Below, piece by piece: positions 1-64,000 of a stretch of DNA of 64,000 nt. The stretch is taken from positions 124,001 through 188,000 of the forward strand of contig NZ_JAEPJQ010000001.1 of the NCBI RefSeq assembly GCF_016827605.1, given 5' to 3'. The translations under genes and the position numbers were made by a program. This DNA comes from Hyunsoonleella ulvae. Its GTDB lineage: Bacteria; Bacteroidota; Bacteroidia; Flavobacteriales; Flavobacteriaceae. Each line of letters opens with the position of its first letter. The stretch's first letter is position 1. Under the pieces are notes generated by a model that saw nothing but the letters and a program-made list of their open reading frames with translations, made no database searches and was not told where the DNA came from.

Positions 1-315
1 TTTAAAGATATAACACCTAGTCTGTTACACGGCGATTTATGGAGTGGCAATTATTTAATTTCAAAAAACGGCACACCTTATGTTATTGACCCAGCAGTGT
101 ATTACGGACACGCTGAAGTGGATATTGCCATGAGTAAACTCTTTGGTGGTTTTAGTGAATCGTTTTATAAGGCTTACTTTTTAGAATGCCCAACTGATGA
201 AAATACTTCAGCAAGAATTGAAATGTATCAATTGTATTATTTGTTGGTGCATTTAAATATGTTTGGACGCTCTTATTATGGTTCTGTAAAATCTATTTTG
301 AAAAAGTACTTCTAA
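1..315 (+). CDS. fructosamine kinase family protein, C-terminal fragment
   Basis: The gene enters from outside the window; frame 1 is open from base 1 to a TAA at 313-315, giving the last 104 residues. It reads LLHGDLWSGNYL near its beginning, the catalytic loop of the fructosamine kinase/aminoglycoside phosphotransferase fold (HGDLxxxN), then VIDPAVYYGHAEVDIAM, which holds the metal-binding Asp followed by the helix typical of fructosamine kinases. Members of this family phosphorylate ketoamine adducts on proteins or small molecules in the cytoplasm so that the adduct falls off. The substrate here cannot be told. It stops 11 bp before a palindromic repeat and no partner gene is visible upstream. 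The family call is firm; the exact reaction is inferred from family knowledge. Confidence 0.85.
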   Translation, partial: FKDITPSLLHGDLWSGNYLISKNGTPYVIDPAVYYGHAEVDIAMSKLFGGFSESFYKAYFLECPTDENTSARIEMYQLYYLLVHLNMFGRSYYGSVKSILKKYF

Positions 316-319
316 CATA

Positions 320-372
320 CCTGTCATTCCTGCGACACGTGCTGAACTTGTTTCAGTAAGGCAGGAATCCAA
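320..372. repeat. interspersed palindromic repeat, long form
   Basis: The arms ATTCCTGC (325-332) and GCAGGAAT (361-368) are inverted, enclosing a second small inverted repeat (ctgaa/ttcag, about 342-356). It follows the kinase stop codon by about 10 bp. It shares its outer arms with the shorter hairpin at 510-548, so the two are copies of one family. It may form a hairpin in RNA and serve as a terminator, but there is no T-run. Confidence 0.55.
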
Positions 373-509
373 AATATGGATTTAAATATAAACACCTATT
401 CTAGTAGAAGTATCAACATATTTAATTTAATAATGTGATGTCTCAATCGTACCTCATGTCGACATGACAAAACGTTTGATTTTTTAGAAATGTCCAGAAG
501 CTTTTTTAA

Positions 510-548
510 CAATCCTGTCATTCCTGTTTTCGCAGGAATGACAAAACA
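510..548. repeat. interspersed palindromic repeat, short form
   Basis: A perfect 11-bp inverted repeat TGTCATTCCTG (516-526) / CAGGAATGACA (533-543) around a 6-base loop TTTTCG. Outer arms match the element at 320-372. The rest of the 316-746 gap (431 bp) holds only AT-rich sequence and the purL promoter; no gene was found in it. Confidence 0.65.
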
Positions 549-688
549 AAAGACTTGTCAACAACAGCCTCAACCTAAGTAATTCTGCAAGGTTTCTAAA
601 ACCTGGTAGATATGAGCGTGATAACGCCGAAAAATCTCTTGTTAAAATACTGTTAATAACAGATATCGCTTTCACTAAAAAAGACACA

Positions 689-715
689 TTGAATCGCTAA
701 AAAAGTGTATTTTTG
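689..715 (+). promoter_or_regulatory. purL promoter, Bacteroidetes type
   Basis: TATTTTTG at 708-715 fits the -7 element TAnnTTTG used by Bacteroidetes housekeeping sigma factor; a TTG at 689-691 is in the range expected for the -33 element. The element lies 31 bp before the ATG at 747 and downstream of the in-frame GTG at 705, which therefore cannot be the start. Confidence 0.5.
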
Positions 716-746
716 CACTTTCTATAAACATCCAAACGCAACACTA

Positions 747-3700
747 ATGATTCATTTCTTTGGGAACGTAAATAGCAAGGTTTTTGCGGTTCAAACAACA
801 AAAGAATTAGGTCCTGAAACAATTTCAAAATTAACATGGCTTTTTGCCAACCAACCAAAAATTGAGCAAGCATCTTTAGATGCTTTTTTTGTTGGGCCAC
901 GTGCCGCAATGATCACACCTTGGAGTACCAATGCGGTGGAAATTACTCAGAATATGGGAATCTCTGGCATTATACGCATTGAAGAATTTCAAGCAGTTTC
1001 AGAAGATTTTGCGGATTTTGACCCGATGATTTCTGAAAAATTTAATGGTTTAAACCAAGAGAGTTTTACCATTGATATTGAACCTGAACCAATTTTAGAC
1101 ATTGAAGATATTGCGGCGTATAACGTACAGGAAGGTTTATCTTTAAGTGATGAGGAAGTGGCCTATTTAGAGGGTGTTTCTAAGAAAATTGGTCGCCCAT
1201 TGACGGACTCTGAAGTGTTTGGATTTTCACAGGTAAATTCGGAGCACTGTCGCCATAAAATTTTTAATGGCACATTTGTGATTGATGGTAAAGAAAAACC
1301 AACGTCTTTATTTAAATTAATTAAAGAAACGTCCAAGCAAAATCCTAACGATATTGTTTCGGCATATAAAGATAATGTGGCATTTATAAAAGGTCCTAGA
1401 GTGGAGCAATTTGCACCAAAACGTGCTGATGTTCCTGATTTTTATAGGACCGAAAATTTTGATTCTGTAATCTCACTAAAAGCAGAAACACACAACTTCC
1501 CTACCACAGTGGAGCCTTTTAACGGTGCCGCTACAGGTTCGGGAGGCGAAATTCGTGATAGACTTGCAGGTGGTAAAGGCTCTATTCCCTTGGCTGGAAC
1601 TGCGGTGTATATGACGTCTTATTCTCGACTAGAAGAAAACCGTCCTTGGGAAAATGGCATTGAAGAACGCGATTGGCTATACCAAACCCCGATGGATATT
1701 CTAATAAAGGCTTCTAATGGTGCGTCAGACTTTGGTAATAAATTCGGTCAGCCTTTAATTTGCGGCTCGGTATTAACGTTTGAACATGAAGAAGATGCCC
1801 GAAAACTAGGGTTTGATAAAGTAATTATGCAAGCTGGTGGAATTGGTTACGGCAAACAAGATCAAGCCCTAAAAGACACCCCAAAAACAGGCGATAAAAT
1901 AGTAATTCTCGGTGGCGAAAATTACCGTATTGGTATGGGAGGTGCTGCGGTATCAAGTGCTGATACTGGAGAATTTGCCTCAGGTATCGAATTGAACGCG
2001 GTACAACGTTCTAACCCAGAAATGCAAAAACGTGCTGCCAATGCAGTTCGTGGGATGGTGGAGAGTGATGAAAACTTTATCGTTTCTATTCACGACCATG
2101 GTGCTGGTGGCCATTTAAATTGTCTATCAGAATTGGTGGAAGATACTGGTGGAAAGATTGATTTAGATGCTTTACCTGTTGGCGATCCTACACTTTCGGA
2201 TAAAGAAATTATTGGTAACGAATCTCAAGAACGTATGGGGTTAGTTATTTCTGAAAAACATATTGATACCCTTAACAAAATAGCAGATCGTGAACGTTCG
2301 CCAATGTACACCGTAGGGGATGTTACTGGAGATGATCGTTTTACCTTCAAATCTAAAACCAAAGGTAATACACCGATGGATTTAGCCATGGAAGACATGT
2401 TTGGCAGTTCGCCAAAAACGATAATGACAGATAATACCATAAAACGAAACTATGCTGAAGTTGCGTATCATTCTGATAACTTCCAAAGCTATTTAGAGCA
2501 AGTATTACAACTAGAAGCTGTAGCTTGTAAAGATTGGTTAACTAATAAAGTAGACCGTTGCGTTGGGGGTAAAGTAGCAAAACAACAATGTGTTGGTCCG
2601 TTACAAATCCCATTGAATAATGTTGGTGTAATGGCATTGGATTATAAAGGAAAAGAAGGTATTGCCACTTCTATTGGTCATTCGCCTATTTCTGGATTGA
2701 TTAATCCTGTAGCTGGAAGTAGAAATTCAATTACCGAAGCCTTAACTAATATTATTTGGGCACCTTTAAAAGACGGACTTAAAAACGTTTCCCTGTCTGC
2801 AAACTGGATGTGGCCTTGTAAAAACGATGGCGAAGATGTACGATTATATGAGGCTGTAGAAGCCATTTCAGAATTCGCTATAGATTTAGGTATTAATGTG
2901 CCTACCGGAAAGGATTCGCTTTCTATGAAACAAAAATATCCTAACGAGGATGTGATTTCTCCAGGAACAGTCATCATTTCTGCTGCAGCCAATTGTAACG
3001 CTATTTCTAAAGTTGTTGAGCCTGTTTTAAAGAAAAACGCTGGAAGTATTTACTATATCAATATCTCGCAAGATGATTTTAAATTAGGGGGTAGTTCGTT
3101 TGCGCAAGTATTAAATAAAATCGGGAACGATGCGCCCAATGTAAAGGATGCTAGCTATGTTAAAAACGTATTTAACACCATTCAAGGTTTAATTAGAGAC
3201 GAACACATTGTTGCAGGACATGATGTAGCATCAGGTGGTTTAATTACAACGCTTTTAGAATTGTGTTTTGCAGACACTAATTTGGGTGCTGAGTTAGACC
3301 TCTCTGCTTTAAATGAAAACGACTCCATTAAGCTATTATTTGCCGAAAATGCAGGTATTGTAATCCAGACGAAAGACGCTTCTATCGAAAAGATATTAGC
3401 TGATGCTAAAATCGAATTTTTTAATATTGGTAAAACTACTGAAAGCGATACCTTAAGCATTATTAATAATACTGATGTATTCACACTTACAGTATCTACA
3501 TTACGTGATGTTTGGTATAAAACCTCTTTCCTATTAGACCAAAAGCAAACTGCAAATGGTTTAGCACAAGACAGGTTTGATAATTATAAAAAGCAACCAT
3601 TACAATATACATTCCCAAAACATTTTACAGGAAAACTACCTGTAATTGGAAATTCGAGACCAAAAGCAGCCATCCTTCGTGAAAAAGGCAGTAACTCCGA

Positions 3701-4403
3701 ACGTGAAATGGCAAACGCTATGTATTTAGCAGGTTTCGATGTAAAAGACGTACACATGACCGATTTAATCTCTGGTCGTGAAACTCTAGAAGATATTCAG
3801 TTTTTAGGAGCCGTTGGCGGTTTTTCTAACTCTGATGTTTTAGGCTCTGCAAAAGGTTGGGCTGGTGCCATAAAGTACAACGAAAAAGCAAAAGCAGTTA
3901 TTGATAACTTCTTTGCTAGAAAAGACACATTATCTGTTGGGATATGTAACGGTTGTCAGCTTTGGATGGAGCTTGACCTCATCAACCCAGAGCATGAAGT
4001 ACACGGTAAAATGCAACATAACGATTCGCATAAGCACGAAAGCAGTTTTACATCGGTAAAAATTCAAGAGAATAATTCTGTGATGTTATCCTCGTTAGCA
4101 GGAAGCACATTAGGGGTTTGGATTTCACATGGCGAAGGTAAATTTAGCTTGCCTTACACTGAAGATCAATACCATATTGTGGCAAAATACGGTTATGAAG
4201 GTTACCCACACAATCCTAATGGTTCGGACTTTAACACCGCGATGATGACGGATAAAACGGGACGCCACTTGGTAACTATGCCACATATTGAACGTTCCAC
4301 CTTCCAATGGAATTGGGCAAATTATCCTGATGGCAGAAAAGATGAAGTTTCGCCTTGGCTTGAAGCTTTTGTAAATGCCAGAAAGTGGGTTGAAAAAAAG
4401 TAA
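747..4403 (+). CDS. purL: phosphoribosylformylglycinamidine synthase (large, fused form)
   Basis: Converts FGAR, glutamine and ATP to FGAM in purine synthesis, in the cytoplasm. At 1218 residues it is the long single-chain type, with synthetase and glutaminase in one polypeptide. The N-terminal half carries the AIRS-like motifs (for example SEHCRHK and LKAETHNFPTTVEPFNGAATG), the middle a second AIRS-like repeat (VPTGKDSLSM), and the C-terminal class I glutamine amidotransferase domain shows GICNGCQL with the nucleophile at Cys1067. I chose ATG 747 (MIHFFGNVNSKVFAV) over an in-frame GTG at 705 because the latter overlaps the -7 promoter element and homologues begin with MIHFFG. It stands alone; no other pur gene is adjacent. 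No clear terminator follows. Confidence 0.97.
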   Translation: MIHFFGNVNSKVFAVQTTKELGPETISKLTWLFANQPKIEQASLDAFFVGPRAAMITPWSTNAVEITQNMGISGIIRIEEFQAVSEDFADFDPMISEKFNGLNQESFTIDIEPEPILDIEDIAAYNVQEGLSLSDEEVAYLEGVSKKIGRPLTDSEVFGFSQVNSEHCRHKIFNGTFVIDGKEKPTSLFKLIKETSKQNPNDIVSAYKDNVAFIKGPRVEQFAPKRADVPDFYRTENFDSVISLKAETHNFPTTVEPFNGAATGSGGEIRDRLAGGKGSIPLAGTAVYMTSYSRLEENRPWENGIEERDWLYQTPMDILIKASNGASDFGNKFGQPLICGSVLTFEHEEDARKLGFDKVIMQAGGIGYGKQDQALKDTPKTGDKIVILGGENYRIGMGGAAVSSADTGEFASGIELNAVQRSNPEMQKRAANAVRGMVESDENFIVSIHDHGAGGHLNCLSELVEDTGGKIDLDALPVGDPTLSDKEIIGNESQERMGLVISEKHIDTLNKIADRERSPMYTVGDVTGDDRFTFKSKTKGNTPMDLAMEDMFGSSPKTIMTDNTIKRNYAEVAYHSDNFQSYLEQVLQLEAVACKDWLTNKVDRCVGGKVAKQQCVGPLQIPLNNVGVMALDYKGKEGIATSIGHSPISGLINPVAGSRNSITEALTNIIWAPLKDGLKNVSLSANWMWPCKNDGEDVRLYEAVEAISEFAIDLGINVPTGKDSLSMKQKYPNEDVISPGTVIISAAANCNAISKVVEPVLKKNAGSIYYINISQDDFKLGGSSFAQVLNKIGNDAPNVKDASYVKNVFNTIQGLIRDEHIVAGHDVASGGLITTLLELCFADTNLGAELDLSALNENDSIKLLFAENAGIVIQTKDASIEKILADAKIEFFNIGKTTESDTLSIINNTDVFTLTVSTLRDVWYKTSFLLDQKQTANGLAQDRFDNYKKQPLQYTFPKHFTGKLPVIGNSRPKAAILREKGSNSEREMANAMYLAGFDVKDVHMTDLISGRETLEDIQFLGAVGGFSNSDVLGSAKGWAGAIKYNEKAKAVIDNFFARKDTLSVGICNGCQLWMELDLINPEHEVHGKMQHNDSHKHESSFTSVKIQENNSVMLSSLAGSTLGVWISHGEGKFSLPYTEDQYHIVAKYGYEGYPHNPNGSDFNTAMMTDKTGRHLVTMPHIERSTFQWNWANYPDGRKDEVSPWLEAFVNARKWVEKK

Positions 4404-4690
4404 AATACAAATAACTTATAATTAGAAATTCCTTTTAAAGAGATTGATGGTTTTTTCTTTATACAAGATAGAAAAATAGAGTATGCCTTAATTACGATTT
4501 TTTTAACATCGAAGTATAAACGAAAAAGGGGCAATTTATTACGGTAATTTTATGTTGAAAAGGTATAATTTGGTTTTATGCTGCTTCAGCCCTAGGTTTC
4601 TATTTTTATCAGTTCATCAACACCTTTTGTAACCAAAATAATTATAAAATAAGATTATTGGTTTTAATTTACAATCGGTGTGGTATTACT

Positions 4691-5044
4691 CTATAACTTG
4701 CAAGACCAATTTTCAGAACCCCATTTTTTATAGTGTGGTAAAAATTTTCCAACCCAACCTGTAGTATATCTAAAGGTCATTTCTGTGAGGTCATTTCTTC
4801 CGAGTAAGAGGAAATAAGCTTATCAAGCAATTAAATTAACGAGAAGAATCGTTTTTAAAACTTTAACGATAGTTCTATATAAAGGAATAATAATCTCAGA
4901 TTTACAAACAATGCATATTTCTTTTAGATTTAATGCGGTTTCAAAAATAACGTATGTTTGAATTTCAGTAATTTCAGGATAGATGTTTCCCAAGCGATAA
5001 ACTCTATCTTCATACATTGAATTGGAAAGCAGTAATTAATTCAT
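4691..5044 (-). pseudogene. possible decayed small gene, function unknown
   Basis: The gap 4404-5202 (799 bp) holds no intact gene. On the minus strand a single frame from ATG 5044 to TAG 4691 would code about 118 residues but is broken by three stops (5036-5038, 4823-4825 and 4820-4822). The longest open part (from ATG 5017) reads MYEDRVYRLGNIYPEITEIQ and onward; the part after the double stop ends in KKWGSENWSCKL and has protein-like composition. A further short minus-strand piece ending DELIKIET lies near 4593-4635. I do not recognise a family. Chance reading frames in AT-rich DNA are a real alternative, so confidence is low. Confidence 0.22.
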
Positions 5045-5110
5045 AAAATCAAATAAACACAAAACAATATTTGCTTGTATTTTATTTTTTTGACTAATTA
5101 CTTAAATACT

Positions 5111-5140
5111 AAAAAAATCGCCTAAAAGCGATTTTTATCG
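5111..5140. terminator. bidirectional hairpin terminator
   Basis: Inverted repeat AAAAATCGC (5113-5121) / GCGATTTTT (5128-5136) with a 6-base loop and T/A runs on both sides. It sits just upstream of the hybrid kinase gene and would stop transcription coming from either side. Confidence 0.55.
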
Positions 5141-5202
5141 ACAAAAATAAATTTTATGTAAAAAAATACGTATATTAGACGGTTCGTTATATTAAAAATG
5201 CT

Positions 5203-7533
5203 ATGAAATATTTAAATAATACACTTGTTATTTTTTTGTGTTTTACTGGTATTTTCATAAATAGTCAAAATGACAAACTTGATTTTCCCACTCAAAAATC
5301 TTTAGATAAATCACGTTTTTCTTCTACTAATTCCCAGGATAAATCAGCCTCTGAAATACTTCCTAAAATTTCTAAGGACTCCACGCAAGCCGAAGTCTCC
5401 CAACATGTTACGGCAATGCTAAAATGGATGCAAGAAGGACTTTATAGTTCTAACTACGCACCAACTTTAATTTATGCTGATAAAGGCATCTCGTTAGCTA
5501 GAAAAAATGGAGACATCAAGCTTCTTAGCGATGTATTAGCTACTGTAGGCCATACATTCCTTAGAATTAACGATACGATTCAAGCGAAAAAAATATTTTA
5601 TGAACTACACGAGGAGGGCAAAAAAGCAAACGATAGCAGTATTATGCTACAGGCCATGAGCAACATTGCTTCTGTTTATTATTATATAGAAGGTGGAGAG
5701 GAGCAATGTATTAAAAGTTATAGAAAAGCCATAACCATAGCAGAACAATTACAAGATACTTTAAAATTATACAAGATACACCATAATTTAACTAAGCTAT
5801 TTCTTGAGTTAGAACAATTAAAGGACATCCCTGATGAAATAGAAAACACCGAAAAATATGTAGAACAGTTGGGATACCCTGACGATTTCTATGCCAGCCA
5901 CTTAAGCAATATTGGCGACTATCATCTACTTTTAAAACAACCTGACTCGGCTATCGTATATTTTAAAAAGTCAATTGCTCACTCTAAAGATACAGAATTA
6001 GCAGATCTTGCACATTGGGCTTATACTGGCTACAGAGTTGCCCTAGAAATGAAAGAAGATTACAAGGAATTATATGAGATTAATAAAAAGATAGAAGATT
6101 ATCTTATAGCACAAAATGAAAATAGAACAAAAAATACTATTGATGCTGTAACATCAAAATTAAAGGCTGAGCAATTTAAAAATGAAATTACAACTAGTAA
6201 TCTTGAAAAAGAATTATTAAAACAAAAAGCACAACAAAAAAACATTTTTATAGTTGCAATTTTATTAATAACCTTATTGCTTGTAGTGATACTCTCTACT
6301 TATAAAATTGCCAATAAAAAGAAAAAAATATTGGTTAAAGATCTTAAGTTAAAAAACAAACAATATTTAATTGCTAAGGAAGAAAGCGATAAACTAGCAA
6401 AATCTAAATCCCAATTTTTTGCAACTGTAAGCCATGAATTAAGAACCCCTCTTTATGGTGTTATAGGATTAAGCAGTATACTATTAGAAAATGTAGAGTT
6501 AAAAGAACACGAAAAAGATTTAAAATCGCTTAAATTTTCGGCAAATTATCTTCTTGCACTTATAAACGACTTATTGCAAATGAACAAAATTGATAATAAG
6601 AGTTTCACTAAAGAAGAAACCATTTTCAACTTAAGAGATTTGATAAACACTATAGTGTTTTCATTTGAGTACATTAGGTTACAGCATAAAAACAATATTA
6701 ATCTTTCAATACATGATGATGTTCCTAAAAATTTAAAAGGCAACTCTGTAATGCTATCCCAAATACTTATGAATCTTATTAGTAATGCATGTAAATTTAC
6801 TGAAAACGGTAATATTGATGTCATCATTAATTTAGCATATTTAGATAACGAAACCACAACCATTAATTTTACAATTAAAGATGAAGGACCTGGTATAGAG
6901 CAACATAAACTTGATAGCATTTTTGATGAATTTACTCAAATTGATTCCTCAACAAAAACATATCAAGGCACGGGTCTAGGACTTCCAATAGTTAAAAAAT
7001 TACTGGTTCAGGCAGGGAGTTCTATCCATGTAGAAAGTACTTTAGGAAAGGGTAGCGCATTCAAATTTGCTTTAAAATTAAAAACAGCGTCTCAAAGTGA
7101 AGAACACATGTCTTCCTCAATAAAAGACACTTCTCAATTGGCTGGTAAAAAAACACTAATTGTTGAAGATAATCGTATCAATCAAATAGTTACCAAAAAA
7201 ATCCTAAAATCGTCAGATGTCATTTGTGACATTGCCGAAAATGGAGAAGAGGCTGTACATATGGCAAGAAAAAATAATTATGATTTGATTTTGATGGATA
7301 TAAATATGCCTGTAAAAAACGGTATTGATGCAGCAAGAGACATAAGAGTTTTTAATAATAGTACGCCTATAATTGCTCTAACTGCTGTAGAAATTGAAGA
7401 ACAGAAATACCAAATTTTTGAATCTGGAATGAATGATATTATAGTGAAACCCTATGATATAGATGTTTTTAAACGTACAATAATAGAAAACCTAATTATT
7501 GATAAACGTAGTGAATTAAAAAAATTAGGTTAA
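5203..7533 (+). CDS. TPR-containing hybrid sensor histidine kinase with C-terminal receiver
   Basis: A 776-residue membrane signalling protein. Order of domains: signal peptide (residues 1-21), periplasmic helical repeats of TPR type (about 60-320), one transmembrane segment (about 347-368), short coiled coil, HisKA with the phospho-acceptor His411 in ATVSHELRTP, HATPase_c with N box LMNLISNACKF, G1 DEGPGIE and G2 GTGLGLPIV, then a receiver domain with acidic pair VEDN, phospho-acceptor Asp699 in LILMDINMP and the conserved Lys in VKPYD. Such periplasmic TPR hybrid kinases are common in Bacteroidetes; the signal is usually unknown. The output must pass to a separate partner since no DNA-binding domain is present. 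No regulator gene is adjacent, so the target cannot be inferred. Confidence 0.9.
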   Translation: MKYLNNTLVIFLCFTGIFINSQNDKLDFPTQKSLDKSRFSSTNSQDKSASEILPKISKDSTQAEVSQHVTAMLKWMQEGLYSSNYAPTLIYADKGISLARKNGDIKLLSDVLATVGHTFLRINDTIQAKKIFYELHEEGKKANDSSIMLQAMSNIASVYYYIEGGEEQCIKSYRKAITIAEQLQDTLKLYKIHHNLTKLFLELEQLKDIPDEIENTEKYVEQLGYPDDFYASHLSNIGDYHLLLKQPDSAIVYFKKSIAHSKDTELADLAHWAYTGYRVALEMKEDYKELYEINKKIEDYLIAQNENRTKNTIDAVTSKLKAEQFKNEITTSNLEKELLKQKAQQKNIFIVAILLITLLLVVILSTYKIANKKKKILVKDLKLKNKQYLIAKEESDKLAKSKSQFFATVSHELRTPLYGVIGLSSILLENVELKEHEKDLKSLKFSANYLLALINDLLQMNKIDNKSFTKEETIFNLRDLINTIVFSFEYIRLQHKNNINLSIHDDVPKNLKGNSVMLSQILMNLISNACKFTENGNIDVIINLAYLDNETTTINFTIKDEGPGIEQHKLDSIFDEFTQIDSSTKTYQGTGLGLPIVKKLLVQAGSSIHVESTLGKGSAFKFALKLKTASQSEEHMSSSIKDTSQLAGKKTLIVEDNRINQIVTKKILKSSDVICDIAENGEEAVHMARKNNYDLILMDINMPVKNGIDAARDIRVFNNSTPIIALTAVEIEEQKYQIFESGMNDIIVKPYDIDVFKRTIIENLIIDKRSELKKLG

Positions 7534-7664
7534 TATTTCTACCAGAGCAGAAATCTTAAAAGCAGGATCCTACAATAAATATGGAATTATATACCGATTA
7601 AAAAAACTTATTAAGCTAAAGTAAGTACAAGGTGATTGCAGGAACCTAACCTTCAATAAGTTAT

Positions 7665-7700
7665 AAAAAAAGCACTCATGTTTTTACTAAAAGTGCTTTC
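7665..7700 (-). terminator. terminator of the pfl operon
   Basis: Stem AAAGCACT (7669-7676) / AGTGCTTT (7692-7699). Read on the minus strand it is followed by a run of T (the A-run at 7665-7670), so it fits a Rho-independent terminator 28 bp after the stop of the transporter gene. Confidence 0.7.
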
Positions 7701-7728
7701 CTAACTAACTCACGTATTTAAAGTACTT

Positions 7729-9015
7729 TTAGCTAGCAAATTTTAATCTCTTTTTATCTAACTTATTTCTATTATTTGCTTGGTACGCTTTTACTACAGT
7801 ACGCTTCATTAATAACGACACCATTAAAGCCACTACAAACAAACCTGCAAAGACTTTAAGCGTGGTATCTAAAGAGCCTGTGGCGGTTTTAACCATATCG
7901 TATATTGTTGGCCCTACTACTCCTGCTAATCCCCAAGCTGCCAGTACCATACCATGTATAGCTCCTAATTGTTTTGTACCAAATAAATCTCCTAAAAAAG
8001 CGGGTAAGGTTGCAAAACCACCACCATACATAGTAATTACCGTAAACAATACGATTAAGAATAAGATTTCCATACCTATTTGTGGCAAAAAGTAAAAAGC
8101 TAAAATTTGAAATCCGAAAAACACAATATAGGTGTTGGCACGCCCCAAATAATCGGATAGTGTAGACCACATAATTCTACCCAAGCCATTAAATACGCCT
8201 ATTAAACCCACGATAGCTGCAGCTTCCATAGGGGTATAGTTTAATTTCTCTTGCATCATAGGGCTTGCTGCTGATATAATAGCAATACCACAAGCAATAT
8301 TAATAAACATCATAATCCAGATGTAATAAAAGCGTGGGGTTTTTAAAGCTTCATTAGCCGTAATATTTGCTAAATCTTTTTTAATGGTTTTACCCTCTCC
8401 CGGTTTAAAACCAGCAGGCAAATACCCTTCTGGTGGTCTTTCGATGTATCGTGCTGAAGACAAAATAAGCACCATGTAAATTAATCCTAAAATATAGAAT
8501 GCATTAGAAACACCAACACTTTCAAAAAGCGATTGCATTACGGGGCCAAAAATTAAGGCTGCGAACCCAAATCCCATAATAGCCATTCCTGTAGCCAAAC
8601 CACGTCTGTCTGGAAACCATTTTACTAAGGTACTTACAGGTGTAATATATCCTAAGCCTAAACCAATACCGCCAATAACACCATAGCATAAATAAAACAA
8701 CCATAACGATTCTAATTGTACCGCCAATCCTGAACCCAAAATACCTATACCATAAAATAAACCAGCAGTTGTACCACTTACTTTAGGGCCAACTTTTTCT
8801 ACCCATCGTCCTAAAAAAGCAGCTGATAACCCAAGTAATAAAATAGCAATTTTAAATGCCCATTTTATCACACTGCCATCTACATCAAATATATCTTTAA
8901 CAGGATTGGTCATTACCGAATAGGCATATACCGACCCGATAGAAATATGTATGCCTACTGCCGATGCAGCGATAAGCCAACGATTTTTTAGTTTTTGTGT
9001 ACTCATAATTTTCAT
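7729..9015 (-). CDS. OFA-family MFS transporter (oxalate/formate antiporter-like)
   Basis: A 428-residue protein with twelve predicted membrane segments and the N-terminal pattern of the OFA branch of the major facilitator superfamily (NRWLIAASAVGIHISIGSVY, then the SVIKWAFKIAILLLG helix and loop). It directly follows pflA by 28 bp on the same strand, so it is the third gene of a pflB-pflA operon. Family knowledge plus context suggests it exports formate or exchanges it for another small carboxylate; the substrate is an inference because OFA members also carry oxalate, pyruvate and others. A second in-frame ATG (9006, MSTQKLKN) is an equally good start. Confidence 0.85.
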   Translation of the reverse strand: MKIMSTQKLKNRWLIAASAVGIHISIGSVYAYSVMTNPVKDIFDVDGSVIKWAFKIAILLLGLSAAFLGRWVEKVGPKVSGTTAGLFYGIGILGSGLAVQLESLWLFYLCYGVIGGIGLGLGYITPVSTLVKWFPDRRGLATGMAIMGFGFAALIFGPVMQSLFESVGVSNAFYILGLIYMVLILSSARYIERPPEGYLPAGFKPGEGKTIKKDLANITANEALKTPRFYYIWIMMFINIACGIAIISAASPMMQEKLNYTPMEAAAIVGLIGVFNGLGRIMWSTLSDYLGRANTYIVFFGFQILAFYFLPQIGMEILFLIVLFTVITMYGGGFATLPAFLGDLFGTKQLGAIHGMVLAAWGLAGVVGPTIYDMVKTATGSLDTTLKVFAGLFVVALMVSLLMKRTVVKAYQANNRNKLDKKRLKFAS

Positions 9016-9043
9016 GGTTTGAGTATGGCTCTCGCTCTACTCA

Positions 9044-9766
9044 TTAATTTACTCTAACGTCTTTAAAATATGCTTTTAGTATGGCGACTGCCGCATCAAT
9101 CTCTTCAGGTTTATTCTCTCTAGCATCTTTTAATGGGTAATCCCAACCTAAAGCCTCCCATTTATGCACACCTAATTTATGATAGGGCTGTAATTCTATC
9201 TTCTCAATGGTTTTGTAATCTTTAAAATACGTGCCCATTTGGTGTAACAGTTCTGGTGTATTGGTTATTTCTGGAATAAGCACATAGCGTAACCACATAG
9301 GCTTACCGGAAGCTTCTCTGTATTTTGCTAAATTAAATGTGGTTTCCTTATTTTTTTGCCCAGTAATGTACTCATAGCCTTCTTCGGTCATATGCTTAAT
9401 ATCCAGCATTACCAAATCGGCATAATCATCTAATAATTCCTCTGTAAAGTGATTGATAATTCTACCATTAGTATCAATATTGGTATGGATACCTTCTTCC
9501 TTTAAACGCTTAAACAGCGGAAGCAACTCTTTTGATTGTAACAATGGCTCGCCACCTGAAACGGTAACACCACCGCGTTTTCCAAAATAAGGCTTCTCTT
9601 TAATGGCCATTTGCACTAAATCTTCTATTGGATATTCCTTACCGCCATGGGTATCTATAGTATCTGGATTATGACAATACAAACACTTTAGTTTACAACC
9701 CTGTAGAAAGATTACCATTCTTACTCCTGGGCCATCATGTGTACCAAAGGATTCAATGGAATGCAC
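9044..9766 (-). CDS. pflA: pyruvate formate-lyase activating enzyme
   Basis: A 240-residue radical SAM protein that installs the glycyl radical on PflB using S-adenosylmethionine and a 4Fe-4S cluster. The cluster motif C-x3-C-x2-C is at Cys24, Cys28 and Cys31 (GCKLKCLYCHNPDT), preceded by the family signature HSIESFGTHDGPG. A Gly-rich VTVSGGEPLLQ follows for SAM binding. The start appears to be GTG at 9766: a stop lies further upstream in frame and no ATG intervenes, and homologues begin close to RVHSIES. Downstream of pflB by 116 bp with a long hairpin in between, and upstream of the transporter by 28 bp. Confidence 0.94.
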   Translation of the reverse strand: MHSIESFGTHDGPGVRMVIFLQGCKLKCLYCHNPDTIDTHGGKEYPIEDLVQMAIKEKPYFGKRGGVTVSGGEPLLQSKELLPLFKRLKEEGIHTNIDTNGRIINHFTEELLDDYADLVMLDIKHMTEEGYEYITGQKNKETTFNLAKYREASGKPMWLRYVLIPEITNTPELLHQMGTYFKDYKTIEKIELQPYHKLGVHKWEALGWDYPLKDARENKPEEIDAAVAILKAYFKDVRVN

Positions 9767-9816
9767 TCTTAATATGTTATCTTTATGTTGGATGACTTTA
9801 GGTTTTTATAGTTAGC

Positions 9817-9868
9817 ACCTGAAAAAGAAGCGTTTTATACTTTACACTTCTTTTTTCAGATGCTTACA
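9817..9868. other. long hairpin between pflB and pflA
   Basis: Arms CTGAAAAAGAAG (9819-9830) and CTTCTTTTTTCAG (about 9848-9859, one extra T) with outer partial pairing AGCA/TGCT form a strong stem-loop with a loop of about 17 bases. There is no T-run after it on the minus strand, so it looks more like an mRNA-processing or stability hairpin within the operon than a terminator. It could help give pflB more transcript than pflA. Confidence 0.5.
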
Positions 9869-9882
9869 GCATACAAATAGAA

Positions 9883-12108
9883 TTAGATAGACTCGTGGAA
9901 TGATCTTGTGATTACCTCCATTTGTTGCTCTCTGGTAAGTCTTACAAAATTCACAGCATAACCAGAAACCCTAATGGTTAATTGTGGGTATGCTTCTGGG
10001 TGTTCCATCGCATCCAGTAAGGTGTCTTTATCTAAAACATTCACATTAACGTGTTGTGCATTTTTAGAAAAATACCCATCCAATATGCAGGCTAGGTTTT
10101 CAATACGCTCTCCTGCATCAGCACCCAAAGATTTTGGAACAATAGAGAAGGTATTTGAAATACCATCCTGAGAATCTTCATAATGGATTTTAGCTACAGA
10201 ATTTAATGATGCAATAGCTCCTTGTGAGTCTCTACCGTGCATAGGGTTTGCTCCAGGCGCAAATGGTACACCTTTAGCTCTCCCGTCTGGCGTAGCCCCT
10301 GTTTTCTTACCATATACCACATTTGACGTAATGGTTAACACAGACATGGTAGGTTCTGCATTTTTATAAACTGGTAATTTTTTTAGTTCATCATTAAAAT
10401 CTGCCACAGCATTTGCAGCTAAAACATCTACACGATCATCATCATTACCGTAGCAAGGGAAATCGCCTTCAATTTTAAAATCTACAGTTAAACCTTCTTC
10501 ATTTCTAATAGGTGTTACTTTCGCATATTTTATAGCTGATAACGAATCGGCCACAATTGATAAGCCTGCAATACCATAAGCAATATTAATTTCAGGATTA
10601 GTATCAATAAGTGCCATCTGTGCTTTCTCATAATAGTACTTATCGTGCATGTAGTGAATAATATTCATAGAATCGTTATACACGCGAGCTACCTCTTTCA
10701 TGGCGATTTTAAAATTAGCCATTACTTTATCAAAATCAAGTACTTTACAGTTACAAGGCGCAATACCATCTACCATTTTAGTCCCTGTAATTTCACAACG
10801 TCCGCCGTTTATAGCCAGCAATAAGGTTTTGGCTAAATTGGTACGCGCACCGAAAAATTGAATAGACTTTCCCAGCGCTTGATATGATACGCAACACGCT
10901 ATACCGTAATCGTCAGACCCTCTGGTTTTTCGCATTAATGCATCATTTTCAAACTGGATTGAAGATGTATCAATAGCCACTTTAGCACAAAAATCCTTAA
11001 AATTTTGAGGCAAATCTTTAGACCAAAGAATTGTCATATTTGGCTCTGGAGATGGACCTAAATTATAAAGTGTATTTAAAAATCTAAAAGATGTTTTAGT
11101 AACTTTAGTTCTACCATCCTCAAACATACCGCCAATAGCTTCAGTTACCCACGTTGGGTCACCTGCAAAAATTTCATCATAGGCACTCATTCTTAAATGG
11201 CGTACCATTCTCAATTTCATCACAAACTGGTCAATATACTCTTGTGCTTCAGCTTCAGTAATAATACCTTCCTGTAAATCTTCTTCAATAAAAATATCTA
11301 AGAATGTAGATACATTACCTAAGGACATCGCTGCACCATCTTGTTCTTTAACCGCAGCTAAATATCCCATGTAGGTCCATTGTACCGCTTCTTGAGCATT
11401 TTCAGCAGGACGACTTAAATCCAAATCGTACTTAGCTCCTAACTCTATAATTTCATTGAGGGCTTTAATTTGGTCTGACACCTCTTCACGTAAACGAATA
11501 ACAGCATCGGTCATAGGGCCACCAATATTTGCTAAATCTTGTTTTTTAGCTTCAATTAAAGTAGTGATACCATATAGTGCCACACGACGGTAATCTCCAA
11601 TCACCCTACCCCGTGCATAGTTATCTGGTAATCCTGTTAAAAACCCTAGCGAACGGAATTTTTTAATTTCAGCATTATAGGCTGAAAACACACCGTCGTT
11701 ATGTGTCTTTACATATTTTGTAAATAATTCTGTTAAGTTATCATTTGGTTTTACACCCTGTTCTGCCAAGGCTTTTTGTACTACTTTAAAACCTCCAAAA
11801 GGTTTCATGGTACGCTTTAGTAGCTCATCGGTTTGTAAACCAACTATAACTTCGTTTGCTTTATCAATATAACCTGCATTAAATGCGCTAACGGTTGAAA
11901 TCGTATCAGTATCTAATGCGCGTACACCATTATTTTGGCGTTCTTCCTTGGTGGCTTCTTTACAGATGTCCCATAATTTTTGAGTTTTGGCTGTTGGGCC
12001 TTCCAAAAATTCATGCGTTCCATGATAAGGTGTTATGTTATTACTAACAAAATCTCTAACATCAATCTTATCATTCCAAATTCCAGGTCTAAATGCTTTT
12101 ACTTCCAT
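9883..12108 (-). CDS. pflB: formate C-acetyltransferase (pyruvate formate-lyase)
   Basis: A 741-residue glycyl-radical enzyme that splits pyruvate with CoA into acetyl-CoA and formate during oxygen-poor growth. The two catalytic cysteines are adjacent at Cys405-Cys406 ([11 protein letters not shown]) and the radical glycine is Gly716 in [11 protein letters not shown], 25 residues from the C-terminus; length and motifs match the housekeeping PflB of enterobacteria and Gram-positives. First gene of pflB-pflA-transporter. Its promoter carries an FNR/CRP-type palindrome in class II position (see 12153-12196), so oxygen-dependent activation is likely. Confidence 0.97.
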
Positions 12109-12152
12109 CTCTATTTGTATTTATATGTTGTGTATGCCAATGTTTGACCATC

Positions 12153-12196
12153 CAAAGGTAGCACCCCATTACATCTTAAATCATGACAATTGTCAG
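12153..12196 (-). promoter_or_regulatory. pflB promoter with FNR/CRP-type box
   Basis: On the minus strand TACCTTTG (12153-12160) is an exact TAnnTTTG -7 element. The palindrome TGAC-AATT-GTCA occupies 12184-12195, centre 12189.5, exactly 29.5 bp upstream of the first base of the -7 element. The same spacing is seen at four other promoters in this window. The start codon of pflB is 45 bp downstream of the -7 element. The rest of the 344-bp gap 12109-12452 contains no gene or other clear structure. Confidence 0.75.
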
Positions 12197-12452
12197 TAAA
12201 CCATTAAAAAGAGGATTTTGAAGATATTAAGATAAAGCCTAGGGAAATTCCAATAAATAGGATTCCATTAGCTTAGTTCTTTTATGTTTTTTCAAAAAAA
12301 GCGTTAAAAATTTGATAATTTAAAAATGAAAGCTAACTTATTTTCATAATTTCATCTAAAAATTGCATACATTGTCTTTCCTTTTAGGAATTAAGCCAAT
12401 TTGAAAATCTTATTTATTTTCATAATTTGCATTAATACATTCTACAATTCTT

Positions 12453-14225
12453 ATGACTGAGATAACACGACTTTTTGACTTTCCATATTACCAATTAGAA
12501 AACCACCCGTTAGATGCTTCGCTGAACACCAAAAAAAATGGCGAATGGGAGAAAACATCTACTAAAGATTATTTAGATAAAGCCAATGCCATAAGTAGAG
12601 CCTTGTTGAAATTGGGCGTTAAGAAAAATGACAAAATTGCGGTTATTTCATCGAATAATAGGACCGAATGGAATATTGTGGATATAGGCATTTTACAAGT
12701 TGGTGCACAAAATATTCCGATTTATCCAACTATTAGTTCTGATGATTATGAATATGTTTTGAATCATAGCGAATCCATATATTGTTTTGTAAGCTGTACC
12801 GAAGTTCTAGAAAAAATAAATAAGGTTAAAAAGAAAACACAACTTAAGGAAGTATACTCATTCGACCATATTGATGGGTGTAAACACTATTCCGAATTGT
12901 TAGAGTTGGGGGCAGAGGATGCAAATCAGAAAGACGTCGAGGCTCGAAAATTAGACATAAAACCTGAAGAGTTAGCAACAATAATCTATACTTCTGGAAC
13001 CACAGGAAAGCCCAAAGGTGTTATGCTATCACACAATAATATCGTTTCTAATGTACTTTCTGCATCCAATAGATTTCCTTTAGACAAAAACGCTCGAGCT
13101 TTAAGTTTTTTACCTATTTGCCATATTTTTGAACGTGTGTTTACCTATTTATACCAGTACCGTAGCATTGAAACCTACTATGCTGAAGCTATTGATAAAA
13201 TAGGTAATAATGCTAAAGAAATAAAACCACATACAATGACTGTTGTACCACGACTCATCGAGAAAGTGTATGACAAAATAATGGATAAGGGCACAGATCT
13301 TACAGGCCTTAAAAAGAAACTGTTCTTTTGGGCGGTGGAGCTTGGTGCACAGTTTAAACCCTACAGCCAAAATGGCTTTTTGTATGGACTGAAACTTGCT
13401 ATAGCACGAAAACTAATTTTTAGTAAATGGCAAGCAGCTCTGGGAGGAAATATTGTTTTTATGGCTTCAGGAAGTGCTGCACTACAATCCCGACTTGGAA
13501 GAATTTTTGGAGCTGCAGATATGCCTATAATGGAATGTTATGGCTTAACCGAAACCTCTCCAGGAATATCTGCTAGTGACCGAAGAAACAATGGCTGGAA
13601 AATTGGTTATGTAGGGCGAGTTATTGACGGCGTTGAAGTAAAAATAGCAGAAGATGGCGAAATATTATGTAAAGGCCCCAATGTTATGATGGGTTATTAT
13701 AAAGATCCTGAAAAAACTGCTAGTGTGATGACAGTTGACTATTTCCATACAGGAGATAAAGGAGAGATTGACGCTGATGGCTTCTTAAAAATTACTGGAC
13801 GCAAAAAAGAGATGTTTAAAACTTCTGGTGGAAAATACATCATTCCCACACTTTTAGAAAATCAATTAAAGCAATCTAGGTTTATAGAACAAGTTATGGT
13901 AATTGGGGAAGGCGAAAAAATGCCAGCCGCCTTAATACAACCAAATTTTGAATTTATAAAAGATTGGATAGAACGTAAAAATCATACCGTAGGAGATTCA
14001 CTAAAAGATATTGCGGCATCTGAAATTGTTCAAAAACGTATTCAGAAAGAAGTTGATAAATGCAATAAAAAGTTTGGAAAGTGGGAACAAATTAAAAAGT
14101 TTGAAATTACTGCTGAAGAATGGTCTATTGATGCGGGACATCTTACCCCCACTATGAAAATGAAACGGGATGTTATTAAAAAGATGTACGTTAATTTAAT
14201 TGAGAATATATATCGGCCTTCTTAA
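12453..14225 (+). CDS. long-chain fatty acid-CoA ligase (AMP-forming)
   Basis: A 590-residue member of the ANL/AMP-binding superfamily that activates fatty acids to acyl-CoA with ATP. The AMP-binding P-loop reads TIIYTSGTTGKPKGVMLSH (near residue 180), with A5 motif YGLTET, the hinge region DGFLKITGRKKEMFKTSGGKYI and a C-terminal lid ending in a VxLTPTMKMKR-like motif (HLTPTMKMKRD) with the catalytic Lys. Length and the long form with FERVFTYLYQY match FadD15-type eukaryote-like ligases common in Bacteroidetes. It lies upstream of, and probably feeds, the beta-oxidation operon at 14.8-21 kb, although separate terminators suggest its own transcription unit. Confidence 0.92.
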   Translation: MTEITRLFDFPYYQLENHPLDASLNTKKNGEWEKTSTKDYLDKANAISRALLKLGVKKNDKIAVISSNNRTEWNIVDIGILQVGAQNIPIYPTISSDDYEYVLNHSESIYCFVSCTEVLEKINKVKKKTQLKEVYSFDHIDGCKHYSELLELGAEDANQKDVEARKLDIKPEELATIIYTSGTTGKPKGVMLSHNNIVSNVLSASNRFPLDKNARALSFLPICHIFERVFTYLYQYRSIETYYAEAIDKIGNNAKEIKPHTMTVVPRLIEKVYDKIMDKGTDLTGLKKKLFFWAVELGAQFKPYSQNGFLYGLKLAIARKLIFSKWQAALGGNIVFMASGSAALQSRLGRIFGAADMPIMECYGLTETSPGISASDRRNNGWKIGYVGRVIDGVEVKIAEDGEILCKGPNVMMGYYKDPEKTASVMTVDYFHTGDKGEIDADGFLKITGRKKEMFKTSGGKYIIPTLLENQLKQSRFIEQVMVIGEGEKMPAALIQPNFEFIKDWIERKNHTVGDSLKDIAASEIVQKRIQKEVDKCNKKFGKWEQIKKFEITAEEWSIDAGHLTPTMKMKRDVIKKMYVNLIENIYRPS

Positions 14226-14255
14226 TTTAAAGCACTACAATAACACTCCCTAAAT

Positions 14256-14288
14256 AAATGACTATTAATTAGTTATTCATTTTTTTTA
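14256..14288 (+). terminator. weak terminator after the acyl-CoA ligase
   Basis: Imperfect inverted arms AAATGA.. (about 14256) and ..TCATTT (about 14277-14282) around ATTAATTAG, followed by a run of eight T. Position 30 bp after the stop codon fits termination, but the stem is AU-rich and imperfect. Confidence 0.35.
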
Positions 14289-14322
14289 GTATATTTAAAC
14301 ATAACCAATTAAAACTAAAAAA

Positions 14323-14715
14323 ATGAAAACAAAGAATTTTCTAGTCTCTGGTATCGTTGGAGGCATCGTAGATTTCCTTTTAGGATGGTTGTTTTACGGC
14401 ATTATTTTTAAAGACACATTCCCGCAACCAGAGGAAAGTGAACAAACCATGTTGTTTATCTTTTTAGGCTGTTTAACTTTTGGCTTTTTTGTTTCCTACA
14501 TTTACAACCGATGGGCACAAATAACTACTGCCGCTACTGGTGCTAAAGCTGGTGCTATAATTGGAGTATTTATAGGCTTATTTTACAATTTCTTTAATAT
14601 GGCCATGGATTCTGGAATGGAACTACAACTAGCAGCTTTAGATGTTGTGATATCTATAGTTATGACATCTATTATTGGAGCTGTTATTGGTGCCGTAAAC
14701 GGTAAACTAGGATAG
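14323..14715 (+). CDS. small membrane protein of unknown function
   Basis: A 130-residue hydrophobic protein with about four predicted transmembrane helices (around residues 7-27, 43-61, 75-95 and 107-127). The N-terminal helix is glycine-rich (VSGIVGGIVDFLLGWLFYG), the third reads AGAIIGVFIGLFYNFF. I do not recognise a named family. It begins with ATG 32 bp after a poly-A/T stretch and ends just before a good terminator, so it is probably monocistronic. Its place between lipid-metabolism genes is not enough to assign a role. Confidence 0.75.
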   Translation: MKTKNFLVSGIVGGIVDFLLGWLFYGIIFKDTFPQPEESEQTMLFIFLGCLTFGFFVSYIYNRWAQITTAATGAKAGAIIGVFIGLFYNFFNMAMDSGMELQLAALDVVISIVMTSIIGAVIGAVNGKLG

Positions 14716-14738
14716 TTTATTTTTTACATTTTACCTTT

Positions 14739-14766
14739 AAACACCTCTTAATGAGGTGTTTTTTGT
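14739..14766 (+). terminator. Rho-independent terminator
   Basis: Perfect 8-bp stem AACACCTC (14740-14747) / GAGGTGTT (14753-14760), 5-base loop, followed directly by TTTTTTG. It closes the transcription unit of the small membrane protein. Confidence 0.85.
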
Positions 14767-14786
14767 TTCTATGCTATTCTTTTTTT

Positions 14787-14825
14787 AATATATTATGCAC
14801 GCATAATATATTTTTATTATATTTG
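14787..14825 (+). promoter_or_regulatory. operator palindrome and -7 element of the MarR/beta-oxidation operon
   Basis: A perfect 26-bp palindrome, half-site AATATATTATGC, two-base centre AC, occupies 14787-14812. TATATTTG at 14818-14825 is an exact TAnnTTTG -7 element, 20 bp before the ATG of the MarR gene. The palindrome covers the place where the -33 element would be, as expected for a repressor site. By family knowledge MarR proteins bind such palindromes and often repress their own operon; here fatty acyl-CoA is a plausible inducer. Confidence 0.7.
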
Positions 14826-14845
14826 AGAAATTCTAACTCTCAAGA

Positions 14846-15286
14846 ATGAAAGACAAAACAATAGATTATGTACTTAGGACCACGTGGTTAACTGTAAATA
14901 AAATGTACAACGAAGAAGCTGCAAAATTTGAAAGCACTATGGCTACTGGTTTTACCCTACTAAGTATAGATCCTGAAAAAGGCACACCCTCAACCGCTCT
15001 TGGGCCGAAAATGGGCATGGAAGCGACGAGCTTGTCGCGCACATTAAAAACCATGGAAAAAAGAGGCTTGATAGAGCGTCATCCTAACCCAGAAGATGGT
15101 AGAGGTGTTTTGATTCACTTAACGGATTTTGGAAAAGAAAAACGAGAGCTTTCAAAAGAAAAGGTGTTGACCTTTAATGAGGCCATCAGAAAAAATATAG
15201 ATGAAGAAAAATTAAGTCATTTTTACGAGGTTGCTGAAACCATAAACGAATTGGTTTCAAACAAAAAAATATACATAAACAAGTAA
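14846..15286 (+). CDS. MarR family transcriptional regulator
   Basis: A 146-residue winged-helix protein. The recognition region reads LGPKMGMEATSLSRTLKTMEKRGLIERHPNPEDGRGVLIHLT, the MarR helix-turn-helix plus wing with its conserved DxRxxxxxLT pattern (here DGRGVLIHLT). It starts the operon that continues, 17 bp later, with the FadN-like beta-oxidation enzyme, thiolase and acyl-CoA dehydrogenase; homologues in the same position occur in many flavobacteria. A large palindrome directly in front of the gene is the likely autoregulatory operator. The inference is a fatty-acid-degradation repressor that senses an acyl-CoA or fatty acid; the ligand is not visible in the sequence. Confidence 0.9.
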   Translation: MKDKTIDYVLRTTWLTVNKMYNEEAAKFESTMATGFTLLSIDPEKGTPSTALGPKMGMEATSLSRTLKTMEKRGLIERHPNPEDGRGVLIHLTDFGKEKRELSKEKVLTFNEAIRKNIDEEKLSHFYEVAETINELVSNKKIYINK

Positions 15287-15303
15287 ATTGAGTTTAAACG
15301 AAA

Positions 15304-17712
15304 ATGGGTAAACGCATTATAAAAAAAGTTGCTGTAATAGGTTCAGGTATCATGGGAAGTGGAATAGCTTGCCATTTTGCCAATATTGGTGTTGAAGTTC
15401 TACTTTTAGATATAGTACCAAGAGCACTGACTGATGTAGAAGAGGCTAAAGGTTTAACTATAGAAGATAAAAGTGTTAGAAACCGTTTGGTAAATGATGC
15501 GCTAAAAGCATCTTTAAAATCAAAGCCCTCCCCTATTTACCATCAGAAATTTGCCAGTAGGATAACCACTGGAAATTTAGAAGATGATATTGCCAAAGTA
15601 AAAGATGTTGACTGGATTATTGAGGTAGTAGTAGAGCGACTAGACATCAAAAAACAAGTTTTTGAAAATTTAGAAAAGCACAGAACTCCTGGAACGCTTA
15701 TTACGAGTAACACCTCTGGTATTCCCATAAAATTTATGAGTGAAGGCAGAAGTGAAGATTTTCAGAAGCATTTCTGTGGCACACATTTCTTCAATCCACC
15801 AAGATATTTAAAGTTATTTGAAATTATCCCTGGACCTAAAACTGAGACTTCTGTTTTAGATTTTTTGAATAATTATGGAGAGCAGTATTTAGGTAAAACT
15901 TCGGTTATAGCTAAAGATACTCCTGCATTTATAGGAAACAGGATTGGTATTTTCAGCATCATGAGTTTATTTCATACCGTAAAGGAAATGGGATTAACAA
16001 TTGAAGAAGTTGATAAATTAACAGGTCCTGTAATTGGACGACCAAAATCAGCTACCTTTAGAACAGTTGATGTTGTAGGTTTAGATACTTTAGTACATGT
16101 GGCCAACGGCATTGCTGAAAATTGTAAGAATGACGAACGTTTAGAACTATTCAAACTTCCAGAATTTATATCAACTATGGTTGATAATAAATGGTTAGGT
16201 AGCAAAACGGGACAAGGGTTTTATAAAAAGGTTAAAGGCGAAAGCGGTAAAAGTGAAATCCTGTCATTAGACTTAGATACTTTAGAATATAGACCTAAAA
16301 AACGTGCAAAGTTTGCCACTTTAGAATTAACCAAATCTGTGGATAAAGTTATCGATAGATTCAAAATTTTAGTATCCGGCAAGGACAAAGCAGGAGAATT
16401 TTACAGAAAAAGTTTTGCACAGTTATTTGCTTATGTAACTTATAGAATTCCTGAAATTTCAGACGAACTATATAAAATTGATGACGCAATGAAAGCAGGG
16501 TTTGGTTGGGAACACGGTCCTTTTCAAATTTGGGATGCTATTGGTGTTGAAAAAGGATTGGAATTAATTAAAGCTGAAGGCTTAGAAGTTGCCAATTGGG
16601 TAAACGAAATGCTTTCCTCCGGTAATGCATCCTTTTATACCGTGCAAAATGGCGCTACCTACTTTTATGATATCCCGTCAAAATCACAAACTAAAGTACC
16701 AGGACAAGATGCCTTCATTATCCTAGATAACATTAGAACATCTAATGAAGTATTTAAAAACTCAGGTGTTGTTATTGAAGATTTAGGCGATGGTATTTTA
16801 AACTGTGAATTTCAGTCTAAAATGAACATCATAGGAGGTGATGTTTTAGCAGGATTAAACAAAGCGATTGATCTAGCCGAAAAAGATTTTGATGGATTAG
16901 TTATAGGAAACCAAGGCGCTAATTTCTCAGTAGGTGCAAATATTGGTATGATTTTTATGATGGCCGTAGAGCAGGAATATGAAGAATTAAATGGTGCCAT
17001 AAAATACTTTCAGGATACGATGATGCGAATGCGCTATTCTGCTATTCCAACAGTTTCAGCTCCACACGGTATGTCTTTAGGCGGTGCATGCGAATTGTCA
17101 ATGCATGCTGATAAAGTTGTAGCAGCAGCAGAAACTTATATTGGCTTAGTTGAATTTGGTGTTGGGGTTATTCCCGGTGGCGCAGGTTCTAAAGAAATGG
17201 CACTTCGTGCTTCTGATACCTTCAGAAAAGGAGATGTGGAATTAAATGTGCTACAAGAGTACTTTTTAACTATAGGAATGGCAAAAGTATCAACTTCTGC
17301 TTATGAAGCTTACGATTTAGGTATACTTCAAAAAGGAAAAGATGTGGTGGTTGTTAATAAAGACAGACAGATAGCTACAGCCAAAGCACATGCAAGATTG
17401 ATGGCAGATGCAGGATATACACAACCCGTAAAACGTAAAGATGTAAAAGTTCTAGGAAAACAAGCCCTTGGGATGTTTTTAGTTGGCACAGACGCTATGG
17501 AGGCTAGTAATTATATCAGTGAACACGATCATAAAATTGCTAATAAATTAGCTTATGTGATGGCAGGAGGCGATCTATCTGAGCCTACTTTAGTTACTGA
17601 ACAATATTTACTGGATTTAGAACGGGAAGCCTTTTTAAGTTTATGTACAGAACGAAAAACTTTGGAGCGCATCCAACACATGTTAAAAACGGGTAAACCA
17701 TTACGCAACTAA
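15304..17712 (+). CDS. 3-hydroxyacyl-CoA dehydrogenase / enoyl-CoA hydratase, FadN-type
   Basis: An 802-residue bifunctional beta-oxidation enzyme with the domains in the FadN order: NAD-binding 3-hydroxyacyl-CoA dehydrogenase first (Rossmann GSGIMGSG at residues 13-20, then the substrate loop FNPPRYLKLFEIIPG and the C-terminal HAD domain), enoyl-CoA hydratase last (GANFSVGANIG oxyanion region and GLVEFGVGVIPGGAGSKE carrying the two catalytic acids). This is opposite to E. coli FadB and like Bacillus FadN. It hydrates enoyl-CoA and oxidises the hydroxyacyl-CoA in the cytoplasm. Preceded by the MarR gene by 17 bp and followed by a pair of palindromic repeats before the thiolase gene. Confidence 0.94.
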   Translation: MGKRIIKKVAVIGSGIMGSGIACHFANIGVEVLLLDIVPRALTDVEEAKGLTIEDKSVRNRLVNDALKASLKSKPSPIYHQKFASRITTGNLEDDIAKVKDVDWIIEVVVERLDIKKQVFENLEKHRTPGTLITSNTSGIPIKFMSEGRSEDFQKHFCGTHFFNPPRYLKLFEIIPGPKTETSVLDFLNNYGEQYLGKTSVIAKDTPAFIGNRIGIFSIMSLFHTVKEMGLTIEEVDKLTGPVIGRPKSATFRTVDVVGLDTLVHVANGIAENCKNDERLELFKLPEFISTMVDNKWLGSKTGQGFYKKVKGESGKSEILSLDLDTLEYRPKKRAKFATLELTKSVDKVIDRFKILVSGKDKAGEFYRKSFAQLFAYVTYRIPEISDELYKIDDAMKAGFGWEHGPFQIWDAIGVEKGLELIKAEGLEVANWVNEMLSSGNASFYTVQNGATYFYDIPSKSQTKVPGQDAFIILDNIRTSNEVFKNSGVVIEDLGDGILNCEFQSKMNIIGGDVLAGLNKAIDLAEKDFDGLVIGNQGANFSVGANIGMIFMMAVEQEYEELNGAIKYFQDTMMRMRYSAIPTVSAPHGMSLGGACELSMHADKVVAAAETYIGLVEFGVGVIPGGAGSKEMALRASDTFRKGDVELNVLQEYFLTIGMAKVSTSAYEAYDLGILQKGKDVVVVNKDRQIATAKAHARLMADAGYTQPVKRKDVKVLGKQALGMFLVGTDAMEASNYISEHDHKIANKLAYVMAGGDLSEPTLVTEQYLLDLEREAFLSLCTERKTLERIQHMLKTGKPLRN

Positions 17713-17714
17713 AA

Positions 17715-17842
17715 GTAGCCCCACCTAACCTCCCCAAAGGGGAGGAACTGAAATTAAGGCCTAAATAAAAATGAAAAAGTTAAACAATTAAAATATAGCC
17801 CAAAATACTCCCTCTCCTTTGGAGAGGGTTCGGGAGAGGCTT
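17715..17842. repeat. paired inverted palindromic repeats between fadN-like and thiolase genes
   Basis: Left copy 17715-17750 (stem CCTCCCC 17729-17735, loop AAA, GGGGAGG 17739-17745) begins 3 bp after the stop codon. Right copy 17805-17842 (stem CCCTCTCC 17810-17817, loop TTT, GGAGAGGG 17821-17828, tail ttcgggagaggctt) ends on the base before the thiolase ATG. The two are in opposite orientation. The right copy supplies the purine-rich sequence in front of the start codon. Same family at 19037-19198, 31700-31822, 41571-41742, 62587-62621 and 63403-63537. Confidence 0.8.
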
Positions 17843-19033
17843 ATGAAACAAGCATATATAGTAAAAGCATACAGAACCGCAGTTGGAAAAGCGCCCAAAG
17901 GTGTTTTTAGGTTTAAAAGAACCGATGAATTAGCTGCTGAAACCATTCAATACATGATGAATGAGCTTCCTGAATTGGACAAAAAACGTATTGATGATGT
18001 TATAGTAGGTAATGCCATGCCAGAAGGTTCCCAAGGTTTAAACATGGCACGTTTAATCTCATTAATGGGATTAGATATTATTGATGTTCCGGGAGTTACA
18101 GTAAATCGTTTTTGCTCTTCTGGTATTGAAACTATTGGTATTGCTACAGCAAAAATCCAAGCAGGGATGGCAGATTGCATTATCGCTGGTGGTGCTGAAA
18201 GCATGAGTGCTGTCCCAATGACAGGTTATAAAACCGACCTAAATTATGATTTAGCCAAATCTGGCAGGGAAGAATATTACTGGGGTATGGGAAATACCGC
18301 CGAAGCCGTAGCCAATGAATTTAAAGTGTCTCGTGAAGATCAAGATGAGTTTGCATACAACTCACATATGAAAGCCCTAAAGGCGCAGGCCGAAGATAGA
18401 TTTCAAGATCAAATTGTGCCTATTGAAGTTGAACAAACCTACGTGGATGAAAACGGTAAAAAAGCTACTAAAAGCTATACGGTTACTAAAGATGAAGGCC
18501 CTAGAAAAGGAACAAACTTAGCCGCTCTAGCAAAACTACGACCTGTGTTTGCTCAAGGCGGAAGCGTTACAGCAGGTAACTCTTCACAAATGAGTGATGG
18601 CGCAGCATTTGTAATGGTTATGAGTGAAGACATGGTAAAAGAATTAAATCTTGAACCTATTGCGAGATTGGTAAATTACGCAGCAGCTGGTGTGGAGCCA
18701 AGAATTATGGGCATAGGGCCAGTTAAAGCTATCCCTAAAGCTTTAAAACAAGCAGGATTAAAACAAAGTGATTTAGAGTTAATAGAGCTTAATGAAGCAT
18801 TTGCATCTCAATCGCTTGCTGTTATTAGAGAATTGGATCTAAATCCAGATATCATCAATGTAAATGGAGGCGCAATTGCATTAGGTCATCCGTTAGGATG
18901 TACTGGTGCTAAACTTTCAGTCCAGTTGTTTGATGAAATGCGTAAACGTGATATGAAAGGTAAATACGGTGCAGTAACCATGTGTGTGGGTACTGGACAG
19001 GGTGCTTGTGGAATTTTTGAGTTTCTTAATTAA
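17843..19033 (+). CDS. acetyl-CoA C-acyltransferase (3-ketoacyl-CoA thiolase)
   Basis: A 396-residue thiolase that cleaves 3-ketoacyl-CoA with CoA, the last step of beta-oxidation. The acyl-accepting Cys91 lies in [12 protein letters not shown], then NEAFAS, the catalytic His in [15 protein letters not shown], and the second Cys in [11 protein letters not shown] chose ATG 17843 ([18 protein letters not shown]) rather than an upstream in-frame codon, because the upstream residues would be encoded by the palindromic repeat and homologues start here. Third gene of the MarR-headed operon. Role in degradation rather than synthesis is supported by the neighbours. Confidence 0.95.
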
Positions 19034-19036
19034 GCC

Positions 19037-19198
19037 CAAAGCCCCACCTAACCTCCCCCAAAGAGGAGGAAATACTCTAACTAAAAAGGTGTTTGTAAAG
19101 AAAAAAAGGATCAACAAAAAAGGAAATAAGAATTAATATATAATTAAAAATAACCCCGAGTAAGTTTCTCCCCCTTTGGGGGAGCTAGAGGGGGCTGT
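19037..19198. repeat. paired inverted palindromic repeats between thiolase and acyl-CoA dehydrogenase genes
   Basis: Left copy 19041-19070 (gccccacctaacctccccc..., loop caaag, gaggagg) begins shortly after the thiolase stop. Right copy 19166-19198 (stem CTCCCCC 19168-19174, loop TTT, GGGGGAG 19178-19184, tail ctagagggggct) ends 4 bp before the ATG at 19203. About 95 bp of AT-rich sequence lies between them. Arrangement is the same as at 17715-17842. Confidence 0.78.
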
Positions 19199-19202
19199 TA
19201 CT

Positions 19203-21008
19203 ATGGAAACAAAAGACATATTAAGAGGTGGCCAGTTCCTTGTAAAGGAAAGCAACTGTGAAGACATTTTTACACCTGAGGATTTTAATGAAGATCAACT
19301 CATGATGAAAGAAGCTGTTTCTGAATTTGTTGACAGGGAAATATGGGCCAAAAAAGCGCAGTTTGAACAAAAAGATTATGCATTAACAGAATCCTGTATG
19401 CGTCAAGCTGGAGAACTTGGCTTTTTAAGTGTTGCCGTTCCTGAAGAATACGGTGGAATGGGCATGGGCTTTGTAGACACATGTTTGGTTTGTGATTATA
19501 TTTCTGGAGCAACAGGTTCTTTTAGTACAGCATTTGGAGCACATACAGGTATTGGTACTATGCCAATTACACTATACGGTAACGAGGAGCAAAAACAAAA
19601 ATATGTACCAAAATTAGCTTCTGGAGAATGGTTTGGCTCGTATTGTTTAACAGAGCCTACTGCTGGTAGTGATGCCAATTCTGGACGAACAAAAGCAGTA
19701 CTTTCAGATGATGGGAAAACATATAAAATCACTGGACAAAAAATGTGGATTTCTAATGCTGGTTTCTGTAGCGTAATGATCGTTTTTGCCCGTATTGAAG
19801 ATGATAAAAACATCACAGGTTTTATAGTAGACTACGACCCTGAAAACCCTAATGGCATTACCATGGGAGAAGAAGAACATAAACTAGGTATTCGTGCCTC
19901 TTCCACACGTCAAGTATTTTTTAATGAAACTGTGGTTCCTGTAGAAAATATGTTATCTACTAGAGGAAACGGTTTTAAAATTGCGATGAATGCACTAAAT
20001 GTAGGTAGAATTAAATTGGCAGCAGCCTGTTTAGATGCGCAAAGACGTACCATAACAGAATCAGTAAAATATGCCAACGAACGCATTCAGTTTAAAACAC
20101 CTATTTCAAGTTTTGGTGCTATCCGACAAAAAATTGCTGAAATGGCTACCAACTGTTGGGTTGGAGAAGCAGCTACCTATCGTGCCGCAAAAGATATAGA
20201 AAAGCGTATTGAACTTCGCAAAAACAACGGAAAAGATACCCATCAAGAAGCAGAGCTTAAAGGCGTTGAAGAATATGCTATTGAATGCTCTATCTTAAAA
20301 GTAGCAGTTTCAGAATTTGTACAACATTGTACAGATGAAGGTATCCAAATTTTTGGAGGTATGGGCTTTTCAGAAGAAACACCAATTGAATCTGCTTGGA
20401 GAGACGCCCGTATAGCTAGAATTTACGAAGGTACCAACGAAATCAATCGTATGCTGAGTATAGGTATGCTCATCAAAAAAGCTATGAAAGGTCATGTAAA
20501 CGTTCTAGAACCAGCTATGGCTGTAAAAGAAGAGTTAATGGGTATTCCATCATTTGATGTTCCAGATTACTCAGAATTGTTTTCAGAAGAAAAAAATATC
20601 ATTAAAAATTTAAAGAAACTATTTTTAATGGTAGCTGGTGCAGCACTTCAAAAATACGGCGAGAAAATTGAAGAGCAACAACAATTAATGTTAGCGTCTT
20701 CTGATATATTGATTCAAATTTACTTGGCAGAATCTGCAATTTTACGTGCAGAAAAAATGGCTAAAAAAGAAGGAGAAGATAACGTTAAAGAGCAAGTTGC
20801 TATGGCAAAATTAAATTTATTCCATGCTATCGATGTTATAGAAACTGCAGGCAAACACTCTATCATTTCCTTCTCTGAAGGCGATGAACAAAAAATGATG
20901 CTTGTAGGCCTAAGACGTTATATCAAATATGTAAACATGCCTAATATTATTGAGCTCAGACATATTATCGCAGAAAAAGTAATTAAAGAAAATAAATATT
21001 GTTTTTAG
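19203..21008 (+). CDS. acyl-CoA dehydrogenase
   Basis: A 601-residue FAD enzyme for the first step of beta-oxidation. The flavin/substrate motif reads CLTEPTAGSDANSG, the catalytic base is Glu409 in IYEGTNEINRM, preceded by the FGGMGFSEETPIE helix. The length, with about 190 residues beyond the usual 380-residue core, matches the VLCAD-like group with a helical C-terminal extension. Start taken at ATG 19203 (METKDILRGGQFL); an in-frame TTG at 19176 would translate part of the repeat. Last gene of the operon; a palindrome AGAGTTTAAACTCT overlaps its stop codon (21007-21020) and a terminator follows. Electrons would go to ETF, which is not in the window. Confidence 0.94.
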   Translation: METKDILRGGQFLVKESNCEDIFTPEDFNEDQLMMKEAVSEFVDREIWAKKAQFEQKDYALTESCMRQAGELGFLSVAVPEEYGGMGMGFVDTCLVCDYISGATGSFSTAFGAHTGIGTMPITLYGNEEQKQKYVPKLASGEWFGSYCLTEPTAGSDANSGRTKAVLSDDGKTYKITGQKMWISNAGFCSVMIVFARIEDDKNITGFIVDYDPENPNGITMGEEEHKLGIRASSTRQVFFNETVVPVENMLSTRGNGFKIAMNALNVGRIKLAAACLDAQRRTITESVKYANERIQFKTPISSFGAIRQKIAEMATNCWVGEAATYRAAKDIEKRIELRKNNGKDTHQEAELKGVEEYAIECSILKVAVSEFVQHCTDEGIQIFGGMGFSEETPIESAWRDARIARIYEGTNEINRMLSIGMLIKKAMKGHVNVLEPAMAVKEELMGIPSFDVPDYSELFSEEKNIIKNLKKLFLMVAGAALQKYGEKIEEQQQLMLASSDILIQIYLAESAILRAEKMAKKEGEDNVKEQVAMAKLNLFHAIDVIETAGKHSIISFSEGDEQKMMLVGLRRYIKYVNMPNIIELRHIIAEKVIKENKYCF

Positions 21009-21052
21009 AGTTTAAACTCTAAACATATCGTGTGACTAATTCAAATGTAAAA

Positions 21053-21087
21053 GGCGCTTCAAATTCAATTTTGAGGCGTTTTTTTAT
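21053..21087 (+). terminator. Rho-independent terminator of the beta-oxidation operon
   Basis: Stem CGCTTCAAA (21055-21063) / TTTGAGGCG (21070-21078, one G-U pair) followed by TTTTTTTA. It closes the MarR-fadN-thiolase-dehydrogenase unit. Confidence 0.8.
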
Positions 21088-21179
21088 TTCTTTATCTTGT
21101 AGTTCTTTAAAAAATTGTCTAATAATGTCCTCTATTATCAAGTTTAGAACGTTTTACATATAAATTAAAACTTCTTATC

Positions 21180-21674
21180 ATGAAAACATTTATAATAATA
21201 GCGTTTGTATTAAAAGGATTTGTATTAACTAATCATGCCTACACACAATCTGAAAAACAATTAGAACCAAAATTAGAAAACATAGCGTGGATTTCAGGGA
21301 ATTGGAAAGGCGAAGCCTTTGGAGGACAAACCGAAGAAAATTGGAGTAAACCATCTGGAGGCTCTATGATGGCAACTTTCAAATTAATAAATGATGGAAC
21401 AGTTACTTTTTATGAAATAGAAGTAATCAGAGAAGTTAATAACACTTTAATACTGCAATTAAAGCACTTTAACAATAAATTAGAAGGCTGGGAAACAAAA
21501 GATGAAACCGTTGATTTTCCTTTAAAACGTATAACAAAAAACAGAGTAGAATTTGAAGGTATGACCTTTGAAAACATTAGCCCAAACGAAATGAACGTTT
21601 ACGTAGACGTTAAACATAAAGACGGCACAGTTGAAACAGTTAAATTCAATTATAAAAAAGATAAATGCGATTAA
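21180..21674 (+). CDS. secreted DUF6265-like protein
   Basis: A 164-residue protein with a hydrophobic N-terminal signal (residues 1-21, ending near HAYTQS). The mature part begins with WISGNWKGEAFGGQTEENWS, the pattern of the DUF6265 beta-barrel family, and continues with alternating beta strands (FYEIEVIREVNNTLILQL, NRVEFEGMTF). Function of the family is unknown. It probably lies in the periplasm. Its end overlaps the start of the M28 peptidase gene by 10 bp in another frame, so the two are likely co-transcribed and translationally coupled, together with the M1 peptidase 12 bp further on. Confidence 0.75.
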   Translation: MKTFIIIAFVLKGFVLTNHAYTQSEKQLEPKLENIAWISGNWKGEAFGGQTEENWSKPSGGSMMATFKLINDGTVTFYEIEVIREVNNTLILQLKHFNNKLEGWETKDETVDFPLKRITKNRVEFEGMTFENISPNEMNVYVDVKHKDGTVETVKFNYKKDKCD

Positions 21675-22999
21675 AACTTACTTTAATTTTTGTAGCCTTA
21701 ATTCAGTGCTGTTATAGTCAATCAGAAAAAGATATTTATGATATTATAAATGCCGTTTCAGCTGAACGTATTGAAAAAGATATACAAACACTTGTAAATT
21801 TTGGTACCAGAAATACATTTAGCGACACTATTTCTAAAACCCGAGGTATAGGAGCTGCTCGAAGATGGGTAAAAAAAGAATTTGAAACTATTTCTAGCAA
21901 TTGTAATAATTGCTTAAACGTATCCTATCAGAAAGATTTTGTAACTAAAGGAGGTAATAATCGTGTACCTCATGATGCATGGGTGGTTAATGTAGTGGCG
22001 ATTCAAAAAGGTACTAAATACCCTAATCGCTATGTGATTATGAGTGGCGATATTGACTCTCGCGCTAGTGATACTATGGATTTCACTACAGATGCCCCAG
22101 GAGCCAATGATAACGCCTCTGGTATGGCAGGAACTATAGAAGCTGCACGTGTTTTATCTAAATATAAATTTGAAAGCAGTATAGCTTACGTTGGTCTGTC
22201 TGGAGAAGAACAAGGTCTTTTTGGTGGTGCTGGATTGGCTAAATATGCAAAAGATAACAATTGGGATATTATTGGTGTATTAAATAACGACATGATTGGT
22301 AACATTAAAGGTGTTGATGGCGTGATTGATAACAGAACCTTTAGAATTTTCTCTGAACCTGTGCCTCCTACCGAAACTGAACATCAAAGAAAATTGAGAC
22401 GTTTTTACGGTGGGGAAGTTGATGGTATCTCTAGGCAATTGGCCCGTTATATCCATAAAAACACCAGAAAATATATGCCAGAAATGAACCCAATGATGAT
22501 ATACCGATTAGATCGTTTTGGCCGAGGCGGTCACCACCGTCCATTTAACGATTTAGGATTTGCTGGTGTACGTATTATGGAGGCTCATGAAAATTACACG
22601 CAACAGCATCAAGACATTAGAGAAGAAAATGGGATTAAATATGGAGATGTAATAGAACACGTTAACTTTGATTATGCTAAAAAACTTACTGCCGTAAACG
22701 CTATTAATTTGGCAAGTTTAGCTTGGGCACCCCCTACACCAAAAGAAGTGGCTATTGGAGGTGTGGTTGAAGCATCAGCACGCTTTATATGGGAAAAAGT
22801 TGATGGCGCAAAAGGCTACAAAGTATATTGGAGAGATACCACCTCCCCCACATGGGATAACAGTCGTTATGTTGAAGGGGTTTTAGGCACCACTTTACAT
22901 GGTATTGTTATTGATAATTATTTCTTCGGAATTGCAACTGTTGGAGAGAATGGCTTTGAAAGCCCTGTTGTATTTCCAAATAGTTTAATGGTACGATAA
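21665..22999 (+). CDS. M28 family metallopeptidase with C-terminal Fn3-like domain
   Basis: A 444-residue exported peptidase (signal MRLKLTLIFVALIQCCYS). The M28 zinc ligands are mostly present: Asp149 in GANDNASG, Glu181-Glu182 in LSGEEQGLFGG, Asp in LNNDMIGN and the distal His in IMEAHENY. The first ligand is unusual: where the family has GHxD, this protein has GDID (Asp129), so an aspartate replaces the histidine. Residues from about 365 on (ARFIWEKVDGAKGYKVYWRD) look like a fibronectin type III domain. Likely role is degradation of peptides in the periplasm or outside. Overlaps the DUF6265-like gene and precedes the M1 peptidase gene by 12 bp. Confidence 0.88.
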   Translation: MRLKLTLIFVALIQCCYSQSEKDIYDIINAVSAERIEKDIQTLVNFGTRNTFSDTISKTRGIGAARRWVKKEFETISSNCNNCLNVSYQKDFVTKGGNNRVPHDAWVVNVVAIQKGTKYPNRYVIMSGDIDSRASDTMDFTTDAPGANDNASGMAGTIEAARVLSKYKFESSIAYVGLSGEEQGLFGGAGLAKYAKDNNWDIIGVLNNDMIGNIKGVDGVIDNRTFRIFSEPVPPTETEHQRKLRRFYGGEVDGISRQLARYIHKNTRKYMPEMNPMMIYRLDRFGRGGHHRPFNDLGFAGVRIMEAHENYTQQHQDIREENGIKYGDVIEHVNFDYAKKLTAVNAINLASLAWAPPTPKEVAIGGVVEASARFIWEKVDGAKGYKVYWRDTTSPTWDNSRYVEGVLGTTLHGIVIDNYFFGIATVGENGFESPVVFPNSLMVR

Positions 23000-23011
23000 A
23001 ATTTCATATAA

Positions 23012-24661
23012 ATGAATTACAATAGACTATTTATAACGTTTTTATTTACACTTTCATTGTTTTTGGGATATTCACAAGGATTATTATCTGAAAAAGCAAA
23101 CCTTACCAGACAGGATACGTTAAGAGGAAGTATTACTCCCGAACGCGAATGGTGGGATTTAACCTATTATCACTTAGATATTAAGGTTGAACCGGATAAA
23201 AAGTTCATTTCTGGTAAAAATACAGTTCAATATAAAGTTCTTAAAACAGATTCTGTGATGCAAATTGATTTGCAACCACCTATGACTATTTTAAAAATAA
23301 TACAAGACGACCAAGAATTGAAAGTTAAACATGATGGCAATGCACATTTTGTACATTTAAAAAAACAACAAATAGTTGGTAAAACAGAAACTATTGAAGT
23401 GCATTATGAGGGACACCCTAAAGAAGCCGTAAGAGCACCTTGGGACGGCGGTATTTCCTGGAAAAAAGACAAAAATGGCAACCATTTTATTGCATCATCT
23501 TGCCAGGGTTTAGGAGCAAGTGTTTGGTGGCCTTGTAAAGACCATATGTATGATGAAGTTGATAATATGAAAATTAGTGTAAACGTTCCAGACAAGTTAA
23601 CAAACGTGTCTAACGGTAGATTGAGACTTGTAGAACGTATCGGAGACACTAAAACCTACCATTGGGTTGTAAAAAATCCTATCAATAATTATGGCGTAAA
23701 TATCAATATAGGAGATTACATTAACTTCTCTGAAATTTATGATGGTATGGCTGGTAACCTAGACATGGATTATTATGTACTAAGCTATAACCTAGAAAAA
23801 GCTAAGGAACAGTTTAAACAAGCCCCAAAAATGATGGAGGCTTTTGAACATTGGTTTGGGCAATATCCGTTTTATGCCGATAGTTTTAAGTTAGTTGAAG
23901 TTCCTTACCTAGGTATGGAACACCAGAGTTCTGTAACCTATGGTAATAAATACATGAATGGATATTTGGGTAGAGATTTATCAGGTACTGGTTGGGGCTT
24001 AAAGTTTGATTTTATTTTGGTTCATGAATCAGGGCACGAATGGTTTGCAAATAGCATTACCAACAAAGATGTGGCAGATATGTGGATTCATGAAAGTTTT
24101 ACTGCGTACTCGGAAAACCTGTACTTAGATTATCATTTTGGAAAAGACGCTTCAGCTGCCTATGTGATAGGTACACGCAAGCTTATTGAAAATAAAAATC
24201 CGATTATTGGCACCTATAATGTTAATAAATCCAGTGAGGGCACAGATATGTATTACAAGGGTGCCAACATGCTGCATACGCTACGCCAACTCATTAAAGA
24301 TGATGAAAAATGGCGAAACATTTTACGTAAAATAAATGTTGAGTTCTACCATCAAACCGTGACAACGCAACAGATTGAAGATTTTTTAAGTAAAGAAACC
24401 GGTATGGATTTAACCAAGTTTTTTAATCAATACTTAAGAACTACCAAAATTCCAACTCTAGAATATAAAATTGACAAAAAGGCATTACAATACAGATATA
24501 CTAATATTGTTGATGGGTTTGATATGCCTGTTCAAATTAGAATAAACGAAAAAGAGGGTTGGTTATATCCTACTACAGAATGGAAAACATTACAGGAGGA
24601 TTCCAAAATAAAAACCTTTGAAGTGGATAACGATTTTTACATCTATGCCAAGCAAATTTAA
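23012..24661 (+). CDS. M1 family metallopeptidase (aminopeptidase N-like)
   Basis: A 549-residue exported peptidase with signal peptide (residues 1-21). The zinc motif HExxH-x18-E is intact: His338, Glu339, His342 and Glu361 (VHESGHEWF ... IHESF). The exopeptidase loop appears as GMEHQ in place of the usual GxMEN. The N-terminal beta-sandwich domain of the family precedes it (TYYHLDIKVEPDKKFISG). It lacks the long helical C-terminal domain of E. coli PepN and so belongs to the short Bacteroidetes group. With the M28 peptidase it makes a small peptide-degrading cluster. Confidence 0.92.
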   Translation: MNYNRLFITFLFTLSLFLGYSQGLLSEKANLTRQDTLRGSITPEREWWDLTYYHLDIKVEPDKKFISGKNTVQYKVLKTDSVMQIDLQPPMTILKIIQDDQELKVKHDGNAHFVHLKKQQIVGKTETIEVHYEGHPKEAVRAPWDGGISWKKDKNGNHFIASSCQGLGASVWWPCKDHMYDEVDNMKISVNVPDKLTNVSNGRLRLVERIGDTKTYHWVVKNPINNYGVNINIGDYINFSEIYDGMAGNLDMDYYVLSYNLEKAKEQFKQAPKMMEAFEHWFGQYPFYADSFKLVEVPYLGMEHQSSVTYGNKYMNGYLGRDLSGTGWGLKFDFILVHESGHEWFANSITNKDVADMWIHESFTAYSENLYLDYHFGKDASAAYVIGTRKLIENKNPIIGTYNVNKSSEGTDMYYKGANMLHTLRQLIKDDEKWRNILRKINVEFYHQTVTTQQIEDFLSKETGMDLTKFFNQYLRTTKIPTLEYKIDKKALQYRYTNIVDGFDMPVQIRINEKEGWLYPTTEWKTLQEDSKIKTFEVDNDFYIYAKQI

Positions 24662-24663
24662 AT

Positions 24664-25230
24664 TTGGAAGACTTACCTGAAATATATTTTGAACGTGACA
24701 TAGATTGGTACGATTGGCTGTTACAACATCATAACACATCCAAAGGTATTTATTTGATATTCTATAAATTAGAATTAAATATGCCCACAATGCGTTGGGA
24801 AGAAGCCGTAAAGGTAGCATTGTGTTTTGGATGGATTGATTCGACGGTAAAGAGTTTAGGCAACGGCAAACGTAGGCAATACTTCTGCCCCAGAAACCCA
24901 AAAAGCAACTGGAGTGCTCTAAATAAAAAACATATTGAAGTGTTGGAAAGTGCTGGACTAATTCACGAGTCTGGTTATAAAATGATTGATCTTGCTAAAA
25001 AGATAGGTACTTGGACTGCCATGGATGATGTTGAAAATGGTATAATTCCACAAGATTTACAATCAGCATTCAACAAAAATGAACGTGCTTTTGAAAACTA
25101 TCAAAATTTCTCCAAAGGCTACAGAAAATCTTACCTTTCATGGTTACATAGTGCTAAGCGACAAGAAACAAGAACCAAACGCATCAACGAAATTATAAGA
25201 CTATGTGAGGCCAATATAAAAAGTAGATAA
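24664..25230 (+). CDS. YdeI/OmpD-associated family protein
   Basis: A 188-residue cytoplasmic protein with the family hallmarks WYDWLLQHHNTSKGIYL, ALCFGWIDSTVKSL, and FCPRNPKSNWSALNKKHIE, followed by a C-terminal bacteriocin-protection (OmdA-like) helix region FNKNERAFENYQNFSKGYRKSYLSWL. The family is linked in enterobacteria to resistance against cationic peptides and polymyxin, but the biochemical function is not known. The start is a TTG at 24664, two bases after the peptidase stop; no ATG lies in frame before conserved sequence. Abuts the next gene without a gap. Confidence 0.88.
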   Translation: MEDLPEIYFERDIDWYDWLLQHHNTSKGIYLIFYKLELNMPTMRWEEAVKVALCFGWIDSTVKSLGNGKRRQYFCPRNPKSNWSALNKKHIEVLESAGLIHESGYKMIDLAKKIGTWTAMDDVENGIIPQDLQSAFNKNERAFENYQNFSKGYRKSYLSWLHSAKRQETRTKRINEIIRLCEANIKSR

Positions 25231-25725
25231 ATGTTGAAAAGCGATATTTTTGAAGTTGGATTATTAGACCGATATCATATTTATATTCCAGAACGTATCA
25301 TGCAACCTTTTATTGATGCAAAAGTAAAACGTTTACACATAACAGCATCTAACGATAACAAATCAATAAATTTTTATGCGGCATTTGTAAGAGATAAAAA
25401 TACTGACGATTATCGGATTATGTTTGGCAAGCGATTACAAAAAGAACTTGGTGTTTTGCAGAACGATTATTTCAGCATTCAACTATGCGAAGACACCTCA
25501 AGATATGGTGTTGACGTGCCCGAAGAATTAGAAGAAGTTTTTAAATTGGACGTAGAAGCCTTTAAAATTTTTGAAACTTTAACCATAGGTAAACAACGTA
25601 GTATTATTTATGCTATAGCAAGGTTTAAAACCAGCCAAACTAGAATTGATAAAGCTTTAATAGCCTGTGAAAATTTAAAGAAAGGTGTTTTGAATCCTTA
25701 TACTATTTTGAAAAAACATAATTAG
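25231..25725 (+). CDS. DUF1905/OmdA-type protein (YdeI-like)
   Basis: A 164-residue protein. The first half (LDRYHIYIPERIMQPFIDAKVKRLHITAS) resembles the small beta domain DUF1905, and the second half (VPEELEEVFKLDVEAFKIFETLTIGKQRSII) is the bacteriocin-protection YdeI/OmdA domain, also present in the preceding gene. The ATG directly follows the TAA of that gene, so the pair form one unit. It ends two bases from the convergent fructokinase gene with no terminator in between. Function unknown beyond family association. Confidence 0.8.
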   Translation: MLKSDIFEVGLLDRYHIYIPERIMQPFIDAKVKRLHITASNDNKSINFYAAFVRDKNTDDYRIMFGKRLQKELGVLQNDYFSIQLCEDTSRYGVDVPEELEEVFKLDVEAFKIFETLTIGKQRSIIYAIARFKTSQTRIDKALIACENLKKGVLNPYTILKKHN

Positions 25726-25727
25726 CG

Positions 25728-26612
25728 TCAAGGGTTTGTAAATCTATCTATATCAGACATCGTTAGTTTAGGATTTGCCCCCTCACTCTGGGCAACTAAA
25801 GCACCTACAGCACAAGCTACATCAATTGCTTTTTGTGCATCTTCATTATTGAGTAACTGATTAATGAGCGTCCCTAGAAAGGAATCACCTGCTCCTACTG
25901 TGTCTGCTACTTTAATTTTGTATCCACTATTGTAATACAAACGTCCATCGTAAAATAATACGGCTCCATAAGCGCCTTTGGTCACACAAATATGTTTTGT
26001 ATTGGTTTGCACTGCAATGAATTTAATATTCTGCTCTAAACCCATGTATTTTGAACCTAAATAGTCGGCAACTTCATAAAGTTCCTCATCATTAAACTTT
26101 ATAAAATCTGCCTTTTCCATAAGGTGTATTAAAACCGCTTTGGAATAATGTGGAGGTCTTAGATTTAAATCAAATATATTATAATGTGATACATCAAGTA
26201 ACCGATATAATGTTTGTTTTGACACCTCATCCCTCACAATTAAGCTACCAAAAACAAAAGCATCAGAGTTGGCAACTTGTTTCTCTAATGCATCAGACAA
26301 CTCTATGTTATCCCAAGCTCTGGGATGCTCTATTTCATAAGATGCAGACCCCTTATCATTTAGTATAACTGTAACTTCTCCTGTGCTAAAATTGTCTTTG
26401 GTTTGAATATAGGTATCATCAAGTCCGTTTTCATTAATATATTGTAATAATCTTTCTCCATTACTATCCTTGCCAACAGCACTTACCATGGTAACTTCAT
26501 CTCCAAATGAAGCCAGCCTAAGTGCCACATTTAAAGGGGCCCCACCTATTTTTTTACTTCCATTGGGAAAAACATCCCATAATACTTCTCCAAAACAAAC
26601 AATCTTAGACAT
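25728..26612 (-). CDS. PfkB family sugar kinase, probable fructokinase
   Basis: A 294-residue ribokinase-fold kinase. It opens with GEVLWDVFPNGSKKIGGAPLNVA, the bacterial fructokinase pattern, and has the PfkB signature with catalytic Asp in VADTVGAGDSFLGTLI. It would phosphorylate fructose to fructose-6-phosphate with ATP. It is the last of three tightly spaced minus-strand genes (16 bp behind the glycosyltransferase). In this context it would recover the fructose released by the GH100-like domain two genes upstream. Confidence 0.9.
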   Translation of the reverse strand: MSKIVCFGEVLWDVFPNGSKKIGGAPLNVALRLASFGDEVTMVSAVGKDSNGERLLQYINENGLDDTYIQTKDNFSTGEVTVILNDKGSASYEIEHPRAWDNIELSDALEKQVANSDAFVFGSLIVRDEVSKQTLYRLLDVSHYNIFDLNLRPPHYSKAVLIHLMEKADFIKFNDEELYEVADYLGSKYMGLEQNIKFIAVQTNTKHICVTKGAYGAVLFYDGRLYYNSGYKIKVADTVGAGDSFLGTLINQLLNNEDAQKAIDVACAVGALVAQSEGANPKLTMSDIDRFTNP

Positions 26613-26628
26613 GATATCCTCTTATTCT

Positions 26629-27903
26629 TTAGTAAATATTAGTCTCCATGGTCTGTTGGTTAATAGAGTTTCTAAATACTTGCAACATGCGTTTTGCTAT
26701 ACCCGTCCACCCAAAATTTCGTCGTGCGAAACGCGCACCTTCAACAGATAGTTCGTTTCTTAAGTTAGGGTATAACATAGGCATGGACATCATAGCACCA
26801 AATTCTAAAGGTCTATGAGGGTCGGCAAAAAGTGCCTGATTTCCAAAATCGATTAAATCGTTCAATCCACCATGCACCGTAACTACACTTGGTGTACCAC
26901 AGGCCATAGCCTCAATAGCTACCATTCCAAAAGGTTCATATCGTGATGGCATTGCAAATATATTTGCTGAGCGGTATACGTTAGCCAAATCTTCGTCTGC
27001 TATATAATTTTTCCATTTAATCTTATCGTTTACACCTAGTTCTGTAGCAAGTTTTTTTAATTTTTTAATGCCCTGTTTATCCTGCTCAGAATCTCCGCCA
27101 ACAGCAGCTACTAATCTTGCCTCTGGCACCAACTCAAAAACTGTAGGTAATGATTTAATTAATAAATCATATCCTTTATTATGCGCCATTCTACCAAGTG
27201 CTAAAATATCTGTAGGATGAATATCGTATTTAGCTCTTATTTTATCATTCTCTTTGGAAGGTACGGGGTAAAACCTATTTTCATCAATGCCGGGAGGGAT
27301 CATAGTACAATTTCTTGGTAGAAGATCATATTGCTGGCTCAACAAATCTACTTGAGGAACAGTAGTGGCAATTACATGATTACACATTTGAAATACAAAA
27401 TATTCTTTTTGAATACGTTCTTTAAAACGGTATTTCTCCTCCATATCCTTTTCGTCCATATCACTTCCCATGGTATGTTGTTTCCACCAACCCAAGGAAT
27501 GAGGTGTATGTACATGAGAAATACCTAACTCCTCTGCTATTTTTTGTCCTGCCCAACCTGCATCCCAATAATGAGAGTATACAATATCGTATTGTTTATT
27601 TTGCTTTTTAATTGCGGCTAAACAATTGGTAACAAATTTTTTTAGATGGTCATGCATATCCTCCTTCCTTATAAATTCTTTACCTCCGAAAGGGATTCTC
27701 CATACACTGTAATTTTCATTAACCTCATCGTATTCTGGCTGATCTTCAAACTGTCGGGTTACCAAATCTACTTTTCGTCCTAAGCGGCTAAACCGTTCGG
27801 CAAGTTCTAATACATAAACCACTTGCCCTCCGGTATCTGGTTTACCTAGTTCTGGGTTTGCAGCTACATATCCGTGCAAAGAGATCATTAAAATAGATTT
27901 CAT
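26629..27903 (-). CDS. GT4 glycosyltransferase, sucrose-phosphate synthase-like
   Basis: A 424-residue glycosyltransferase of family 4. The N-terminus ISLHGYVAANPELGKPDTGG followed by QVVYVLELAE is the acceptor-site motif of sucrose synthase and sucrose-phosphate synthase, and the C-terminal half has the donor motif PSRYEPFGMVAIEAMACGTP with its two glutamates. Members join a nucleotide sugar (UDP- or ADP-glucose, or GDP-mannose in mannosylfructose-phosphate synthase) to fructose-6-phosphate. Which donor is used cannot be read from the sequence. Between the phosphatase-hydrolase fusion (15 bp upstream) and the fructokinase gene; all three are probably one operon. Confidence 0.88.
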   Translation of the reverse strand: MKSILMISLHGYVAANPELGKPDTGGQVVYVLELAERFSRLGRKVDLVTRQFEDQPEYDEVNENYSVWRIPFGGKEFIRKEDMHDHLKKFVTNCLAAIKKQNKQYDIVYSHYWDAGWAGQKIAEELGISHVHTPHSLGWWKQHTMGSDMDEKDMEEKYRFKERIQKEYFVFQMCNHVIATTVPQVDLLSQQYDLLPRNCTMIPPGIDENRFYPVPSKENDKIRAKYDIHPTDILALGRMAHNKGYDLLIKSLPTVFELVPEARLVAAVGGDSEQDKQGIKKLKKLATELGVNDKIKWKNYIADEDLANVYRSANIFAMPSRYEPFGMVAIEAMACGTPSVVTVHGGLNDLIDFGNQALFADPHRPLEFGAMMSMPMLYPNLRNELSVEGARFARRNFGWTGIAKRMLQVFRNSINQQTMETNIY

Positions 27904-27918
27904 AATATATATTTTAAG

Positions 27919-30003
27919 TTATTTAATAATTTTTAAATCATGGCATGCAGAAATATACTGCGCTGCAGACCATGCTTGATAGGCTTTACCCATAGGTTTA
28001 CCGGTAGTACCATGTGCCCACTCTGTAAACTCCCACTCATGATTTATACCTTCTTTATTTATTAAAGCAAGTTTGTATAATTCTGAAATTGCCACGTCCT
28101 TCAATCCTAGTTTATTCACAAACTTTACCCAAAATCCACCAACAAACGGCCATATTCCGCCATTGTGATAATGGTTTGGTAAATTCAGTAAATTTACTGT
28201 GTAATAAGGCCTCCAATCTGGGTCTCCTGGACTTACCACTGGATACACATTGGCTACGGGAAAAGGATCATTAACCCCCACGCCTAACATAAATTTAAAG
28301 GTTTGATGCGCCTTTTCGGCATCAATAGTGCCATGTAAAAATGCCAATACGTTACCTAAAATATCGCAACGCCAACTAAAATCGAAAGGTGTGGTTTGTG
28401 CAATTAGGTATGATGTATCTCCAAGGGTAAATTGCTTTTCAGCAAATGATACCGATTGAAATAGTTGCTGTTGAGTAGAAGGCCAAAAATTTTGTACAAT
28501 TTCCTTTTTTATCACTTGAGACCAACGAATATATTCTCCTGCTTCTTCATGCTCACCCAACATTTCCAACATACGTCCAAAGCAGACATTAGAACGATAC
28601 CATAAAATTTCATCATAAAGAATATTATAACTTCTACCGAATAAATCTGTCCAATCGCCTGCTTCAGGAATTTCTAAAAGTGCGTCGTTGTTACTATCAT
28701 GGGCACCTAACCATTGCATGGTTTTTTTTATATCTGAAATGTATTCTCTTAGAAATGCAATATCCTTGGTTACGTTAACATACTCGTAGAAGGCAATAAT
28801 TACCCATATACCACTATCTATAGAACATATACCACCAACACCAGAATAATCCGGAATGTTATTTTTGATACGAACATTTGATGGTATTTGACCATTACGG
28901 GAAATGTGCTCAAAAAGTGTTACCAATGTTTGTCTTGCACATTTGTGGATATCTTCATCTTTATGGATTAAAGGTAAAGCTCCAATTACGGTAATAGCAC
29001 CATCTCTAGCCCAAACGCTATAATAGTTTTCGTCTGTACCGTGAGCTACATTGTCTTCTATGGAACATGCCGAAAAGCCTAAAGGTGTTATGTTTTTACG
29101 GAGTGCTTCAATAGCTTTTTTATATCCTTCTTTTATTAGAGCTATTTTTTCATCTTCATCTTCAAGCGCAATAGTTTCCATTTCCTTTTGAATAAAGAAA
29201 TCCTCACTATGATCTATAATGTTAGAGATTTCGGCATCTTTAGGAAGTACACCAAAGTAGATTAAGCCTTCAATAACACCGTCCCCTTTCTCTTTTTCTG
29301 AATGGTACACTTTTTTATGCTTTGTGTACTTATAAAGCTCTTCGTGCGCATTTGATACCACAATACCGTTAACGTCCTTAAGATCGAACATAGCAGAATC
29401 GTTACCGCTATCTCCAGCAACCACAACTTCTTGTGTTTTATAATTCAGTTTGTTCAATAACCATTGTAATGCGTTTGCTTTATTTGCAAATTTTGGTAAA
29501 ATATCTAAATACTTATCTTGAGAATACACCACATTAATATGCATATTGGCTTCAAAAAAGTCTTGCTCTATGGCTTCAATATCTGACACACTAGCATCAT
29601 GAAAAAAGTAACTGCGCTTATAGGCGTGCTGAAACCTAGTGGGCTGCTCACTTATGGGCTGATTGATATTTGATATAATTTCTTCTACCACCTTTAAATC
29701 CCATCCATCATCAAGAACATCATTAAATTCTTTAATTACTTTCTGCTCTTGGTAGTTGTATATATGAGTACCTACACCAGAAATTATAAAGTCTGGTTTT
29801 GGGAGCACACCAGAATCAATCAAATTAAGCACATCATCAATTAAACGCCCAGTATTATAAGCCAAAAAAACATCGTCTGGTTTATGAGATTCCCAAATAG
29901 TTTTAAAATTGCTTTGATAGGTATGAAAATCGATTAATGTATTATCAATATCAAACGATAATAATTGTATATTTTCTGAAAAATCAGCACTAATTTTACT
30001 CAT
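27919..30003 (-). CDS. fusion of HAD-IIB sugar phosphatase and GH100-like glycosidase
   Basis: A 694-residue two-domain protein. Residues 1 to about 250 are a HAD type IIB phosphatase of the sucrose-phosphate phosphatase kind: motif I LLSFDIDNTLID (Asp18, Asp20), motif III Lys in ANKANALQWLL, motif IV VVAGDSGNDSAMF. From about 280 on is an (alpha/alpha)6-barrel hydrolase resembling neutral invertase GH100 and glycogen-debranching C-domains: NYYSVWARDGAITV, GDWTDLFGRSYN, NHYHNGGIWPFVGGFW. The phosphatase would release the free disaccharide made by the next gene; the second domain would split it, or a related glucoside, into hexoses. First gene of the module. The domain assignments are seen; the substrate is inference. 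Confidence 0.85.
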   Translation of the reverse strand: MSKISADFSENIQLLSFDIDNTLIDFHTYQSNFKTIWESHKPDDVFLAYNTGRLIDDVLNLIDSGVLPKPDFIISGVGTHIYNYQEQKVIKEFNDVLDDGWDLKVVEEIISNINQPISEQPTRFQHAYKRSYFFHDASVSDIEAIEQDFFEANMHINVVYSQDKYLDILPKFANKANALQWLLNKLNYKTQEVVVAGDSGNDSAMFDLKDVNGIVVSNAHEELYKYTKHKKVYHSEKEKGDGVIEGLIYFGVLPKDAEISNIIDHSEDFFIQKEMETIALEDEDEKIALIKEGYKKAIEALRKNITPLGFSACSIEDNVAHGTDENYYSVWARDGAITVIGALPLIHKDEDIHKCARQTLVTLFEHISRNGQIPSNVRIKNNIPDYSGVGGICSIDSGIWVIIAFYEYVNVTKDIAFLREYISDIKKTMQWLGAHDSNNDALLEIPEAGDWTDLFGRSYNILYDEILWYRSNVCFGRMLEMLGEHEEAGEYIRWSQVIKKEIVQNFWPSTQQQLFQSVSFAEKQFTLGDTSYLIAQTTPFDFSWRCDILGNVLAFLHGTIDAEKAHQTFKFMLGVGVNDPFPVANVYPVVSPGDPDWRPYYTVNLLNLPNHYHNGGIWPFVGGFWVKFVNKLGLKDVAISELYKLALINKEGINHEWEFTEWAHGTTGKPMGKAYQAWSAAQYISACHDLKIIK

Positions 30004-30202
30004 GTAGAATTTTTAAAATTTACAGTTTTTTGATCATTTTTTGTCAAAATAAGGCTTTAAACAGCCAAAAACAAGCTAAAACTAATCAATTTTGCTCATT
30101 TTTAAAATGTGATAAATTAAGAGTAAACCACTACGAAATCTTAAACTTTGATAATGCAATTTTACAGATTACACAATTATAAAATTGACTCAAACACATA
30201 AA

Positions 30203-30238
30203 AAAAGAGCCGATTCAAGAAAATGAATCGGCTCTTTT
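30203..30238 (-). terminator. strong bidirectional terminator
   Basis: Perfect 15-bp stem AAAAGAGCCGATTCA (30203-30217) / TGAATCGGCTCTTTT (30224-30238), 6-base loop. Lies 17 bp after the end of the AAA ATPase gene on the minus strand and 200 bp before the sucrose-module start, separating the two operons. Confidence 0.88.
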
Positions 30239-30254
30239 GCATTATGAAATAAAT

Positions 30255-31766
30255 TTATATCCCGCTTATAAAACTTCCATACGGGTCTTTAAATTGCATG
30301 CCTTCAGAAAATCTATTTTTACTTAATTGTTTGTATTCTGCTAGTGCCCAAAGTACAAACTCTTTAACAAAGTAACTATCTTCTTTTTTCAAATTAGGCT
30401 GATGTTTACCCAAAAGATCATCAAGAGGAGATATAACATCTAGCATGCTTTTATATTCTTTATCCCTTAAATCGTCCAGTAGCTCAAAACCTTCTTTTTG
30501 ATGGAAAAACCAAGACACAATATCATCATAAGGTGTTTCTTCATCTTGTTTTTTAAGTTTTTCTATCTTAGGAAAGTATTCTACAAAAAGATTTTTAACA
30601 GCTTCGCCTATCAAGTTATAGGCTACAACTGCAGCACCTTCTTGCTCCCCCTCATATACTAATTCTACTTTTCCTGTGATAGAAGGAATAACACCGACAA
30701 AATCACTTAACCTCAAGGTAGTACGTTCATCTCCGGCTATTAAAGCACGTCTTTCTGCTGTACTTAACAAATTCTCGAACGCTGTGATACTTAACCTTGC
30801 ACTTACACCTGATTTTGCATCTATATATTCGCTTTCTCTAGCTTCAAAAACAATTTGTTCTAATACATCTTTTGCTAAATCTGGTACATATACATTTTCT
30901 TTTTGACCTTCAACTAAATTAGCTTCTTGTTCTGTGATTAAGCGAGCGGTTTCAATGTCCTCTGGATAATGTGTTAAAATCTGCGAACCAATTCTATCTT
31001 TTAAAGGTGTAACTATACTGCCCCTATTAGTATAATCTTCGGGGTTTGCAGTAAATAAAAATTGAATATCTAAGGGCAAACGTACCTTAAACCCTCTAAT
31101 TTGGATATCGCCTTCTTGCAAAATATTAAATAGCGCTACTTGAATTCTAGCTTGTAAATCGGGTAACTCGTTAATTACAAAAACGCAACGATTGGCTCTT
31201 GGTATCATACCATAATGAATCACACGATCATCTGCATAACTCAATTTTAAATTGGCTGCCTTTATAGGGTCTACATCTCCAATAATATCAGCAACCGTTA
31301 CATCTGGTGTTGCTAATTTCTCAGCAAAACGCTCACTCCTATGCAACCAAGAAATTGGCGTATCATCTCCTTTTTCCTTTATGAGTTCGATTGCATATCG
31401 CGAAATGGGGTTTAAAGGGTCGTCATTTACTTCAGAACCTGCCACATATGGAATATATTCATCTAATAGATTTAACATCAACCGTGCTAAACGTGTTTTT
31501 GCTTGTCCGCGTAATCCTAACAAATTAATATTATGCCTCGATAAAATAGCTCGTTCTAATTCTGGAATTACCGTATTCTCATAACCATGAACCCCTTTAA
31601 AAGTGGTTTCTTTATTTTTTATTTTTTGAATCAAATTATCTCTCAACTCATCTTTTATAGATTTTGAGTAATATCCTGATTGTTTTAATTCTCCTAAAAG
31701 CCTCGCCCTACCTCTCTCCAAAGGAGAGGGAACTGTTTCCTGCTTACTTTTCTCTTTATTGCTCAT
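30255..31766 (-). CDS. MoxR/magnesium-chelatase-type AAA+ ATPase
   Basis: A 503-residue AAA+ protein. Walker A is GLRGQAKT (residues 84-91), followed by DVTVADIIGDVDPIKAA, Walker B-like VFVINELPDL and a sensor/arginine region TPLKDRIGSQ, the pattern of the ChlI/BchI and MoxR clade. It lies 57 bp behind a VWA-protein gene; MoxR-VWA pairs act together as chaperone-like complexes that insert metals or remodel proteins. Odd: residues about 12-24 (VPSPLERGRARLL) are encoded by a copy of the interspersed palindromic repeat, so the N-terminus is repeat-derived; the conserved family sequence begins at GELKQSGYYSKSIKDEL. The target is unknown. Confidence 0.87.
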   Translation of the reverse strand: MSNKEKSKQETVPSPLERGRARLLGELKQSGYYSKSIKDELRDNLIQKIKNKETTFKGVHGYENTVIPELERAILSRHNINLLGLRGQAKTRLARLMLNLLDEYIPYVAGSEVNDDPLNPISRYAIELIKEKGDDTPISWLHRSERFAEKLATPDVTVADIIGDVDPIKAANLKLSYADDRVIHYGMIPRANRCVFVINELPDLQARIQVALFNILQEGDIQIRGFKVRLPLDIQFLFTANPEDYTNRGSIVTPLKDRIGSQILTHYPEDIETARLITEQEANLVEGQKENVYVPDLAKDVLEQIVFEARESEYIDAKSGVSARLSITAFENLLSTAERRALIAGDERTTLRLSDFVGVIPSITGKVELVYEGEQEGAAVVAYNLIGEAVKNLFVEYFPKIEKLKKQDEETPYDDIVSWFFHQKEGFELLDDLRDKEYKSMLDVISPLDDLLGKHQPNLKKEDSYFVKEFVLWALAEYKQLSKNRFSEGMQFKDPYGSFISGI

Positions 31767-31822
31767 ATTTTTTATTTTATTGTTGAGTGTTTCTCCCTTT
31801 TGGGGAGATTGAGAGGGGCTTT
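31700..31822. repeat. paired inverted palindromic repeats, one copy inside the AAA ATPase gene
   Basis: Copy 31790-31822 (CTCCC 31793-31797 / GGGAG 31803-31807, tail attgagaggggcttt) starts directly at the stop codon of the VWA gene (minus strand). Copy 31700-31735 (cctctctccaaaggagaggg, opposite orientation) lies inside the beginning of the AAA gene, encoding SPLERGRARLL. The ATG of the AAA gene (31766) lies between the two. Read along the transcribed strand this is the same stop-repeat, repeat-start order as at 17715-17842. Confidence 0.78.
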
Positions 31823-31823
31823 T

Positions 31824-32954
31824 CTATCCTCGTATCCTCTTTTTTCTATTTGTTTCATAATCTTCAAAAATCATTTCTCCCAAACCTTTGAGCCCCGTGT
31901 AAAAGGCCTTTCCTTGGTTGGCATAGGTAAACTCCCGTACAAATTGCATTAAGTAGCTATCTTTTGCTATCATAAATGTTGTGATGGGGATGTGTAAACG
32001 TCTTGCTTGCTGCGCCATCATGTAGCACTTATTGATAATATGAGTATCTAACCCCATACTATTTTTATAATATTGCCCATCTGGTAAGCGTAAACAACTA
32101 GGTTTACCATCTGTAATCATAAAAATCTGTTTATTCGTATTTCGCTTACGCCGTAACAAATCCATCGCTAATTCTAATCCCGCAACCGTATTTGTGTGAT
32201 AAGGACCCACTTTTAAATATGGTAAATCTTTAATCTCAATTCGCCATGCATCATTACCAAATACTATAATATCTAATGTGTCTTTAGGATATCTTGTTGT
32301 GATTAATTCTGCCAATGCCATGGCTACACGTTTTGCTGGTGTAATACGGTCTTCGCCATACAAAATCATACTGTGGCTAATATCAATCATTAGCACAGTA
32401 CTCATTTGGGATTTATGTAGCGTTTCTTCAACTACTAAATCATCTTCAGATAGTGTAAAATCAGATATTCCGTGATTTATTTGGGCATTCTTTAAACTTT
32501 CAGTCATCGATACTTTATCCAAAGCATCTCCAAATTGGTAACCTCTAAAATCCCCTGTATGTTCGTCTCCTATTCCTGGACTTTTACTTTTATGATTACC
32601 TTGTCCACTACGTTTTATCTTACCAAATATTTGATCTAATGCCTGCTGGCGTATAGCGCGTTCTGTTTTAGCTGTAATGGCTAAAGATGATCCATTACCA
32701 TCAGGGTCTATTTCTTCTCGTAAATAGCCTTTCTTTTTAAGGTCTTCAATAAAATCCTCAATGGTGTACTCTGGTGTGGTAAGCTTGTATTCCTTATCTA
32801 ATTCTCGTAACCAACTAATCGCCTCATCAAAATCTCCAGAAGTGTGCGTTATAAGTTCTTTAAAAATTTCAAAAAGTGTATCAAAAGGCGATTTATAAGG
32901 TGCTTCGAATGATTTAAAAGCAAACCCTTTTCTAAAAACTTTGTTGTTTTTCAT
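31824..32954 (-). CDS. VWA domain protein, partner of the AAA ATPase
   Basis: A 376-residue protein with a C-terminal von Willebrand factor A domain. The metal-ion-dependent adhesion site is complete: DISHS (Asp191, Ser193, Ser195) and downstream ITDGKPS. The N-terminal 150 residues are charged and helical, including a basic stretch KIKRSGQGNHKSK. Upstream partner of the MoxR-type ATPase, as in CoxE/CbbO/BchD-like pairs. It has no signal peptide or membrane segment and should be cytoplasmic. The role is inferred only from the pairing: assembly, metal insertion or stress-related remodelling of an unknown target. Confidence 0.85.
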   Translation of the reverse strand: MKNNKVFRKGFAFKSFEAPYKSPFDTLFEIFKELITHTSGDFDEAISWLRELDKEYKLTTPEYTIEDFIEDLKKKGYLREEIDPDGNGSSLAITAKTERAIRQQALDQIFGKIKRSGQGNHKSKSPGIGDEHTGDFRGYQFGDALDKVSMTESLKNAQINHGISDFTLSEDDLVVEETLHKSQMSTVLMIDISHSMILYGEDRITPAKRVAMALAELITTRYPKDTLDIIVFGNDAWRIEIKDLPYLKVGPYHTNTVAGLELAMDLLRRKRNTNKQIFMITDGKPSCLRLPDGQYYKNSMGLDTHIINKCYMMAQQARRLHIPITTFMIAKDSYLMQFVREFTYANQGKAFYTGLKGLGEMIFEDYETNRKKRIRG

Positions 32955-33194
32955 AGCAGTATAAAAATACTACATTTTCAAATAAAAAAAGAAAGACTAC
33001 TGATAGATTTATCAATTTCTTTAACTAGATTCAAACTTTACAGAAATACATCTCTTCCTTGCCTTAAAAAATGTATTTTAATAATAAGTATGCTTATGGC
33101 TTCAAGCTGTGCAACTTTAATTTTAGACAATTAATATTTCTTATATTAGAGAAATCCTACTTGGGGTTTGTTAATTCTTTAAAAATCAATCAAT

Positions 33195-35141
33195 ATGAAA
33201 AAATTATTAATCTTTTGTGTTTTGGTTGTTTTCCTCTCTTGTAAAAAAGAGAAAGACACCAAAGAAGTTGCTTTAAATCTAAAGCAATATACCATTGAGC
33301 AGTTCATGGATAATGAAGCTGTAGGCGGAGGAAGCTTTTCTCCAGACAAATCAAAACTGTTAGTATCTAGCAACAAATCGGGCATTTATAATATGTATAC
33401 TGTACCAACAACTGGTGGCGAGTTTGTACCAATTACTAAGTCTGATTCCTCATCCGTGTTTGGAATATCCTATTTCCCAGAAGATGAGCGCATGTTATAT
33501 CGTGCTGATAATAATGGAGATGAGATATACCATATTTACCTTAGAGATATAGATGGCTCTATAAAAGATTTAACTCCAGATGAAGGTGCAAGAGCCACTT
33601 TTTACGGTTGGGCTCATGATGGCAAAAGTTTTAGCTACGGTTCTAATAAGAGAGACAAACGTTTTATGGATATATATGAGATGAATGTGGGAGATATGTC
33701 CTCGAAACTTATATATAAAAATGATGAAGGTTATAATATGAATACTATTTCTAGCGACAAAAACCTTTTTGCATTGAGCAAAACCATTAATACAAATGAT
33801 AGTGATTTGTTTATTTACAATAGGAATGACAAATCTCTTACCAAAGTTAATGAAAACCAAAGCTCAAATTCTGGACAAGATTTTTCACTAGACGGAAAGT
33901 CGCTTTATTATACAACTGATGAGGGTAGTGAGTTTTCGTATGTTATGAAATACGATATTACTACTGGAAAAAAAGAAAAGGTTTTGGAAAAACCATGGGA
34001 TATTATGGGGATGTATTTTACTCATAACGAAAAATATATGGTAGCTTATATTAATGAAGATGGAAAAAATGCTATTGAAATAACTGATGTAGCATCTGGT
34101 AAAATTATTGACTTACCTGACTTTAATAATGGCAATATTACTAGTGTTGGATTTTCTAGAGACGAAAACATGATGCGCATGTATGTGGGCGGTTCTAATA
34201 GTCCCGCAAATTTATTCACATATAATATTGAGACTAAAGCGCAACATCAATTAACAGATGTACTTAATGATGAGATTGCCCCAGAGCATTTGGTAAAAGC
34301 AAAAGTAATTAGATACAAATCTTTTGATGGTGTTGAAATTCCTGCAATTTATTATTTACCCCATCAAGCTTCAACAGAACATAAAGTCCCTGCGTTAGTA
34401 TTAGTTCACGGTGGTCCTGGTGGCCAGAGCAGGCAAAACTTTAGTTCGCTCACTCAATATTTGGTAAATCATGGGTATGCAGTTTTAGCAGTAAACAACA
34501 GGGGAAGCAGCGGGTATGGTAAAACGTTTTTTCAAATGGATGATTTAAACCATGGCGAAAAAGATTTACAAGATTGCGTAGAAGGCAAAAATTGGTTAAA
34601 AACTCAACCAGAAATTGATGCCAATAAAATAGGTATTATGGGTGGCTCTTACGGTGGTTATATGACTATGGCCGCCTTAACTTACACACCTGAGGAATTT
34701 GCAGTAGGTGTTAACATTTTTGGTGTAACAAATTGGTTACGTACATTAAAAAGTATTCCGCCGTGGTGGGAATCGTTTAAAGATGCACTATACAAAGAAC
34801 TTGGAAATCCGCATACAAAAGATTCTGTACGATTAAGACGAATTTCTCCTTTATTCCATACAGACAAAGTTACAAAACCATTAATCGTTCTACAGGGTGC
34901 AAAAGACCCAAGGGTTCTTCAAGTAGAATCTGATGAAATAGTAGAAGGCGTAAAGAAAAATGGTGTTCCTGTTGAATATGTTTTATTTGAAGATGAAGGC
35001 CATGGTTTTGTGAAAAAGAAAAATCAAATTGAAGCCTACAGCAGTATTTTAAAGTTTTTAAACACCTACTTAAAGAAAGAAAATCAACCCATTGATGGAG
35101 AATCCCAAGTAAAAGAAATTGAAGCAAAAAATGCTGAATAA
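33195..35141 (+). CDS. S9 family serine peptidase lipoprotein (prolyl oligopeptidase fold)
   Basis: A 648-residue secreted peptidase. The N-terminus MKKLLIFCVLVVFLSCKKEK carries a lipobox ending LSC, so it is probably a lipoprotein. Residues about 45-360 form a beta-propeller with WD/TolB-like repeats; the C-terminal alpha/beta hydrolase has the nucleophile Ser485 in IMGGSYGGYM, the Asp in LQGAKDPRV and the His in DEGHGF. It matches acylaminoacyl-peptidase/dipeptidyl-peptidase type enzymes that remove short peptides. It stands alone, with a strong terminator shared with the convergent FNR-like gene. Confidence 0.92.
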   Translation: MKKLLIFCVLVVFLSCKKEKDTKEVALNLKQYTIEQFMDNEAVGGGSFSPDKSKLLVSSNKSGIYNMYTVPTTGGEFVPITKSDSSSVFGISYFPEDERMLYRADNNGDEIYHIYLRDIDGSIKDLTPDEGARATFYGWAHDGKSFSYGSNKRDKRFMDIYEMNVGDMSSKLIYKNDEGYNMNTISSDKNLFALSKTINTNDSDLFIYNRNDKSLTKVNENQSSNSGQDFSLDGKSLYYTTDEGSEFSYVMKYDITTGKKEKVLEKPWDIMGMYFTHNEKYMVAYINEDGKNAIEITDVASGKIIDLPDFNNGNITSVGFSRDENMMRMYVGGSNSPANLFTYNIETKAQHQLTDVLNDEIAPEHLVKAKVIRYKSFDGVEIPAIYYLPHQASTEHKVPALVLVHGGPGGQSRQNFSSLTQYLVNHGYAVLAVNNRGSSGYGKTFFQMDDLNHGEKDLQDCVEGKNWLKTQPEIDANKIGIMGGSYGGYMTMAALTYTPEEFAVGVNIFGVTNWLRTLKSIPPWWESFKDALYKELGNPHTKDSVRLRRISPLFHTDKVTKPLIVLQGAKDPRVLQVESDEIVEGVKKNGVPVEYVLFEDEGHGFVKKKNQIEAYSSILKFLNTYLKKENQPIDGESQVKEIEAKNAE

Positions 35142-35145
35142 AAAA

Positions 35146-35176
35146 GTAAGGCTCTGAATATTTCAGAGCCTTATTT
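35146..35176. terminator. bidirectional terminator between convergent genes
   Basis: Perfect 11-bp stem AAGGCTCTGAA (35148-35158) / TTCAGAGCCTT (35162-35172) with a 3-base loop, A/T-rich on both sides. It ends the S9 peptidase gene on the plus strand and the FNR-like gene on the minus strand. Confidence 0.88.
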
Positions 35177-35186
35177 AGTTTATCTT

Positions 35187-35864
35187 TTATTCCACACGTC
35201 GCAATCCATTGGAATCTTCGATTTTTATGTATTTACCTACCGTAGAAATTAATCCCTGTTTTTTGAACTGAGATAGTACCCTTATTGCCGATTCTGTAGC
35301 AGTACCTACTATATTGGCGTAATCTTCACGAGACAACATTAAGCTAATGGTACCGTCTGGGTTTGTTCCAAAGTTCTTTTCAACATAAATTAGGGTTTCT
35401 GCCAAACGTTGTCTTACTGGTTTTTGGGCCATATCCACAATAATATCATCGGCTTCTTTTAAATCGTGAGCCATATCTCTTAACATGCCTAAAGTGAATT
35501 TTGGGTTTTTCTGTAGATCTGAGATAATTTCACTTTTTGGAATAAAACACAGTTCCATATCATTTAAGGCTGTAGCTTGCAGGTTAGAACTTTCATCCGA
35601 AACTAAAGAGCGTTGACCTATAAGCTCTCCCTTGACCACCATTTTTACAATTTGGTCTTTACCGTTTTCACTTAGTTTCGTTAATTTACAAATCCCATCC
35701 TTAATACAGTACACACCATTTATGGCCTCACCCTCTTCAAAGATAACTTGACCTTTCTTAACAAATCTTGATGTTTTACAGCCTGAAATACGAACTAACT
35801 CCTCACGACTTAAAGACTTTAAAGCATTAAATTGCTTGATAATACATTGCTCACACTTTCCCAT
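35187..35864 (-). CDS. Crp/Fnr family regulator with N-terminal cysteines (FNR-like)
   Basis: A 225-residue transcription factor: cyclic-nucleotide-type sensor domain (FVKKGQVIFEEGEAINGVYCIKDG) and C-terminal HTH_Crp (LSREDYANIVGTATESAIRVLSQFKKQG). It begins MGKCEQCIIKQF, giving a CxxC pair, with further Cys in ISGCKTS and in GVYCIKDGICK. Enough cysteines are present for a 4Fe-4S cluster of the FNR kind, but the spacing differs from E. coli FNR, so oxygen sensing is an inference. The start is ATG 35864; a TTG three codons earlier is less likely. It follows the universal stress gene by 32 bp and would share its promoter, which carries an FNR-type box, implying autoregulation. Confidence 0.88.
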   Translation of the reverse strand: MGKCEQCIIKQFNALKSLSREELVRISGCKTSRFVKKGQVIFEEGEAINGVYCIKDGICKLTKLSENGKDQIVKMVVKGELIGQRSLVSDESSNLQATALNDMELCFIPKSEIISDLQKNPKFTLGMLRDMAHDLKEADDIIVDMAQKPVRQRLAETLIYVEKNFGTNPDGTISLMLSREDYANIVGTATESAIRVLSQFKKQGLISTVGKYIKIEDSNGLRRVE

Positions 35865-35896
35865 AATTATCAATTAAATTATTATTTAAACATAAC

Positions 35897-36703
35897 TTAA
35901 TGTAGCACCAAAAAAGGTATTTCTGTATAATACTTAATCTCTGGATTTTTTGGTTGAAATAATATTTTTTCAAAATAATTTAAATTTTTAGCCAACATAG
36001 TAATTAAGTTTATCTTTCGGTCTTCTACAAATTCCTGTACTTGGCTCTCCACTTGCGTATTGGTTAAAAAATGAAAACTATGTTTAGTATCGCCTAAATA
36101 ATCATCTAACAATTCCTTATTCCTTTGTTGCTCCTCATTTAAAACTGCTTGGGCGTTATTAATATGCAATACTCTAGCCGATGCTTTATGAGTTTCTATA
36201 ATAGTAGTGATTGCCTCTAATGTTTTTGTTGAATAAATGGATAAGAAATCCGTGGGAAATGCAATCTCATTTAGTTTGGAGTATTTTGCATTTTCTGGCA
36301 CTACTACTGTAGCACATTTTACCTTGGTAATAACATTGGATGCATTAGTACCTAGAGGTATTTGTGATATCCCAGAGGCACCTTTGGTTCCCATAACAAT
36401 ATAATCTATACTGTTTTTTTCAACCTGCTCCCTTACCGAACTTACCATGTAACCACTATCTATAATCCTGAAAAACTTATGCTTTTTGTTTTTTTGCAAA
36501 TGGCCTTCTATCTTGCGAAAAATTGCCTGCATATCGTTCTCACATGAATTATCATGATGCGTATTACGATGTTGTTTTACTGAATTAGAGCATACATGCA
36601 ATATGTAGAAACTACAGGGCGAATTTTTAAAAAAATTTACCGCGTACTCTACTGCATTCCAAGCATTTTCTGAGAAATCTGTTGGTATTAAAATGTTTTC
36701 CAT
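35897..36703 (-). CDS. universal stress protein, tandem UspA domains
   Basis: A 268-residue cytoplasmic protein made of two UspA-like halves. The first has the start ILIPTDFSENAWNAVEYA and the nucleotide-binding motif MGTKGASGISQIPLGTNAS; the second half (EIAFPTDFLSIYSTKTLEA) keeps the fold but lacks the glycine motif. I chose ATG 36703 because UspA domains begin at this Met and because a more distant ATG (36742) would lie upstream of the -7 element and overlap the regulatory region. First gene of a usp-fnr operon, with an FNR-type box in the promoter. Expected to be induced at low oxygen or in stationary phase. Confidence 0.88.
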   Translation of the reverse strand: MENILIPTDFSENAWNAVEYAVNFFKNSPCSFYILHVCSNSVKQHRNTHHDNSCENDMQAIFRKIEGHLQKNKKHKFFRIIDSGYMVSSVREQVEKNSIDYIVMGTKGASGISQIPLGTNASNVITKVKCATVVVPENAKYSKLNEIAFPTDFLSIYSTKTLEAITTIIETHKASARVLHINNAQAVLNEEQQRNKELLDDYLGDTKHSFHFLTNTQVESQVQEFVEDRKINLITMLAKNLNYFEKILFQPKNPEIKYYTEIPFLVLH

Positions 36704-36724
36704 TTTACATAAATTGCTCTGCAA

Positions 36725-36770
36725 CAAATGTATGGGTAACATAAATACTGAAATATGACCAAAATCATAT
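36725..36770 (-). promoter_or_regulatory. usp-fnr promoter with FNR/CRP-type box
   Basis: Minus strand: exact -7 element TACATTTG at 36725-36732. Palindrome ATATGAC-CAAA-ATCATAT at 36753-36770 (one mismatch between arms), centre 36761.5, again 29.5 bp from the -7 element. The start codon at 36703 is 22 bp downstream of the -7 element. Confidence 0.8.
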
Positions 36771-36791
36771 CTGTATTGATATATTGAAGTA

Positions 36792-37844
36792 TTACTCTAT
36801 TCTTTTAAGTTTATTAACATCTAAAACCTTAACATTTCTACCTTCAATTTCAATAATACCTAAGTCCTTAAAATGCGAAAGTGTGCGTATAAGGCTTTCT
36901 GTTGCAACACCAGCTACACTTGCCAAATCGTTTCTTGAAATTCTTATGGACTCTTCGGGTTTTCGTCCCAGTTTTTCAGCAAATTTTAAAATAGTAATAG
37001 CCGTTCTTTTTTTCACAGAACTGTAAGCCATTTGCAATAATTGGCTTTTTATACCTGCCAAATCCTCATTAAGCAATTGTATAAGCTCTAAAGTTACTTG
37101 ATGGTTGCTACTTAGAAGTGTTTTAAATTCATCTCTTGGAATACCCAACAACACCGTTTCTTTAATGGCAGCAGCTGTTTCTTTATAGGTAGTACTTTGA
37201 TTAAAAGACGCATAACCAAATAAATCATCTTCTTTATATAACGAAGTGGTAAGGTCTTTCCCTTGATCATCAAATTGGTGGCATTTTACCAAACCTTTCT
37301 CTATAAGATAAATATGGTTGGAATGCTGCCCTTCTTCATATATGGTTTGCCCCTGTTTGAATTTATAGGTTTCGCCGTTATCATCAAAAAAATTCTTAAG
37401 GTCATTTAAATTTCTAATATCTTGAACCTCATTTACAGCTTCAACAGTTTCTTGTACTCTAATATCTTGTAAAATAGAGGCTTTAGCAAGCCTACTTTCA
37501 ATAGCACTAATTAATTCCTCTTCCTCGAAAGGTTTTGTAATATAATCGTCTGCGCCCAGATCCATACCCTTACGCACATCTTTGCGTTCTGTTTTAGCTG
37601 AAAGGAAAATAAAGGGAATGTACTTTGTATCTTCATATTTAGACAATCCTTCCAAAACACCATAACCATCCAGTTCTGGCATCATAATATCGCAAATTAT
37701 AATATCTGGAACAAAAGCTTTTGCACGCTCTAAACCTGCTTTACCATTTGGGGCAGTAACTACATTGTAACTAGATAACTCTAATAATTCTGCAGTGTTT
37801 TCCCTAAGAATTGTATCGTCCTCAATTAAAAGTATATTTTTCAT
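36792..37844 (-). CDS. receiver-Crp/Fnr fusion transcription regulator
   Basis: A 350-residue response regulator with an unusual output. Residues 1-120 are a CheY-like receiver: acidic pair in IEDD, phospho-acceptor Asp52 in IIICDIMMP, switch Thr/Ser in LSAKT and Lys in ITKPFEEEE. After a linker, residues about 150-270 form a cNMP-type sensor domain (YKFKQGQTIYEEGQHSNHIYLIEKGLVKC), and 280-350 an HTH_Crp domain (RISRNDLASVAGVATESLIRTLSHFKD). It thus joins in one chain what FixJ and FixK do separately. Its start overlaps the end of the PAS kinase gene by 4 bp (ATGA), so the two make a two-component pair. The likely target box is TGAY-N4-RTCA, found in five promoters nearby. Confidence 0.9.
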   Translation of the reverse strand: MKNILLIEDDTILRENTAELLELSSYNVVTAPNGKAGLERAKAFVPDIIICDIMMPELDGYGVLEGLSKYEDTKYIPFIFLSAKTERKDVRKGMDLGADDYITKPFEEEELISAIESRLAKASILQDIRVQETVEAVNEVQDIRNLNDLKNFFDDNGETYKFKQGQTIYEEGQHSNHIYLIEKGLVKCHQFDDQGKDLTTSLYKEDDLFGYASFNQSTTYKETAAAIKETVLLGIPRDEFKTLLSSNHQVTLELIQLLNEDLAGIKSQLLQMAYSSVKKRTAITILKFAEKLGRKPEESIRISRNDLASVAGVATESLIRTLSHFKDLGIIEIEGRNVKVLDVNKLKRIE

Positions 37845-39085
37845 GTATTGGCTTTGTTGGGTATTTGTATGGTAAATGTACTTCCTTTATGTTCTTCACT
37901 CTCAAAACTAATAATACCGCCTAAATTTTCTAAATGGCTCTTAACAATATTTAACCCTATACCGGTACCTTGAGTTAAAAGTGCGTTTTCTGCCCTAAAA
38001 TATCGATTGAATATTTGTTTTTGATCTGCTACAGGAATCCCTATACCTTTATCTGAAACCTTAAAAAACGTATAAGTTTTATCCTGCTTTATATCAATAT
38101 CTATAGTAGCTTCCTCTGGAGAATATTTTATGGCATTATGTACCAAGTTACTTAACGCCAACTCTACTATTTTCTCATCTTGATACAGTGATAGTTCATC
38201 AATATTATTAGGGTAATTAATATTTTGCCCCTCTTTAAGCAACATGTTTGCGTTGTAGATTACCTCATCCACGACTTTAGTTAATCGAAAAGAACCAAAC
38301 TTATATGTTACTTTTCCTGTCTCTAATTTCTCAACGGATAGAAAATCGTTTAAAATGTTATTTAGATAGTGTACTTTATCAGAGATCGTTTTTAGGTGCT
38401 TATCCCTCCTACTTTGTTGTTCTGTTAATTTATACTTCCCTAATAACATGACCGAAGTTAAAATACCACTTAATGGTGTTTTAAATTCATGGGACACCAG
38501 AGATAAAAACTTTGTTTTTAACTCATTAAGTTCCTTTTCTTTTTTGAGCGCATTACTTATTTTATTTTGAGCCTCTATACGTTTCCTTATTTCTACATCA
38601 CGCTTTTCGTTGGCTTTTTTTAAATCTTTAACCGTATCTGTTAGCTCTTTTGTTCTAAGAGCCACTTTCTTTTCCAGCTCATTGTTAAGCGCTTTTAAGG
38701 CATCTTCTTGCTTTTTTCGTTCCGTAATATCTATTACCAAGGCCATCACATAGGTTTCCCCGTTAATATTTAACGGGTTTAGCCCTGCTTCAACAGGAAA
38801 GGTATGACCATTTTTATGAGCACCGTGCAAATCCCGTCCACGCCCCATTTGCCGGCGCTTCTTCTGTTCCATAAAACCATCAACATGTTGGCTGTGATGC
38901 TTATGATATGCTGGAGGTATTAAAATATCTAAATGTTGATGTAATAATTCATTCTTGGAGTATCCAAACATGTATTCTGCAGAACTATTTACAGCTACAA
39001 TCTGTTGTGTATCATTAACCACAATAACGCCTTCTGAAACGGACTCAAAAAGTACATCAAAAACGTCTTTATCTTTTTGGAACAT
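37841..39085 (-). CDS. PAS-domain sensor histidine kinase (FixL-like)
   Basis: A 414-residue cytoplasmic kinase with no membrane segment. Domains: PAS (residues 8-125, ending ALVIDITERKKQ), a long coiled coil (125-190), HisKA with His199 in LSLVSHEFKTP, HATPase_c with N box LSNLVHNAIKY, DKGIGIP and GTGIGLNIV. The PAS segment AYHKHHSQHVDGFMEQ followed by MGRGRDLHGAHKNGHTFPVE aligns without gap to rhizobial FixL so that His64 matches the haem His and Arg84 the ligand-sensing Arg. However these residues also occur in many PAS domains that bind no haem, so oxygen sensing is only suggested. Its partner gene overlaps by 4 bp; the cbb3 maturation gene ccoI starts divergently 120 bp away. Confidence 0.88.
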   Translation of the reverse strand: MFQKDKDVFDVLFESVSEGVIVVNDTQQIVAVNSSAEYMFGYSKNELLHQHLDILIPPAYHKHHSQHVDGFMEQKKRRQMGRGRDLHGAHKNGHTFPVEAGLNPLNINGETYVMALVIDITERKKQEDALKALNNELEKKVALRTKELTDTVKDLKKANEKRDVEIRKRIEAQNKISNALKKEKELNELKTKFLSLVSHEFKTPLSGILTSVMLLGKYKLTEQQSRRDKHLKTISDKVHYLNNILNDFLSVEKLETGKVTYKFGSFRLTKVVDEVIYNANMLLKEGQNINYPNNIDELSLYQDEKIVELALSNLVHNAIKYSPEEATIDIDIKQDKTYTFFKVSDKGIGIPVADQKQIFNRYFRAENALLTQGTGIGLNIVKSHLENLGGIISFESEEHKGSTFTIQIPNKANT

Positions 39086-39134
39086 CTATTTTAAAAATAA
39101 ATTTTTCTAACCACATGCTGTAAAAATATATAAA

Positions 39135-39180
39135 TCATGATAGATATCATATTTTAAAATACATCAAATTAAAATATTTG
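39135..39180 (+). promoter_or_regulatory. ccoI promoter with FNR/CRP-type box
   Basis: Palindrome TGAT-AGAT-ATCA at 39138-39149 (with extended arms 39135-39152), centre 39143.5. A -7-like AATATTTG at 39173-39180 differs from TAnnTTTG only in the first base and lies exactly 29.5 bp downstream of the palindrome centre. The ATG of ccoI is 26 bp further on. On the minus strand the same spacing gives no -7 element, so the box serves ccoI rather than the divergent kinase. Confidence 0.7.
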
Positions 39181-39205
39181 CAAAAGGTAAAAATGAGCAA
39201 ATATT

Positions 39206-41692
39206 ATGGAAGCAAAAACATGTTTCCACTGTGGTTTAGATGCTACAACTTCAGGGATTATTTATGATAACAAATCGTTTTGCTGTAACGGGTGTAAAAC
39301 GGTTTACGAAATTTTTTCTGCAAACGACTTAACGTGTTACTACGATTTAGAGAATGCGCCAGGAGCTACTCCAAAGGAAATAGAGGGCAAATATAACTTC
39401 TTGGATAATGATAAAATCGTTGAAAGTTTGTTGGAGTTTAACGATGAAAACACACAAATAGTTACGCTTTATATCCCTCACATTCACTGTAGCTCCTGTA
39501 TTTGGATTTTAGAGAATTTAAATAAGTTACACCCATCGGTTAATTCGTCCATTGTAAACTTTGGAAAGAAAACCGTTCGTGTTAACTATAATACAAAAGA
39601 GATTTCTCTCAAGGCTCTTGTAAAGCTTTTAAGCAGTATTGGTTACGAACCCTTTATTAGCTTGGATGATTACAGTGTTGGACAAAAAAACGTAGACCGA
39701 TCTTTAATTTATAAACTGGGAATTGCTGGATTTGCTTTTGGCAACATTATGTTTTTGTCTTTTCCAGAGTATTTTCAGGTAAGTGGCTTTTGGATTGAAC
39801 AATACGCCCCTGTTTTCAGATGGCTCATGTTTACATTTTCGCTTCCCGTAGTGTTTTATTGTTCCAAAGATTATTTTATTTCCGCATATAAAGGCCTAAC
39901 ATCTAAATTATTAAATATAGATGTTCCCATTGCTTTGGGTATTACCGTACTATTTTTAAGAAGCACTACCGAAATAGTTTTTGATATTGGCACTGGTTTT
40001 TTTGATAGCCTATCGGGACTGGTATTCTTTCTGCTTTTAGGAAAGTTTTTCCAGAAAAAAACCTATAACTTCTTGTCGTTTGAACGGGATTACAAATCGT
40101 ACTTTCCCATCGGGATTACTAAAATAAACAATAAAGGTAAAGAGGAAGCCATACAGGTGTACGATATTAAGAAAGGAGATAGACTTTTGATTAGAAACCA
40201 AGAACTGATTCCTGTAGACTGCATTTTGATAAATGGTAATGCCAGAATCGACTATAGTTTTGTTACTGGAGAATCAGATGCAGTTTCTAAACAATCTGGA
40301 GCTAAACTTTTTGCCGGTGGTAAACAAACCGAGGGCAGTATTGAAGTGGATGTTTTAAAAACTGTTGAACAAAGTTATTTAACCCAATTGTGGAGTAATG
40401 ATGTGTTTAACAAAAATAAGGAAGATGGATTTACAACCCTAACCAATAGTATTAGTAAACGGTTCACAGTTGCAGTGCTGAGTATCGCTATAATAGCAAC
40501 AGGTTACTGGTTAATAGTAGATAGTTCTAAAGCACTAAATGTATTTACTGCGGTGTTGATTATTGCTTGCCCTTGCGCTATCGCCTTAGCTGCTCCATTT
40601 ACCTTTGGAAACCTATTACGGATTTTTGGCAAACTAAAATTCTACGCTAAAAATGCTTCAGTGATTGAACAATTAGCAGCGATTGATACCATCATCTTTG
40701 ATAAAACAGGAACTATTACCGCCAATAAAGAAACTGCTATTACTTATGAAGGTACCGAACTTTCTAAAGCCGAAGAAATCCTTTTAAAAAGTTCGTTACG
40801 CAATTCTAACCATCCTTTAAGCAGATCGCTATACACGCTTTTAGAAGACAACAATATTTTGACTTTAGATGATTACCAAGAGCATATAGGAAAAGGCATT
40901 GCGGCCAAACATAACGACCATTCCATTAAAATAGGATCTGCACCTTTTGTAGGTTACACTTCAGAAAGTACTACGCTAAACACGGCTGTTCATGTAAGTA
41001 CTAATAACACATACAAAGGCAAATTTACCTTTTATAATAAGTATAGGAAAGGACTATCTAAATTATTTAATAGACTTAAAAAAGACTATGATTTGGTTAT
41101 TTTATCTGGTGACAATGCTGGGGAACGAGAGAACCTAACCAAACTATTACCTGCAAAAACAAAACTATTCTTTAATCAGAAACCTGAGGACAAATTAGAA
41201 TATATAAAGCATCATCAAACTTCTGGTGCAAAAGTATTGATGGTTGGAGACGGATTAAACGATGCTGGTGCATTGGCACAAAGTGATGTTGGTATTGCCA
41301 TTTCTGAGAATGTAAATGTATTTTCGCCCGCCTGCGATGCCATATTGGATGCTACAAAGTTTAATCAATTGTACAGCTTTATCAAGGCTTCCAAACAAGC
41401 AATAACCATTATTAAATGGAGTTTTGTACTATCGTTTATCTATAATGCCATAGGGCTTTATTTTGCAGTAACAGGACAACTGGCTCCTGTAGTAGCTGCT
41501 ATTTTAATGCCTTTAAGTTCTATTAGTATTGTAGCATTTACGACGGTTTGCACAAATCTAATAGCTCCAAAAGCCCCTCCTTACCTCCCCAGAGGGGAGG
41601 TACACTCAACACCTAAAAATAAGATTAGCAAAAAATCTAAAATTAATGTTGTTGAAAGCAAAGTCAGTAACCTTAGAGTTAAGCATGAGTAA
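39206..41692 (+). CDS. ccoI: copper-type P1B ATPase CcoI for cbb3 oxidase
   Basis: An 828-residue heavy-metal P-type ATPase that pumps copper out of the cytoplasm for the active site of cbb3 oxidase. The N-terminus has an extra Cys-rich metal finger (Cys6, Cys9, Cys26, Cys27, Cys30), then an HMA domain with CSSC (Cys95, Cys98), eight membrane helices with the CPC motif at 455-457, phosphorylation site DKTG at Asp499 and hinge GDGLNDAGAL. This is the CcoI/FixI layout of Bacteroidetes. Odd: the tail after the last helix, from residue 787 (APKAPPYLPRGEVHS), is encoded by an interspersed palindromic repeat and ends in a Lys-rich, low-complexity stretch of about 30 residues. Confidence 0.95.
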   Translation: MEAKTCFHCGLDATTSGIIYDNKSFCCNGCKTVYEIFSANDLTCYYDLENAPGATPKEIEGKYNFLDNDKIVESLLEFNDENTQIVTLYIPHIHCSSCIWILENLNKLHPSVNSSIVNFGKKTVRVNYNTKEISLKALVKLLSSIGYEPFISLDDYSVGQKNVDRSLIYKLGIAGFAFGNIMFLSFPEYFQVSGFWIEQYAPVFRWLMFTFSLPVVFYCSKDYFISAYKGLTSKLLNIDVPIALGITVLFLRSTTEIVFDIGTGFFDSLSGLVFFLLLGKFFQKKTYNFLSFERDYKSYFPIGITKINNKGKEEAIQVYDIKKGDRLLIRNQELIPVDCILINGNARIDYSFVTGESDAVSKQSGAKLFAGGKQTEGSIEVDVLKTVEQSYLTQLWSNDVFNKNKEDGFTTLTNSISKRFTVAVLSIAIIATGYWLIVDSSKALNVFTAVLIIACPCAIALAAPFTFGNLLRIFGKLKFYAKNASVIEQLAAIDTIIFDKTGTITANKETAITYEGTELSKAEEILLKSSLRNSNHPLSRSLYTLLEDNNILTLDDYQEHIGKGIAAKHNDHSIKIGSAPFVGYTSESTTLNTAVHVSTNNTYKGKFTFYNKYRKGLSKLFNRLKKDYDLVILSGDNAGERENLTKLLPAKTKLFFNQKPEDKLEYIKHHQTSGAKVLMVGDGLNDAGALAQSDVGIAISENVNVFSPACDAILDATKFNQLYSFIKASKQAITIIKWSFVLSFIYNAIGLYFAVTGQLAPVVAAILMPLSSISIVAFTTVCTNLIAPKAPPYLPRGEVHSTPKNKISKKSKINVVESKVSNLRVKHE

Positions 41693-41742
41693 ATACGAAA
41701 GTTTTTCCTCCCCTATGGGGAGGTCAGGTGGTGCCTCTTTTT
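41571..41742. repeat. paired inverted palindromic repeats, one copy inside the ccoI 3' end
   Basis: Copy 41571-41605 (CCTCCCC 41584-41590, loop AGA, GGGGAGG 41594-41600) is translated as part of CcoI. Copy 41703-41738 (CCTCCCC 41707-41713, loop TAT, GGGGAGG 41717-41723, tail tcaggtggtgcctc) in the opposite orientation follows the stop codon by 10 bp. Between them are about 97 bp that now code the new CcoI tail. Confidence 0.78.
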
Positions 41743-41750
41743 TTCATGAA

Positions 41751-41796
41751 ACATGACAAATATCATCTTTTAAGAATAAGTATGAAAGTACTTTTG
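41751..41796 (+). promoter_or_regulatory. ccoS-NO-Q-P promoter with FNR/CRP-type box
   Basis: Palindrome TGAC-AAAT-ATCA at 41754-41765, centre 41759.5, and an exact -7 element TACTTTTG at 41789-41796, 29.5 bp downstream of the centre. ATG of ccoS follows 20 bp later. It lies 13 bp after the right palindromic repeat copy. Confidence 0.82.
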
Positions 41797-41816
41797 AGCC
41801 ATAACTTCAAATAGGT

Positions 41817-42002
41817 ATGAGCGTTATATATATTTTACTTGCTGTGAGCATATTAGTTGCTGTGGCGTTTTTTATAGTATTTGTTATTGCTGTTAAAAAA
41901 GGACAGTTTGATGACAGCTATACCCCATCGGTACGCATGTTATTTGAAGACGAACTTGTAAAGAATAAAACCAATAAAACAATACTAACCAAAGAAGAAT
42001 AA
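41817..42002 (+). CDS. ccoS: cbb3 oxidase maturation protein CcoS
   Basis: A 61-residue single-pass membrane protein: hydrophobic helix at residues 3-26 (IYILLAVSILVAVAFFIVFV) then QFDDSYTPSVRMLFEDE, which is the CcoS signature QFDDxxxPxxRMLxDD. CcoS is needed to insert cofactors into cbb3 oxidase. It is the first gene after the FNR-box promoter and precedes the fused ccoNO gene by 9 bp. Confidence 0.9.
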   Translation: MSVIYILLAVSILVAVAFFIVFVIAVKKGQFDDSYTPSVRMLFEDELVKNKTNKTILTKEE

Positions 42003-42011
42003 TACATTATT

Positions 42012-44195
42012 ATGGAAGTTCAACAATTTCATTACGATAATAAAATCGTTACTAAATTTATCTACGCTACCATTGTTTTTGGGGTAGTAGGGATGGTGGT
42101 AGGTTTACTACTTGCTTTTATGTTTCTGTTCCCGAATTTAACTGATGGTATCTCCTGGTTAAGTTTTGGACGTTTACGCCCCTTACATACCAATGCCGTG
42201 ATTTTCGCCTTTGTTGGGAATGCCATGTTTGCTGGAGTTTACTACTCGTTACAACGCTTGCTAAAAACACGTATGGCGAGTGATATGTTGAGTAACATCA
42301 ACTTCTGGGGATGGCAACTTATTATTGTTGCTGCAGCCATTACACTGCCACTAGGCATTACCACCTCTAAAGAATATGCCGAACTGGAATGGCCCATTGA
42401 TATTGCCATTGCATTGGTTTGGGTAGTTTTTGGTGTGAATATGATTTGGACCATCTTAAAACGTCGTCAACGTCACTTGTATGTAGCCGTTTGGTTTTAT
42501 ATCGCCACGTTTGTTACAGTAGCTGTACTACATATTTTTAATAGTTTAGAATTACCCGTAAGCGGATTAAAAAGTTACTCCGTTTATGCTGGTGTCCAGG
42601 ATGCCCTAGTACAATGGTGGTATGGGCATAATGCTGTAGCGTTCTTCTTAACAACGCCGTTCTTGGGACTGATGTATTACTTTGTACCAAAAGCTGCTAA
42701 CAGACCGGTGTATTCTTACAGACTATCTATAGTACACTTCTGGTCGTTAATCTTTATATACATTTGGGCAGGACCACATCACTTATTATATACCGCTTTA
42801 CCAGATTGGGCACAAAATTTAGGTGTTACCTTTTCCGTGATGCTATTGATGCCATCTTGGGGCGGTATGATAAACGGATTGTTAACTTTACGTGGTGCAT
42901 GGGACAAAGTACGTACAGATCCTGTTTTAAAATTTATGGTGGTAGCCATTACGGGTTACGGTATGGCAACCTTTGAAGGCCCTACTCTATCTCTTAAAAC
43001 TGTAAATGCGATGGCCCACTTTACCGATTGGATTATAGCGCACGTACACGTTGGTGCTCTGGCATGGAATGGGTTTATGGCATTTGGTATGATTTATTAC
43101 CTCGTACCCCGATTATTTAAAACCAAGCTCTACTCTCTAGGAATGGCTAATCTACATTTCTGGTTAGGAACCTTGGGTATTATAATATATGCACTTCCTA
43201 TGTATATGGCTGGCTTCACTCAATGGGCTATGTGGAAACAATTTAACCCAGATGGTACTTTAGTATATGGCAACTTCTTGGAAACAGTCACGGAAATAGT
43301 GCCTCTTTATTGGATGCGTGCTATTGGGGGCACACTTTACATCGTCGGCATGCTGGTTTTAGTTGTTAATGTTATAGCTACTATAAGAAGTGGTAGTAAA
43401 GTACAGGATGAATTGGCAGAAGCTCCGGCTCTTGAGCGCGTTTCCAAAAGACGAATTGCTAGTGAAGGTTGGCATACATGGTTAGAAAGAAGACCTATTA
43501 AACTAACCATTTTTGCAACAATTGCCATATTAATTGGAGGTATTATACAAATTGTACCAACAATAATGGTAAAATCTAATATTCCGACTATAGCAAGTGT
43601 GAAACCTTATACACCTTTGGAATTAGAAGGTAGAGATATTTACATTCGTGAAGGTTGTGTAGGCTGTCATTCCCAAATGATTCGACCATTTAGAGATGAA
43701 GTTGAACGTTATGGTGAATACTCTAAGGCTGGTGAGTATGTATACGACCATCCATTCTTATGGGGTAGTAAACGCACAGGTCCAGACCTACACCGTATTG
43801 GCGGCAAGTATTCTGACAACTGGCACTTTAACCATATGTACGACCCACAAAGCACCTCATCAGGTTCTATTATGCCACGTTACCAATGGCTGATTAAAAA
43901 TGAATTGGACAAATCCCAAACCGAATCTAAAATGGAAACCATGGTATCGCTTGGTGTTCCTTATTCAGACGAGGACATCGCGAACGCACAACAAAGTATG
44001 TTAGAACAGGGCAAACTAATTGAAGAAAACTTATACAGTGATCCTGATTTTACCAGCACTTATGAAGCAGATAAAAAAGCTGCTGCAGCCAGTGGAGTAC
44101 CATTTGTAGAAATGAAAAACAGAGAGATTGTGGCCTTAATTGCTTATCTGCAACGTTTGGGTACAGATATTAAAGTAGAGACAGCTCAAAAATAA
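42012..44195 (+). CDS. ccoNO: cbb3-type cytochrome c oxidase fused subunits I and II (CcoN-CcoO)
   Basis: A 727-residue membrane protein. Residues 1 to about 480 are subunit I with twelve helices and the haem/copper histidines (RPLHTNAVIFAFVGNAMF near the start, WYGHNAVAFFLTTPFLG, AGPHHLLYTALPDWAQ, IAHVHVGALAWNGF). Residues about 500-727 are the mono-haem subunit II: a membrane anchor, then CVGCHSQ with haem c ligands Cys549, Cys552, His553, and the axial Met in SIMPRYQW. The N-O fusion is the usual form in Bacteroidetes. It reduces oxygen with high affinity and pumps protons; Glu and Lys of the proton channel were not traced. Confidence 0.96.
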   Translation: MEVQQFHYDNKIVTKFIYATIVFGVVGMVVGLLLAFMFLFPNLTDGISWLSFGRLRPLHTNAVIFAFVGNAMFAGVYYSLQRLLKTRMASDMLSNINFWGWQLIIVAAAITLPLGITTSKEYAELEWPIDIAIALVWVVFGVNMIWTILKRRQRHLYVAVWFYIATFVTVAVLHIFNSLELPVSGLKSYSVYAGVQDALVQWWYGHNAVAFFLTTPFLGLMYYFVPKAANRPVYSYRLSIVHFWSLIFIYIWAGPHHLLYTALPDWAQNLGVTFSVMLLMPSWGGMINGLLTLRGAWDKVRTDPVLKFMVVAITGYGMATFEGPTLSLKTVNAMAHFTDWIIAHVHVGALAWNGFMAFGMIYYLVPRLFKTKLYSLGMANLHFWLGTLGIIIYALPMYMAGFTQWAMWKQFNPDGTLVYGNFLETVTEIVPLYWMRAIGGTLYIVGMLVLVVNVIATIRSGSKVQDELAEAPALERVSKRRIASEGWHTWLERRPIKLTIFATIAILIGGIIQIVPTIMVKSNIPTIASVKPYTPLELEGRDIYIREGCVGCHSQMIRPFRDEVERYGEYSKAGEYVYDHPFLWGSKRTGPDLHRIGGKYSDNWHFNHMYDPQSTSSGSIMPRYQWLIKNELDKSQTESKMETMVSLGVPYSDEDIANAQQSMLEQGKLIEENLYSDPDFTSTYEADKKAAAASGVPFVEMKNREIVALIAYLQRLGTDIKVETAQK

Positions 44196-44213
44196 CCCAA
44201 TAAGCAAAATATC

Positions 44214-44399
44214 ATGTTAAAATTTGTAAAAAAACATATGGAGAGCATCACAGGTATAGAAATCTATCCTATTATTTCACTGCTCATCTTTTTTATCTTT
44301 TTCGTAGCACTTTTTTGGTGGGTTGTAACCGCTAAGAAAGATTATATAAAAACAGTTAGTAACATACCATTAGACAACCAAAATAACGACATATTATGA
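44214..44399 (+). CDS. ccoQ: small cbb3 subunit CcoQ-like
   Basis: A 61-residue single-pass membrane protein (helix about residues 20-42, IYPIISLLIFFIFFVALFWW) with a short charged tail. Position between ccoNO and ccoP, size and topology fit CcoQ, which stabilises the oxidase; there is little conserved sequence, so the call rests on context. Its stop overlaps the ATG of ccoP by 4 bp. Confidence 0.8.
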   Translation: MLKFVKKHMESITGIEIYPIISLLIFFIFFVALFWWVVTAKKDYIKTVSNIPLDNQNNDIL

Positions 44400-45334
44400 G
44401 ACAGTTAGTTCCATCTTGGATTCGCGTTCCTGTTGTATTCTTTATCATTTTTGGAGCAGTTGAATTCTTTGTAGATTCTGGCGAGAAACCAGCATTTATT
44501 GAATATCCAGTAGTACTATTATTTCTCTTATTAGTATTGTTGATTCTAATTGCCATTGAAGCCATTGTTGGCGCATTAGAAAATGTAATGCTTCATAAAT
44601 TAGACGAGGAAGCTAAAGCAGGTTTCTTAGCCGAAAAGGAAAAAGCGTACCAGTTTACTTGGCTAAAAACTACTTACAAAACCCTTCTGGGACAAAAACC
44701 CATTGAGGAAGAAGGCGAAATTATATTAGACCATAATTACGATGGCATTAAAGAACTTGATAATAATTTACCACCATGGTGGCTATATGGCTTCTACATC
44801 AGCATAGCATTTGCTGCGATTTATTTGGTAAGGTTTCATGTATTTGATGGCGATACGCAATTAGATGAATTGGAAACTGAATTAGCTGAAGCCAGAATTG
44901 AAATTGAAGCATACAAAAAAACGGCCAAAGACTTAGTAGATGTAAATACTGTAGTTATGCTTACAGAAGCAGATGATTTAAAAACAGGTAAGTCCATCTT
45001 TGAAACCAACTGTGTGGCCTGCCACATGGCAGATGGTGGCGGTGGCATTGGGCCAAACTTAACAGATAAACACTGGATTCTTGGTGGAGGTATTAAAAAC
45101 GTATTTAATACTATTTCAGAAGGTGGTCGTTCGGGTAAAGGTATGATTCCTTGGAAAGCACAATTAAAACCATCACAAATAGCTAAAGTAGCAAGTTATG
45201 TACTCACATTACAAGGTACAACTCCCGCAAATCCAAAAGCTGCCGAAGGCGATATTTGGGTAGATGAAAGTGAAGAAATAACCACTGAAGATAATCCTGA
45301 AACACCAACCACTGAAGCTGTTGGTACAGAATAA
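44396..45334 (+). CDS. ccoP: cbb3 oxidase subunit III CcoP with one haem c
   Basis: A 312-residue membrane-anchored cytochrome c. It has two hydrophobic segments near the N-terminus, the characteristic DNNLPPWWLYGFYISIAFA helix of CcoP, a coiled region and one cytochrome c domain with Cys206, Cys209 and His210 (CVACHMADGGGGIGPNLTD) and a Met in GMIPWK. Classical proteobacterial CcoP has two haem c domains; here the second CxxCH is absent, as in several Bacteroidetes. The C-terminus is acidic. It passes electrons from a soluble donor to the CcoO haem. Confidence 0.93.
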   Translation: MRQLVPSWIRVPVVFFIIFGAVEFFVDSGEKPAFIEYPVVLLFLLLVLLILIAIEAIVGALENVMLHKLDEEAKAGFLAEKEKAYQFTWLKTTYKTLLGQKPIEEEGEIILDHNYDGIKELDNNLPPWWLYGFYISIAFAAIYLVRFHVFDGDTQLDELETELAEARIEIEAYKKTAKDLVDVNTVVMLTEADDLKTGKSIFETNCVACHMADGGGGIGPNLTDKHWILGGGIKNVFNTISEGGRSGKGMIPWKAQLKPSQIAKVASYVLTLQGTTPANPKAAEGDIWVDESEEITTEDNPETPTTEAVGTE

Positions 45335-45376
45335 ACATACAACTTCAAAACTAAATTAAACTAAACTTTTGAAGAC

Positions 45377-45411
45377 GACCTACAAGGGTGTTTTAAACCT
45401 TGTAGGTCTTA
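45377..45411. terminator. hairpin between ccoP and ccoG
   Basis: Perfect 11-bp stem GACCTACAAGG (45377-45387) / CCTTGTAGGTC (45398-45408) with a 10-base loop GTGTTTTAAA. It is followed by only TT then an A-rich stretch, so it may be an attenuator or processing hairpin that lowers ccoG expression compared with ccoNOQP, rather than a full terminator. Confidence 0.55.
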
Positions 45412-45471
45412 AAAATAAAACTACCAACATACCTGTAAAGCTGTAAAAACCTTATAGGATAATGATTAAAA

Positions 45472-46896
45472 ATGGATACCCCAGAGAACGAAATATTTAG
45501 AGATTCTATAGCAACGGTTACTGAAGAAGGTAAACGTGCTTGGGTGTTTCCAAAAAAACCAAAGGGTAGATTTTACGAATATCGAAAATACGTAAGCTAC
45601 TTTCTACTGGTGTTTTTATTCCTATCTCCATTTATAAAAATAAACGGAAATCAATTTTTACTATTCAATGTATTAGAACGCCGTTTTAATATTTTCGGAT
45701 TCCCATTTTGGCCCCAAGATTTTCATTTGTTTGTAATTTCCATGATAATTGGAGTGGTATTCATCACTCTCTTCACAGTGGCTTTTGGCCGGATTTTCTG
45801 TGGATGGATTTGCCCACAAACTATCTTTATGGAAATGGTGTTTAGACGCATTGAATATTGGATTGAAGGTGATAGAAACAAACAAAGAAAACTGGCAAGA
45901 CAAAAGTGGAACGCTGAAAAAATAAGAAAGAAAGGACTGAAATTTTTCATTTTCGCTGTGATTTCCTTTTTAATTGCCAATGTGTTTTTAGCTTATTTAA
46001 TTGGGGGAGACGAATTGATAAGATATATTTCTGAAGGGCCTTTTAATCACATAAGCACACTTATTGCGTTACTAATCTTTACAGCAGTATTCTACTTTGT
46101 TTTTGCTTGGTTTAGAGAACAAGTGTGTATTATCGCATGCCCTTATGGACGGTTACAGGGTGTATTATTAGATACAAAATCTATCGTAGTGGCATATGAC
46201 CATAAACGTGGGGAAGGTGCTAACGGGAGAAAAAAATTCCGTAAAAATGAGGATAGAAATACTTTAGGTCATGGAGATTGTATTGATTGTATGCAGTGTG
46301 TACACGTATGCCCTACAGGAATAGACATTAGAAATGGCACCCAATTAGAGTGTGTAAACTGTACTGCTTGTATTGATGAATGCGACCATATCATGGAAAG
46401 TATATACTTACCAAAAGGTTTGATTAGATACGCAAGCGAAGAAAATATTGAGAAAAAAACACCTTTTAAACTTAGTGCAAGAATGAAAGGATATACAGCA
46501 GTATTATCAATTCTTGTGGGTGTTTTAGTGGGTATGCTGTTTTTAAGAAATGATGTAGAAGCTAATGTTTTGCGATTACCGGGACAGCTTTATGAACGTA
46601 AAGATGACGGTATTATCAGCAACGTTTACACATACAAATTAGTGAATAAAACCACTGAAGATATTGAAGGTGTAAACTTTAAACTAATGTCCCACGAAGG
46701 TGCATTAAAATTGGTATCTACGAGCAAGGATTTTGTTGTGCCTAGTCAAGGTATGGCAGAAGGCACCTTATTTATAGAAATAAACAATACAGCATTAAGT
46801 GGCGATAGAAATAAAATAAAAATTGGTGTTTATAAGGATAATGAACTCATAGAAACCACTACGGCAAACTTTTTGGGTCCGAGGAGTTACAGGTAA
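45472..46896 (+). CDS. ccoG: cbb3 oxidase accessory ferredoxin-type protein CcoG
   Basis: A 474-residue membrane protein with about five helices, two 4Fe-4S clusters (CIDCMQCVHVCPTG and CVNCTACIDECDH) and the N-terminal cysteine motif CGWICPQTIF. A C-terminal Ig-like domain (residues about 350-474) completes the FixG/RdxA layout. It helps copper handling for cbb3 oxidase assembly, by reducing Cu(II). It follows ccoP by 137 bp with a hairpin in between and precedes ccoH by 207 bp. Confidence 0.94.
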   Translation: MDTPENEIFRDSIATVTEEGKRAWVFPKKPKGRFYEYRKYVSYFLLVFLFLSPFIKINGNQFLLFNVLERRFNIFGFPFWPQDFHLFVISMIIGVVFITLFTVAFGRIFCGWICPQTIFMEMVFRRIEYWIEGDRNKQRKLARQKWNAEKIRKKGLKFFIFAVISFLIANVFLAYLIGGDELIRYISEGPFNHISTLIALLIFTAVFYFVFAWFREQVCIIACPYGRLQGVLLDTKSIVVAYDHKRGEGANGRKKFRKNEDRNTLGHGDCIDCMQCVHVCPTGIDIRNGTQLECVNCTACIDECDHIMESIYLPKGLIRYASEENIEKKTPFKLSARMKGYTAVLSILVGVLVGMLFLRNDVEANVLRLPGQLYERKDDGIISNVYTYKLVNKTTEDIEGVNFKLMSHEGALKLVSTSKDFVVPSQGMAEGTLFIEINNTALSGDRNKIKIGVYKDNELIETTTANFLGPRSYR

Positions 46897-46913
46897 CTGA
46901 GTTTACAGTAAAC
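46886..46913. repeat. two adjoining short palindromes at the ccoG stop
   Basis: GTTACAGGTAAC (46886-46897) covers the ccoG stop codon, and GTTTACAGTAAAC (46901-46913) follows 3 bp later. The rest of the ccoG-ccoH gap to 47103 includes a short GC-richer patch (about 46978-47012) with no recognisable gene. A 14-base direct repeat AAAGCTGTAAAAAC precedes both ccoG (45437-45450) and ccoH (47082-47095). Confidence 0.5.
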
Positions 46914-47103
46914 AGTTGTAGTAAGCAGTCTTAACCTTTAGGTAAAATGACGTTATCGGATAAGTATATTAGAAATTGAACGGCATGCTTGAAATGCACG
47001 ACCGGGGAGGGATTGAGTAGTGAAATATTATATTCATTAATTCAAAATAAAATGCATAAATAAAGCCAGAACCAACAGGGAAAAGCTGTAAAAACATAAG
47101 ATT

Positions 47104-47550
47104 ATGAAACTAAATTGGGGAACAGGAATTGTACTAGCATTTATAGGCTTTATTGCCTTTATCATGTACTTTATCGTTAGCATGAACATAAATGATAAAT
47201 ACGACCATGATTTGGTAAGCGAGGATTATTACAGTGAAGAGCTTAAATACCAAAACGATATTGATAAGCTTAAAAATTCTAAAACGCTTAAAACCAATAT
47301 AAGTTATACCAAAACAGCTGATGGGTTAAAAATTAGTTTCCCTGAAGATATTAATTATAAAGAGATTACCGGAAAATTGTTCCTATATAGGCCATCTAAC
47401 AAACAACTGGACTTTGAAACTGCTATTTCATTGTCTAATTCTTATTTGCTCATACCTGACGAACGTTTGGTAGATGGCCGCTGGAACATTAAAATAGATT
47501 GGAACTACAAAGGTAAGTCATACCTATTTAAGGAACCTATTGTGTATTAG
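47104..47550 (+). CDS. ccoH: FixH family protein CcoH
   Basis: A 148-residue protein with one N-terminal membrane helix (residues 8-28), followed by the family pattern NDKYDHDLVSEDYYSEELKYQNDIDKLKNSK and a beta-rich periplasmic domain. FixH/CcoH is needed for stability and assembly of cbb3 oxidase and works with CcoI. It lies behind ccoG and 1 bp ahead of the TauE/SafE-like gene, completing the maturation group. Confidence 0.9.
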   Translation: MKLNWGTGIVLAFIGFIAFIMYFIVSMNINDKYDHDLVSEDYYSEELKYQNDIDKLKNSKTLKTNISYTKTADGLKISFPEDINYKEITGKLFLYRPSNKQLDFETAISLSNSYLLIPDERLVDGRWNIKIDWNYKGKSYLFKEPIVY

Positions 47551-47551
47551 T

Positions 47552-48253
47552 ATGTTTTGGTCTGCATTTATATTGGGGGTTTTAGGAAGTTTTCACTGCG
47601 TTGGCATGTGTGGGCCTGTGGCTTTTATGTTACCTGTAGATCGTTCCAATAAGGTTAAAAAAATTTCACAAATAACAGCTTATCATATAGGCAGACTTTT
47701 AGCCTATAGCTTTATTGGGTTAGTATTTGGCATTGTAGGTAAGAGTTTGTCTATTTTTGGTTTTCAGCAGCAATTATCCATTGCCATTGGAGTTTTAATG
47801 ATTGTAGTGATTGTAATGCCTCAAAAAACATTTAATACTTACAACGTTTCTAAACCAATTTATAAAGTGATTACAAAAGTAAAATCGGCTCTAGGTAAGG
47901 CCCTCAAAAAGAAAACCATGGATACATTTTTAACCATAGGGTTTTTAAATGGCTTTTTACCTTGCGGTCTGGTATATATGGCGGTTTTTGCCACTATAGC
48001 CAATGGTAGTGTTGCCAATGGTACTTTTTACATGATGGTATTTGGCTTGGGCACCATACCATTAATGACCAGTGCCATTTATTTTAGTCACTTTCTAAAA
48101 GGCAAAACAAGACAGCGCATACAAAAGGTCATTCCTGTTTTTGTTATAATTATTGGTACACTTTTCATTTTACGCGGTTTAGGTCTAGGCATTCCTTACC
48201 TCTCTCCTGCTCCAGTTTATGAACTGGTTAGCAATGGTATAGATTGCCATTAA
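47552..48253 (+). CDS. TauE/SafE-like membrane protein of cbb3 cluster
   Basis: A 233-residue protein with six predicted membrane helices. It has the GSFHCVGMCGP motif at the start and a second GFLPCGLVYMA motif in the middle, so it is the short DsbD/TauE-SafE-like family (annotated as sulfite exporter or cytochrome biogenesis protein) found next to cbb3 genes in many Bacteroidetes. The paired Cys motifs suggest thiol or copper handling for oxidase assembly; this is inference from context. Start is ATG 47552, one base after the ccoH stop; an in-frame TTG at 47540 is less likely. Confidence 0.87.
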   Translation: MFWSAFILGVLGSFHCVGMCGPVAFMLPVDRSNKVKKISQITAYHIGRLLAYSFIGLVFGIVGKSLSIFGFQQQLSIAIGVLMIVVIVMPQKTFNTYNVSKPIYKVITKVKSALGKALKKKTMDTFLTIGFLNGFLPCGLVYMAVFATIANGSVANGTFYMMVFGLGTIPLMTSAIYFSHFLKGKTRQRIQKVIPVFVIIIGTLFILRGLGLGIPYLSPAPVYELVSNGIDCH

Positions 48254-48407
48254 ATTAATTTAGGATTCTCACACTATAGCGTTTTAGGGTTATCTGCTAT
48301 ATCTGTACCCTTTTTCCAAATAGACTTTTACATAAAAACCCTTGTATTTAAATGGTAATTCTTTTTTATATAAGAATTCCTTATGGGTAACATTAACAAA
48401 ACTAATA

Positions 48408-48446
48408 GTTAAATTAACATAATTAATAGTATTGCTATTATATTTG
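48408..48446 (+). promoter_or_regulatory. TetR-gene promoter with possible operator
   Basis: TATATTTG at 48439-48446 is an exact TAnnTTTG -7 element 18 bp ahead of the ATG. The palindrome GTTAAATTAAC (48408-48418) lies at the expected -33 position and could be the autoregulatory operator of the TetR protein; AT-rich palindromes are common by chance, so this part is weak. Confidence 0.4.
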
Positions 48447-48464
48447 CGCTTAAAATTATTAATT

Positions 48465-49136
48465 ATGGACTCATTACTTTCAAACTTAAAGATTGCTGTT
48501 CCAGAAAAAATATATGTAAAAGATCCTGAATCATCAGCTTTAGGTAAACGCATTGTAGAGCACAGCATTATTTTAATAGACGACATTGGTTTTGATAGTT
48601 TTACCTTTAAAAAACTTGGCACTTTAATAGGCTCTAACGAGAGTTCTATATATCGCTATTTTGAAAGTAAACATAAACTACTACTGTACTTATCGTCATG
48701 GTATTGGGCATGGATAGAGTACCAGCTAGTTGTAGAAACCCATAATTTAAATCCATTAGACAAATTACAAAAGGCGGTGGAGGTCGTATCTAGAACCACC
48801 AAAGAAGATTCCAATTTTTCTCATATAAATGAGGTAATTTTAAATCGTATTATGGTAAACGAAAATTCAAAATCATTTTTAACCAAAGAGGTAGACCAAG
48901 AAAACAAAGAGGGTTACTTCGTTATTTATAAACGCATCGTTCATCGGTTACGAGATATGATAATTGCGTTAAAATCTAATTACAAATATCCATCCAGCCT
49001 GGCAAGTACGATTATAGATGGGAGCTTACACCAACACTTTTTAAAAAGTCATTTTACCTCCATTACAGATTGTGATGCAGATGTAACCCCTACCCAATTT
49101 TACAAAAACCTAGTGTTAAACACCTTACAATCTTAA
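48465..49136 (+). CDS. TetR/AcrR family transcriptional regulator
   Basis: A 223-residue regulator. The N-terminal HTH reads GKRIVEHSIILIDDIGFDSFTFKKLGTLIGSNESSIYRYFESKHKLLLYL, with the TetR pattern SSIYRYFxSKxxLL. The C-terminal part is helical and probably binds the inducer. I chose ATG 48465 (MDSLLSNLKIAV) because it follows the -7 element at 48439 and an in-frame codon further upstream does not. It precedes the exporter ATPase gene by only 2 bp and is therefore the likely regulator of the ABC-HlyD-TolC operon. Confidence 0.9.
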   Translation: MDSLLSNLKIAVPEKIYVKDPESSALGKRIVEHSIILIDDIGFDSFTFKKLGTLIGSNESSIYRYFESKHKLLLYLSSWYWAWIEYQLVVETHNLNPLDKLQKAVEVVSRTTKEDSNFSHINEVILNRIMVNENSKSFLTKEVDQENKEGYFVIYKRIVHRLRDMIIALKSNYKYPSSLASTIIDGSLHQHFLKSHFTSITDCDADVTPTQFYKNLVLNTLQS

Positions 49137-49138
49137 TT

Positions 49139-50797
49139 ATGGAACAACCAAAAATGACCCCTTGGCAACGTTTAATCGGGTTGCTTCAACTAGAAAAAAG
49201 GGATATACTGCAAGTATTTTACTATGCTATATTTTCGGGTGTGGTAGCTTTATCGTTACCGTTAGGAATACAGGCTATAATTAACCTAATTCAAGGTGCA
49301 CAAGTCTCTACCTCTTGGGTGGTACTTGTAGTTTTAGTTACCCTAGGTGTGGCATTTGCAGGCCTATTACAATTAATGCAACTAAGAATTATAGAAACCA
49401 TTCAACAACGTATTTTCATGCGTTCGTCGTTTGAGTTAACGTATCGCTTCCCTAAGATAAAAATGTCTGAGCTACGAAATTACTATCCGCCAGAGCTAGC
49501 AAACCGTTTTTTTGATACGTTAACCATACAAAAAAGCTTATCTAAAATTTTAATAGATGTTCCAACTGCGGTACTTCAAATTGTATTTGCATTAATATTG
49601 CTATCATTTTATCATCCATTCTTTATCATATTTGGCTTGCTGCTTTTAGCGCTCATTTTTGTGGTGTTTAAATTCACAGCAATTAAAGGTTTAGAAACCA
49701 GTCTCGTTGAATCCAAGAAAAAGTATATGGTTGCACATTGGATTCAGGAAATAGCCAGATCCGTAATCAGCTTTAAATTATCGGGCAGCACGAGTCTGGG
49801 GTTACAAAAAAACGACAACCTTGTAAGCGGTTATCTTAATGCTAGAGAAAACCACTTTAAAGTATTAATGCTTCAATTTATCCAAATGATAAGCTTTAAA
49901 GTGATAGTAACTGCAAGTTTATTATTGATAGGCGGTGCTCTTGTTTTAAATCAAGAAATGAACATAGGTCAGTTTGTTGCAGCCGAAATCATTATCCTAT
50001 TGGTTATAGCCTCTGTGGAAAAATTGATCCTTGGTTTAGAGTCCTTTTACGACACGTTAACATCACTGGAAAAACTAGGGCAAATTGTAGACAAAGGTTT
50101 AGAAAGCCAAACAGGGGAGCAACCAAAATTTAGTAAAGGCATACGAATTGAGCTAGACCAAGTAGCCTATGAGGTTGATAATAGGGACAAGCACATCCTC
50201 AGGAATATTTCTTTAACCATAAATCCTAAGAGCCGTATTCTGGTACGTGGAGAAAGTGGTTCAGGAAAATCTACTTTACTAAGGCTTGTTGCAGGAGTTA
50301 TTCAGGCTACCTCTGGTCATGTTTACGTAAACGATATGTCCATTAATAGTTTACACCTAAATTTTTACAGATCGCAATTAGGTTTATCATTATCAGACGA
50401 AACCCCATTTGAAGGCACCATTAAAGACAATTTAACCTTTGGAAACCCTGATATTACCGATGAACAAATCATGGAAGTCCTAGAAAATGCAGGTTTAAAA
50501 AGTTTTATAAAAGACCAACAAAATGGTTTGAATACCATACTTTACCCTGACGGAAAACAAATGTCGTACACCTTATCTAAGAAGATTGTACTTGCCAGAG
50601 CTATCTTAAAACAACCTAAAGTACTTATCCTAGAAGATGCCTTAGATCGTTTTAACAAGAAAGAAACCGATGCTATTATAGACTATTTAACACATAAAGA
50701 TAGGCCATGGGCACTTGTAGTTGTAAGTAGTAGCGATGCATGGTTAAACAAATGTAGCGAGATAATTACTTTAGAACAGGGAAGAATTAAAAATTAA
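49139..50797 (+). CDS. ABC exporter half-transporter with degenerate ATPase domain
   Basis: A 552-residue protein with a membrane domain of about six helices (residues 20-300) and a C-terminal nucleotide-binding domain. Walker A is intact (RGESGSGKST from Gly371), and the D-loop-like end is present. But the Q-loop glutamine is replaced (LGLSLSDETPF), the signature LSGGQ reads MSYTL (475-479), Walker B has ED (LILEDA, 499-500) in place of DE, and the H-loop His is missing (VVVSSS). Such an ATPase probably binds ATP but may hydrolyse it poorly, or needs another partner. Followed by HlyD and TolC genes, so part of a type I export system; the cargo is unknown. Confidence 0.85.
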   Translation: MEQPKMTPWQRLIGLLQLEKRDILQVFYYAIFSGVVALSLPLGIQAIINLIQGAQVSTSWVVLVVLVTLGVAFAGLLQLMQLRIIETIQQRIFMRSSFELTYRFPKIKMSELRNYYPPELANRFFDTLTIQKSLSKILIDVPTAVLQIVFALILLSFYHPFFIIFGLLLLALIFVVFKFTAIKGLETSLVESKKKYMVAHWIQEIARSVISFKLSGSTSLGLQKNDNLVSGYLNARENHFKVLMLQFIQMISFKVIVTASLLLIGGALVLNQEMNIGQFVAAEIIILLVIASVEKLILGLESFYDTLTSLEKLGQIVDKGLESQTGEQPKFSKGIRIELDQVAYEVDNRDKHILRNISLTINPKSRILVRGESGSGKSTLLRLVAGVIQATSGHVYVNDMSINSLHLNFYRSQLGLSLSDETPFEGTIKDNLTFGNPDITDEQIMEVLENAGLKSFIKDQQNGLNTILYPDGKQMSYTLSKKIVLARAILKQPKVLILEDALDRFNKKETDAIIDYLTHKDRPWALVVVSSSDAWLNKCSEIITLEQGRIKN

Positions 50798-50807
50798 AAT
50801 ATAAGTT

Positions 50808-52166
50808 ATGCTAAATATCACACATAACCAGTTAAATAAAACAATTGATTTAGGTGTCTTTAAATCAGGAAAAAACGTGTTGAATAAAAAGTATTACAAA
50901 TACTTTAACAGGTTTTTATTAACTGCTGCCATTATTATCCTAATAGTACTATTTTTACCTTGGACACAGAATATTTCTGGAAAAGGTTTGGTTACTACCT
51001 TAAAACCAAATCAACGTCCACAAACCATTCAATCCCAAATACCTGGACGTATAGAAGATTGGTATGTACAGGAGGGCGACACTGTAAAAGCGGGAGATAC
51101 TATTTTAAGAATTTCTGAAATTAAAAGTGAGTATTTTGATGACCGATTGGTGGAACGTACCAACGACCAAATTGTAGCAAAATCATCTTCAGTTAATGCT
51201 TATGGCGGAAAAGTGGAAGCTTTAAATAGACAAATTTCTGCCTTGCAAAACGAGCGTTCTTTAAAGCTGGAACAAACCAGAAATAAACTGTTACAATCGC
51301 AACTAAAGGTAAAAAGCGACAGTATTGATTTAGAAGCAGCAAAAACCAATTTAAAGATTGCCGAAACCCAATACAATCGTATTTTTACGTTACAACAAGA
51401 AGGTTTAAAAGCTGTAAAAGATGTTGAAGAAAAGCGTTTAAAACTACAGGAAACCCAAGCAAAATTTATATCACAGCAAAACAAGTATTTGGCAAGCCAA
51501 AACGAAGTGATCAATGCCGAATTAGAACTTTCTAGAACTAAAGCCTCGTTTGCAGATAAAATATCTAAGGCGCAGAGTGATATGTTTACGGCACAATCCA
51601 GTCAGTTTGATACCAAAGCACAGGTTACCAAACTAGAAAATGCAAAAACTAATTACGAGCGTAGAAATAGTTTGCTATATGTAACTGCGCCTGTAAACGG
51701 CATCATCAATAAAGCATTAAGAGGTGGTGTAGGTGTTACATTTAAAGAAGGGGAAGAATTAGTAGGCATTATGCCATTGCAATACGATTTAGCAGTTGAA
51801 ACGTTTGTTCGCCCTATTGATTTACCACTAATACACATTGGCGAACATGTACGCGTACAGTTTGATGGTTGGCCCGCCATAGTATTTAGCGGATGGCCCA
51901 ACGTATCTTATGGTACTTATGGCGCTAAAGTTGTGGCTATCGAAAATTTTATTAGCGATAATGGTAAATATAGAATTTTATTAGCTCCAGATGAGTCAGA
52001 CCACGAGTGGCCCAAAGCAATTCGTGTAGGTTCTGGTGCGCAAACCATAGCTTTATTAGAAGATGTCCCTATTTGGTTTGAGTTATGGCGACAAATTAAC
52101 AGTTTCCCTCCTAACTATTATCAACCAGAGGGTAACAAAACAGCCTCAAAAAAAGACAAAAAATGA
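50808..52166 (+). CDS. HlyD-family membrane fusion protein
   Basis: A 452-residue periplasmic adaptor with one N-terminal membrane anchor (residues 35-52), a lipoyl/barrel half (QIPGRIEDWYVQEGDTVKAGD), a long coiled-coil hairpin (about 100-280, NQIVAKSSSVNAYG... to DTKAQVTKLENAK) and the second barrel half (YVTAPVNGIINKALRGGVG). It would connect the inner-membrane ABC protein to TolC. It starts 10 bp after the ABC gene and overlaps the TolC gene by 4 bp. Confidence 0.92.
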   Translation: MLNITHNQLNKTIDLGVFKSGKNVLNKKYYKYFNRFLLTAAIIILIVLFLPWTQNISGKGLVTTLKPNQRPQTIQSQIPGRIEDWYVQEGDTVKAGDTILRISEIKSEYFDDRLVERTNDQIVAKSSSVNAYGGKVEALNRQISALQNERSLKLEQTRNKLLQSQLKVKSDSIDLEAAKTNLKIAETQYNRIFTLQQEGLKAVKDVEEKRLKLQETQAKFISQQNKYLASQNEVINAELELSRTKASFADKISKAQSDMFTAQSSQFDTKAQVTKLENAKTNYERRNSLLYVTAPVNGIINKALRGGVGVTFKEGEELVGIMPLQYDLAVETFVRPIDLPLIHIGEHVRVQFDGWPAIVFSGWPNVSYGTYGAKVVAIENFISDNGKYRILLAPDESDHEWPKAIRVGSGAQTIALLEDVPIWFELWRQINSFPPNYYQPEGNKTASKKDKK

Positions 52167-53566
52167 GAATAGCCCTAATAAGCATATTAATCCTCTTTAG
52201 TGGTTTAACCTCTGCTCAAGATTCTACTTCGGTAATTTCCTTAGCAGAATATTTAGGGTACGTTAAATCATTCCATCCTATTGTAAAGCAAGCCAATTTG
52301 GTTATTAACGAGAGTGAAGCCAAATTGATGAAGGCTCGAGGTGCATTCGATCCTAAGTTAGAAGTGGATTACGATAGAAAGAAATTTAAAAACACTGAGT
52401 ATTTTGATAAACTAAACGCCACTTTTAAAATTCCAACCTGGTTTGGTATTGAGTTTAAGGGTAACTTTGAAGAAAACACAGGGGATTTCCTTAACCGAGA
52501 AGCTGATGTTCCGTTGGATGGCTTATACAGTGCAGGGGTTTCTATACCAGTAGCACGTGGCTTACTTACCAACAAGCGTATGGCCATGTTAAGGCAATCG
52601 CGTTTGTATATAAAACAAGCACAGGCCGATAGGCAGTTACTTGTTAACAACATTATATACGAAGCCACTGTAACCTATTTTAATTGGCTACGTAGATATA
52701 ATGAAAAACGTGTATATGAGGATTTTTTAGAGAATGCTGAAATACGCTTCAATGGCATAAAAAAGAGTCATGAAGTTGGAGATATGCCAGCTATTGATAC
52801 TTTAGAGGCAAGAATTGCACTTAACAATAGAAAATTAAACTTAGAAAAATCTAGGATTAAATTTATAAAAGCATCTTTAGAGCTTTCTAATTTTATATGG
52901 CTGAATAACAATACCCCCGTTGAGCTAGAAGATAATGTTATACCCGATGTTGATACGTTTTTATCGGTAGATGAAACTTTAAATACCTCTGGTCTCGATA
53001 TTGAAAGTTTTGATATTGAAAGCCATCCAAAGCTACAATCCCTGGATTATAAGATTAGGAGTTTAAATATTGAAAAGCGTTTAAAGGCGAACAATCTATT
53101 ACCCCAAATAGATTTACAGTATAATTTTTTATCTGAAACCCCAGAAGTTGCCAGATCTTTCAGTACCTCAGCCTATAAAAGTGGGGTAAATATTAACTTC
53201 CCACTATTTTTAAGAAAGGAACGTGGTGATTTAAGGTTGGCAAAATTAAAGTTACAAGATACCAGGTTTGAAGTTCAAGATACTAGGGTAAGCTTAAGAA
53301 ATAAGATTGATGCCATTAACCAAGAACTAGACTCTTACGTTACCCAAAGTGATTTTACCGAAGTTATTGTAGACGACTATGCCACCATGCTCTCTGCAGA
53401 AGAACGTAAGTTTTTCTTAGGGGAAAGCTCATTGTTCTTAGTAAATTCCCGAGAATCTAAACTTATTGATGCAAAGTTAAAAGCCATAGAAATTGAGAAT
53501 GATTTCTTAAAAACTAAAGCTAATTTATTTAATGTATTGGCTATTCCTGAAGGTCCGACTAATTAA
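52163..53566 (+). CDS. TolC-family outer membrane channel protein
   Basis: A 467-residue exported protein with signal peptide MRIALISILILFSGLTSAQD. Long amphipathic helices (ANLVINESEAKLMKARGAFDP, then the second repeat SHPKLQSLDYKIRSLNIEKRL) follow the OEP family's two-repeat structure, with strands for the outer-membrane barrel between. Expected to form the trimeric exit tunnel for the ABC-HlyD exporter just upstream, whose ATG overlaps the HlyD stop by 4 bp. No cargo gene is visible in the operon. Confidence 0.92.
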   Translation: MRIALISILILFSGLTSAQDSTSVISLAEYLGYVKSFHPIVKQANLVINESEAKLMKARGAFDPKLEVDYDRKKFKNTEYFDKLNATFKIPTWFGIEFKGNFEENTGDFLNREADVPLDGLYSAGVSIPVARGLLTNKRMAMLRQSRLYIKQAQADRQLLVNNIIYEATVTYFNWLRRYNEKRVYEDFLENAEIRFNGIKKSHEVGDMPAIDTLEARIALNNRKLNLEKSRIKFIKASLELSNFIWLNNNTPVELEDNVIPDVDTFLSVDETLNTSGLDIESFDIESHPKLQSLDYKIRSLNIEKRLKANNLLPQIDLQYNFLSETPEVARSFSTSAYKSGVNINFPLFLRKERGDLRLAKLKLQDTRFEVQDTRVSLRNKIDAINQELDSYVTQSDFTEVIVDDYATMLSAEERKFFLGESSLFLVNSRESKLIDAKLKAIEIENDFLKTKANLFNVLAIPEGPTN

Positions 53567-53720
53567 GGGATTGGGATTGCTTTCATTTTATAACTTTACT
53601 TGATTTTATCAGAAAAAAATAATAGCTCCGTTTATCTTTGGATATGAGCCATTAAAATAGTTTATATCAGCTAAGTTGTACATCATATAAAAATTACGTT
53701 CAAAAGAAAAATCATAAGAT

Positions 53721-53728
53721 TAAATTTG
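53721..53728 (+). promoter_or_regulatory. toxin-antitoxin promoter -7 element
   Basis: TAAATTTG at 53721-53728 fits TAnnTTTG and stands 13 bp ahead of the antitoxin ATG, giving a very short leader. A second match TATCTTTG lies at 53633-53640. No clear operator was recognised. Confidence 0.35.
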
Positions 53729-53741
53729 TAACTTTGGTATT

Positions 53742-53975
53742 ATGGATTTAAGCTTAGAAAATAAAAAAATTGAATTAATTCAATGGTTATCAACTTTAAA
53801 TGACAAGTCTCTGATTGACAAACTAATGAAATTAAGAGAAAAGGAAAAAAACGATTGGTGGAATGAAATTTCAGCAAGGGAAAAAAAGTCTATCGAAAAA
53901 GGAATTATAGATGCTGATAGAGGAAATTTGACTTCTCACTCAAATGTGAAAGGGATTTATGAAAAGTGGCTATAA
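53742..53975 (+). CDS. antitoxin of a RelE/ParE-type pair
   Basis: A 77-residue acidic/basic helical protein beginning MDLSLENKKIELIQWLSTLNDKSL, with NDWWNEISAREKKSIEKGIIDADRG, the pattern of small addiction-module (RelB-like, DUF2683/addiction module protein) antitoxins in Bacteroidetes. Its last 17 bases overlap the toxin gene, so the two are translationally coupled. Overall role is to neutralise the toxin and to repress the pair; no DNA-binding domain is obvious. Confidence 0.75.
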   Translation: MDLSLENKKIELIQWLSTLNDKSLIDKLMKLREKEKNDWWNEISAREKKSIEKGIIDADRGNLTSHSNVKGIYEKWL

Positions 53976-54261
53976 AATACTTTGGACTGACCACGCAATA
54001 TCCGAACTTAAAGAAACTTTAGAATACCTAGAAAATAATTGGACTGAAAGAGAATTAAGAACATTTTCCCTTAAACTAGATCACACAATCGAACTGATTT
54101 CTAAAGCACCTGAAATATTCCCCACATCTATCGGGAAAAAGAATATCCGAAAAGCTGTAGTTGAAAAACACAATAATCTCTATTACAGAATTAATAAAAA
54201 TTCAATTGAGATTGTTTCTTTATTTTCAAACAGAAAGCATCCGAAAAAAAAGAAAATATAA
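53959..54261 (+). CDS. RelE/ParE family toxin
   Basis: A 100-residue protein with the ParE/RelE fold pattern: ILWTDHAISELKETLEYLENNW at the start, the SLKLDHTIELISKAPEIFP helix, and the end RKAVVEKHNNLYYRINKNSIEIVSLFSNRKHPKK containing the beta strands and basic residues of the family. Members either cut mRNA on the ribosome (RelE) or block gyrase (ParE); the ParE-type C-terminus is more likely here but is not certain. It overlaps the antitoxin gene by 17 bp. Confidence 0.85.
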   Translation: MKSGYKILWTDHAISELKETLEYLENNWTERELRTFSLKLDHTIELISKAPEIFPTSIGKKNIRKAVVEKHNNLYYRINKNSIEIVSLFSNRKHPKKKKI

Positions 54262-54383
54262 AATCGTTGCTGACAAAGTAAGCTTTTGGTTCCGCTCATA
54301 TGCAACCAAAACTATTAGTAAAATAGCCCTACCACTAGCCTTAAGGGTCTAGAAGGGCTGTGTAACACCCAAAATATAACCAT

Positions 54384-55217
54384 TTAAATCTTAAACGTCA
54401 TAACTGGTAATGTCGCATGGTTGGCAACATCTTCTCCAATACTACCCTCAAAGAAATGTGCTAAGCCTTTTCTGCCGTGGGTAGGGATAGCAATAATATC
54501 TGCCCCAATTTTATTGGCACAATTTAGCAGACCATCTTCAACCGTATAATCTGCTACATAGCACACATCTTCCATCTTATCTAAGTTTCTATCTGCTTTG
54601 GTAAAGAAGTTTACAACGTTACGCTCAATTTCCAATGTACTTTTAAAACGATCGTTTGGCAAGTTAACATGCACTAAATACACTTTAGCACCAATTTTTT
54701 CAAATAACTGTTTTGCTTTAAGGTAAGACGAAATACATTCTTCAGAAAAATCGCAAGCAAAAGCTACCACATCAAAATGAATATTTGGCAATTCCTTTTT
54801 TACTACCAGCACAGGAATTTCCGCATGGCGTACCACGCGCTCTGTGTTAGAGCCAACAAAATATTCCTTAAGTCCAGATGTGCCATGGGACCCCATTACA
54901 ATTAAATCCGCATCGGTTTTTATAGCTACATCATTTACTTCGCTAAATATTTTAAAGTGTTTTACCAAGGGGGTTACCTTTATATCTTGCAAAAAATCCT
55001 TTTTTAAAAATGCTTTAAACTTCTTTTCAGCTAGTTTTAAAAAAAATGCTGTTTTTTCATGTTGCAAACCATCAGAAGACGAAAGCATAATATCAGACAT
55101 CTCTAACATGTGTAGTGCTAGTACTTCTGCGTTATACACTTTAGCTAATTTAGCTGCAGTTTTAAGTGCATATTCTGAGTGATTTGAAAAATCTATGGGT
55201 ACAATAATTTTTTTCAT
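54384..55217 (-). CDS. universal stress protein, tandem UspA domains
   Basis: A 277-residue protein made of two UspA domains. Both keep the ATP-binding motif: MGSHGTSGLKEYFVGSNTERVV in the first, IPTHGRKGLAHFFEGSIGEDV in the second. The start KKIIVPIDFSNHSEYALK is typical. It lies 59 bp behind hemN on the same strand, so it is probably transcribed from the hemN promoter with the FNR-type box. A paralogue at 35897-36703 heads the usp-fnr operon, also under such a box, hinting that both respond to low oxygen. Confidence 0.9.
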   Translation of the reverse strand: MKKIIVPIDFSNHSEYALKTAAKLAKVYNAEVLALHMLEMSDIMLSSSDGLQHEKTAFFLKLAEKKFKAFLKKDFLQDIKVTPLVKHFKIFSEVNDVAIKTDADLIVMGSHGTSGLKEYFVGSNTERVVRHAEIPVLVVKKELPNIHFDVVAFACDFSEECISSYLKAKQLFEKIGAKVYLVHVNLPNDRFKSTLEIERNVVNFFTKADRNLDKMEDVCYVADYTVEDGLLNCANKIGADIIAIPTHGRKGLAHFFEGSIGEDVANHATLPVMTFKI

Positions 55218-55276
55218 CTTGTTGTTTTTTAATAATTAGTGCTAGTAAAGAATAACGGTAAATTTGGTAGGTTTCG

Positions 55277-56641
55277 TTAAACCGTCATTGAGAACAACTG
55301 TGTTTCTGGCTGTTTTCGTTTTAACAACACATCAAAAGCCATACACACATTACGTACAAAAGGTTTTCCTTTTTCTGTGACTTCAATACCATCAGCATAA
55401 ATACGTACCAATCCGTCAGTTTCCATTTCTTTTAACTGAATTAAAACATCTGGTATTTCCTCAAAATAAAGGTTAGTATTGCTCCAAGACGTTTTAAAGC
55501 GACACATTAAGTTTAATATATGCTGTCTTATAATTAAATCTTCAATATTTAGTATATGTCCCCTAAACACTGGTAATGTATTGGTTTTTAATATCTCGTA
55601 ATAGGATTTAATATCTTTTACATTTTGCGCAAAACCATACCAAGCATCACTGATGGAGGATACTCCTAACCCAATCATGGCTTGTGTTTTAGAAGCGGTA
55701 TAGCCCATAAAATTCCTGTGTAATGTTCCATGTTCCATAGATTGGTACAAAGCATCTGTTTTAAGGGCAAAATGGTCCATCCCAATTTCTTCATAACCTA
55801 CTTCTGCCAATAGCTGTTTACCTATTTCATACTGTGCTCTCTTAAGACTTGCACTAGGTAAATCGCTATCTTGAAATCCTCGCTGTCCGTTACCTTTTAT
55901 CCAAGGCACATGTGCATAACTATAAAATGCCAAACGATCTGGAAGCAACAGTTTTGTTTTTAAAATGGTATCCTTAATATGCTCTAGTGTTTGGAAGGGA
56001 AGTCCAAAAATAATATCATGCCCTACTGATGTATAACCCACCTCCCTAGCCATATCAGTGGCTTTTTTTACATGTTCAAATGGCTGGATACGATGAATAG
56101 CCTTTTGTACTGTTTCATTGTAGTCTTGAACGCCAAAGCTTACACGCCTAAAACCTACATCATATAAAGCCTGTAAATGTGCTCTGGTTGTATTGTTAGG
56201 ATGCCCTTCAAAACTAAACGCATAATCTGGTGCTAATTGCGAAGTCTTTAAAATTTCAGAAATTAAATATGTTAAATGTTCGGGACTAAAAAAAGTTGGT
56301 GTACCTCCTCCAAGATGTAATTCCCTTATAAGAGGTGTTTCATTAAATAACTCCAAATATAAACGCCATTCCTTTAATACGGCGTTTATATAGGGCAATT
56401 CTACTGCATGTTGTTTTGTAATACGCTTGTTACAGCCACAAAACGTGCACAAACTCTCGCAAAACGGCAAGTGAATGTATATACTTATACCCTCTTTGGT
56501 ATTACTTTCCTTTAACGAATACCTCAAGGAGGTTTTCCATTCTTCAACAGAAAATGTTGCACTATCCCAATAAGGTACAGTGGGGTAACTTGTATAACGG
56601 GGACCTGCTATGTTATACTTATTTACTAATGATGTTGACAT
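55277..56641 (-). CDS. hemN: oxygen-independent coproporphyrinogen III oxidase
   Basis: A 454-residue radical SAM enzyme for haem synthesis without oxygen. The 4Fe-4S motif is C-x3-C-x2-C at Cys61, Cys65 and Cys68 with the extra Cys70 typical of true HemN (IHLPFCESLCTFCGCNK), and the N-terminal pattern YNIAGPRYTSYPTVPYW is diagnostic of HemN rather than HemW. It supplies haem for the cbb3 oxidase at low oxygen. Its promoter has a perfect FNR-type palindrome. Confidence 0.95.
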   Translation of the reverse strand: MSTSLVNKYNIAGPRYTSYPTVPYWDSATFSVEEWKTSLRYSLKESNTKEGISIYIHLPFCESLCTFCGCNKRITKQHAVELPYINAVLKEWRLYLELFNETPLIRELHLGGGTPTFFSPEHLTYLISEILKTSQLAPDYAFSFEGHPNNTTRAHLQALYDVGFRRVSFGVQDYNETVQKAIHRIQPFEHVKKATDMAREVGYTSVGHDIIFGLPFQTLEHIKDTILKTKLLLPDRLAFYSYAHVPWIKGNGQRGFQDSDLPSASLKRAQYEIGKQLLAEVGYEEIGMDHFALKTDALYQSMEHGTLHRNFMGYTASKTQAMIGLGVSSISDAWYGFAQNVKDIKSYYEILKTNTLPVFRGHILNIEDLIIRQHILNLMCRFKTSWSNTNLYFEEIPDVLIQLKEMETDGLVRIYADGIEVTEKGKPFVRNVCMAFDVLLKRKQPETQLFSMTV

Positions 56642-56658
56642 ACCTGATAATTATATAC

Positions 56659-56704
56659 CAAAATTAGAAGATTGAAAAGTGAAAAAATATGACATAAGTC
56701 ATAT
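56659..56704 (-). promoter_or_regulatory. hemN promoter with FNR/CRP-type box
   Basis: Minus strand: exact -7 element TAATTTTG at 56659-56666. A perfect palindrome ATATGAC-ATAA-GTCATAT at 56687-56704, centre 56695.5, is 29.5 bp from the -7 element. Start codon 18 bp downstream of the -7 element. No matching -7 element lies at the same distance on the plus side (toward YceI). Confidence 0.85.
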
Positions 56705-56768
56705 CATTAATGTTGCAATTCATGGATTTATAACTTAACTTTCGAGATAACTAAAAATCATATGAAAA

Positions 56769-57389
56769 ATGAAAAAATTAAGTATTGTTTTTTTTGTTTT
56801 AGCATTGACCCTAACCGCATGTAAAAACGAAAAAAAAGAAGTAAAAACAGATACAACCAGTGATGTTACCACTGAAAAGTTTGTTGTAAAGTCTGAAGCT
56901 ACATCTGTAAAATGGACCGCTTATAAAACCACTGAAAAAAAAGGTGTTGGTGGCGAATTTAAGACGGTAAATTTTGAAAACAAAGAAGGGGCATCTGTAG
57001 AGGAAGCGCTTAATAACCTTGAGTTCTCAATCCCTGTAAGCAGTTTATTTACTAAAGATGAAGGTAGAGATGCGAAAATAAAAATGTTTTTCTTTGGAAA
57101 AATGTTAGATACAGAGCTTTTAAAAGGCACCATAAAACACAATGGTACAGATTATAGTGCAGCTTTAACCATGAATGGGGTTACTAAAGATCTACCACTA
57201 CAGGTAACTGTTACTGACCAAAGACGTGTTACCATGACTGGCACTATAAACTTGGCCGATTGGGATGCATTAGAGGCCTTAGCATCCTTAAATAAGATAT
57301 GTTATGAGTTACACAAAGGTCTTGATGGTGTTAGTAAAACATGGGAAGATGTTGCCCTTGAAGTATCTACATACTTACGCAAAAGCTAA
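56769..57389 (+). CDS. YceI-family lipoprotein
   Basis: A 206-residue exported protein with lipobox LTAC at residues 15-18. The mature part is a YceI-like lipocalin-type beta barrel (VKWTAYKTTEKKGVGGEFKTV, then FSIPVSSLFTKDEGRDAKI and FFGKMLDTELLKGTI). YceI proteins bind isoprenoid or polyprenyl molecules in the periplasm. Divergent from hemN and followed 5 bp later by the SodC-like lipoprotein gene. Confidence 0.88.
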   Translation: MKKLSIVFFVLALTLTACKNEKKEVKTDTTSDVTTEKFVVKSEATSVKWTAYKTTEKKGVGGEFKTVNFENKEGASVEEALNNLEFSIPVSSLFTKDEGRDAKIKMFFFGKMLDTELLKGTIKHNGTDYSAALTMNGVTKDLPLQVTVTDQRRVTMTGTINLADWDALEALASLNKICYELHKGLDGVSKTWEDVALEVSTYLRKS

Positions 57390-57394
57390 AAAAA

Positions 57395-57883
57395 TTGACA
57401 TTTATAAAAAACCACAGCATCCTACTAATAATCCCATTGTTACTTTTTACATCATGTAAAAAGAACAATGAAAAAGAGAGTGTAGTAGCACCTATTGTGG
57501 AAACAGAAGTTACTCTACCTAAAAAGTTTAAAGTAGTGCTTAACCCCGAGTATAATGTTAATGTAACTGGCAAAGTAATGCTTAAGGCAGAACAAAATAA
57601 TGTAACCTTAACTGCTATTGTTAGTGGACTTGTTCCTGGAGAACACGCATTATACATTCAAGACAAAGTGAACCAGAGCGATGATAACTCCAAATTTATT
57701 GGCAATCTTATAGCTGATGATAGTGGTAACGGTACTATTTCTAGAATTACAGAAGATTGGTGCATAGGTTGTGGTAACGATGCAAAAGATATTTTAGGGA
57801 AACACATTGTGGTTTATACCAAAGCAAACGATCCATCAAGTACCTTAGAAACGAGTATAAGTTGCTCGGGACTTATAAAATAA
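57395..57883 (+). CDS. SodC-like lipoprotein lacking metal ligands
   Basis: A 162-residue lipoprotein (lipobox FTSC at residues 18-21). Residues about 55-160 match the Cu/Zn superoxide dismutase fold: VSGLVPGEHALYIQDK aligns with the enzyme motif GLxPGEHGFHIHE, and GNLIADDSGNGTISRI and DILGKHIVVYTKANDPSS with the corresponding SOD strands. The copper/zinc ligands are replaced (HGFHIH becomes HALYIQ at 84-89), so it should not be an active SOD. Probably a structural or binding protein in the periplasm. Start is a TTG at 57395, since no ATG is available; it follows YceI closely. Confidence 0.75.
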   Translation: MTFIKNHSILLIIPLLLFTSCKKNNEKESVVAPIVETEVTLPKKFKVVLNPEYNVNVTGKVMLKAEQNNVTLTAIVSGLVPGEHALYIQDKVNQSDDNSKFIGNLIADDSGNGTISRITEDWCIGCGNDAKDILGKHIVVYTKANDPSSTLETSISCSGLIK

Positions 57884-57905
57884 AAACGTATTGCTTATCC
57901 TATAG

Positions 57906-57934
57906 AAAAGCTGCCTTTTTGGTAGCTTTTTTTT
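57906..57934 (+). terminator. Rho-independent terminator
   Basis: Stem AAAAGCTGCC (57907-57916) / GGTAGCTTTT with one G-U pair and a short T-rich loop, followed by TTTTT. It ends the YceI-SodC-like unit. Confidence 0.75.
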
Positions 57935-57970
57935 ATGGTAGTAACTAGTATCAAAAAGTTAGTAACATCC

Positions 57971-58771
57971 TTAAATCTTCCTCGCCTTCAAACAAAATAT
58001 CAGAGGGTATAATTTATCCTGGGTAACATACATCCCAGAATCTGTCTTTGCCAAATTAGGCAACACATTGTATGGACTTTCATTGTACTCCTTCAAATAT
58101 TCTATATGCAAACCTGCTTCGGTTAACGCTGAAACCACTTCGCCTAAGCCATGATTCCAACAGTATTCTTTACTAATCATTTTTGAGTTTTCATCGGCAT
58201 AAGTCCCCTCATATTCCTCATAAATAACCTCATCTTGCATATAACCATATTTCATGATGGGTGTATCTCCCAAATAATCAAACATCCAAACCATAGGATG
58301 AAATTCTGCTATGAAAAACGTTCCTCCTTGTTTTAAACGTTCTGCAATCATCCGCCCCCATGGTTTTAAATCTGGTAACCAACCAATCACACCATAACTG
58401 GTAAAAACAATATCAAATTCAGCTTTTACATATTTGGAGGTATCTAAAACATTACAGCATACAAATTTAGCATCTAACTGTAACTCATCATTCAATTGTT
58501 GTGCTAGTTTTATCCCTTCATCGCTCAAGTCTACGCCAATACACTTAGCACCTAACCTACTCCAACTCAACGTATCTTGTCCAAAATGACATTGCAAATG
58601 CAGCAAAGATTTCCCAGAAACATCGCCTAAAGCTTCTAACTCATAGGACATTAAAGATGATTTTCCTTTTTTAAATCCTGCCATGTCATACATATCACTT
58701 TTGGCATGAACTTTGACTTTGTTATTCCAAGTAGATTTATTGGTTTTAAAAAAAGAATTAATTGATTTCAT
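57971..58771 (-). CDS. class I SAM-dependent methyltransferase
   Basis: A 266-residue enzyme with the Rossmann motif I SLLHLQCHFGQDTLSWSRLGAKCIGVDLS and motif near FDIVFTSYGVIGWLPDL. It has no membrane segment. Substrate is unknown; the pattern HLQCHFGQDTLSWSRLGA belongs to a broad group of uncharacterised small-molecule methyltransferases. It stands alone between the YceI/SodC-like pair and the CDGSH gene. Confidence 0.8.
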   Translation of the reverse strand: MKSINSFFKTNKSTWNNKVKVHAKSDMYDMAGFKKGKSSLMSYELEALGDVSGKSLLHLQCHFGQDTLSWSRLGAKCIGVDLSDEGIKLAQQLNDELQLDAKFVCCNVLDTSKYVKAEFDIVFTSYGVIGWLPDLKPWGRMIAERLKQGGTFFIAEFHPMVWMFDYLGDTPIMKYGYMQDEVIYEEYEGTYADENSKMISKEYCWNHGLGEVVSALTEAGLHIEYLKEYNESPYNVLPNLAKTDSGMYVTQDKLYPLIFCLKARKI

Positions 58772-58854
58772 TTCTGTAAGTTAAACATCTAAGCTACGAC
58801 CTATATCGTAAATATAGTATAAAGTTTTTTCCGCATACGCGTCTATATATATTT

Positions 58855-58888
58855 AAAGCGCTTCGATAATTAATTATCAAAGCGCTTT
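58855..58888 (-). terminator. long palindrome, probable terminator after the CDGSH gene
   Basis: A 34-base near-perfect palindrome with outer arms AAAGCGCTT (58855-58863) / AAGCGCTTT (58880-58888), one mismatch. It begins 22 bp after the stop of the CDGSH-protein gene (minus strand). The T-run after it is short. Confidence 0.6.
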
Positions 58889-58909
58889 ATCCTTTTTGGT
58901 AATTTTTAA

Positions 58910-59329
58910 CTAACCTTTAAATGCTGCTTGTACATGTGCCCCATCACAATAAGGTTTGTTATCAGACTTTCCACACCTACAAAATGCTGTAGTTTTATTT
59001 TTTGTTTCAGAAGAACCATCTTTAGCCACTACCTTCAGAGTGCCATACACCAATAACGGTCCATTTTCTAGCACTTCTATTTTAGTCTTCATAGTTTCAG
59101 AGGTTTTATCCTTTTCATCATTCATATAAAAACGTAATGCACCTGATGGGCATTGTTTTACTTGATCGATAATAGCCTCTGTTTCTGCCTCATCCATTTT
59201 AACCCAAGGTCTTAACCTTGGCCGGAACACCTTTGGCAAACCCTTAGCGCAGATCGCAGAATGGATACATTTTTCAGCTTCCCAAACTACTGTGGTTTCT
59301 CCATTTGTGTATTCTTTTATCTTACCCAT
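58910..59329 (-). CDS. Fer4_19 plus CDGSH iron-sulfur protein
   Basis: A 139-residue protein joining two small iron-sulfur modules. Residues 1-65 form a divergent 4Fe-4S mono-cluster domain (VWEAEKCIHSAICAKGLP with Cys21 and Cys27; VKQCPSGAL with Cys60). Residues about 90-139 carry the CDGSH 2Fe-2S motif: Cys117, Cys119, Cys128 and His132 (FCRCGKSDNKPYCDGAH). Both are cytoplasmic redox or cluster-transfer domains in bacteria. The combination is a known architecture; the substrate or partner is not known. It stands alone and may be linked to iron-sulfur maintenance. Confidence 0.88.
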   Translation of the reverse strand: MGKIKEYTNGETTVVWEAEKCIHSAICAKGLPKVFRPRLRPWVKMDEAETEAIIDQVKQCPSGALRFYMNDEKDKTSETMKTKIEVLENGPLLVYGTLKVVAKDGSSETKNKTTAFCRCGKSDNKPYCDGAHVQAAFKG

Positions 59330-59441
59330 ATTTTAGTTTTTACTAAAGATACAAAAACCAGCTCATTTTAACCTCCACTGTTGTTCTTTACTTCTAAGCT
59401 TTTATTGCTTATTTTTGTTAGAAACCGAAAACAAAAATCTA

Positions 59442-60713
59442 TTGTCTGATTACAAATTAGGTCTTGATTATGCTCTAAAACAAGACCAAAATGACACTTT
59501 AAGACCTTATCGAAATCTGTTTCACATTCCAAAAGACAAAAATGGAAATGATTTGATTTACATGACAGGGAACTCTCTTGGTTTGCAGCCCAAACAAACC
59601 AAATCTTATGTAAATCAAGAACTTGACGATTGGGCTAGTTTGGGTGTAGAAGGCCATTTTGAAGCCAAAAACCCATGGTTAAAATACCATGAATTCCTAA
59701 CAGAACAAATGGCAGAGATGGTAGGAGCAAAACCCATTGAAGTTATTGTAATGAATACCCTTACGGCAAATCTTCATTTTATGATGGCTTCGTTCTACCA
59801 ACCCACTACATCCCGATATAAAATATTGATTGAAAGTGATGCATTCCCTTCTGATAAATATGCTGTAGAATCACAATTACGGCATCATGGATTTGATCAT
59901 AAAGATGGATTAGTACTTTGGAAGCCCCGAAAAGGAGAAGAGCTACTAAATTATGAGGATTTAGAAAATATTTTAGAAGAACAAGGGACAGAGATTGCCT
60001 TGATTATGATTGGAGGGGTAAATTATTACACCGGACAATTTTTTGATTTAAAACGTATTACAGCACTTGGCCATAACCATGGTTGTATTGTTGGTTTTGA
60101 TTGTGCCCATGGCGCAGGTAATGTTGCACTTAATATACATGATTCTGGTGCCGATTTTGCAGCATGGTGTACCTACAAATATTTAAATTCTGGTCCAGGT
60201 AGCTTAGCAGGGTGTTTTGTACATGAAAAACATGCCCATAGAAAAGACCTTAACCGATTTGCAGGCTGGTGGAGTCACAACAAAGAAACACGTTTTAATA
60301 TGCGAGGGGAATTCGATCAATTGCCTGGAGCCGAAGGTTGGCAGTTAAGTAATCCACCTATTTTATCTATGGCAGCTATAAAATCGTCTTTAGATGTTTT
60401 TACCAAAGTTGGTATGGAAGCTCTAACAGAAAAATCTAAAAAACTCACAGGGTATTTTGAGTTTCTACTTAAAAATTTAGGAGAGGATTTTATTAGGATT
60501 ATAACACCTAGCCAACCAGAGGAACGTGGATGTCAACTTTCTATACAAGTTAAAAATGCAAATAAATCTTTGCACCATAAATTAACCGAAGCCGGCGTTG
60601 TTAGTGATTGGCGAGAACCAGATGTAATTCGTTGTGCACCTGTACCTCTTTATAATTCGTTTGAAGATGTTTACAGGATGGTTGAAAAATTGAAAGCTAT
60701 TTTAAATGATTAA
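59442..60713 (+). CDS. kynU: kynureninase
   Basis: A 423-residue PLP enzyme that converts kynurenine or 3-hydroxykynurenine to anthranilate or 3-hydroxyanthranilate plus alanine. The hallmark sequences are present: MTGNSLGLQPKQTK near the start, GFDCAHGAGN, and the Schiff-base Lys in CTYKYLNSGPG. I prefer a TTG at 59442 (giving MSDYKLGLDYALKQDQND, as in homologues); an earlier in-frame TTG at 59415 overlaps a -7 element (TATTTTTG at 59410-59417). First gene of the kynurenine group; overlaps the next gene by 8 bp. Confidence 0.93.
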   Translation: MSDYKLGLDYALKQDQNDTLRPYRNLFHIPKDKNGNDLIYMTGNSLGLQPKQTKSYVNQELDDWASLGVEGHFEAKNPWLKYHEFLTEQMAEMVGAKPIEVIVMNTLTANLHFMMASFYQPTTSRYKILIESDAFPSDKYAVESQLRHHGFDHKDGLVLWKPRKGEELLNYEDLENILEEQGTEIALIMIGGVNYYTGQFFDLKRITALGHNHGCIVGFDCAHGAGNVALNIHDSGADFAAWCTYKYLNSGPGSLAGCFVHEKHAHRKDLNRFAGWWSHNKETRFNMRGEFDQLPGAEGWQLSNPPILSMAAIKSSLDVFTKVGMEALTEKSKKLTGYFEFLLKNLGEDFIRIITPSQPEERGCQLSIQVKNANKSLHHKLTEAGVVSDWREPDVIRCAPVPLYNSFEDVYRMVEKLKAILND

Positions 60714-61110
60714 AAAAGCATTCATATTAATATTAGTTTTTCTACTGACAATTTGCTGTAATTCTGGCACTTATGATAATGACCCCAAATCATGGAAAAA
60801 AGTATTTGGGGAGGACAGTCCAAAAGGAATAGAAGTAATTCAATCCAGATTTTGGAAATCTGCTCATTGGTCTTATGAATTTGAGTTTTATTGCGAAATG
60901 AATGCAACCAAAGAGTTCTTAACTTATTATTTTATTGACCATTTTAAAATGAAACGTCAAAAGAAAAAAGTTGTTTTCTATTCAAATAATAAGCCTAATT
61001 GGTTTATTAAAAATCTAGAAAACTATGAAGTCTGGGAAAAAGAATATTCAATTACTCTATATTTAAATGAAGAATCTGATAAGGCTTATTTACATTGTAA
61101 TCAATTTTAG
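60706..61110 (+). CDS. small lipoprotein of unknown function
   Basis: A 134-residue exported protein with a hydrophobic signal (MIKKAFILILVFLLTICCNS) and a lipobox-like TICC. The remaining part is polar with alternating strands and aromatic residues (FWKSAHWSYEFEFYCEMNATKEFL). I do not recognise a family. Its ATG overlaps the end of kynU by 8 bp and the next gene (kmo) begins 4 bp after its stop, so it belongs to the operon by position, but nothing in it points to tryptophan metabolism. Confidence 0.65.
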   Translation: MIKKAFILILVFLLTICCNSGTYDNDPKSWKKVFGEDSPKGIEVIQSRFWKSAHWSYEFEFYCEMNATKEFLTYYFIDHFKMKRQKKKVVFYSNNKPNWFIKNLENYEVWEKEYSITLYLNEESDKAYLHCNQF

Positions 61111-61113
61111 TGA

Positions 61114-62535
61114 ATGGAAGAGAAACAACAAAACATACTCATCATTGGCGCAGGTCTTTGTGGCTCGCTTTTAGCACTTAGGCTTGCCCAAAGAGGCTAC
61201 AATGTTTCGGTGTATGAAAAACGCCCCGATTTACGAAAAACTGACATTAGTGCTGGTCGCTCTATAAACCTAGCTTTTTCCAATCGAGGTCGTAAAGGCA
61301 TAGCTTTGGTTGGAATTGAAGATAAGGTAAAAGCCCTGTGCATCCCTATGCATGGACGTATGATACATGATACCCATGGCAATACGTTTTTATCCAACTA
61401 CAGTGGCAGAACACATGAACATATCAACTCTATTTCTCGTGGAGATTTAAACACTTTACTTCTAGATGAGGCAGAAAAACACGAAAACGTTAACATATAT
61501 TTCAACAAGAAATGTAAATCTGTAGATTTTGAAAAGACTACCGCACTTTTTAAAGACTACCTAACAAAAGATGAATTTGTGGAAGACGCCGATGTTATTA
61601 TTTCTACAGACGGTGCAGGCTCCATTATGCGAAAAAGCTATTATTTAGGTAAAAAATTCTTGTTTAGTTTTTCTCAAGACTATTTAACCCATGGTTATAA
61701 AGAACTCTCTATATTGCCCAAAGACAACGGCGTTTACAGAATTCATAAAAACGCATTGCATATATGGCCCCGCAAAAGCTTTATGTTAATTGCCTTACCT
61801 AACTTAGATGGTAGTTTTACCGTAACACTCTTCTTAAGTTACAACGAAGGCAAATACAATTTTAACAACCTTACTAATAAAGACATCGTTCTAGAATTCT
61901 TTCAGAACGAATTTCCAGATGCATTGGCAATAATGCCAAATTTATTAGATGATTTCTTTGCAAACCCCACGGCGCCTTTAGGTACTATAAAGTGTTCCCC
62001 CTGGCATTACAAAGGCAATACACTTTTAATGGGAGATGCGGCACATGCTATTGTCCCTTTTTATGGTCAAGGTATGAATGCCTCTTTTGAAGATGTTGTA
62101 GAATTTGATGCTATTTTAGATAAATATGAGGGCAATTGGGAAACTGTATTTTCTGAATATGAAAAAACCCGAAAAAAAGATACTGATGCCATTGCCGATT
62201 TGGCTATTGATAATTTCCATGAAATGAAAGATCATGTGGCCAAATCTATATTCAAAGAAAAGCGAAAAATTGAGATGGCTCTGGAAAAAGAATTCCCAAA
62301 TGACTATGCATCAAAATATAGTTTGGTTACCTTCAATGAAAACATAGGTTACCGCGAAGCTATGCTTCGAGGAAGAGCTCAAGATAAAGCCATTTTAAAT
62401 ATGCTTTCTGATGGTGTGATTTCATCAACAGATAACATCAAAGTTATTTTAGAAAAAGTAAAATTAGAAACTGCCACTATTTTAGAGGATGACAAAATTG
62501 CTGGGTTGAGCACAGAACCCAAGGAAGGAATTTAA
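61114..62535 (+). CDS. kmo: kynurenine 3-monooxygenase
   Basis: A 473-residue flavoprotein hydroxylase that turns kynurenine into 3-hydroxykynurenine. FAD-binding GAGLCGSLLALRLAQRGYNVSVYEKRPDLR at the N-terminus, the FAD motif GRSINLAFSNRGRKG, and GDAAHAIVPFYGQGMNASFEDV in the C-terminal part are all typical of Kmo. Bacterial Kmo lacks the mitochondrial anchor and is probably cytoplasmic. With kynU and the downstream 3-hydroxyanthranilate dioxygenase it forms the 3-hydroxyanthranilate route. Confidence 0.94.
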   Translation: MEEKQQNILIIGAGLCGSLLALRLAQRGYNVSVYEKRPDLRKTDISAGRSINLAFSNRGRKGIALVGIEDKVKALCIPMHGRMIHDTHGNTFLSNYSGRTHEHINSISRGDLNTLLLDEAEKHENVNIYFNKKCKSVDFEKTTALFKDYLTKDEFVEDADVIISTDGAGSIMRKSYYLGKKFLFSFSQDYLTHGYKELSILPKDNGVYRIHKNALHIWPRKSFMLIALPNLDGSFTVTLFLSYNEGKYNFNNLTNKDIVLEFFQNEFPDALAIMPNLLDDFFANPTAPLGTIKCSPWHYKGNTLLMGDAAHAIVPFYGQGMNASFEDVVEFDAILDKYEGNWETVFSEYEKTRKKDTDAIADLAIDNFHEMKDHVAKSIFKEKRKIEMALEKEFPNDYASKYSLVTFNENIGYREAMLRGRAQDKAILNMLSDGVISSTDNIKVILEKVKLETATILEDDKIAGLSTEPKEGI

Positions 62536-62586
62536 AACAAAAAATTAATTAAACATATCAACCAACTCCAAAACCCTGTTGAGAGT

Positions 62587-62621
62587 TTCTCCCCAAAAAG
62601 GAGATTAAGAGGGACGTATTA
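62587..62621. repeat. interspersed palindromic repeat, single copy before the SDR gene
   Basis: tttctccccaaaaaggagat (62587-62606) with tail taagagggacgtatta ending on the base before the SDR ATG at 62622. Matches the right-hand copy of the paired repeats. No clear left-hand copy follows the kmo stop codon. Confidence 0.65.
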
Positions 62622-63404
62622 ATGGATTTAAAACTAAATAACAAAAATGCCTTGGTATGCGGTAGCACACAAGGCATAGGAAAAGCCACTGCTATTGCTC
62701 TTGCCCAAGAAGGTGTTAATGTAACACTGGTGGCAAGAAACAGAGAAAAACTAAAGGAGGTTTTAGCAGCACTGCCGCAACATAGAAACCACAGTTACAT
62801 AGTGGCAGATTTCTTGAATCCAAGGGATTTACAAGAGCAAGTAATTAAGTTTATTGAGAAACAACATGGTTTCCATATCTTAATCAACAATACAGGTGGA
62901 CCTGCCAGTGGCGAAATTGTAAATGCTAGTTTAGAGGCTTTTGAAAATGCATTTACCATGCATTTAAAATGCAATCATTTATTAGCACAATCCACACTAC
63001 CTTTTATGAAAGCAGAGGGTTTTGGCAGGATAGTTAATGTAATTTCAACATCTGTAAAAGAACCTATTCCAAGACTTGGTGTGAGTAACACAATTCGAGG
63101 TGCTGTTGGTAATTGGAGTAAGACCTTAAGCATGGAAGTTGCTGAATTTGGTATCACAGTAAATAATGTGCTCCCAGGATTTACAGACACCGAACGTTTG
63201 GCTGAAATTATTAAAATAAAAGCTAAGTTAGAAGATACCTCTGTAGAAGAAATGACAGAGATAATGAAAAACTACACACCAGCAAAACGGTTTGCACAAG
63301 CAGAAGAAACTGCAAACGCTATTACCTTTTTAGCCAGTGAAGTGGCAGGATATATTAATGGTATTAATCTACCTGTTGATGGTGGTCGGACCAAATCTTT
63401 GTAG
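62622..63404 (+). CDS. short-chain dehydrogenase/reductase-like protein
   Basis: A 260-residue SDR-fold protein: nucleotide-binding CGSTQGIGKA, NNTG at 89-92, active-site region NVISTSVKEP and PGFTDT. The catalytic Tyr-x3-Lys is absent: the equivalent positions are Ser155 and Arg159 (LGVSNTIRGAVGNW). A subgroup of SDRs carries this SNxxR pattern, so the loss is not unique to this gene, but a normal SDR mechanism is unlikely. It sits in the kynurenine operon between kmo and 3-hydroxyanthranilate dioxygenase, where it might act on a ring-cleavage product; this is inference. Confidence 0.85.
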   Translation: MDLKLNNKNALVCGSTQGIGKATAIALAQEGVNVTLVARNREKLKEVLAALPQHRNHSYIVADFLNPRDLQEQVIKFIEKQHGFHILINNTGGPASGEIVNASLEAFENAFTMHLKCNHLLAQSTLPFMKAEGFGRIVNVISTSVKEPIPRLGVSNTIRGAVGNWSKTLSMEVAEFGITVNNVLPGFTDTERLAEIIKIKAKLEDTSVEEMTEIMKNYTPAKRFAQAEETANAITFLASEVAGYINGINLPVDGGRTKSL

Positions 63405-63537
63405 GGACTTCTTATCCCTTTTAAAGGAAATGAAAAATTACCTAATATGTATTATCTTTAATTTAGAAAATCAATTGTAACTAAAATTCAAATACCCGTT
63501 TGGATTTCTCCCTTTGGGAGAATAAGAGGGGCTTACT
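63403..63537. repeat. paired palindromic repeats before the 3-hydroxyanthranilate dioxygenase gene
   Basis: The right copy 63503-63535 (ggatttctccctttgggaga then ataagaggggctt) ends 2 bp before the ATG at 63538. A degenerate left copy (about 63403-63436, agggacttcttatccctttt then aaaggaaatg) begins at the SDR stop codon. Same stop-repeat, repeat-start order as in the other pairs. Confidence 0.6.
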
Positions 63538-64000
63538 ATGAGCAATGTAACATCTCCCATAAATTTTAAAGCCTGGATTGAGGAAAACCGACACCTTTTA
63601 AAACCTCCAGTAGGTAACAAAGTGGTTTGGAAGGATAGCGATTTTATTGTTATGGTGGTTGGCGGTCCTAACAGCAGAAAGGATTATCATTATAATGAAA
63701 CACCAGAGTTTTTCTACCAAATAGAGGGCGATATTGTTCTAAAAATAATTGACAATGGTGTGCCTAAAGATGTACATATAAAAGAGGGCGATATTTATTT
63801 ATTACCGCCAAAAGTACCACACTCGCCACAACGAGGTGCAAACACTGTAGGATTGGTTATTGAATATAAGCGCCCTGAAGGCACAAAAGATGCACTGCTG
63901 TGGTTTTGTGAAAACTGTGCAACAAAACTATACGAAGAAGACTTTACTTTAGACAACATTGAAACCGATATGCCTAAGATTTTCGATGCATATTACGGAG
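63538..64000 (+). CDS. 3-hydroxyanthranilate 3,4-dioxygenase, N-terminal part
   Basis: The gene runs off the window; 154 residues are visible from ATG 63538. It is a cupin extradiol dioxygenase that opens the ring of 3-hydroxyanthranilate with oxygen and iron. The three iron ligands stand at the positions of the well-studied bacterial enzyme: His51, Glu57 and His95 (DYHYNETPEFFY and PPKVPHSPQRG, with substrate-binding Arg99). The C-terminal rubredoxin-like cysteine site begins with CENCATKLYEEDF. It follows the paired repeats and is part of the kynurenine group. Confidence 0.94.
   Translation, partial: MSNVTSPINFKAWIEENRHLLKPPVGNKVVWKDSDFIVMVVGGPNSRKDYHYNETPEFFYQIEGDIVLKIIDNGVPKDVHIKEGDIYLLPPKVPHSPQRGANTVGLVIEYKRPEGTKDALLWFCENCATKLYEEDFTLDNIETDMPKIFDAYYG

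Follow-up and report, generated by a model that had tools for sequence, protein, structure and literature searches.

Introduction

Promoters of E. coli are composed of -35 and -10 elements, and the half-site of E. coli FNR is TTGAT; in rhizobia, the FixL-FixJ-FixK cascade controls fixNOQP. Within the Bacteroidota, the Crp of Bacteroides (BT4338, Cur/MalR) belongs to the Crp family and has pflBA as a predicted target, but it has another palindrome, wwwTATGTTnTAnAACATAwww, and a carbohydrate regulon, according to the accessible part of the published account (PMC3878776); the Bacteroides carbon-regulator motif was applied to flavobacteria in a 2021 study, as its accessible text describes (PMC8510549). 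The promoter type of this phylum is unusual: the start-site map of Flavobacterium psychrophilum places TAnnTTTG at -12 to -5, and in that organism low oxygen induces cbb3 and heme genes; crp and fnr go without mention in the paper's main text (PMC9723704). No described oxygen operator for flavobacteria turned up among the papers listed in searches of the open-access literature.

We examined a 64-kb stretch of Hyunsoonleella ulvae DNA (the window), which holds the genes of a cbb3 oxidase as well as pflB, pflA and hemN. Its promoters resemble the E. coli class II FNR/CRP promoters in their TGA...TCA half-sites at a predicted -41.5, and its regulators resemble the E. coli proteins in Crp/Fnr fold and in the Glu and Arg of the recognition helix, but the E. 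coli promoters have -35/-10 elements whereas those here have TAnnTTTG, as do the sigma-A promoters SM1-3 of F. psychrophilum in the accessible text (PMC9723704). As in the rhizobial cascade, a heme-PAS-like kinase and a Crp-type activator adjoin the cbb3 (fix/cco) genes; rhizobial FixJ has a LuxR-type output domain, whereas the protein termed RR-Crp here is without one and combines a receiver and a Crp-type DNA-binding part in a single protein. We propose, at a probability of roughly 80%, that a low-oxygen regulon uses the boxes as its operators, with class II activation of the Crp/Fnr type from -41.5 and with Fnr and RR-Crp as the likely readers.

Results

The features of the window are as follows.

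9044-9766, after pflB: pflA (family model)
9883..12108, minus strand: pflB, formate C-acetyltransferase (family model)
12153..12160, minus strand: pflB -7 element TACCTTTG
12184..12195, minus strand: box TGACAATTGTCA of the pflB promoter, predicted centre -41.5
35187..35864, minus strand: fnr, Crp/Fnr regulator
35897..36703, minus strand: usp, universal stress protein (start set at 36703, slightly 3' of the predicted +1)
36725..36732, minus strand: usp-fnr -7 element TACATTTG
36756..36767, minus strand: box TGATTTTGGTCA of the usp-fnr promoter
36792..37844, minus strand: RR-Crp, receiver domain fused to a Crp-type DNA-binding protein
37841..39085, minus strand: histidine kinase with a FixL/DosP-like PAS domain
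39138..39149, plus strand: box TGATAGATATCA of the ccoI promoter, between ccoI and the divergent kinase gene
39173..39180, plus strand: ccoI -7 element AATATTTG, without the -12 T
39206..41692, plus strand: ccoI, P-type ATPase adjoining the cbb3 oxidase operon (general P-type ATPase model)
41754..41765, plus strand: box TGACAAATATCA of the ccoS-NO-Q-P promoter
41789..41796, plus strand: ccoS -7 element TACTTTTG
41817..46896, plus strand: ccoS-to-ccoG cluster
41817-42002, plus strand: ccoS (family model)
42012-44195, plus strand: ccoN-ccoO, fused (family model)
44214-44399, plus strand: small ORF in the ccoQ position (named from position and the sequence-only reading)
44396-45334, plus strand: ccoP (named on the same two grounds)
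45472-46896, plus strand: ccoG (family model)
55277..56641, minus strand: hemN, oxygen-independent coproporphyrinogen III oxidase (family model)
56659..56666, minus strand: hemN -7 element TAATTTTG
56690..56701, minus strand: box TGACTTATGTCA of the hemN promoter

Family models for pflB, pflA, ccoS, the fused ccoN-ccoO, ccoG and hemN scored above their cut-offs. The ccoI product exceeded the cut-off of the general P-type ATPase model only, heavy-metal models scoring below theirs, so that ccoI owes its name to its place in the cluster.

The five TGAY-N4-RTCA boxes, each with the palindromic core TGA-N6-TCA, are present where the sequence-only reading had put them (centres 12189.5, 36761.5, 39143.5, 41759.5 and 56695.5); the distance claimed from box centre to first -7 base, 29.5 bp (a gap of 23 nt after the box), was recovered in 5/5, as was the exact TAnnTTTG at four of the five promoters with a single mismatch, at the first T, for ccoI. 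The same reading had also argued that so many boxes defied chance, and this did not hold: 5 boxes were observed against 3.65 expected per window, at least 5 appeared in 30 of 100 dinucleotide shuffles of the window, and box enrichment was dropped as evidence on its own. The signal is the fixed spacing, the box by itself being unenriched. With up to one mismatch allowed in the -7 element, gap 23 was found at all five boxes; elsewhere between gaps 10 and 40 there were matches only at 11 (1), 34 (1) and 38 (2). A simple estimate for the shared gap, allowing for 31 gaps and both strands, gave P of about 2e-7; zero exact gap-23 matches arose in 60 Markov-simulated windows.

That the boxes lie near -41.5 had likewise been suggested from the sequence, and the accessible F. 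psychrophilum map bears it out, with the first T of TAnnTTTG at -12 (PMC9723704). With 29.5 bp between that base and the box centre, all five window promoters have their operator at a predicted -41.5, where class II activators bind, the start being taken from this other species' map. Counted in the same way, the predicted 5' leaders to the ATG are 40 nt for pflB, 17 for usp, 21 for ccoI, 16 for ccoS and 13 for hemN.

The whole H. ulvae genome was scanned for box plus spacing, a test proposed beforehand, and gap 23 was enriched and further anaerobic genes were found. There were 10 exact gap-23 matches and 0 in the reversed control; the rest of the range tested, gaps 8 to 38, gave 6 exact matches over 30 gaps (mean 0.2 per gap), some of them at gaps 9, 17, 30 and 37. 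A new exact site stands upstream of pta-ackA. Looser sites, in which the gap is 24 or the -7 element has a single mismatch, precede nrfHA, an azurin-family gene and the moeA that adjoins napA. Behind four of the 10 exact matches stand genes whose function is unknown or has no obvious link to low oxygen. One more (C16:89985) falls within an MscS-like coding sequence; as a promoter site it was rejected and is regarded as chance. With up to one mismatch there were 28 matches against 14 in the control, and single weak sites are for this reason untrustworthy. The 18 one-mismatch matches comprise 7 mismatched in the box, which were left out of the site count for this genome and 4 of which lie inside genes, and 11 with an intact box and a mismatched -7 element; of these 11, 8 stand before a gene, ccoI being one, and 3 are intragenic.

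This gene content bears on whether the boxes might instead be sites of a carbon- or cAMP-responsive Crp of the Bacteroides Crp/Cur/MalR type, with no oxygen regulator involved. The accessible text of the 2021 study places Flavobacteriales Crp/Fnr homologs in the MalR carbon group (PMC8510549), and the predicted Bacteroides Crp regulon also takes in pflBA; the BT4338 motif, however, is without the TGA/TCA core in the accessible account, and by eye the TGAY...RTCA sites of the window fail to fit it (PMC3878776). Moreover, the sites precede genes for cbb3 oxidase, hemN, pfl, pta-ackA, nrf, moeA beside napA and an azurin-family protein, and we regard a carbon regulator as improbable. We continue with the boxes as low-oxygen operators.

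In one genome from each of 100 Flavobacteriaceae genera, gap 23 gave 733 matches versus 12 in the reversed control (same bases, same gap), the other gaps averaging 33 (by subtraction) and the control 21 per gap. At 80 named ccoN loci, 85 exact matches fell at gap 23, and among other gaps from 5 to 45 more than 2 matches occurred only at 9, 10, 22, 24, 34 and 45. One of the 4 matches at gap 34 arises where a gap-23 site is followed by a further -7 match; the other 3 precede fnr, with the box at -52.5. A box was found upstream in 72/79 ccoS/N loci and 50/62 ccoI loci, and gap 23 combined with no more than one -7 mismatch was seen in 55/79 and 38/62, respectively; among the latter sets, the -12 T is missing at 35 of 38 ccoI promoters versus 1 of 55 for ccoS/N. 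The 80 loci were divided by hand, mainly by identity rank, into 55 closer and 25 distant ones; two distant loci (L101, L115) are titled Flavobacteriaceae, and some closer loci are named only Flavobacteriales or Bacteroidetes. The upstream scan of fnr ran from the longest ORF start and overlooked at least 2 boxes (L048 and L076, whose fnr box is present). Three of five extra RR-Crp stretches (G027, G036, G078) were picked for known boxes near RR-Crp.

The spacing could in principle be a by-product of AT-rich promoter composition, or of shared ancestry of a few cco promoters: the box alone is unenriched in the window, and related genomes do have common ancestry. Yet reversal of the pattern nearly abolished the matches, the main peak stands at a single gap, and the matches within the H. 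ulvae genome lie at unrelated loci, so that we give this explanation next to no weight beside that of conserved operators.

The fnr product has the Crp/Fnr fold with a helix-turn-helix; its top solved fold was P. gingivalis 2gau, and its modelled fold appears to be common with that of E. coli and A. fischeri FNR (Foldseek TM-score about 0.8 to holo-FNR). Cysteines C7, C10, C56 and C109 are invariant (numbering of the 228-aa ORF starting at 35873). In an alignment of 70 rows, one of which is the window protein retrieved anew and some others of which may also be duplicates, counterparts of E. coli FNR C20, C23 and C122 are present in 70/70, the C29 column holds Cys in 0/70 (Asn, Ser or Thr instead), and the extra invariant C56 sits at the position of FNR Ala70. 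E. coli FNR uses the ligand set C20, C23, C29 and C122, whereas flavobacterial Fnr has three of these and a relocated fourth Cys; Fnr is probably an iron-sulfur oxygen sensor, judged from these residues. Its recognition helix, TATESxIR, places Glu and Arg as in FNR and CRP, with ExxIR against the ExxSR of FNR (E, I and R in 67/70 rows, 3 gapped).

RR-Crp consists of receiver, cNMP_binding and HTH_Crp_2 domains, and its recognition helix, mostly A(T/S)E(S/T)(L/V)IR, likewise has Glu and Arg placed as in FNR and CRP. The PAS domain of the kinase encoded directly upstream has FixL and DosP as best solved matches (best E 2e-13), and its His64 aligned with the FixL heme histidine; this column holds His in 16/18 rows, one being the window's own copy fetched again, and of the two exceptions one is a kinase that is unrelated and the other a row lacking the region.

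At least 2 gap-23 sites were present in 77/77 genomes with Fnr or RR-Crp and in 4/23 with neither. By class, this was so for all 22 genomes with both regulators (median 12 matches), all 35 with Fnr only (median 6) and all 20 with RR-Crp only (median 8); of those with neither, 11/23 have at least one match (median 0). Presence was called at 219 bits for Fnr and about 265 bits for RR-Crp, the next lower matches scoring 157 and 124, and these ortholog thresholds were chosen after the score gap was seen; for G001 and G025 the protein scored as RR-Crp has an identity of just 42% and 45% and is perhaps a paralog. The 23 genomes with neither regulator gave 23 matches versus 1 in the control, 9 of them in G048 (82% complete, 6% contaminated); the other 14 may represent sites read by further Crp-type proteins. 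As 21 of these 23 genomes are also without a full-length match to the window ccoN, and regulators, cbb3 presence and genome size vary together, the co-occurrence by itself is no proof of the binder.

Either regulator appears to suffice, in different genera, to judge from these distributions. The boxes could instead serve one regulator only, Fnr or RR-Crp, the other having a different target. It is common for Crp/Fnr paralogs of the same cell to recognize different boxes, and the two recognition helices differ at several positions, e.g., Fnr has A or C before the Ile where RR-Crp has mostly L, and begins with T where RR-Crp has mostly I; against this, gap-23 sites occur in every Fnr-only and every RR-Crp-only genome, and the same ccoN promoter site is kept in 17 of the 19 RR-Crp-only genomes with a full ccoN (misses, G040 and G089). 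The count of gap-23 boxes before ccoN, 18/21, is a lower bound, only 839 upstream bases being covered in locus L167 (G048); the ccoN match of L042 begins at the same contig position as that of L167, and there the box is present upstream. We consider a single reader unlikely, if less so than a carbon regulator, and favor Fnr and RR-Crp both.

Discussion

We infer that a Crp/Fnr-type dimer would occupy ATGAY-N4-RTCAT, with the centre of the palindrome at -41.5. Acting as a class II activator, it would recruit the Bacteroidota housekeeping RNA polymerase to the TAnnTTTG -7 element. One likely reader is the Fnr encoded by usp-fnr; the other is RR-Crp, which would be driven by the FixL-like heme-PAS kinase.

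A broader reading joins these points, and we hold it to be about as apt to be wrong as right. Across the Flavobacteriaceae, two chemically distinct oxygen sensors, the cysteine-relocated Fnr and the heme-PAS kinase with RR-Crp, would read one grammar (ATGAY-N4-RTCAT, 23 nt, TAnnTTTG) interchangeably, genera swapping sensors and keeping operators. The grammar would also set output: loss of the -12 T would tone down ccoI, and through a box at -27.5/-28.5, one shared palindrome, Fnr would both repress its own gene and activate ccoI. In other families of the class Bacteroidia boxes are often paired, 22 bp (about two helical turns) apart, and two boxes would be used there.

The same palindrome, at one fixed distance before many low-oxygen genes and apparently readable by two kinds of probable oxygen-sensing regulator, offers a testable rule for the response of flavobacteria to oxygen loss. 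Given a fixed operator-promoter distance, the low-oxygen regulon could be predicted from sequence in many genomes, and regulator swaps, which appear to have occurred, provide a setting in which to study networks that keep their targets while changing sensors.

The box differs from that of E. coli FNR in its outer base. Among 73 gap-23 sites of the closer cco loci, the base 5' of TGA is A in 55, C in 14, G in 3, and T, the outer base of the E. coli half-site, in 1. A T-rich stretch, a candidate for the -33 element of Bacteroidota promoters, runs from -33 to -30 in these sites (60, 66, 57 and 60 of 73).

Promoter layout in the window

The palindrome TGAY-N4-RTCA (the box) was confirmed at all five positions named in the sequence-only reading, oriented toward pflB, usp-fnr, ccoI, ccoS-NO-Q-P and hemN, and in all five promoters 23 nt lay between the end of the box and the start of the -7 element TAnnTTTG (gap 23, or 29.5 bp from the box centre). 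The predicted start of transcription lay 13 to 40 nt from the ATG; for usp this favours translation from the long ORF's second Met (36703), since the predicted transcript would begin downstream of the first Met (36742). The reading had argued that a box expected once per 16 kb would hardly occur five times by chance. The box count alone was unsurprising (5 observed in the window, 3.65 expected, with 5 reached in 30 of 100 shuffles), and therefore that argument cannot carry the claim. It is the common spacing, rather than the box count, that carries it: no exact box with TAnnTTTG was found in the window at any gap from 10 to 40 except 23, and the joint chance of the common spacing was ~2e-7 by a simple estimate. 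The faulty chance step makes no difference in the end; the promoter layout was read correctly, and the meaning given to it holds as far as sequence can tell. The layout would represent class II control by a Crp/Fnr protein acting on a promoter of the Bacteroidota type.

The start-site map of Flavobacterium psychrophilum places TAnnTTTG at -12 to -5 (PMC9723704). If -12 is assigned to the first T, the boxes reach from -47 to -36, with their centre at -41.5, as had been proposed (gap 24 would give -42.5). The same study reports that the cbb3 oxidase was strongly induced, and heme synthesis enzymes were induced, under oxygen limitation (PMC9723704). Among 73 gap-23 sites of the 55 closer loci of the cbb3 oxidase (cco) genes, the operator extended to ATGAY-N4-RTCAT (A before the box in 55 of 73, T after it in 68 of 73), and a T-rich stretch followed downstream at -33 to -30.

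Conservation of the spacing

The whole genome (4,059,856 bases in 23 contigs; the window is C1:124001-188000) was scanned for the exact box and TAnnTTTG. Gap 23 gave 10 matches and the reversed pattern none; gaps 8-38 together gave 16 (10 at gap 23, 2 at gap 24, and 1 each at gaps 9, 17, 30 and 37), against 9 in all for the reversed control. The enrichment that the sequence-only reading had proposed as a check was therefore found, and pta-ackA, headed by one of the 6 gap-23 sites outside the window, was added to the set, but four exact sites stand at genes not known to belong to the low-oxygen set. A second outside site precedes a thioredoxin-family protein gene, another falls within an MscS-like gene, and three precede genes for proteins without a Pfam match, which are possibly novel low-oxygen genes (coordinates within fetched stretches of this genome):

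L011 4639-8097, 1152-aa protein
L013 4940-5482 (-), 180-aa protein
L016 3780-5360 (-), 526-aa protein

One gap-24 site lies upstream of a plastocyanin/azurin-family protein gene, and the other upstream of a MoeA-like gene (product under the MoeA equivalog cut-offs, over the domain cut-off) divergent from a NapA-type nitrate reductase gene (score over the threshold of one NapA model out of two). When one mismatch was permitted, 28 matches were obtained against 14 for the control. Eight sites with the box unaltered and a single mismatch in the -7 element stood before genes. One precedes ccoI and one a 427-aa gene, downstream of which come nrfH and nrfA (named by family models); the genes behind the other six include some resembling, by eye, a ribosome hibernation factor, a CBS-domain protein and an SLC13-type transporter. 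One promoter layout is thus common to pyruvate formate-lyase, its acetate branch, nitrate/nitrite respiration, oxygen-free heme synthesis and the high-affinity oxidase.

Across 100 Flavobacteriaceae genomes from 100 genera there were 733 matches at gap 23, at least one in 88 genomes, and 12 for the reversed control; gaps 8-38 together gave 1729, so that the other gaps averaged 33 (control, 21 per gap). In a draw of 247 genomes from the phylum, matches were present in all 27 members of the family (250 matches; control, 5), in 3 of 3 genomes from another family of the order, in 27 of 31 from other families of the class (95 matches; control, 7), and in 47 of 186 from other classes (by subtraction; control 9 of 186, counted by eye). 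Within 80 named ccoN loci (1.44 Mb in total), the top-ranking among at least 590 found, exact matches numbered 85 at gap 23, 6 at gap 22 and 5 at gap 24, with other peaks at gaps 9, 10, 34 and 45 (9, 7, 4 and 17) and at most 2 at the remaining gaps from 5 to 45. The box stood upstream of ccoS/ccoN in 72 of 79 loci and upstream of ccoI in 50 of 62; when only boxes at gap 23 whose -7 element had no more than one mismatch were counted, the figures were 55 and 38.

Twelve of the 17 exact gap-45 matches occurred in 25 distant loci, where a second box, often weaker, followed at an offset of exactly 22 bp and so at gap 23. A 12-mer with no more than two mismatches was found at offset 22 for 28 of 31 gap-45 sites of distant loci (-7 element with at most one mismatch) and for 32 of 48 gap-45 sites in 21 same-class genomes; the other offsets tried gave 0-3. 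Gap 45 occurred 48 times in the same-class genomes (control, 4) and 16 times in the family (control, 6). The second boxes and the gap-45 excess in same-class genomes point to a tandem form, with boxes at -63.5 and -41.5, that other families of the class often use. Among the distant cco loci, L088 (8749), L097 (8728) and L112 (8713), for example, have tandem boxes exactly 22 bp apart before cco and neighbouring genes; in the Pontibacter locus L099, two near-identical tandem-box promoters (8802 and 12668) lie about 3.9 kb apart.

Candidate regulators

The product of fnr (window 35187-35864, minus strand) has a Crp/Fnr fold (AlphaFold pLDDT 87.8; best solved match 2gau, holo-FNR from rank 8). In 70 aligned rows, in which the window protein is present at least twice and further repeats are possible, C7, C10, C56 and C109 were invariant, and a 30-sequence alignment concurred; three of them align with FNR C20, C23 and C122. 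The window-type protein differs from FNR in lacking ligand C29 (Asn in 56 rows, Ser in 12, Thr in 2) and in having a new Cys, C56, opposite FNR Ala70; the simplest reading is that C56 would be the relocated fourth iron-sulfur ligand.

The second regulator, RR-Crp, joins a receiver domain and a Crp-type part in one protein, and its gene comes after a kinase gene. The PAS domain of the kinase has FixL and DosP as best matches and keeps the heme histidine; the FixL-like heme-PAS kinase gene overlaps the fusion gene (window 36792-39085, minus strand). The pair resembles a FixL/FixJ/FixK-like pathway condensed into two proteins. CRP and FNR contact the TGA core through a Glu and an Arg, and both Fnr and RR-Crp have Glu and Arg at these positions.

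In the 100 genomes, both regulators were present in 22 (median 12 sites), Fnr only in 35 (6), RR-Crp only in 20 (8) and neither in 23 (0). All 77 genomes with a regulator had at least two sites; of the 23 with neither, 11 had one site or more and 4 had two or more. One of these (G048; incomplete, contaminated assembly) had 9 sites, and the others together had 14 matches against 1 for the control, unaccounted for by Fnr or RR-Crp. Full-length ccoN was found in 19 of the 20 RR-Crp-only genomes, 17 of which kept the gap-23 box there; a full-length match to the window ccoN occurred in only 2 of the 23 genomes with neither regulator (G048 and G020). The two candidate sensors seem to replace each other. 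In five fetched RR-Crp regions from the 20 RR-Crp-only genomes (three picked because boxes had already been seen there), a gap-23 box lay between RR-Crp and the subsequent usp gene, as in the window. These stretches (L162-L166, no Fnr ortholog) carry the kinase-RR-Crp pair, then the box, then at least one usp, and no cco genes.

Among the open-access literature matches listed, no flavobacterial oxygen operator was found, and the novelty claim is limited to that open-access scope. One study groups the Crp/Fnr homologs of Flavobacteriales close to MalR, a carbon regulator (PMC8510549). Beyond the sequence-only reading, the analysis contributes the family-wide test, the two candidate sensors, the tandem arrangement outside the family but within the class, and a systematic change at -12 of ccoI.

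Promoters of ccoI and fnr

Gap 23 together with a -7 element off by no more than one base was found at 38 ccoI promoters (L040-L119; window element at 39173). At -12 these had G in 14, C in 12, A in 9 and T in 3, and all 35 of their -7 mismatches fell there. The same position lacked T in 1 of 55 promoters of ccoS/N and in 16 of the 78 remaining sites of this kind in the 80 loci (ccoI vs ccoS/N, Fisher P = 6e-21, with loci treated as independent despite kinship). Because three different substitutes occur, the data argue for avoidance of T at this position rather than inheritance of one base; ccoI may have a weakened, activator-dependent promoter for its ATPase.

Fifteen of the 16 matches at gaps 9 and 10 in the cco loci lay before fnr genes divergent from ccoI. 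A box was found at 30 of 36 fnr genes examined, and the best -7 match fell at gap 9-11 for 15 genes, at gap 23 for 4 and at gap 34 for 3. A box centred at -27.5 or -28.5 would overlap the fnr promoter, which suggests that fnr may repress itself via the same palindrome that serves ccoI. A single palindrome between divergent fnr and ccoI, at -41.5 for ccoI and -27.5/-28.5 for fnr, is seen at L045 6280, L046 6278, L051 3006, L059 6243 and others. The window fnr differs in that it sits behind usp, whose promoter has its own -41.5 box. Before three fnr genes (L041 907, L085 6231 and L090 6291, the last on the minus strand), the box lies at gap 34, which puts its centre at -52.5, a helical turn farther upstream.
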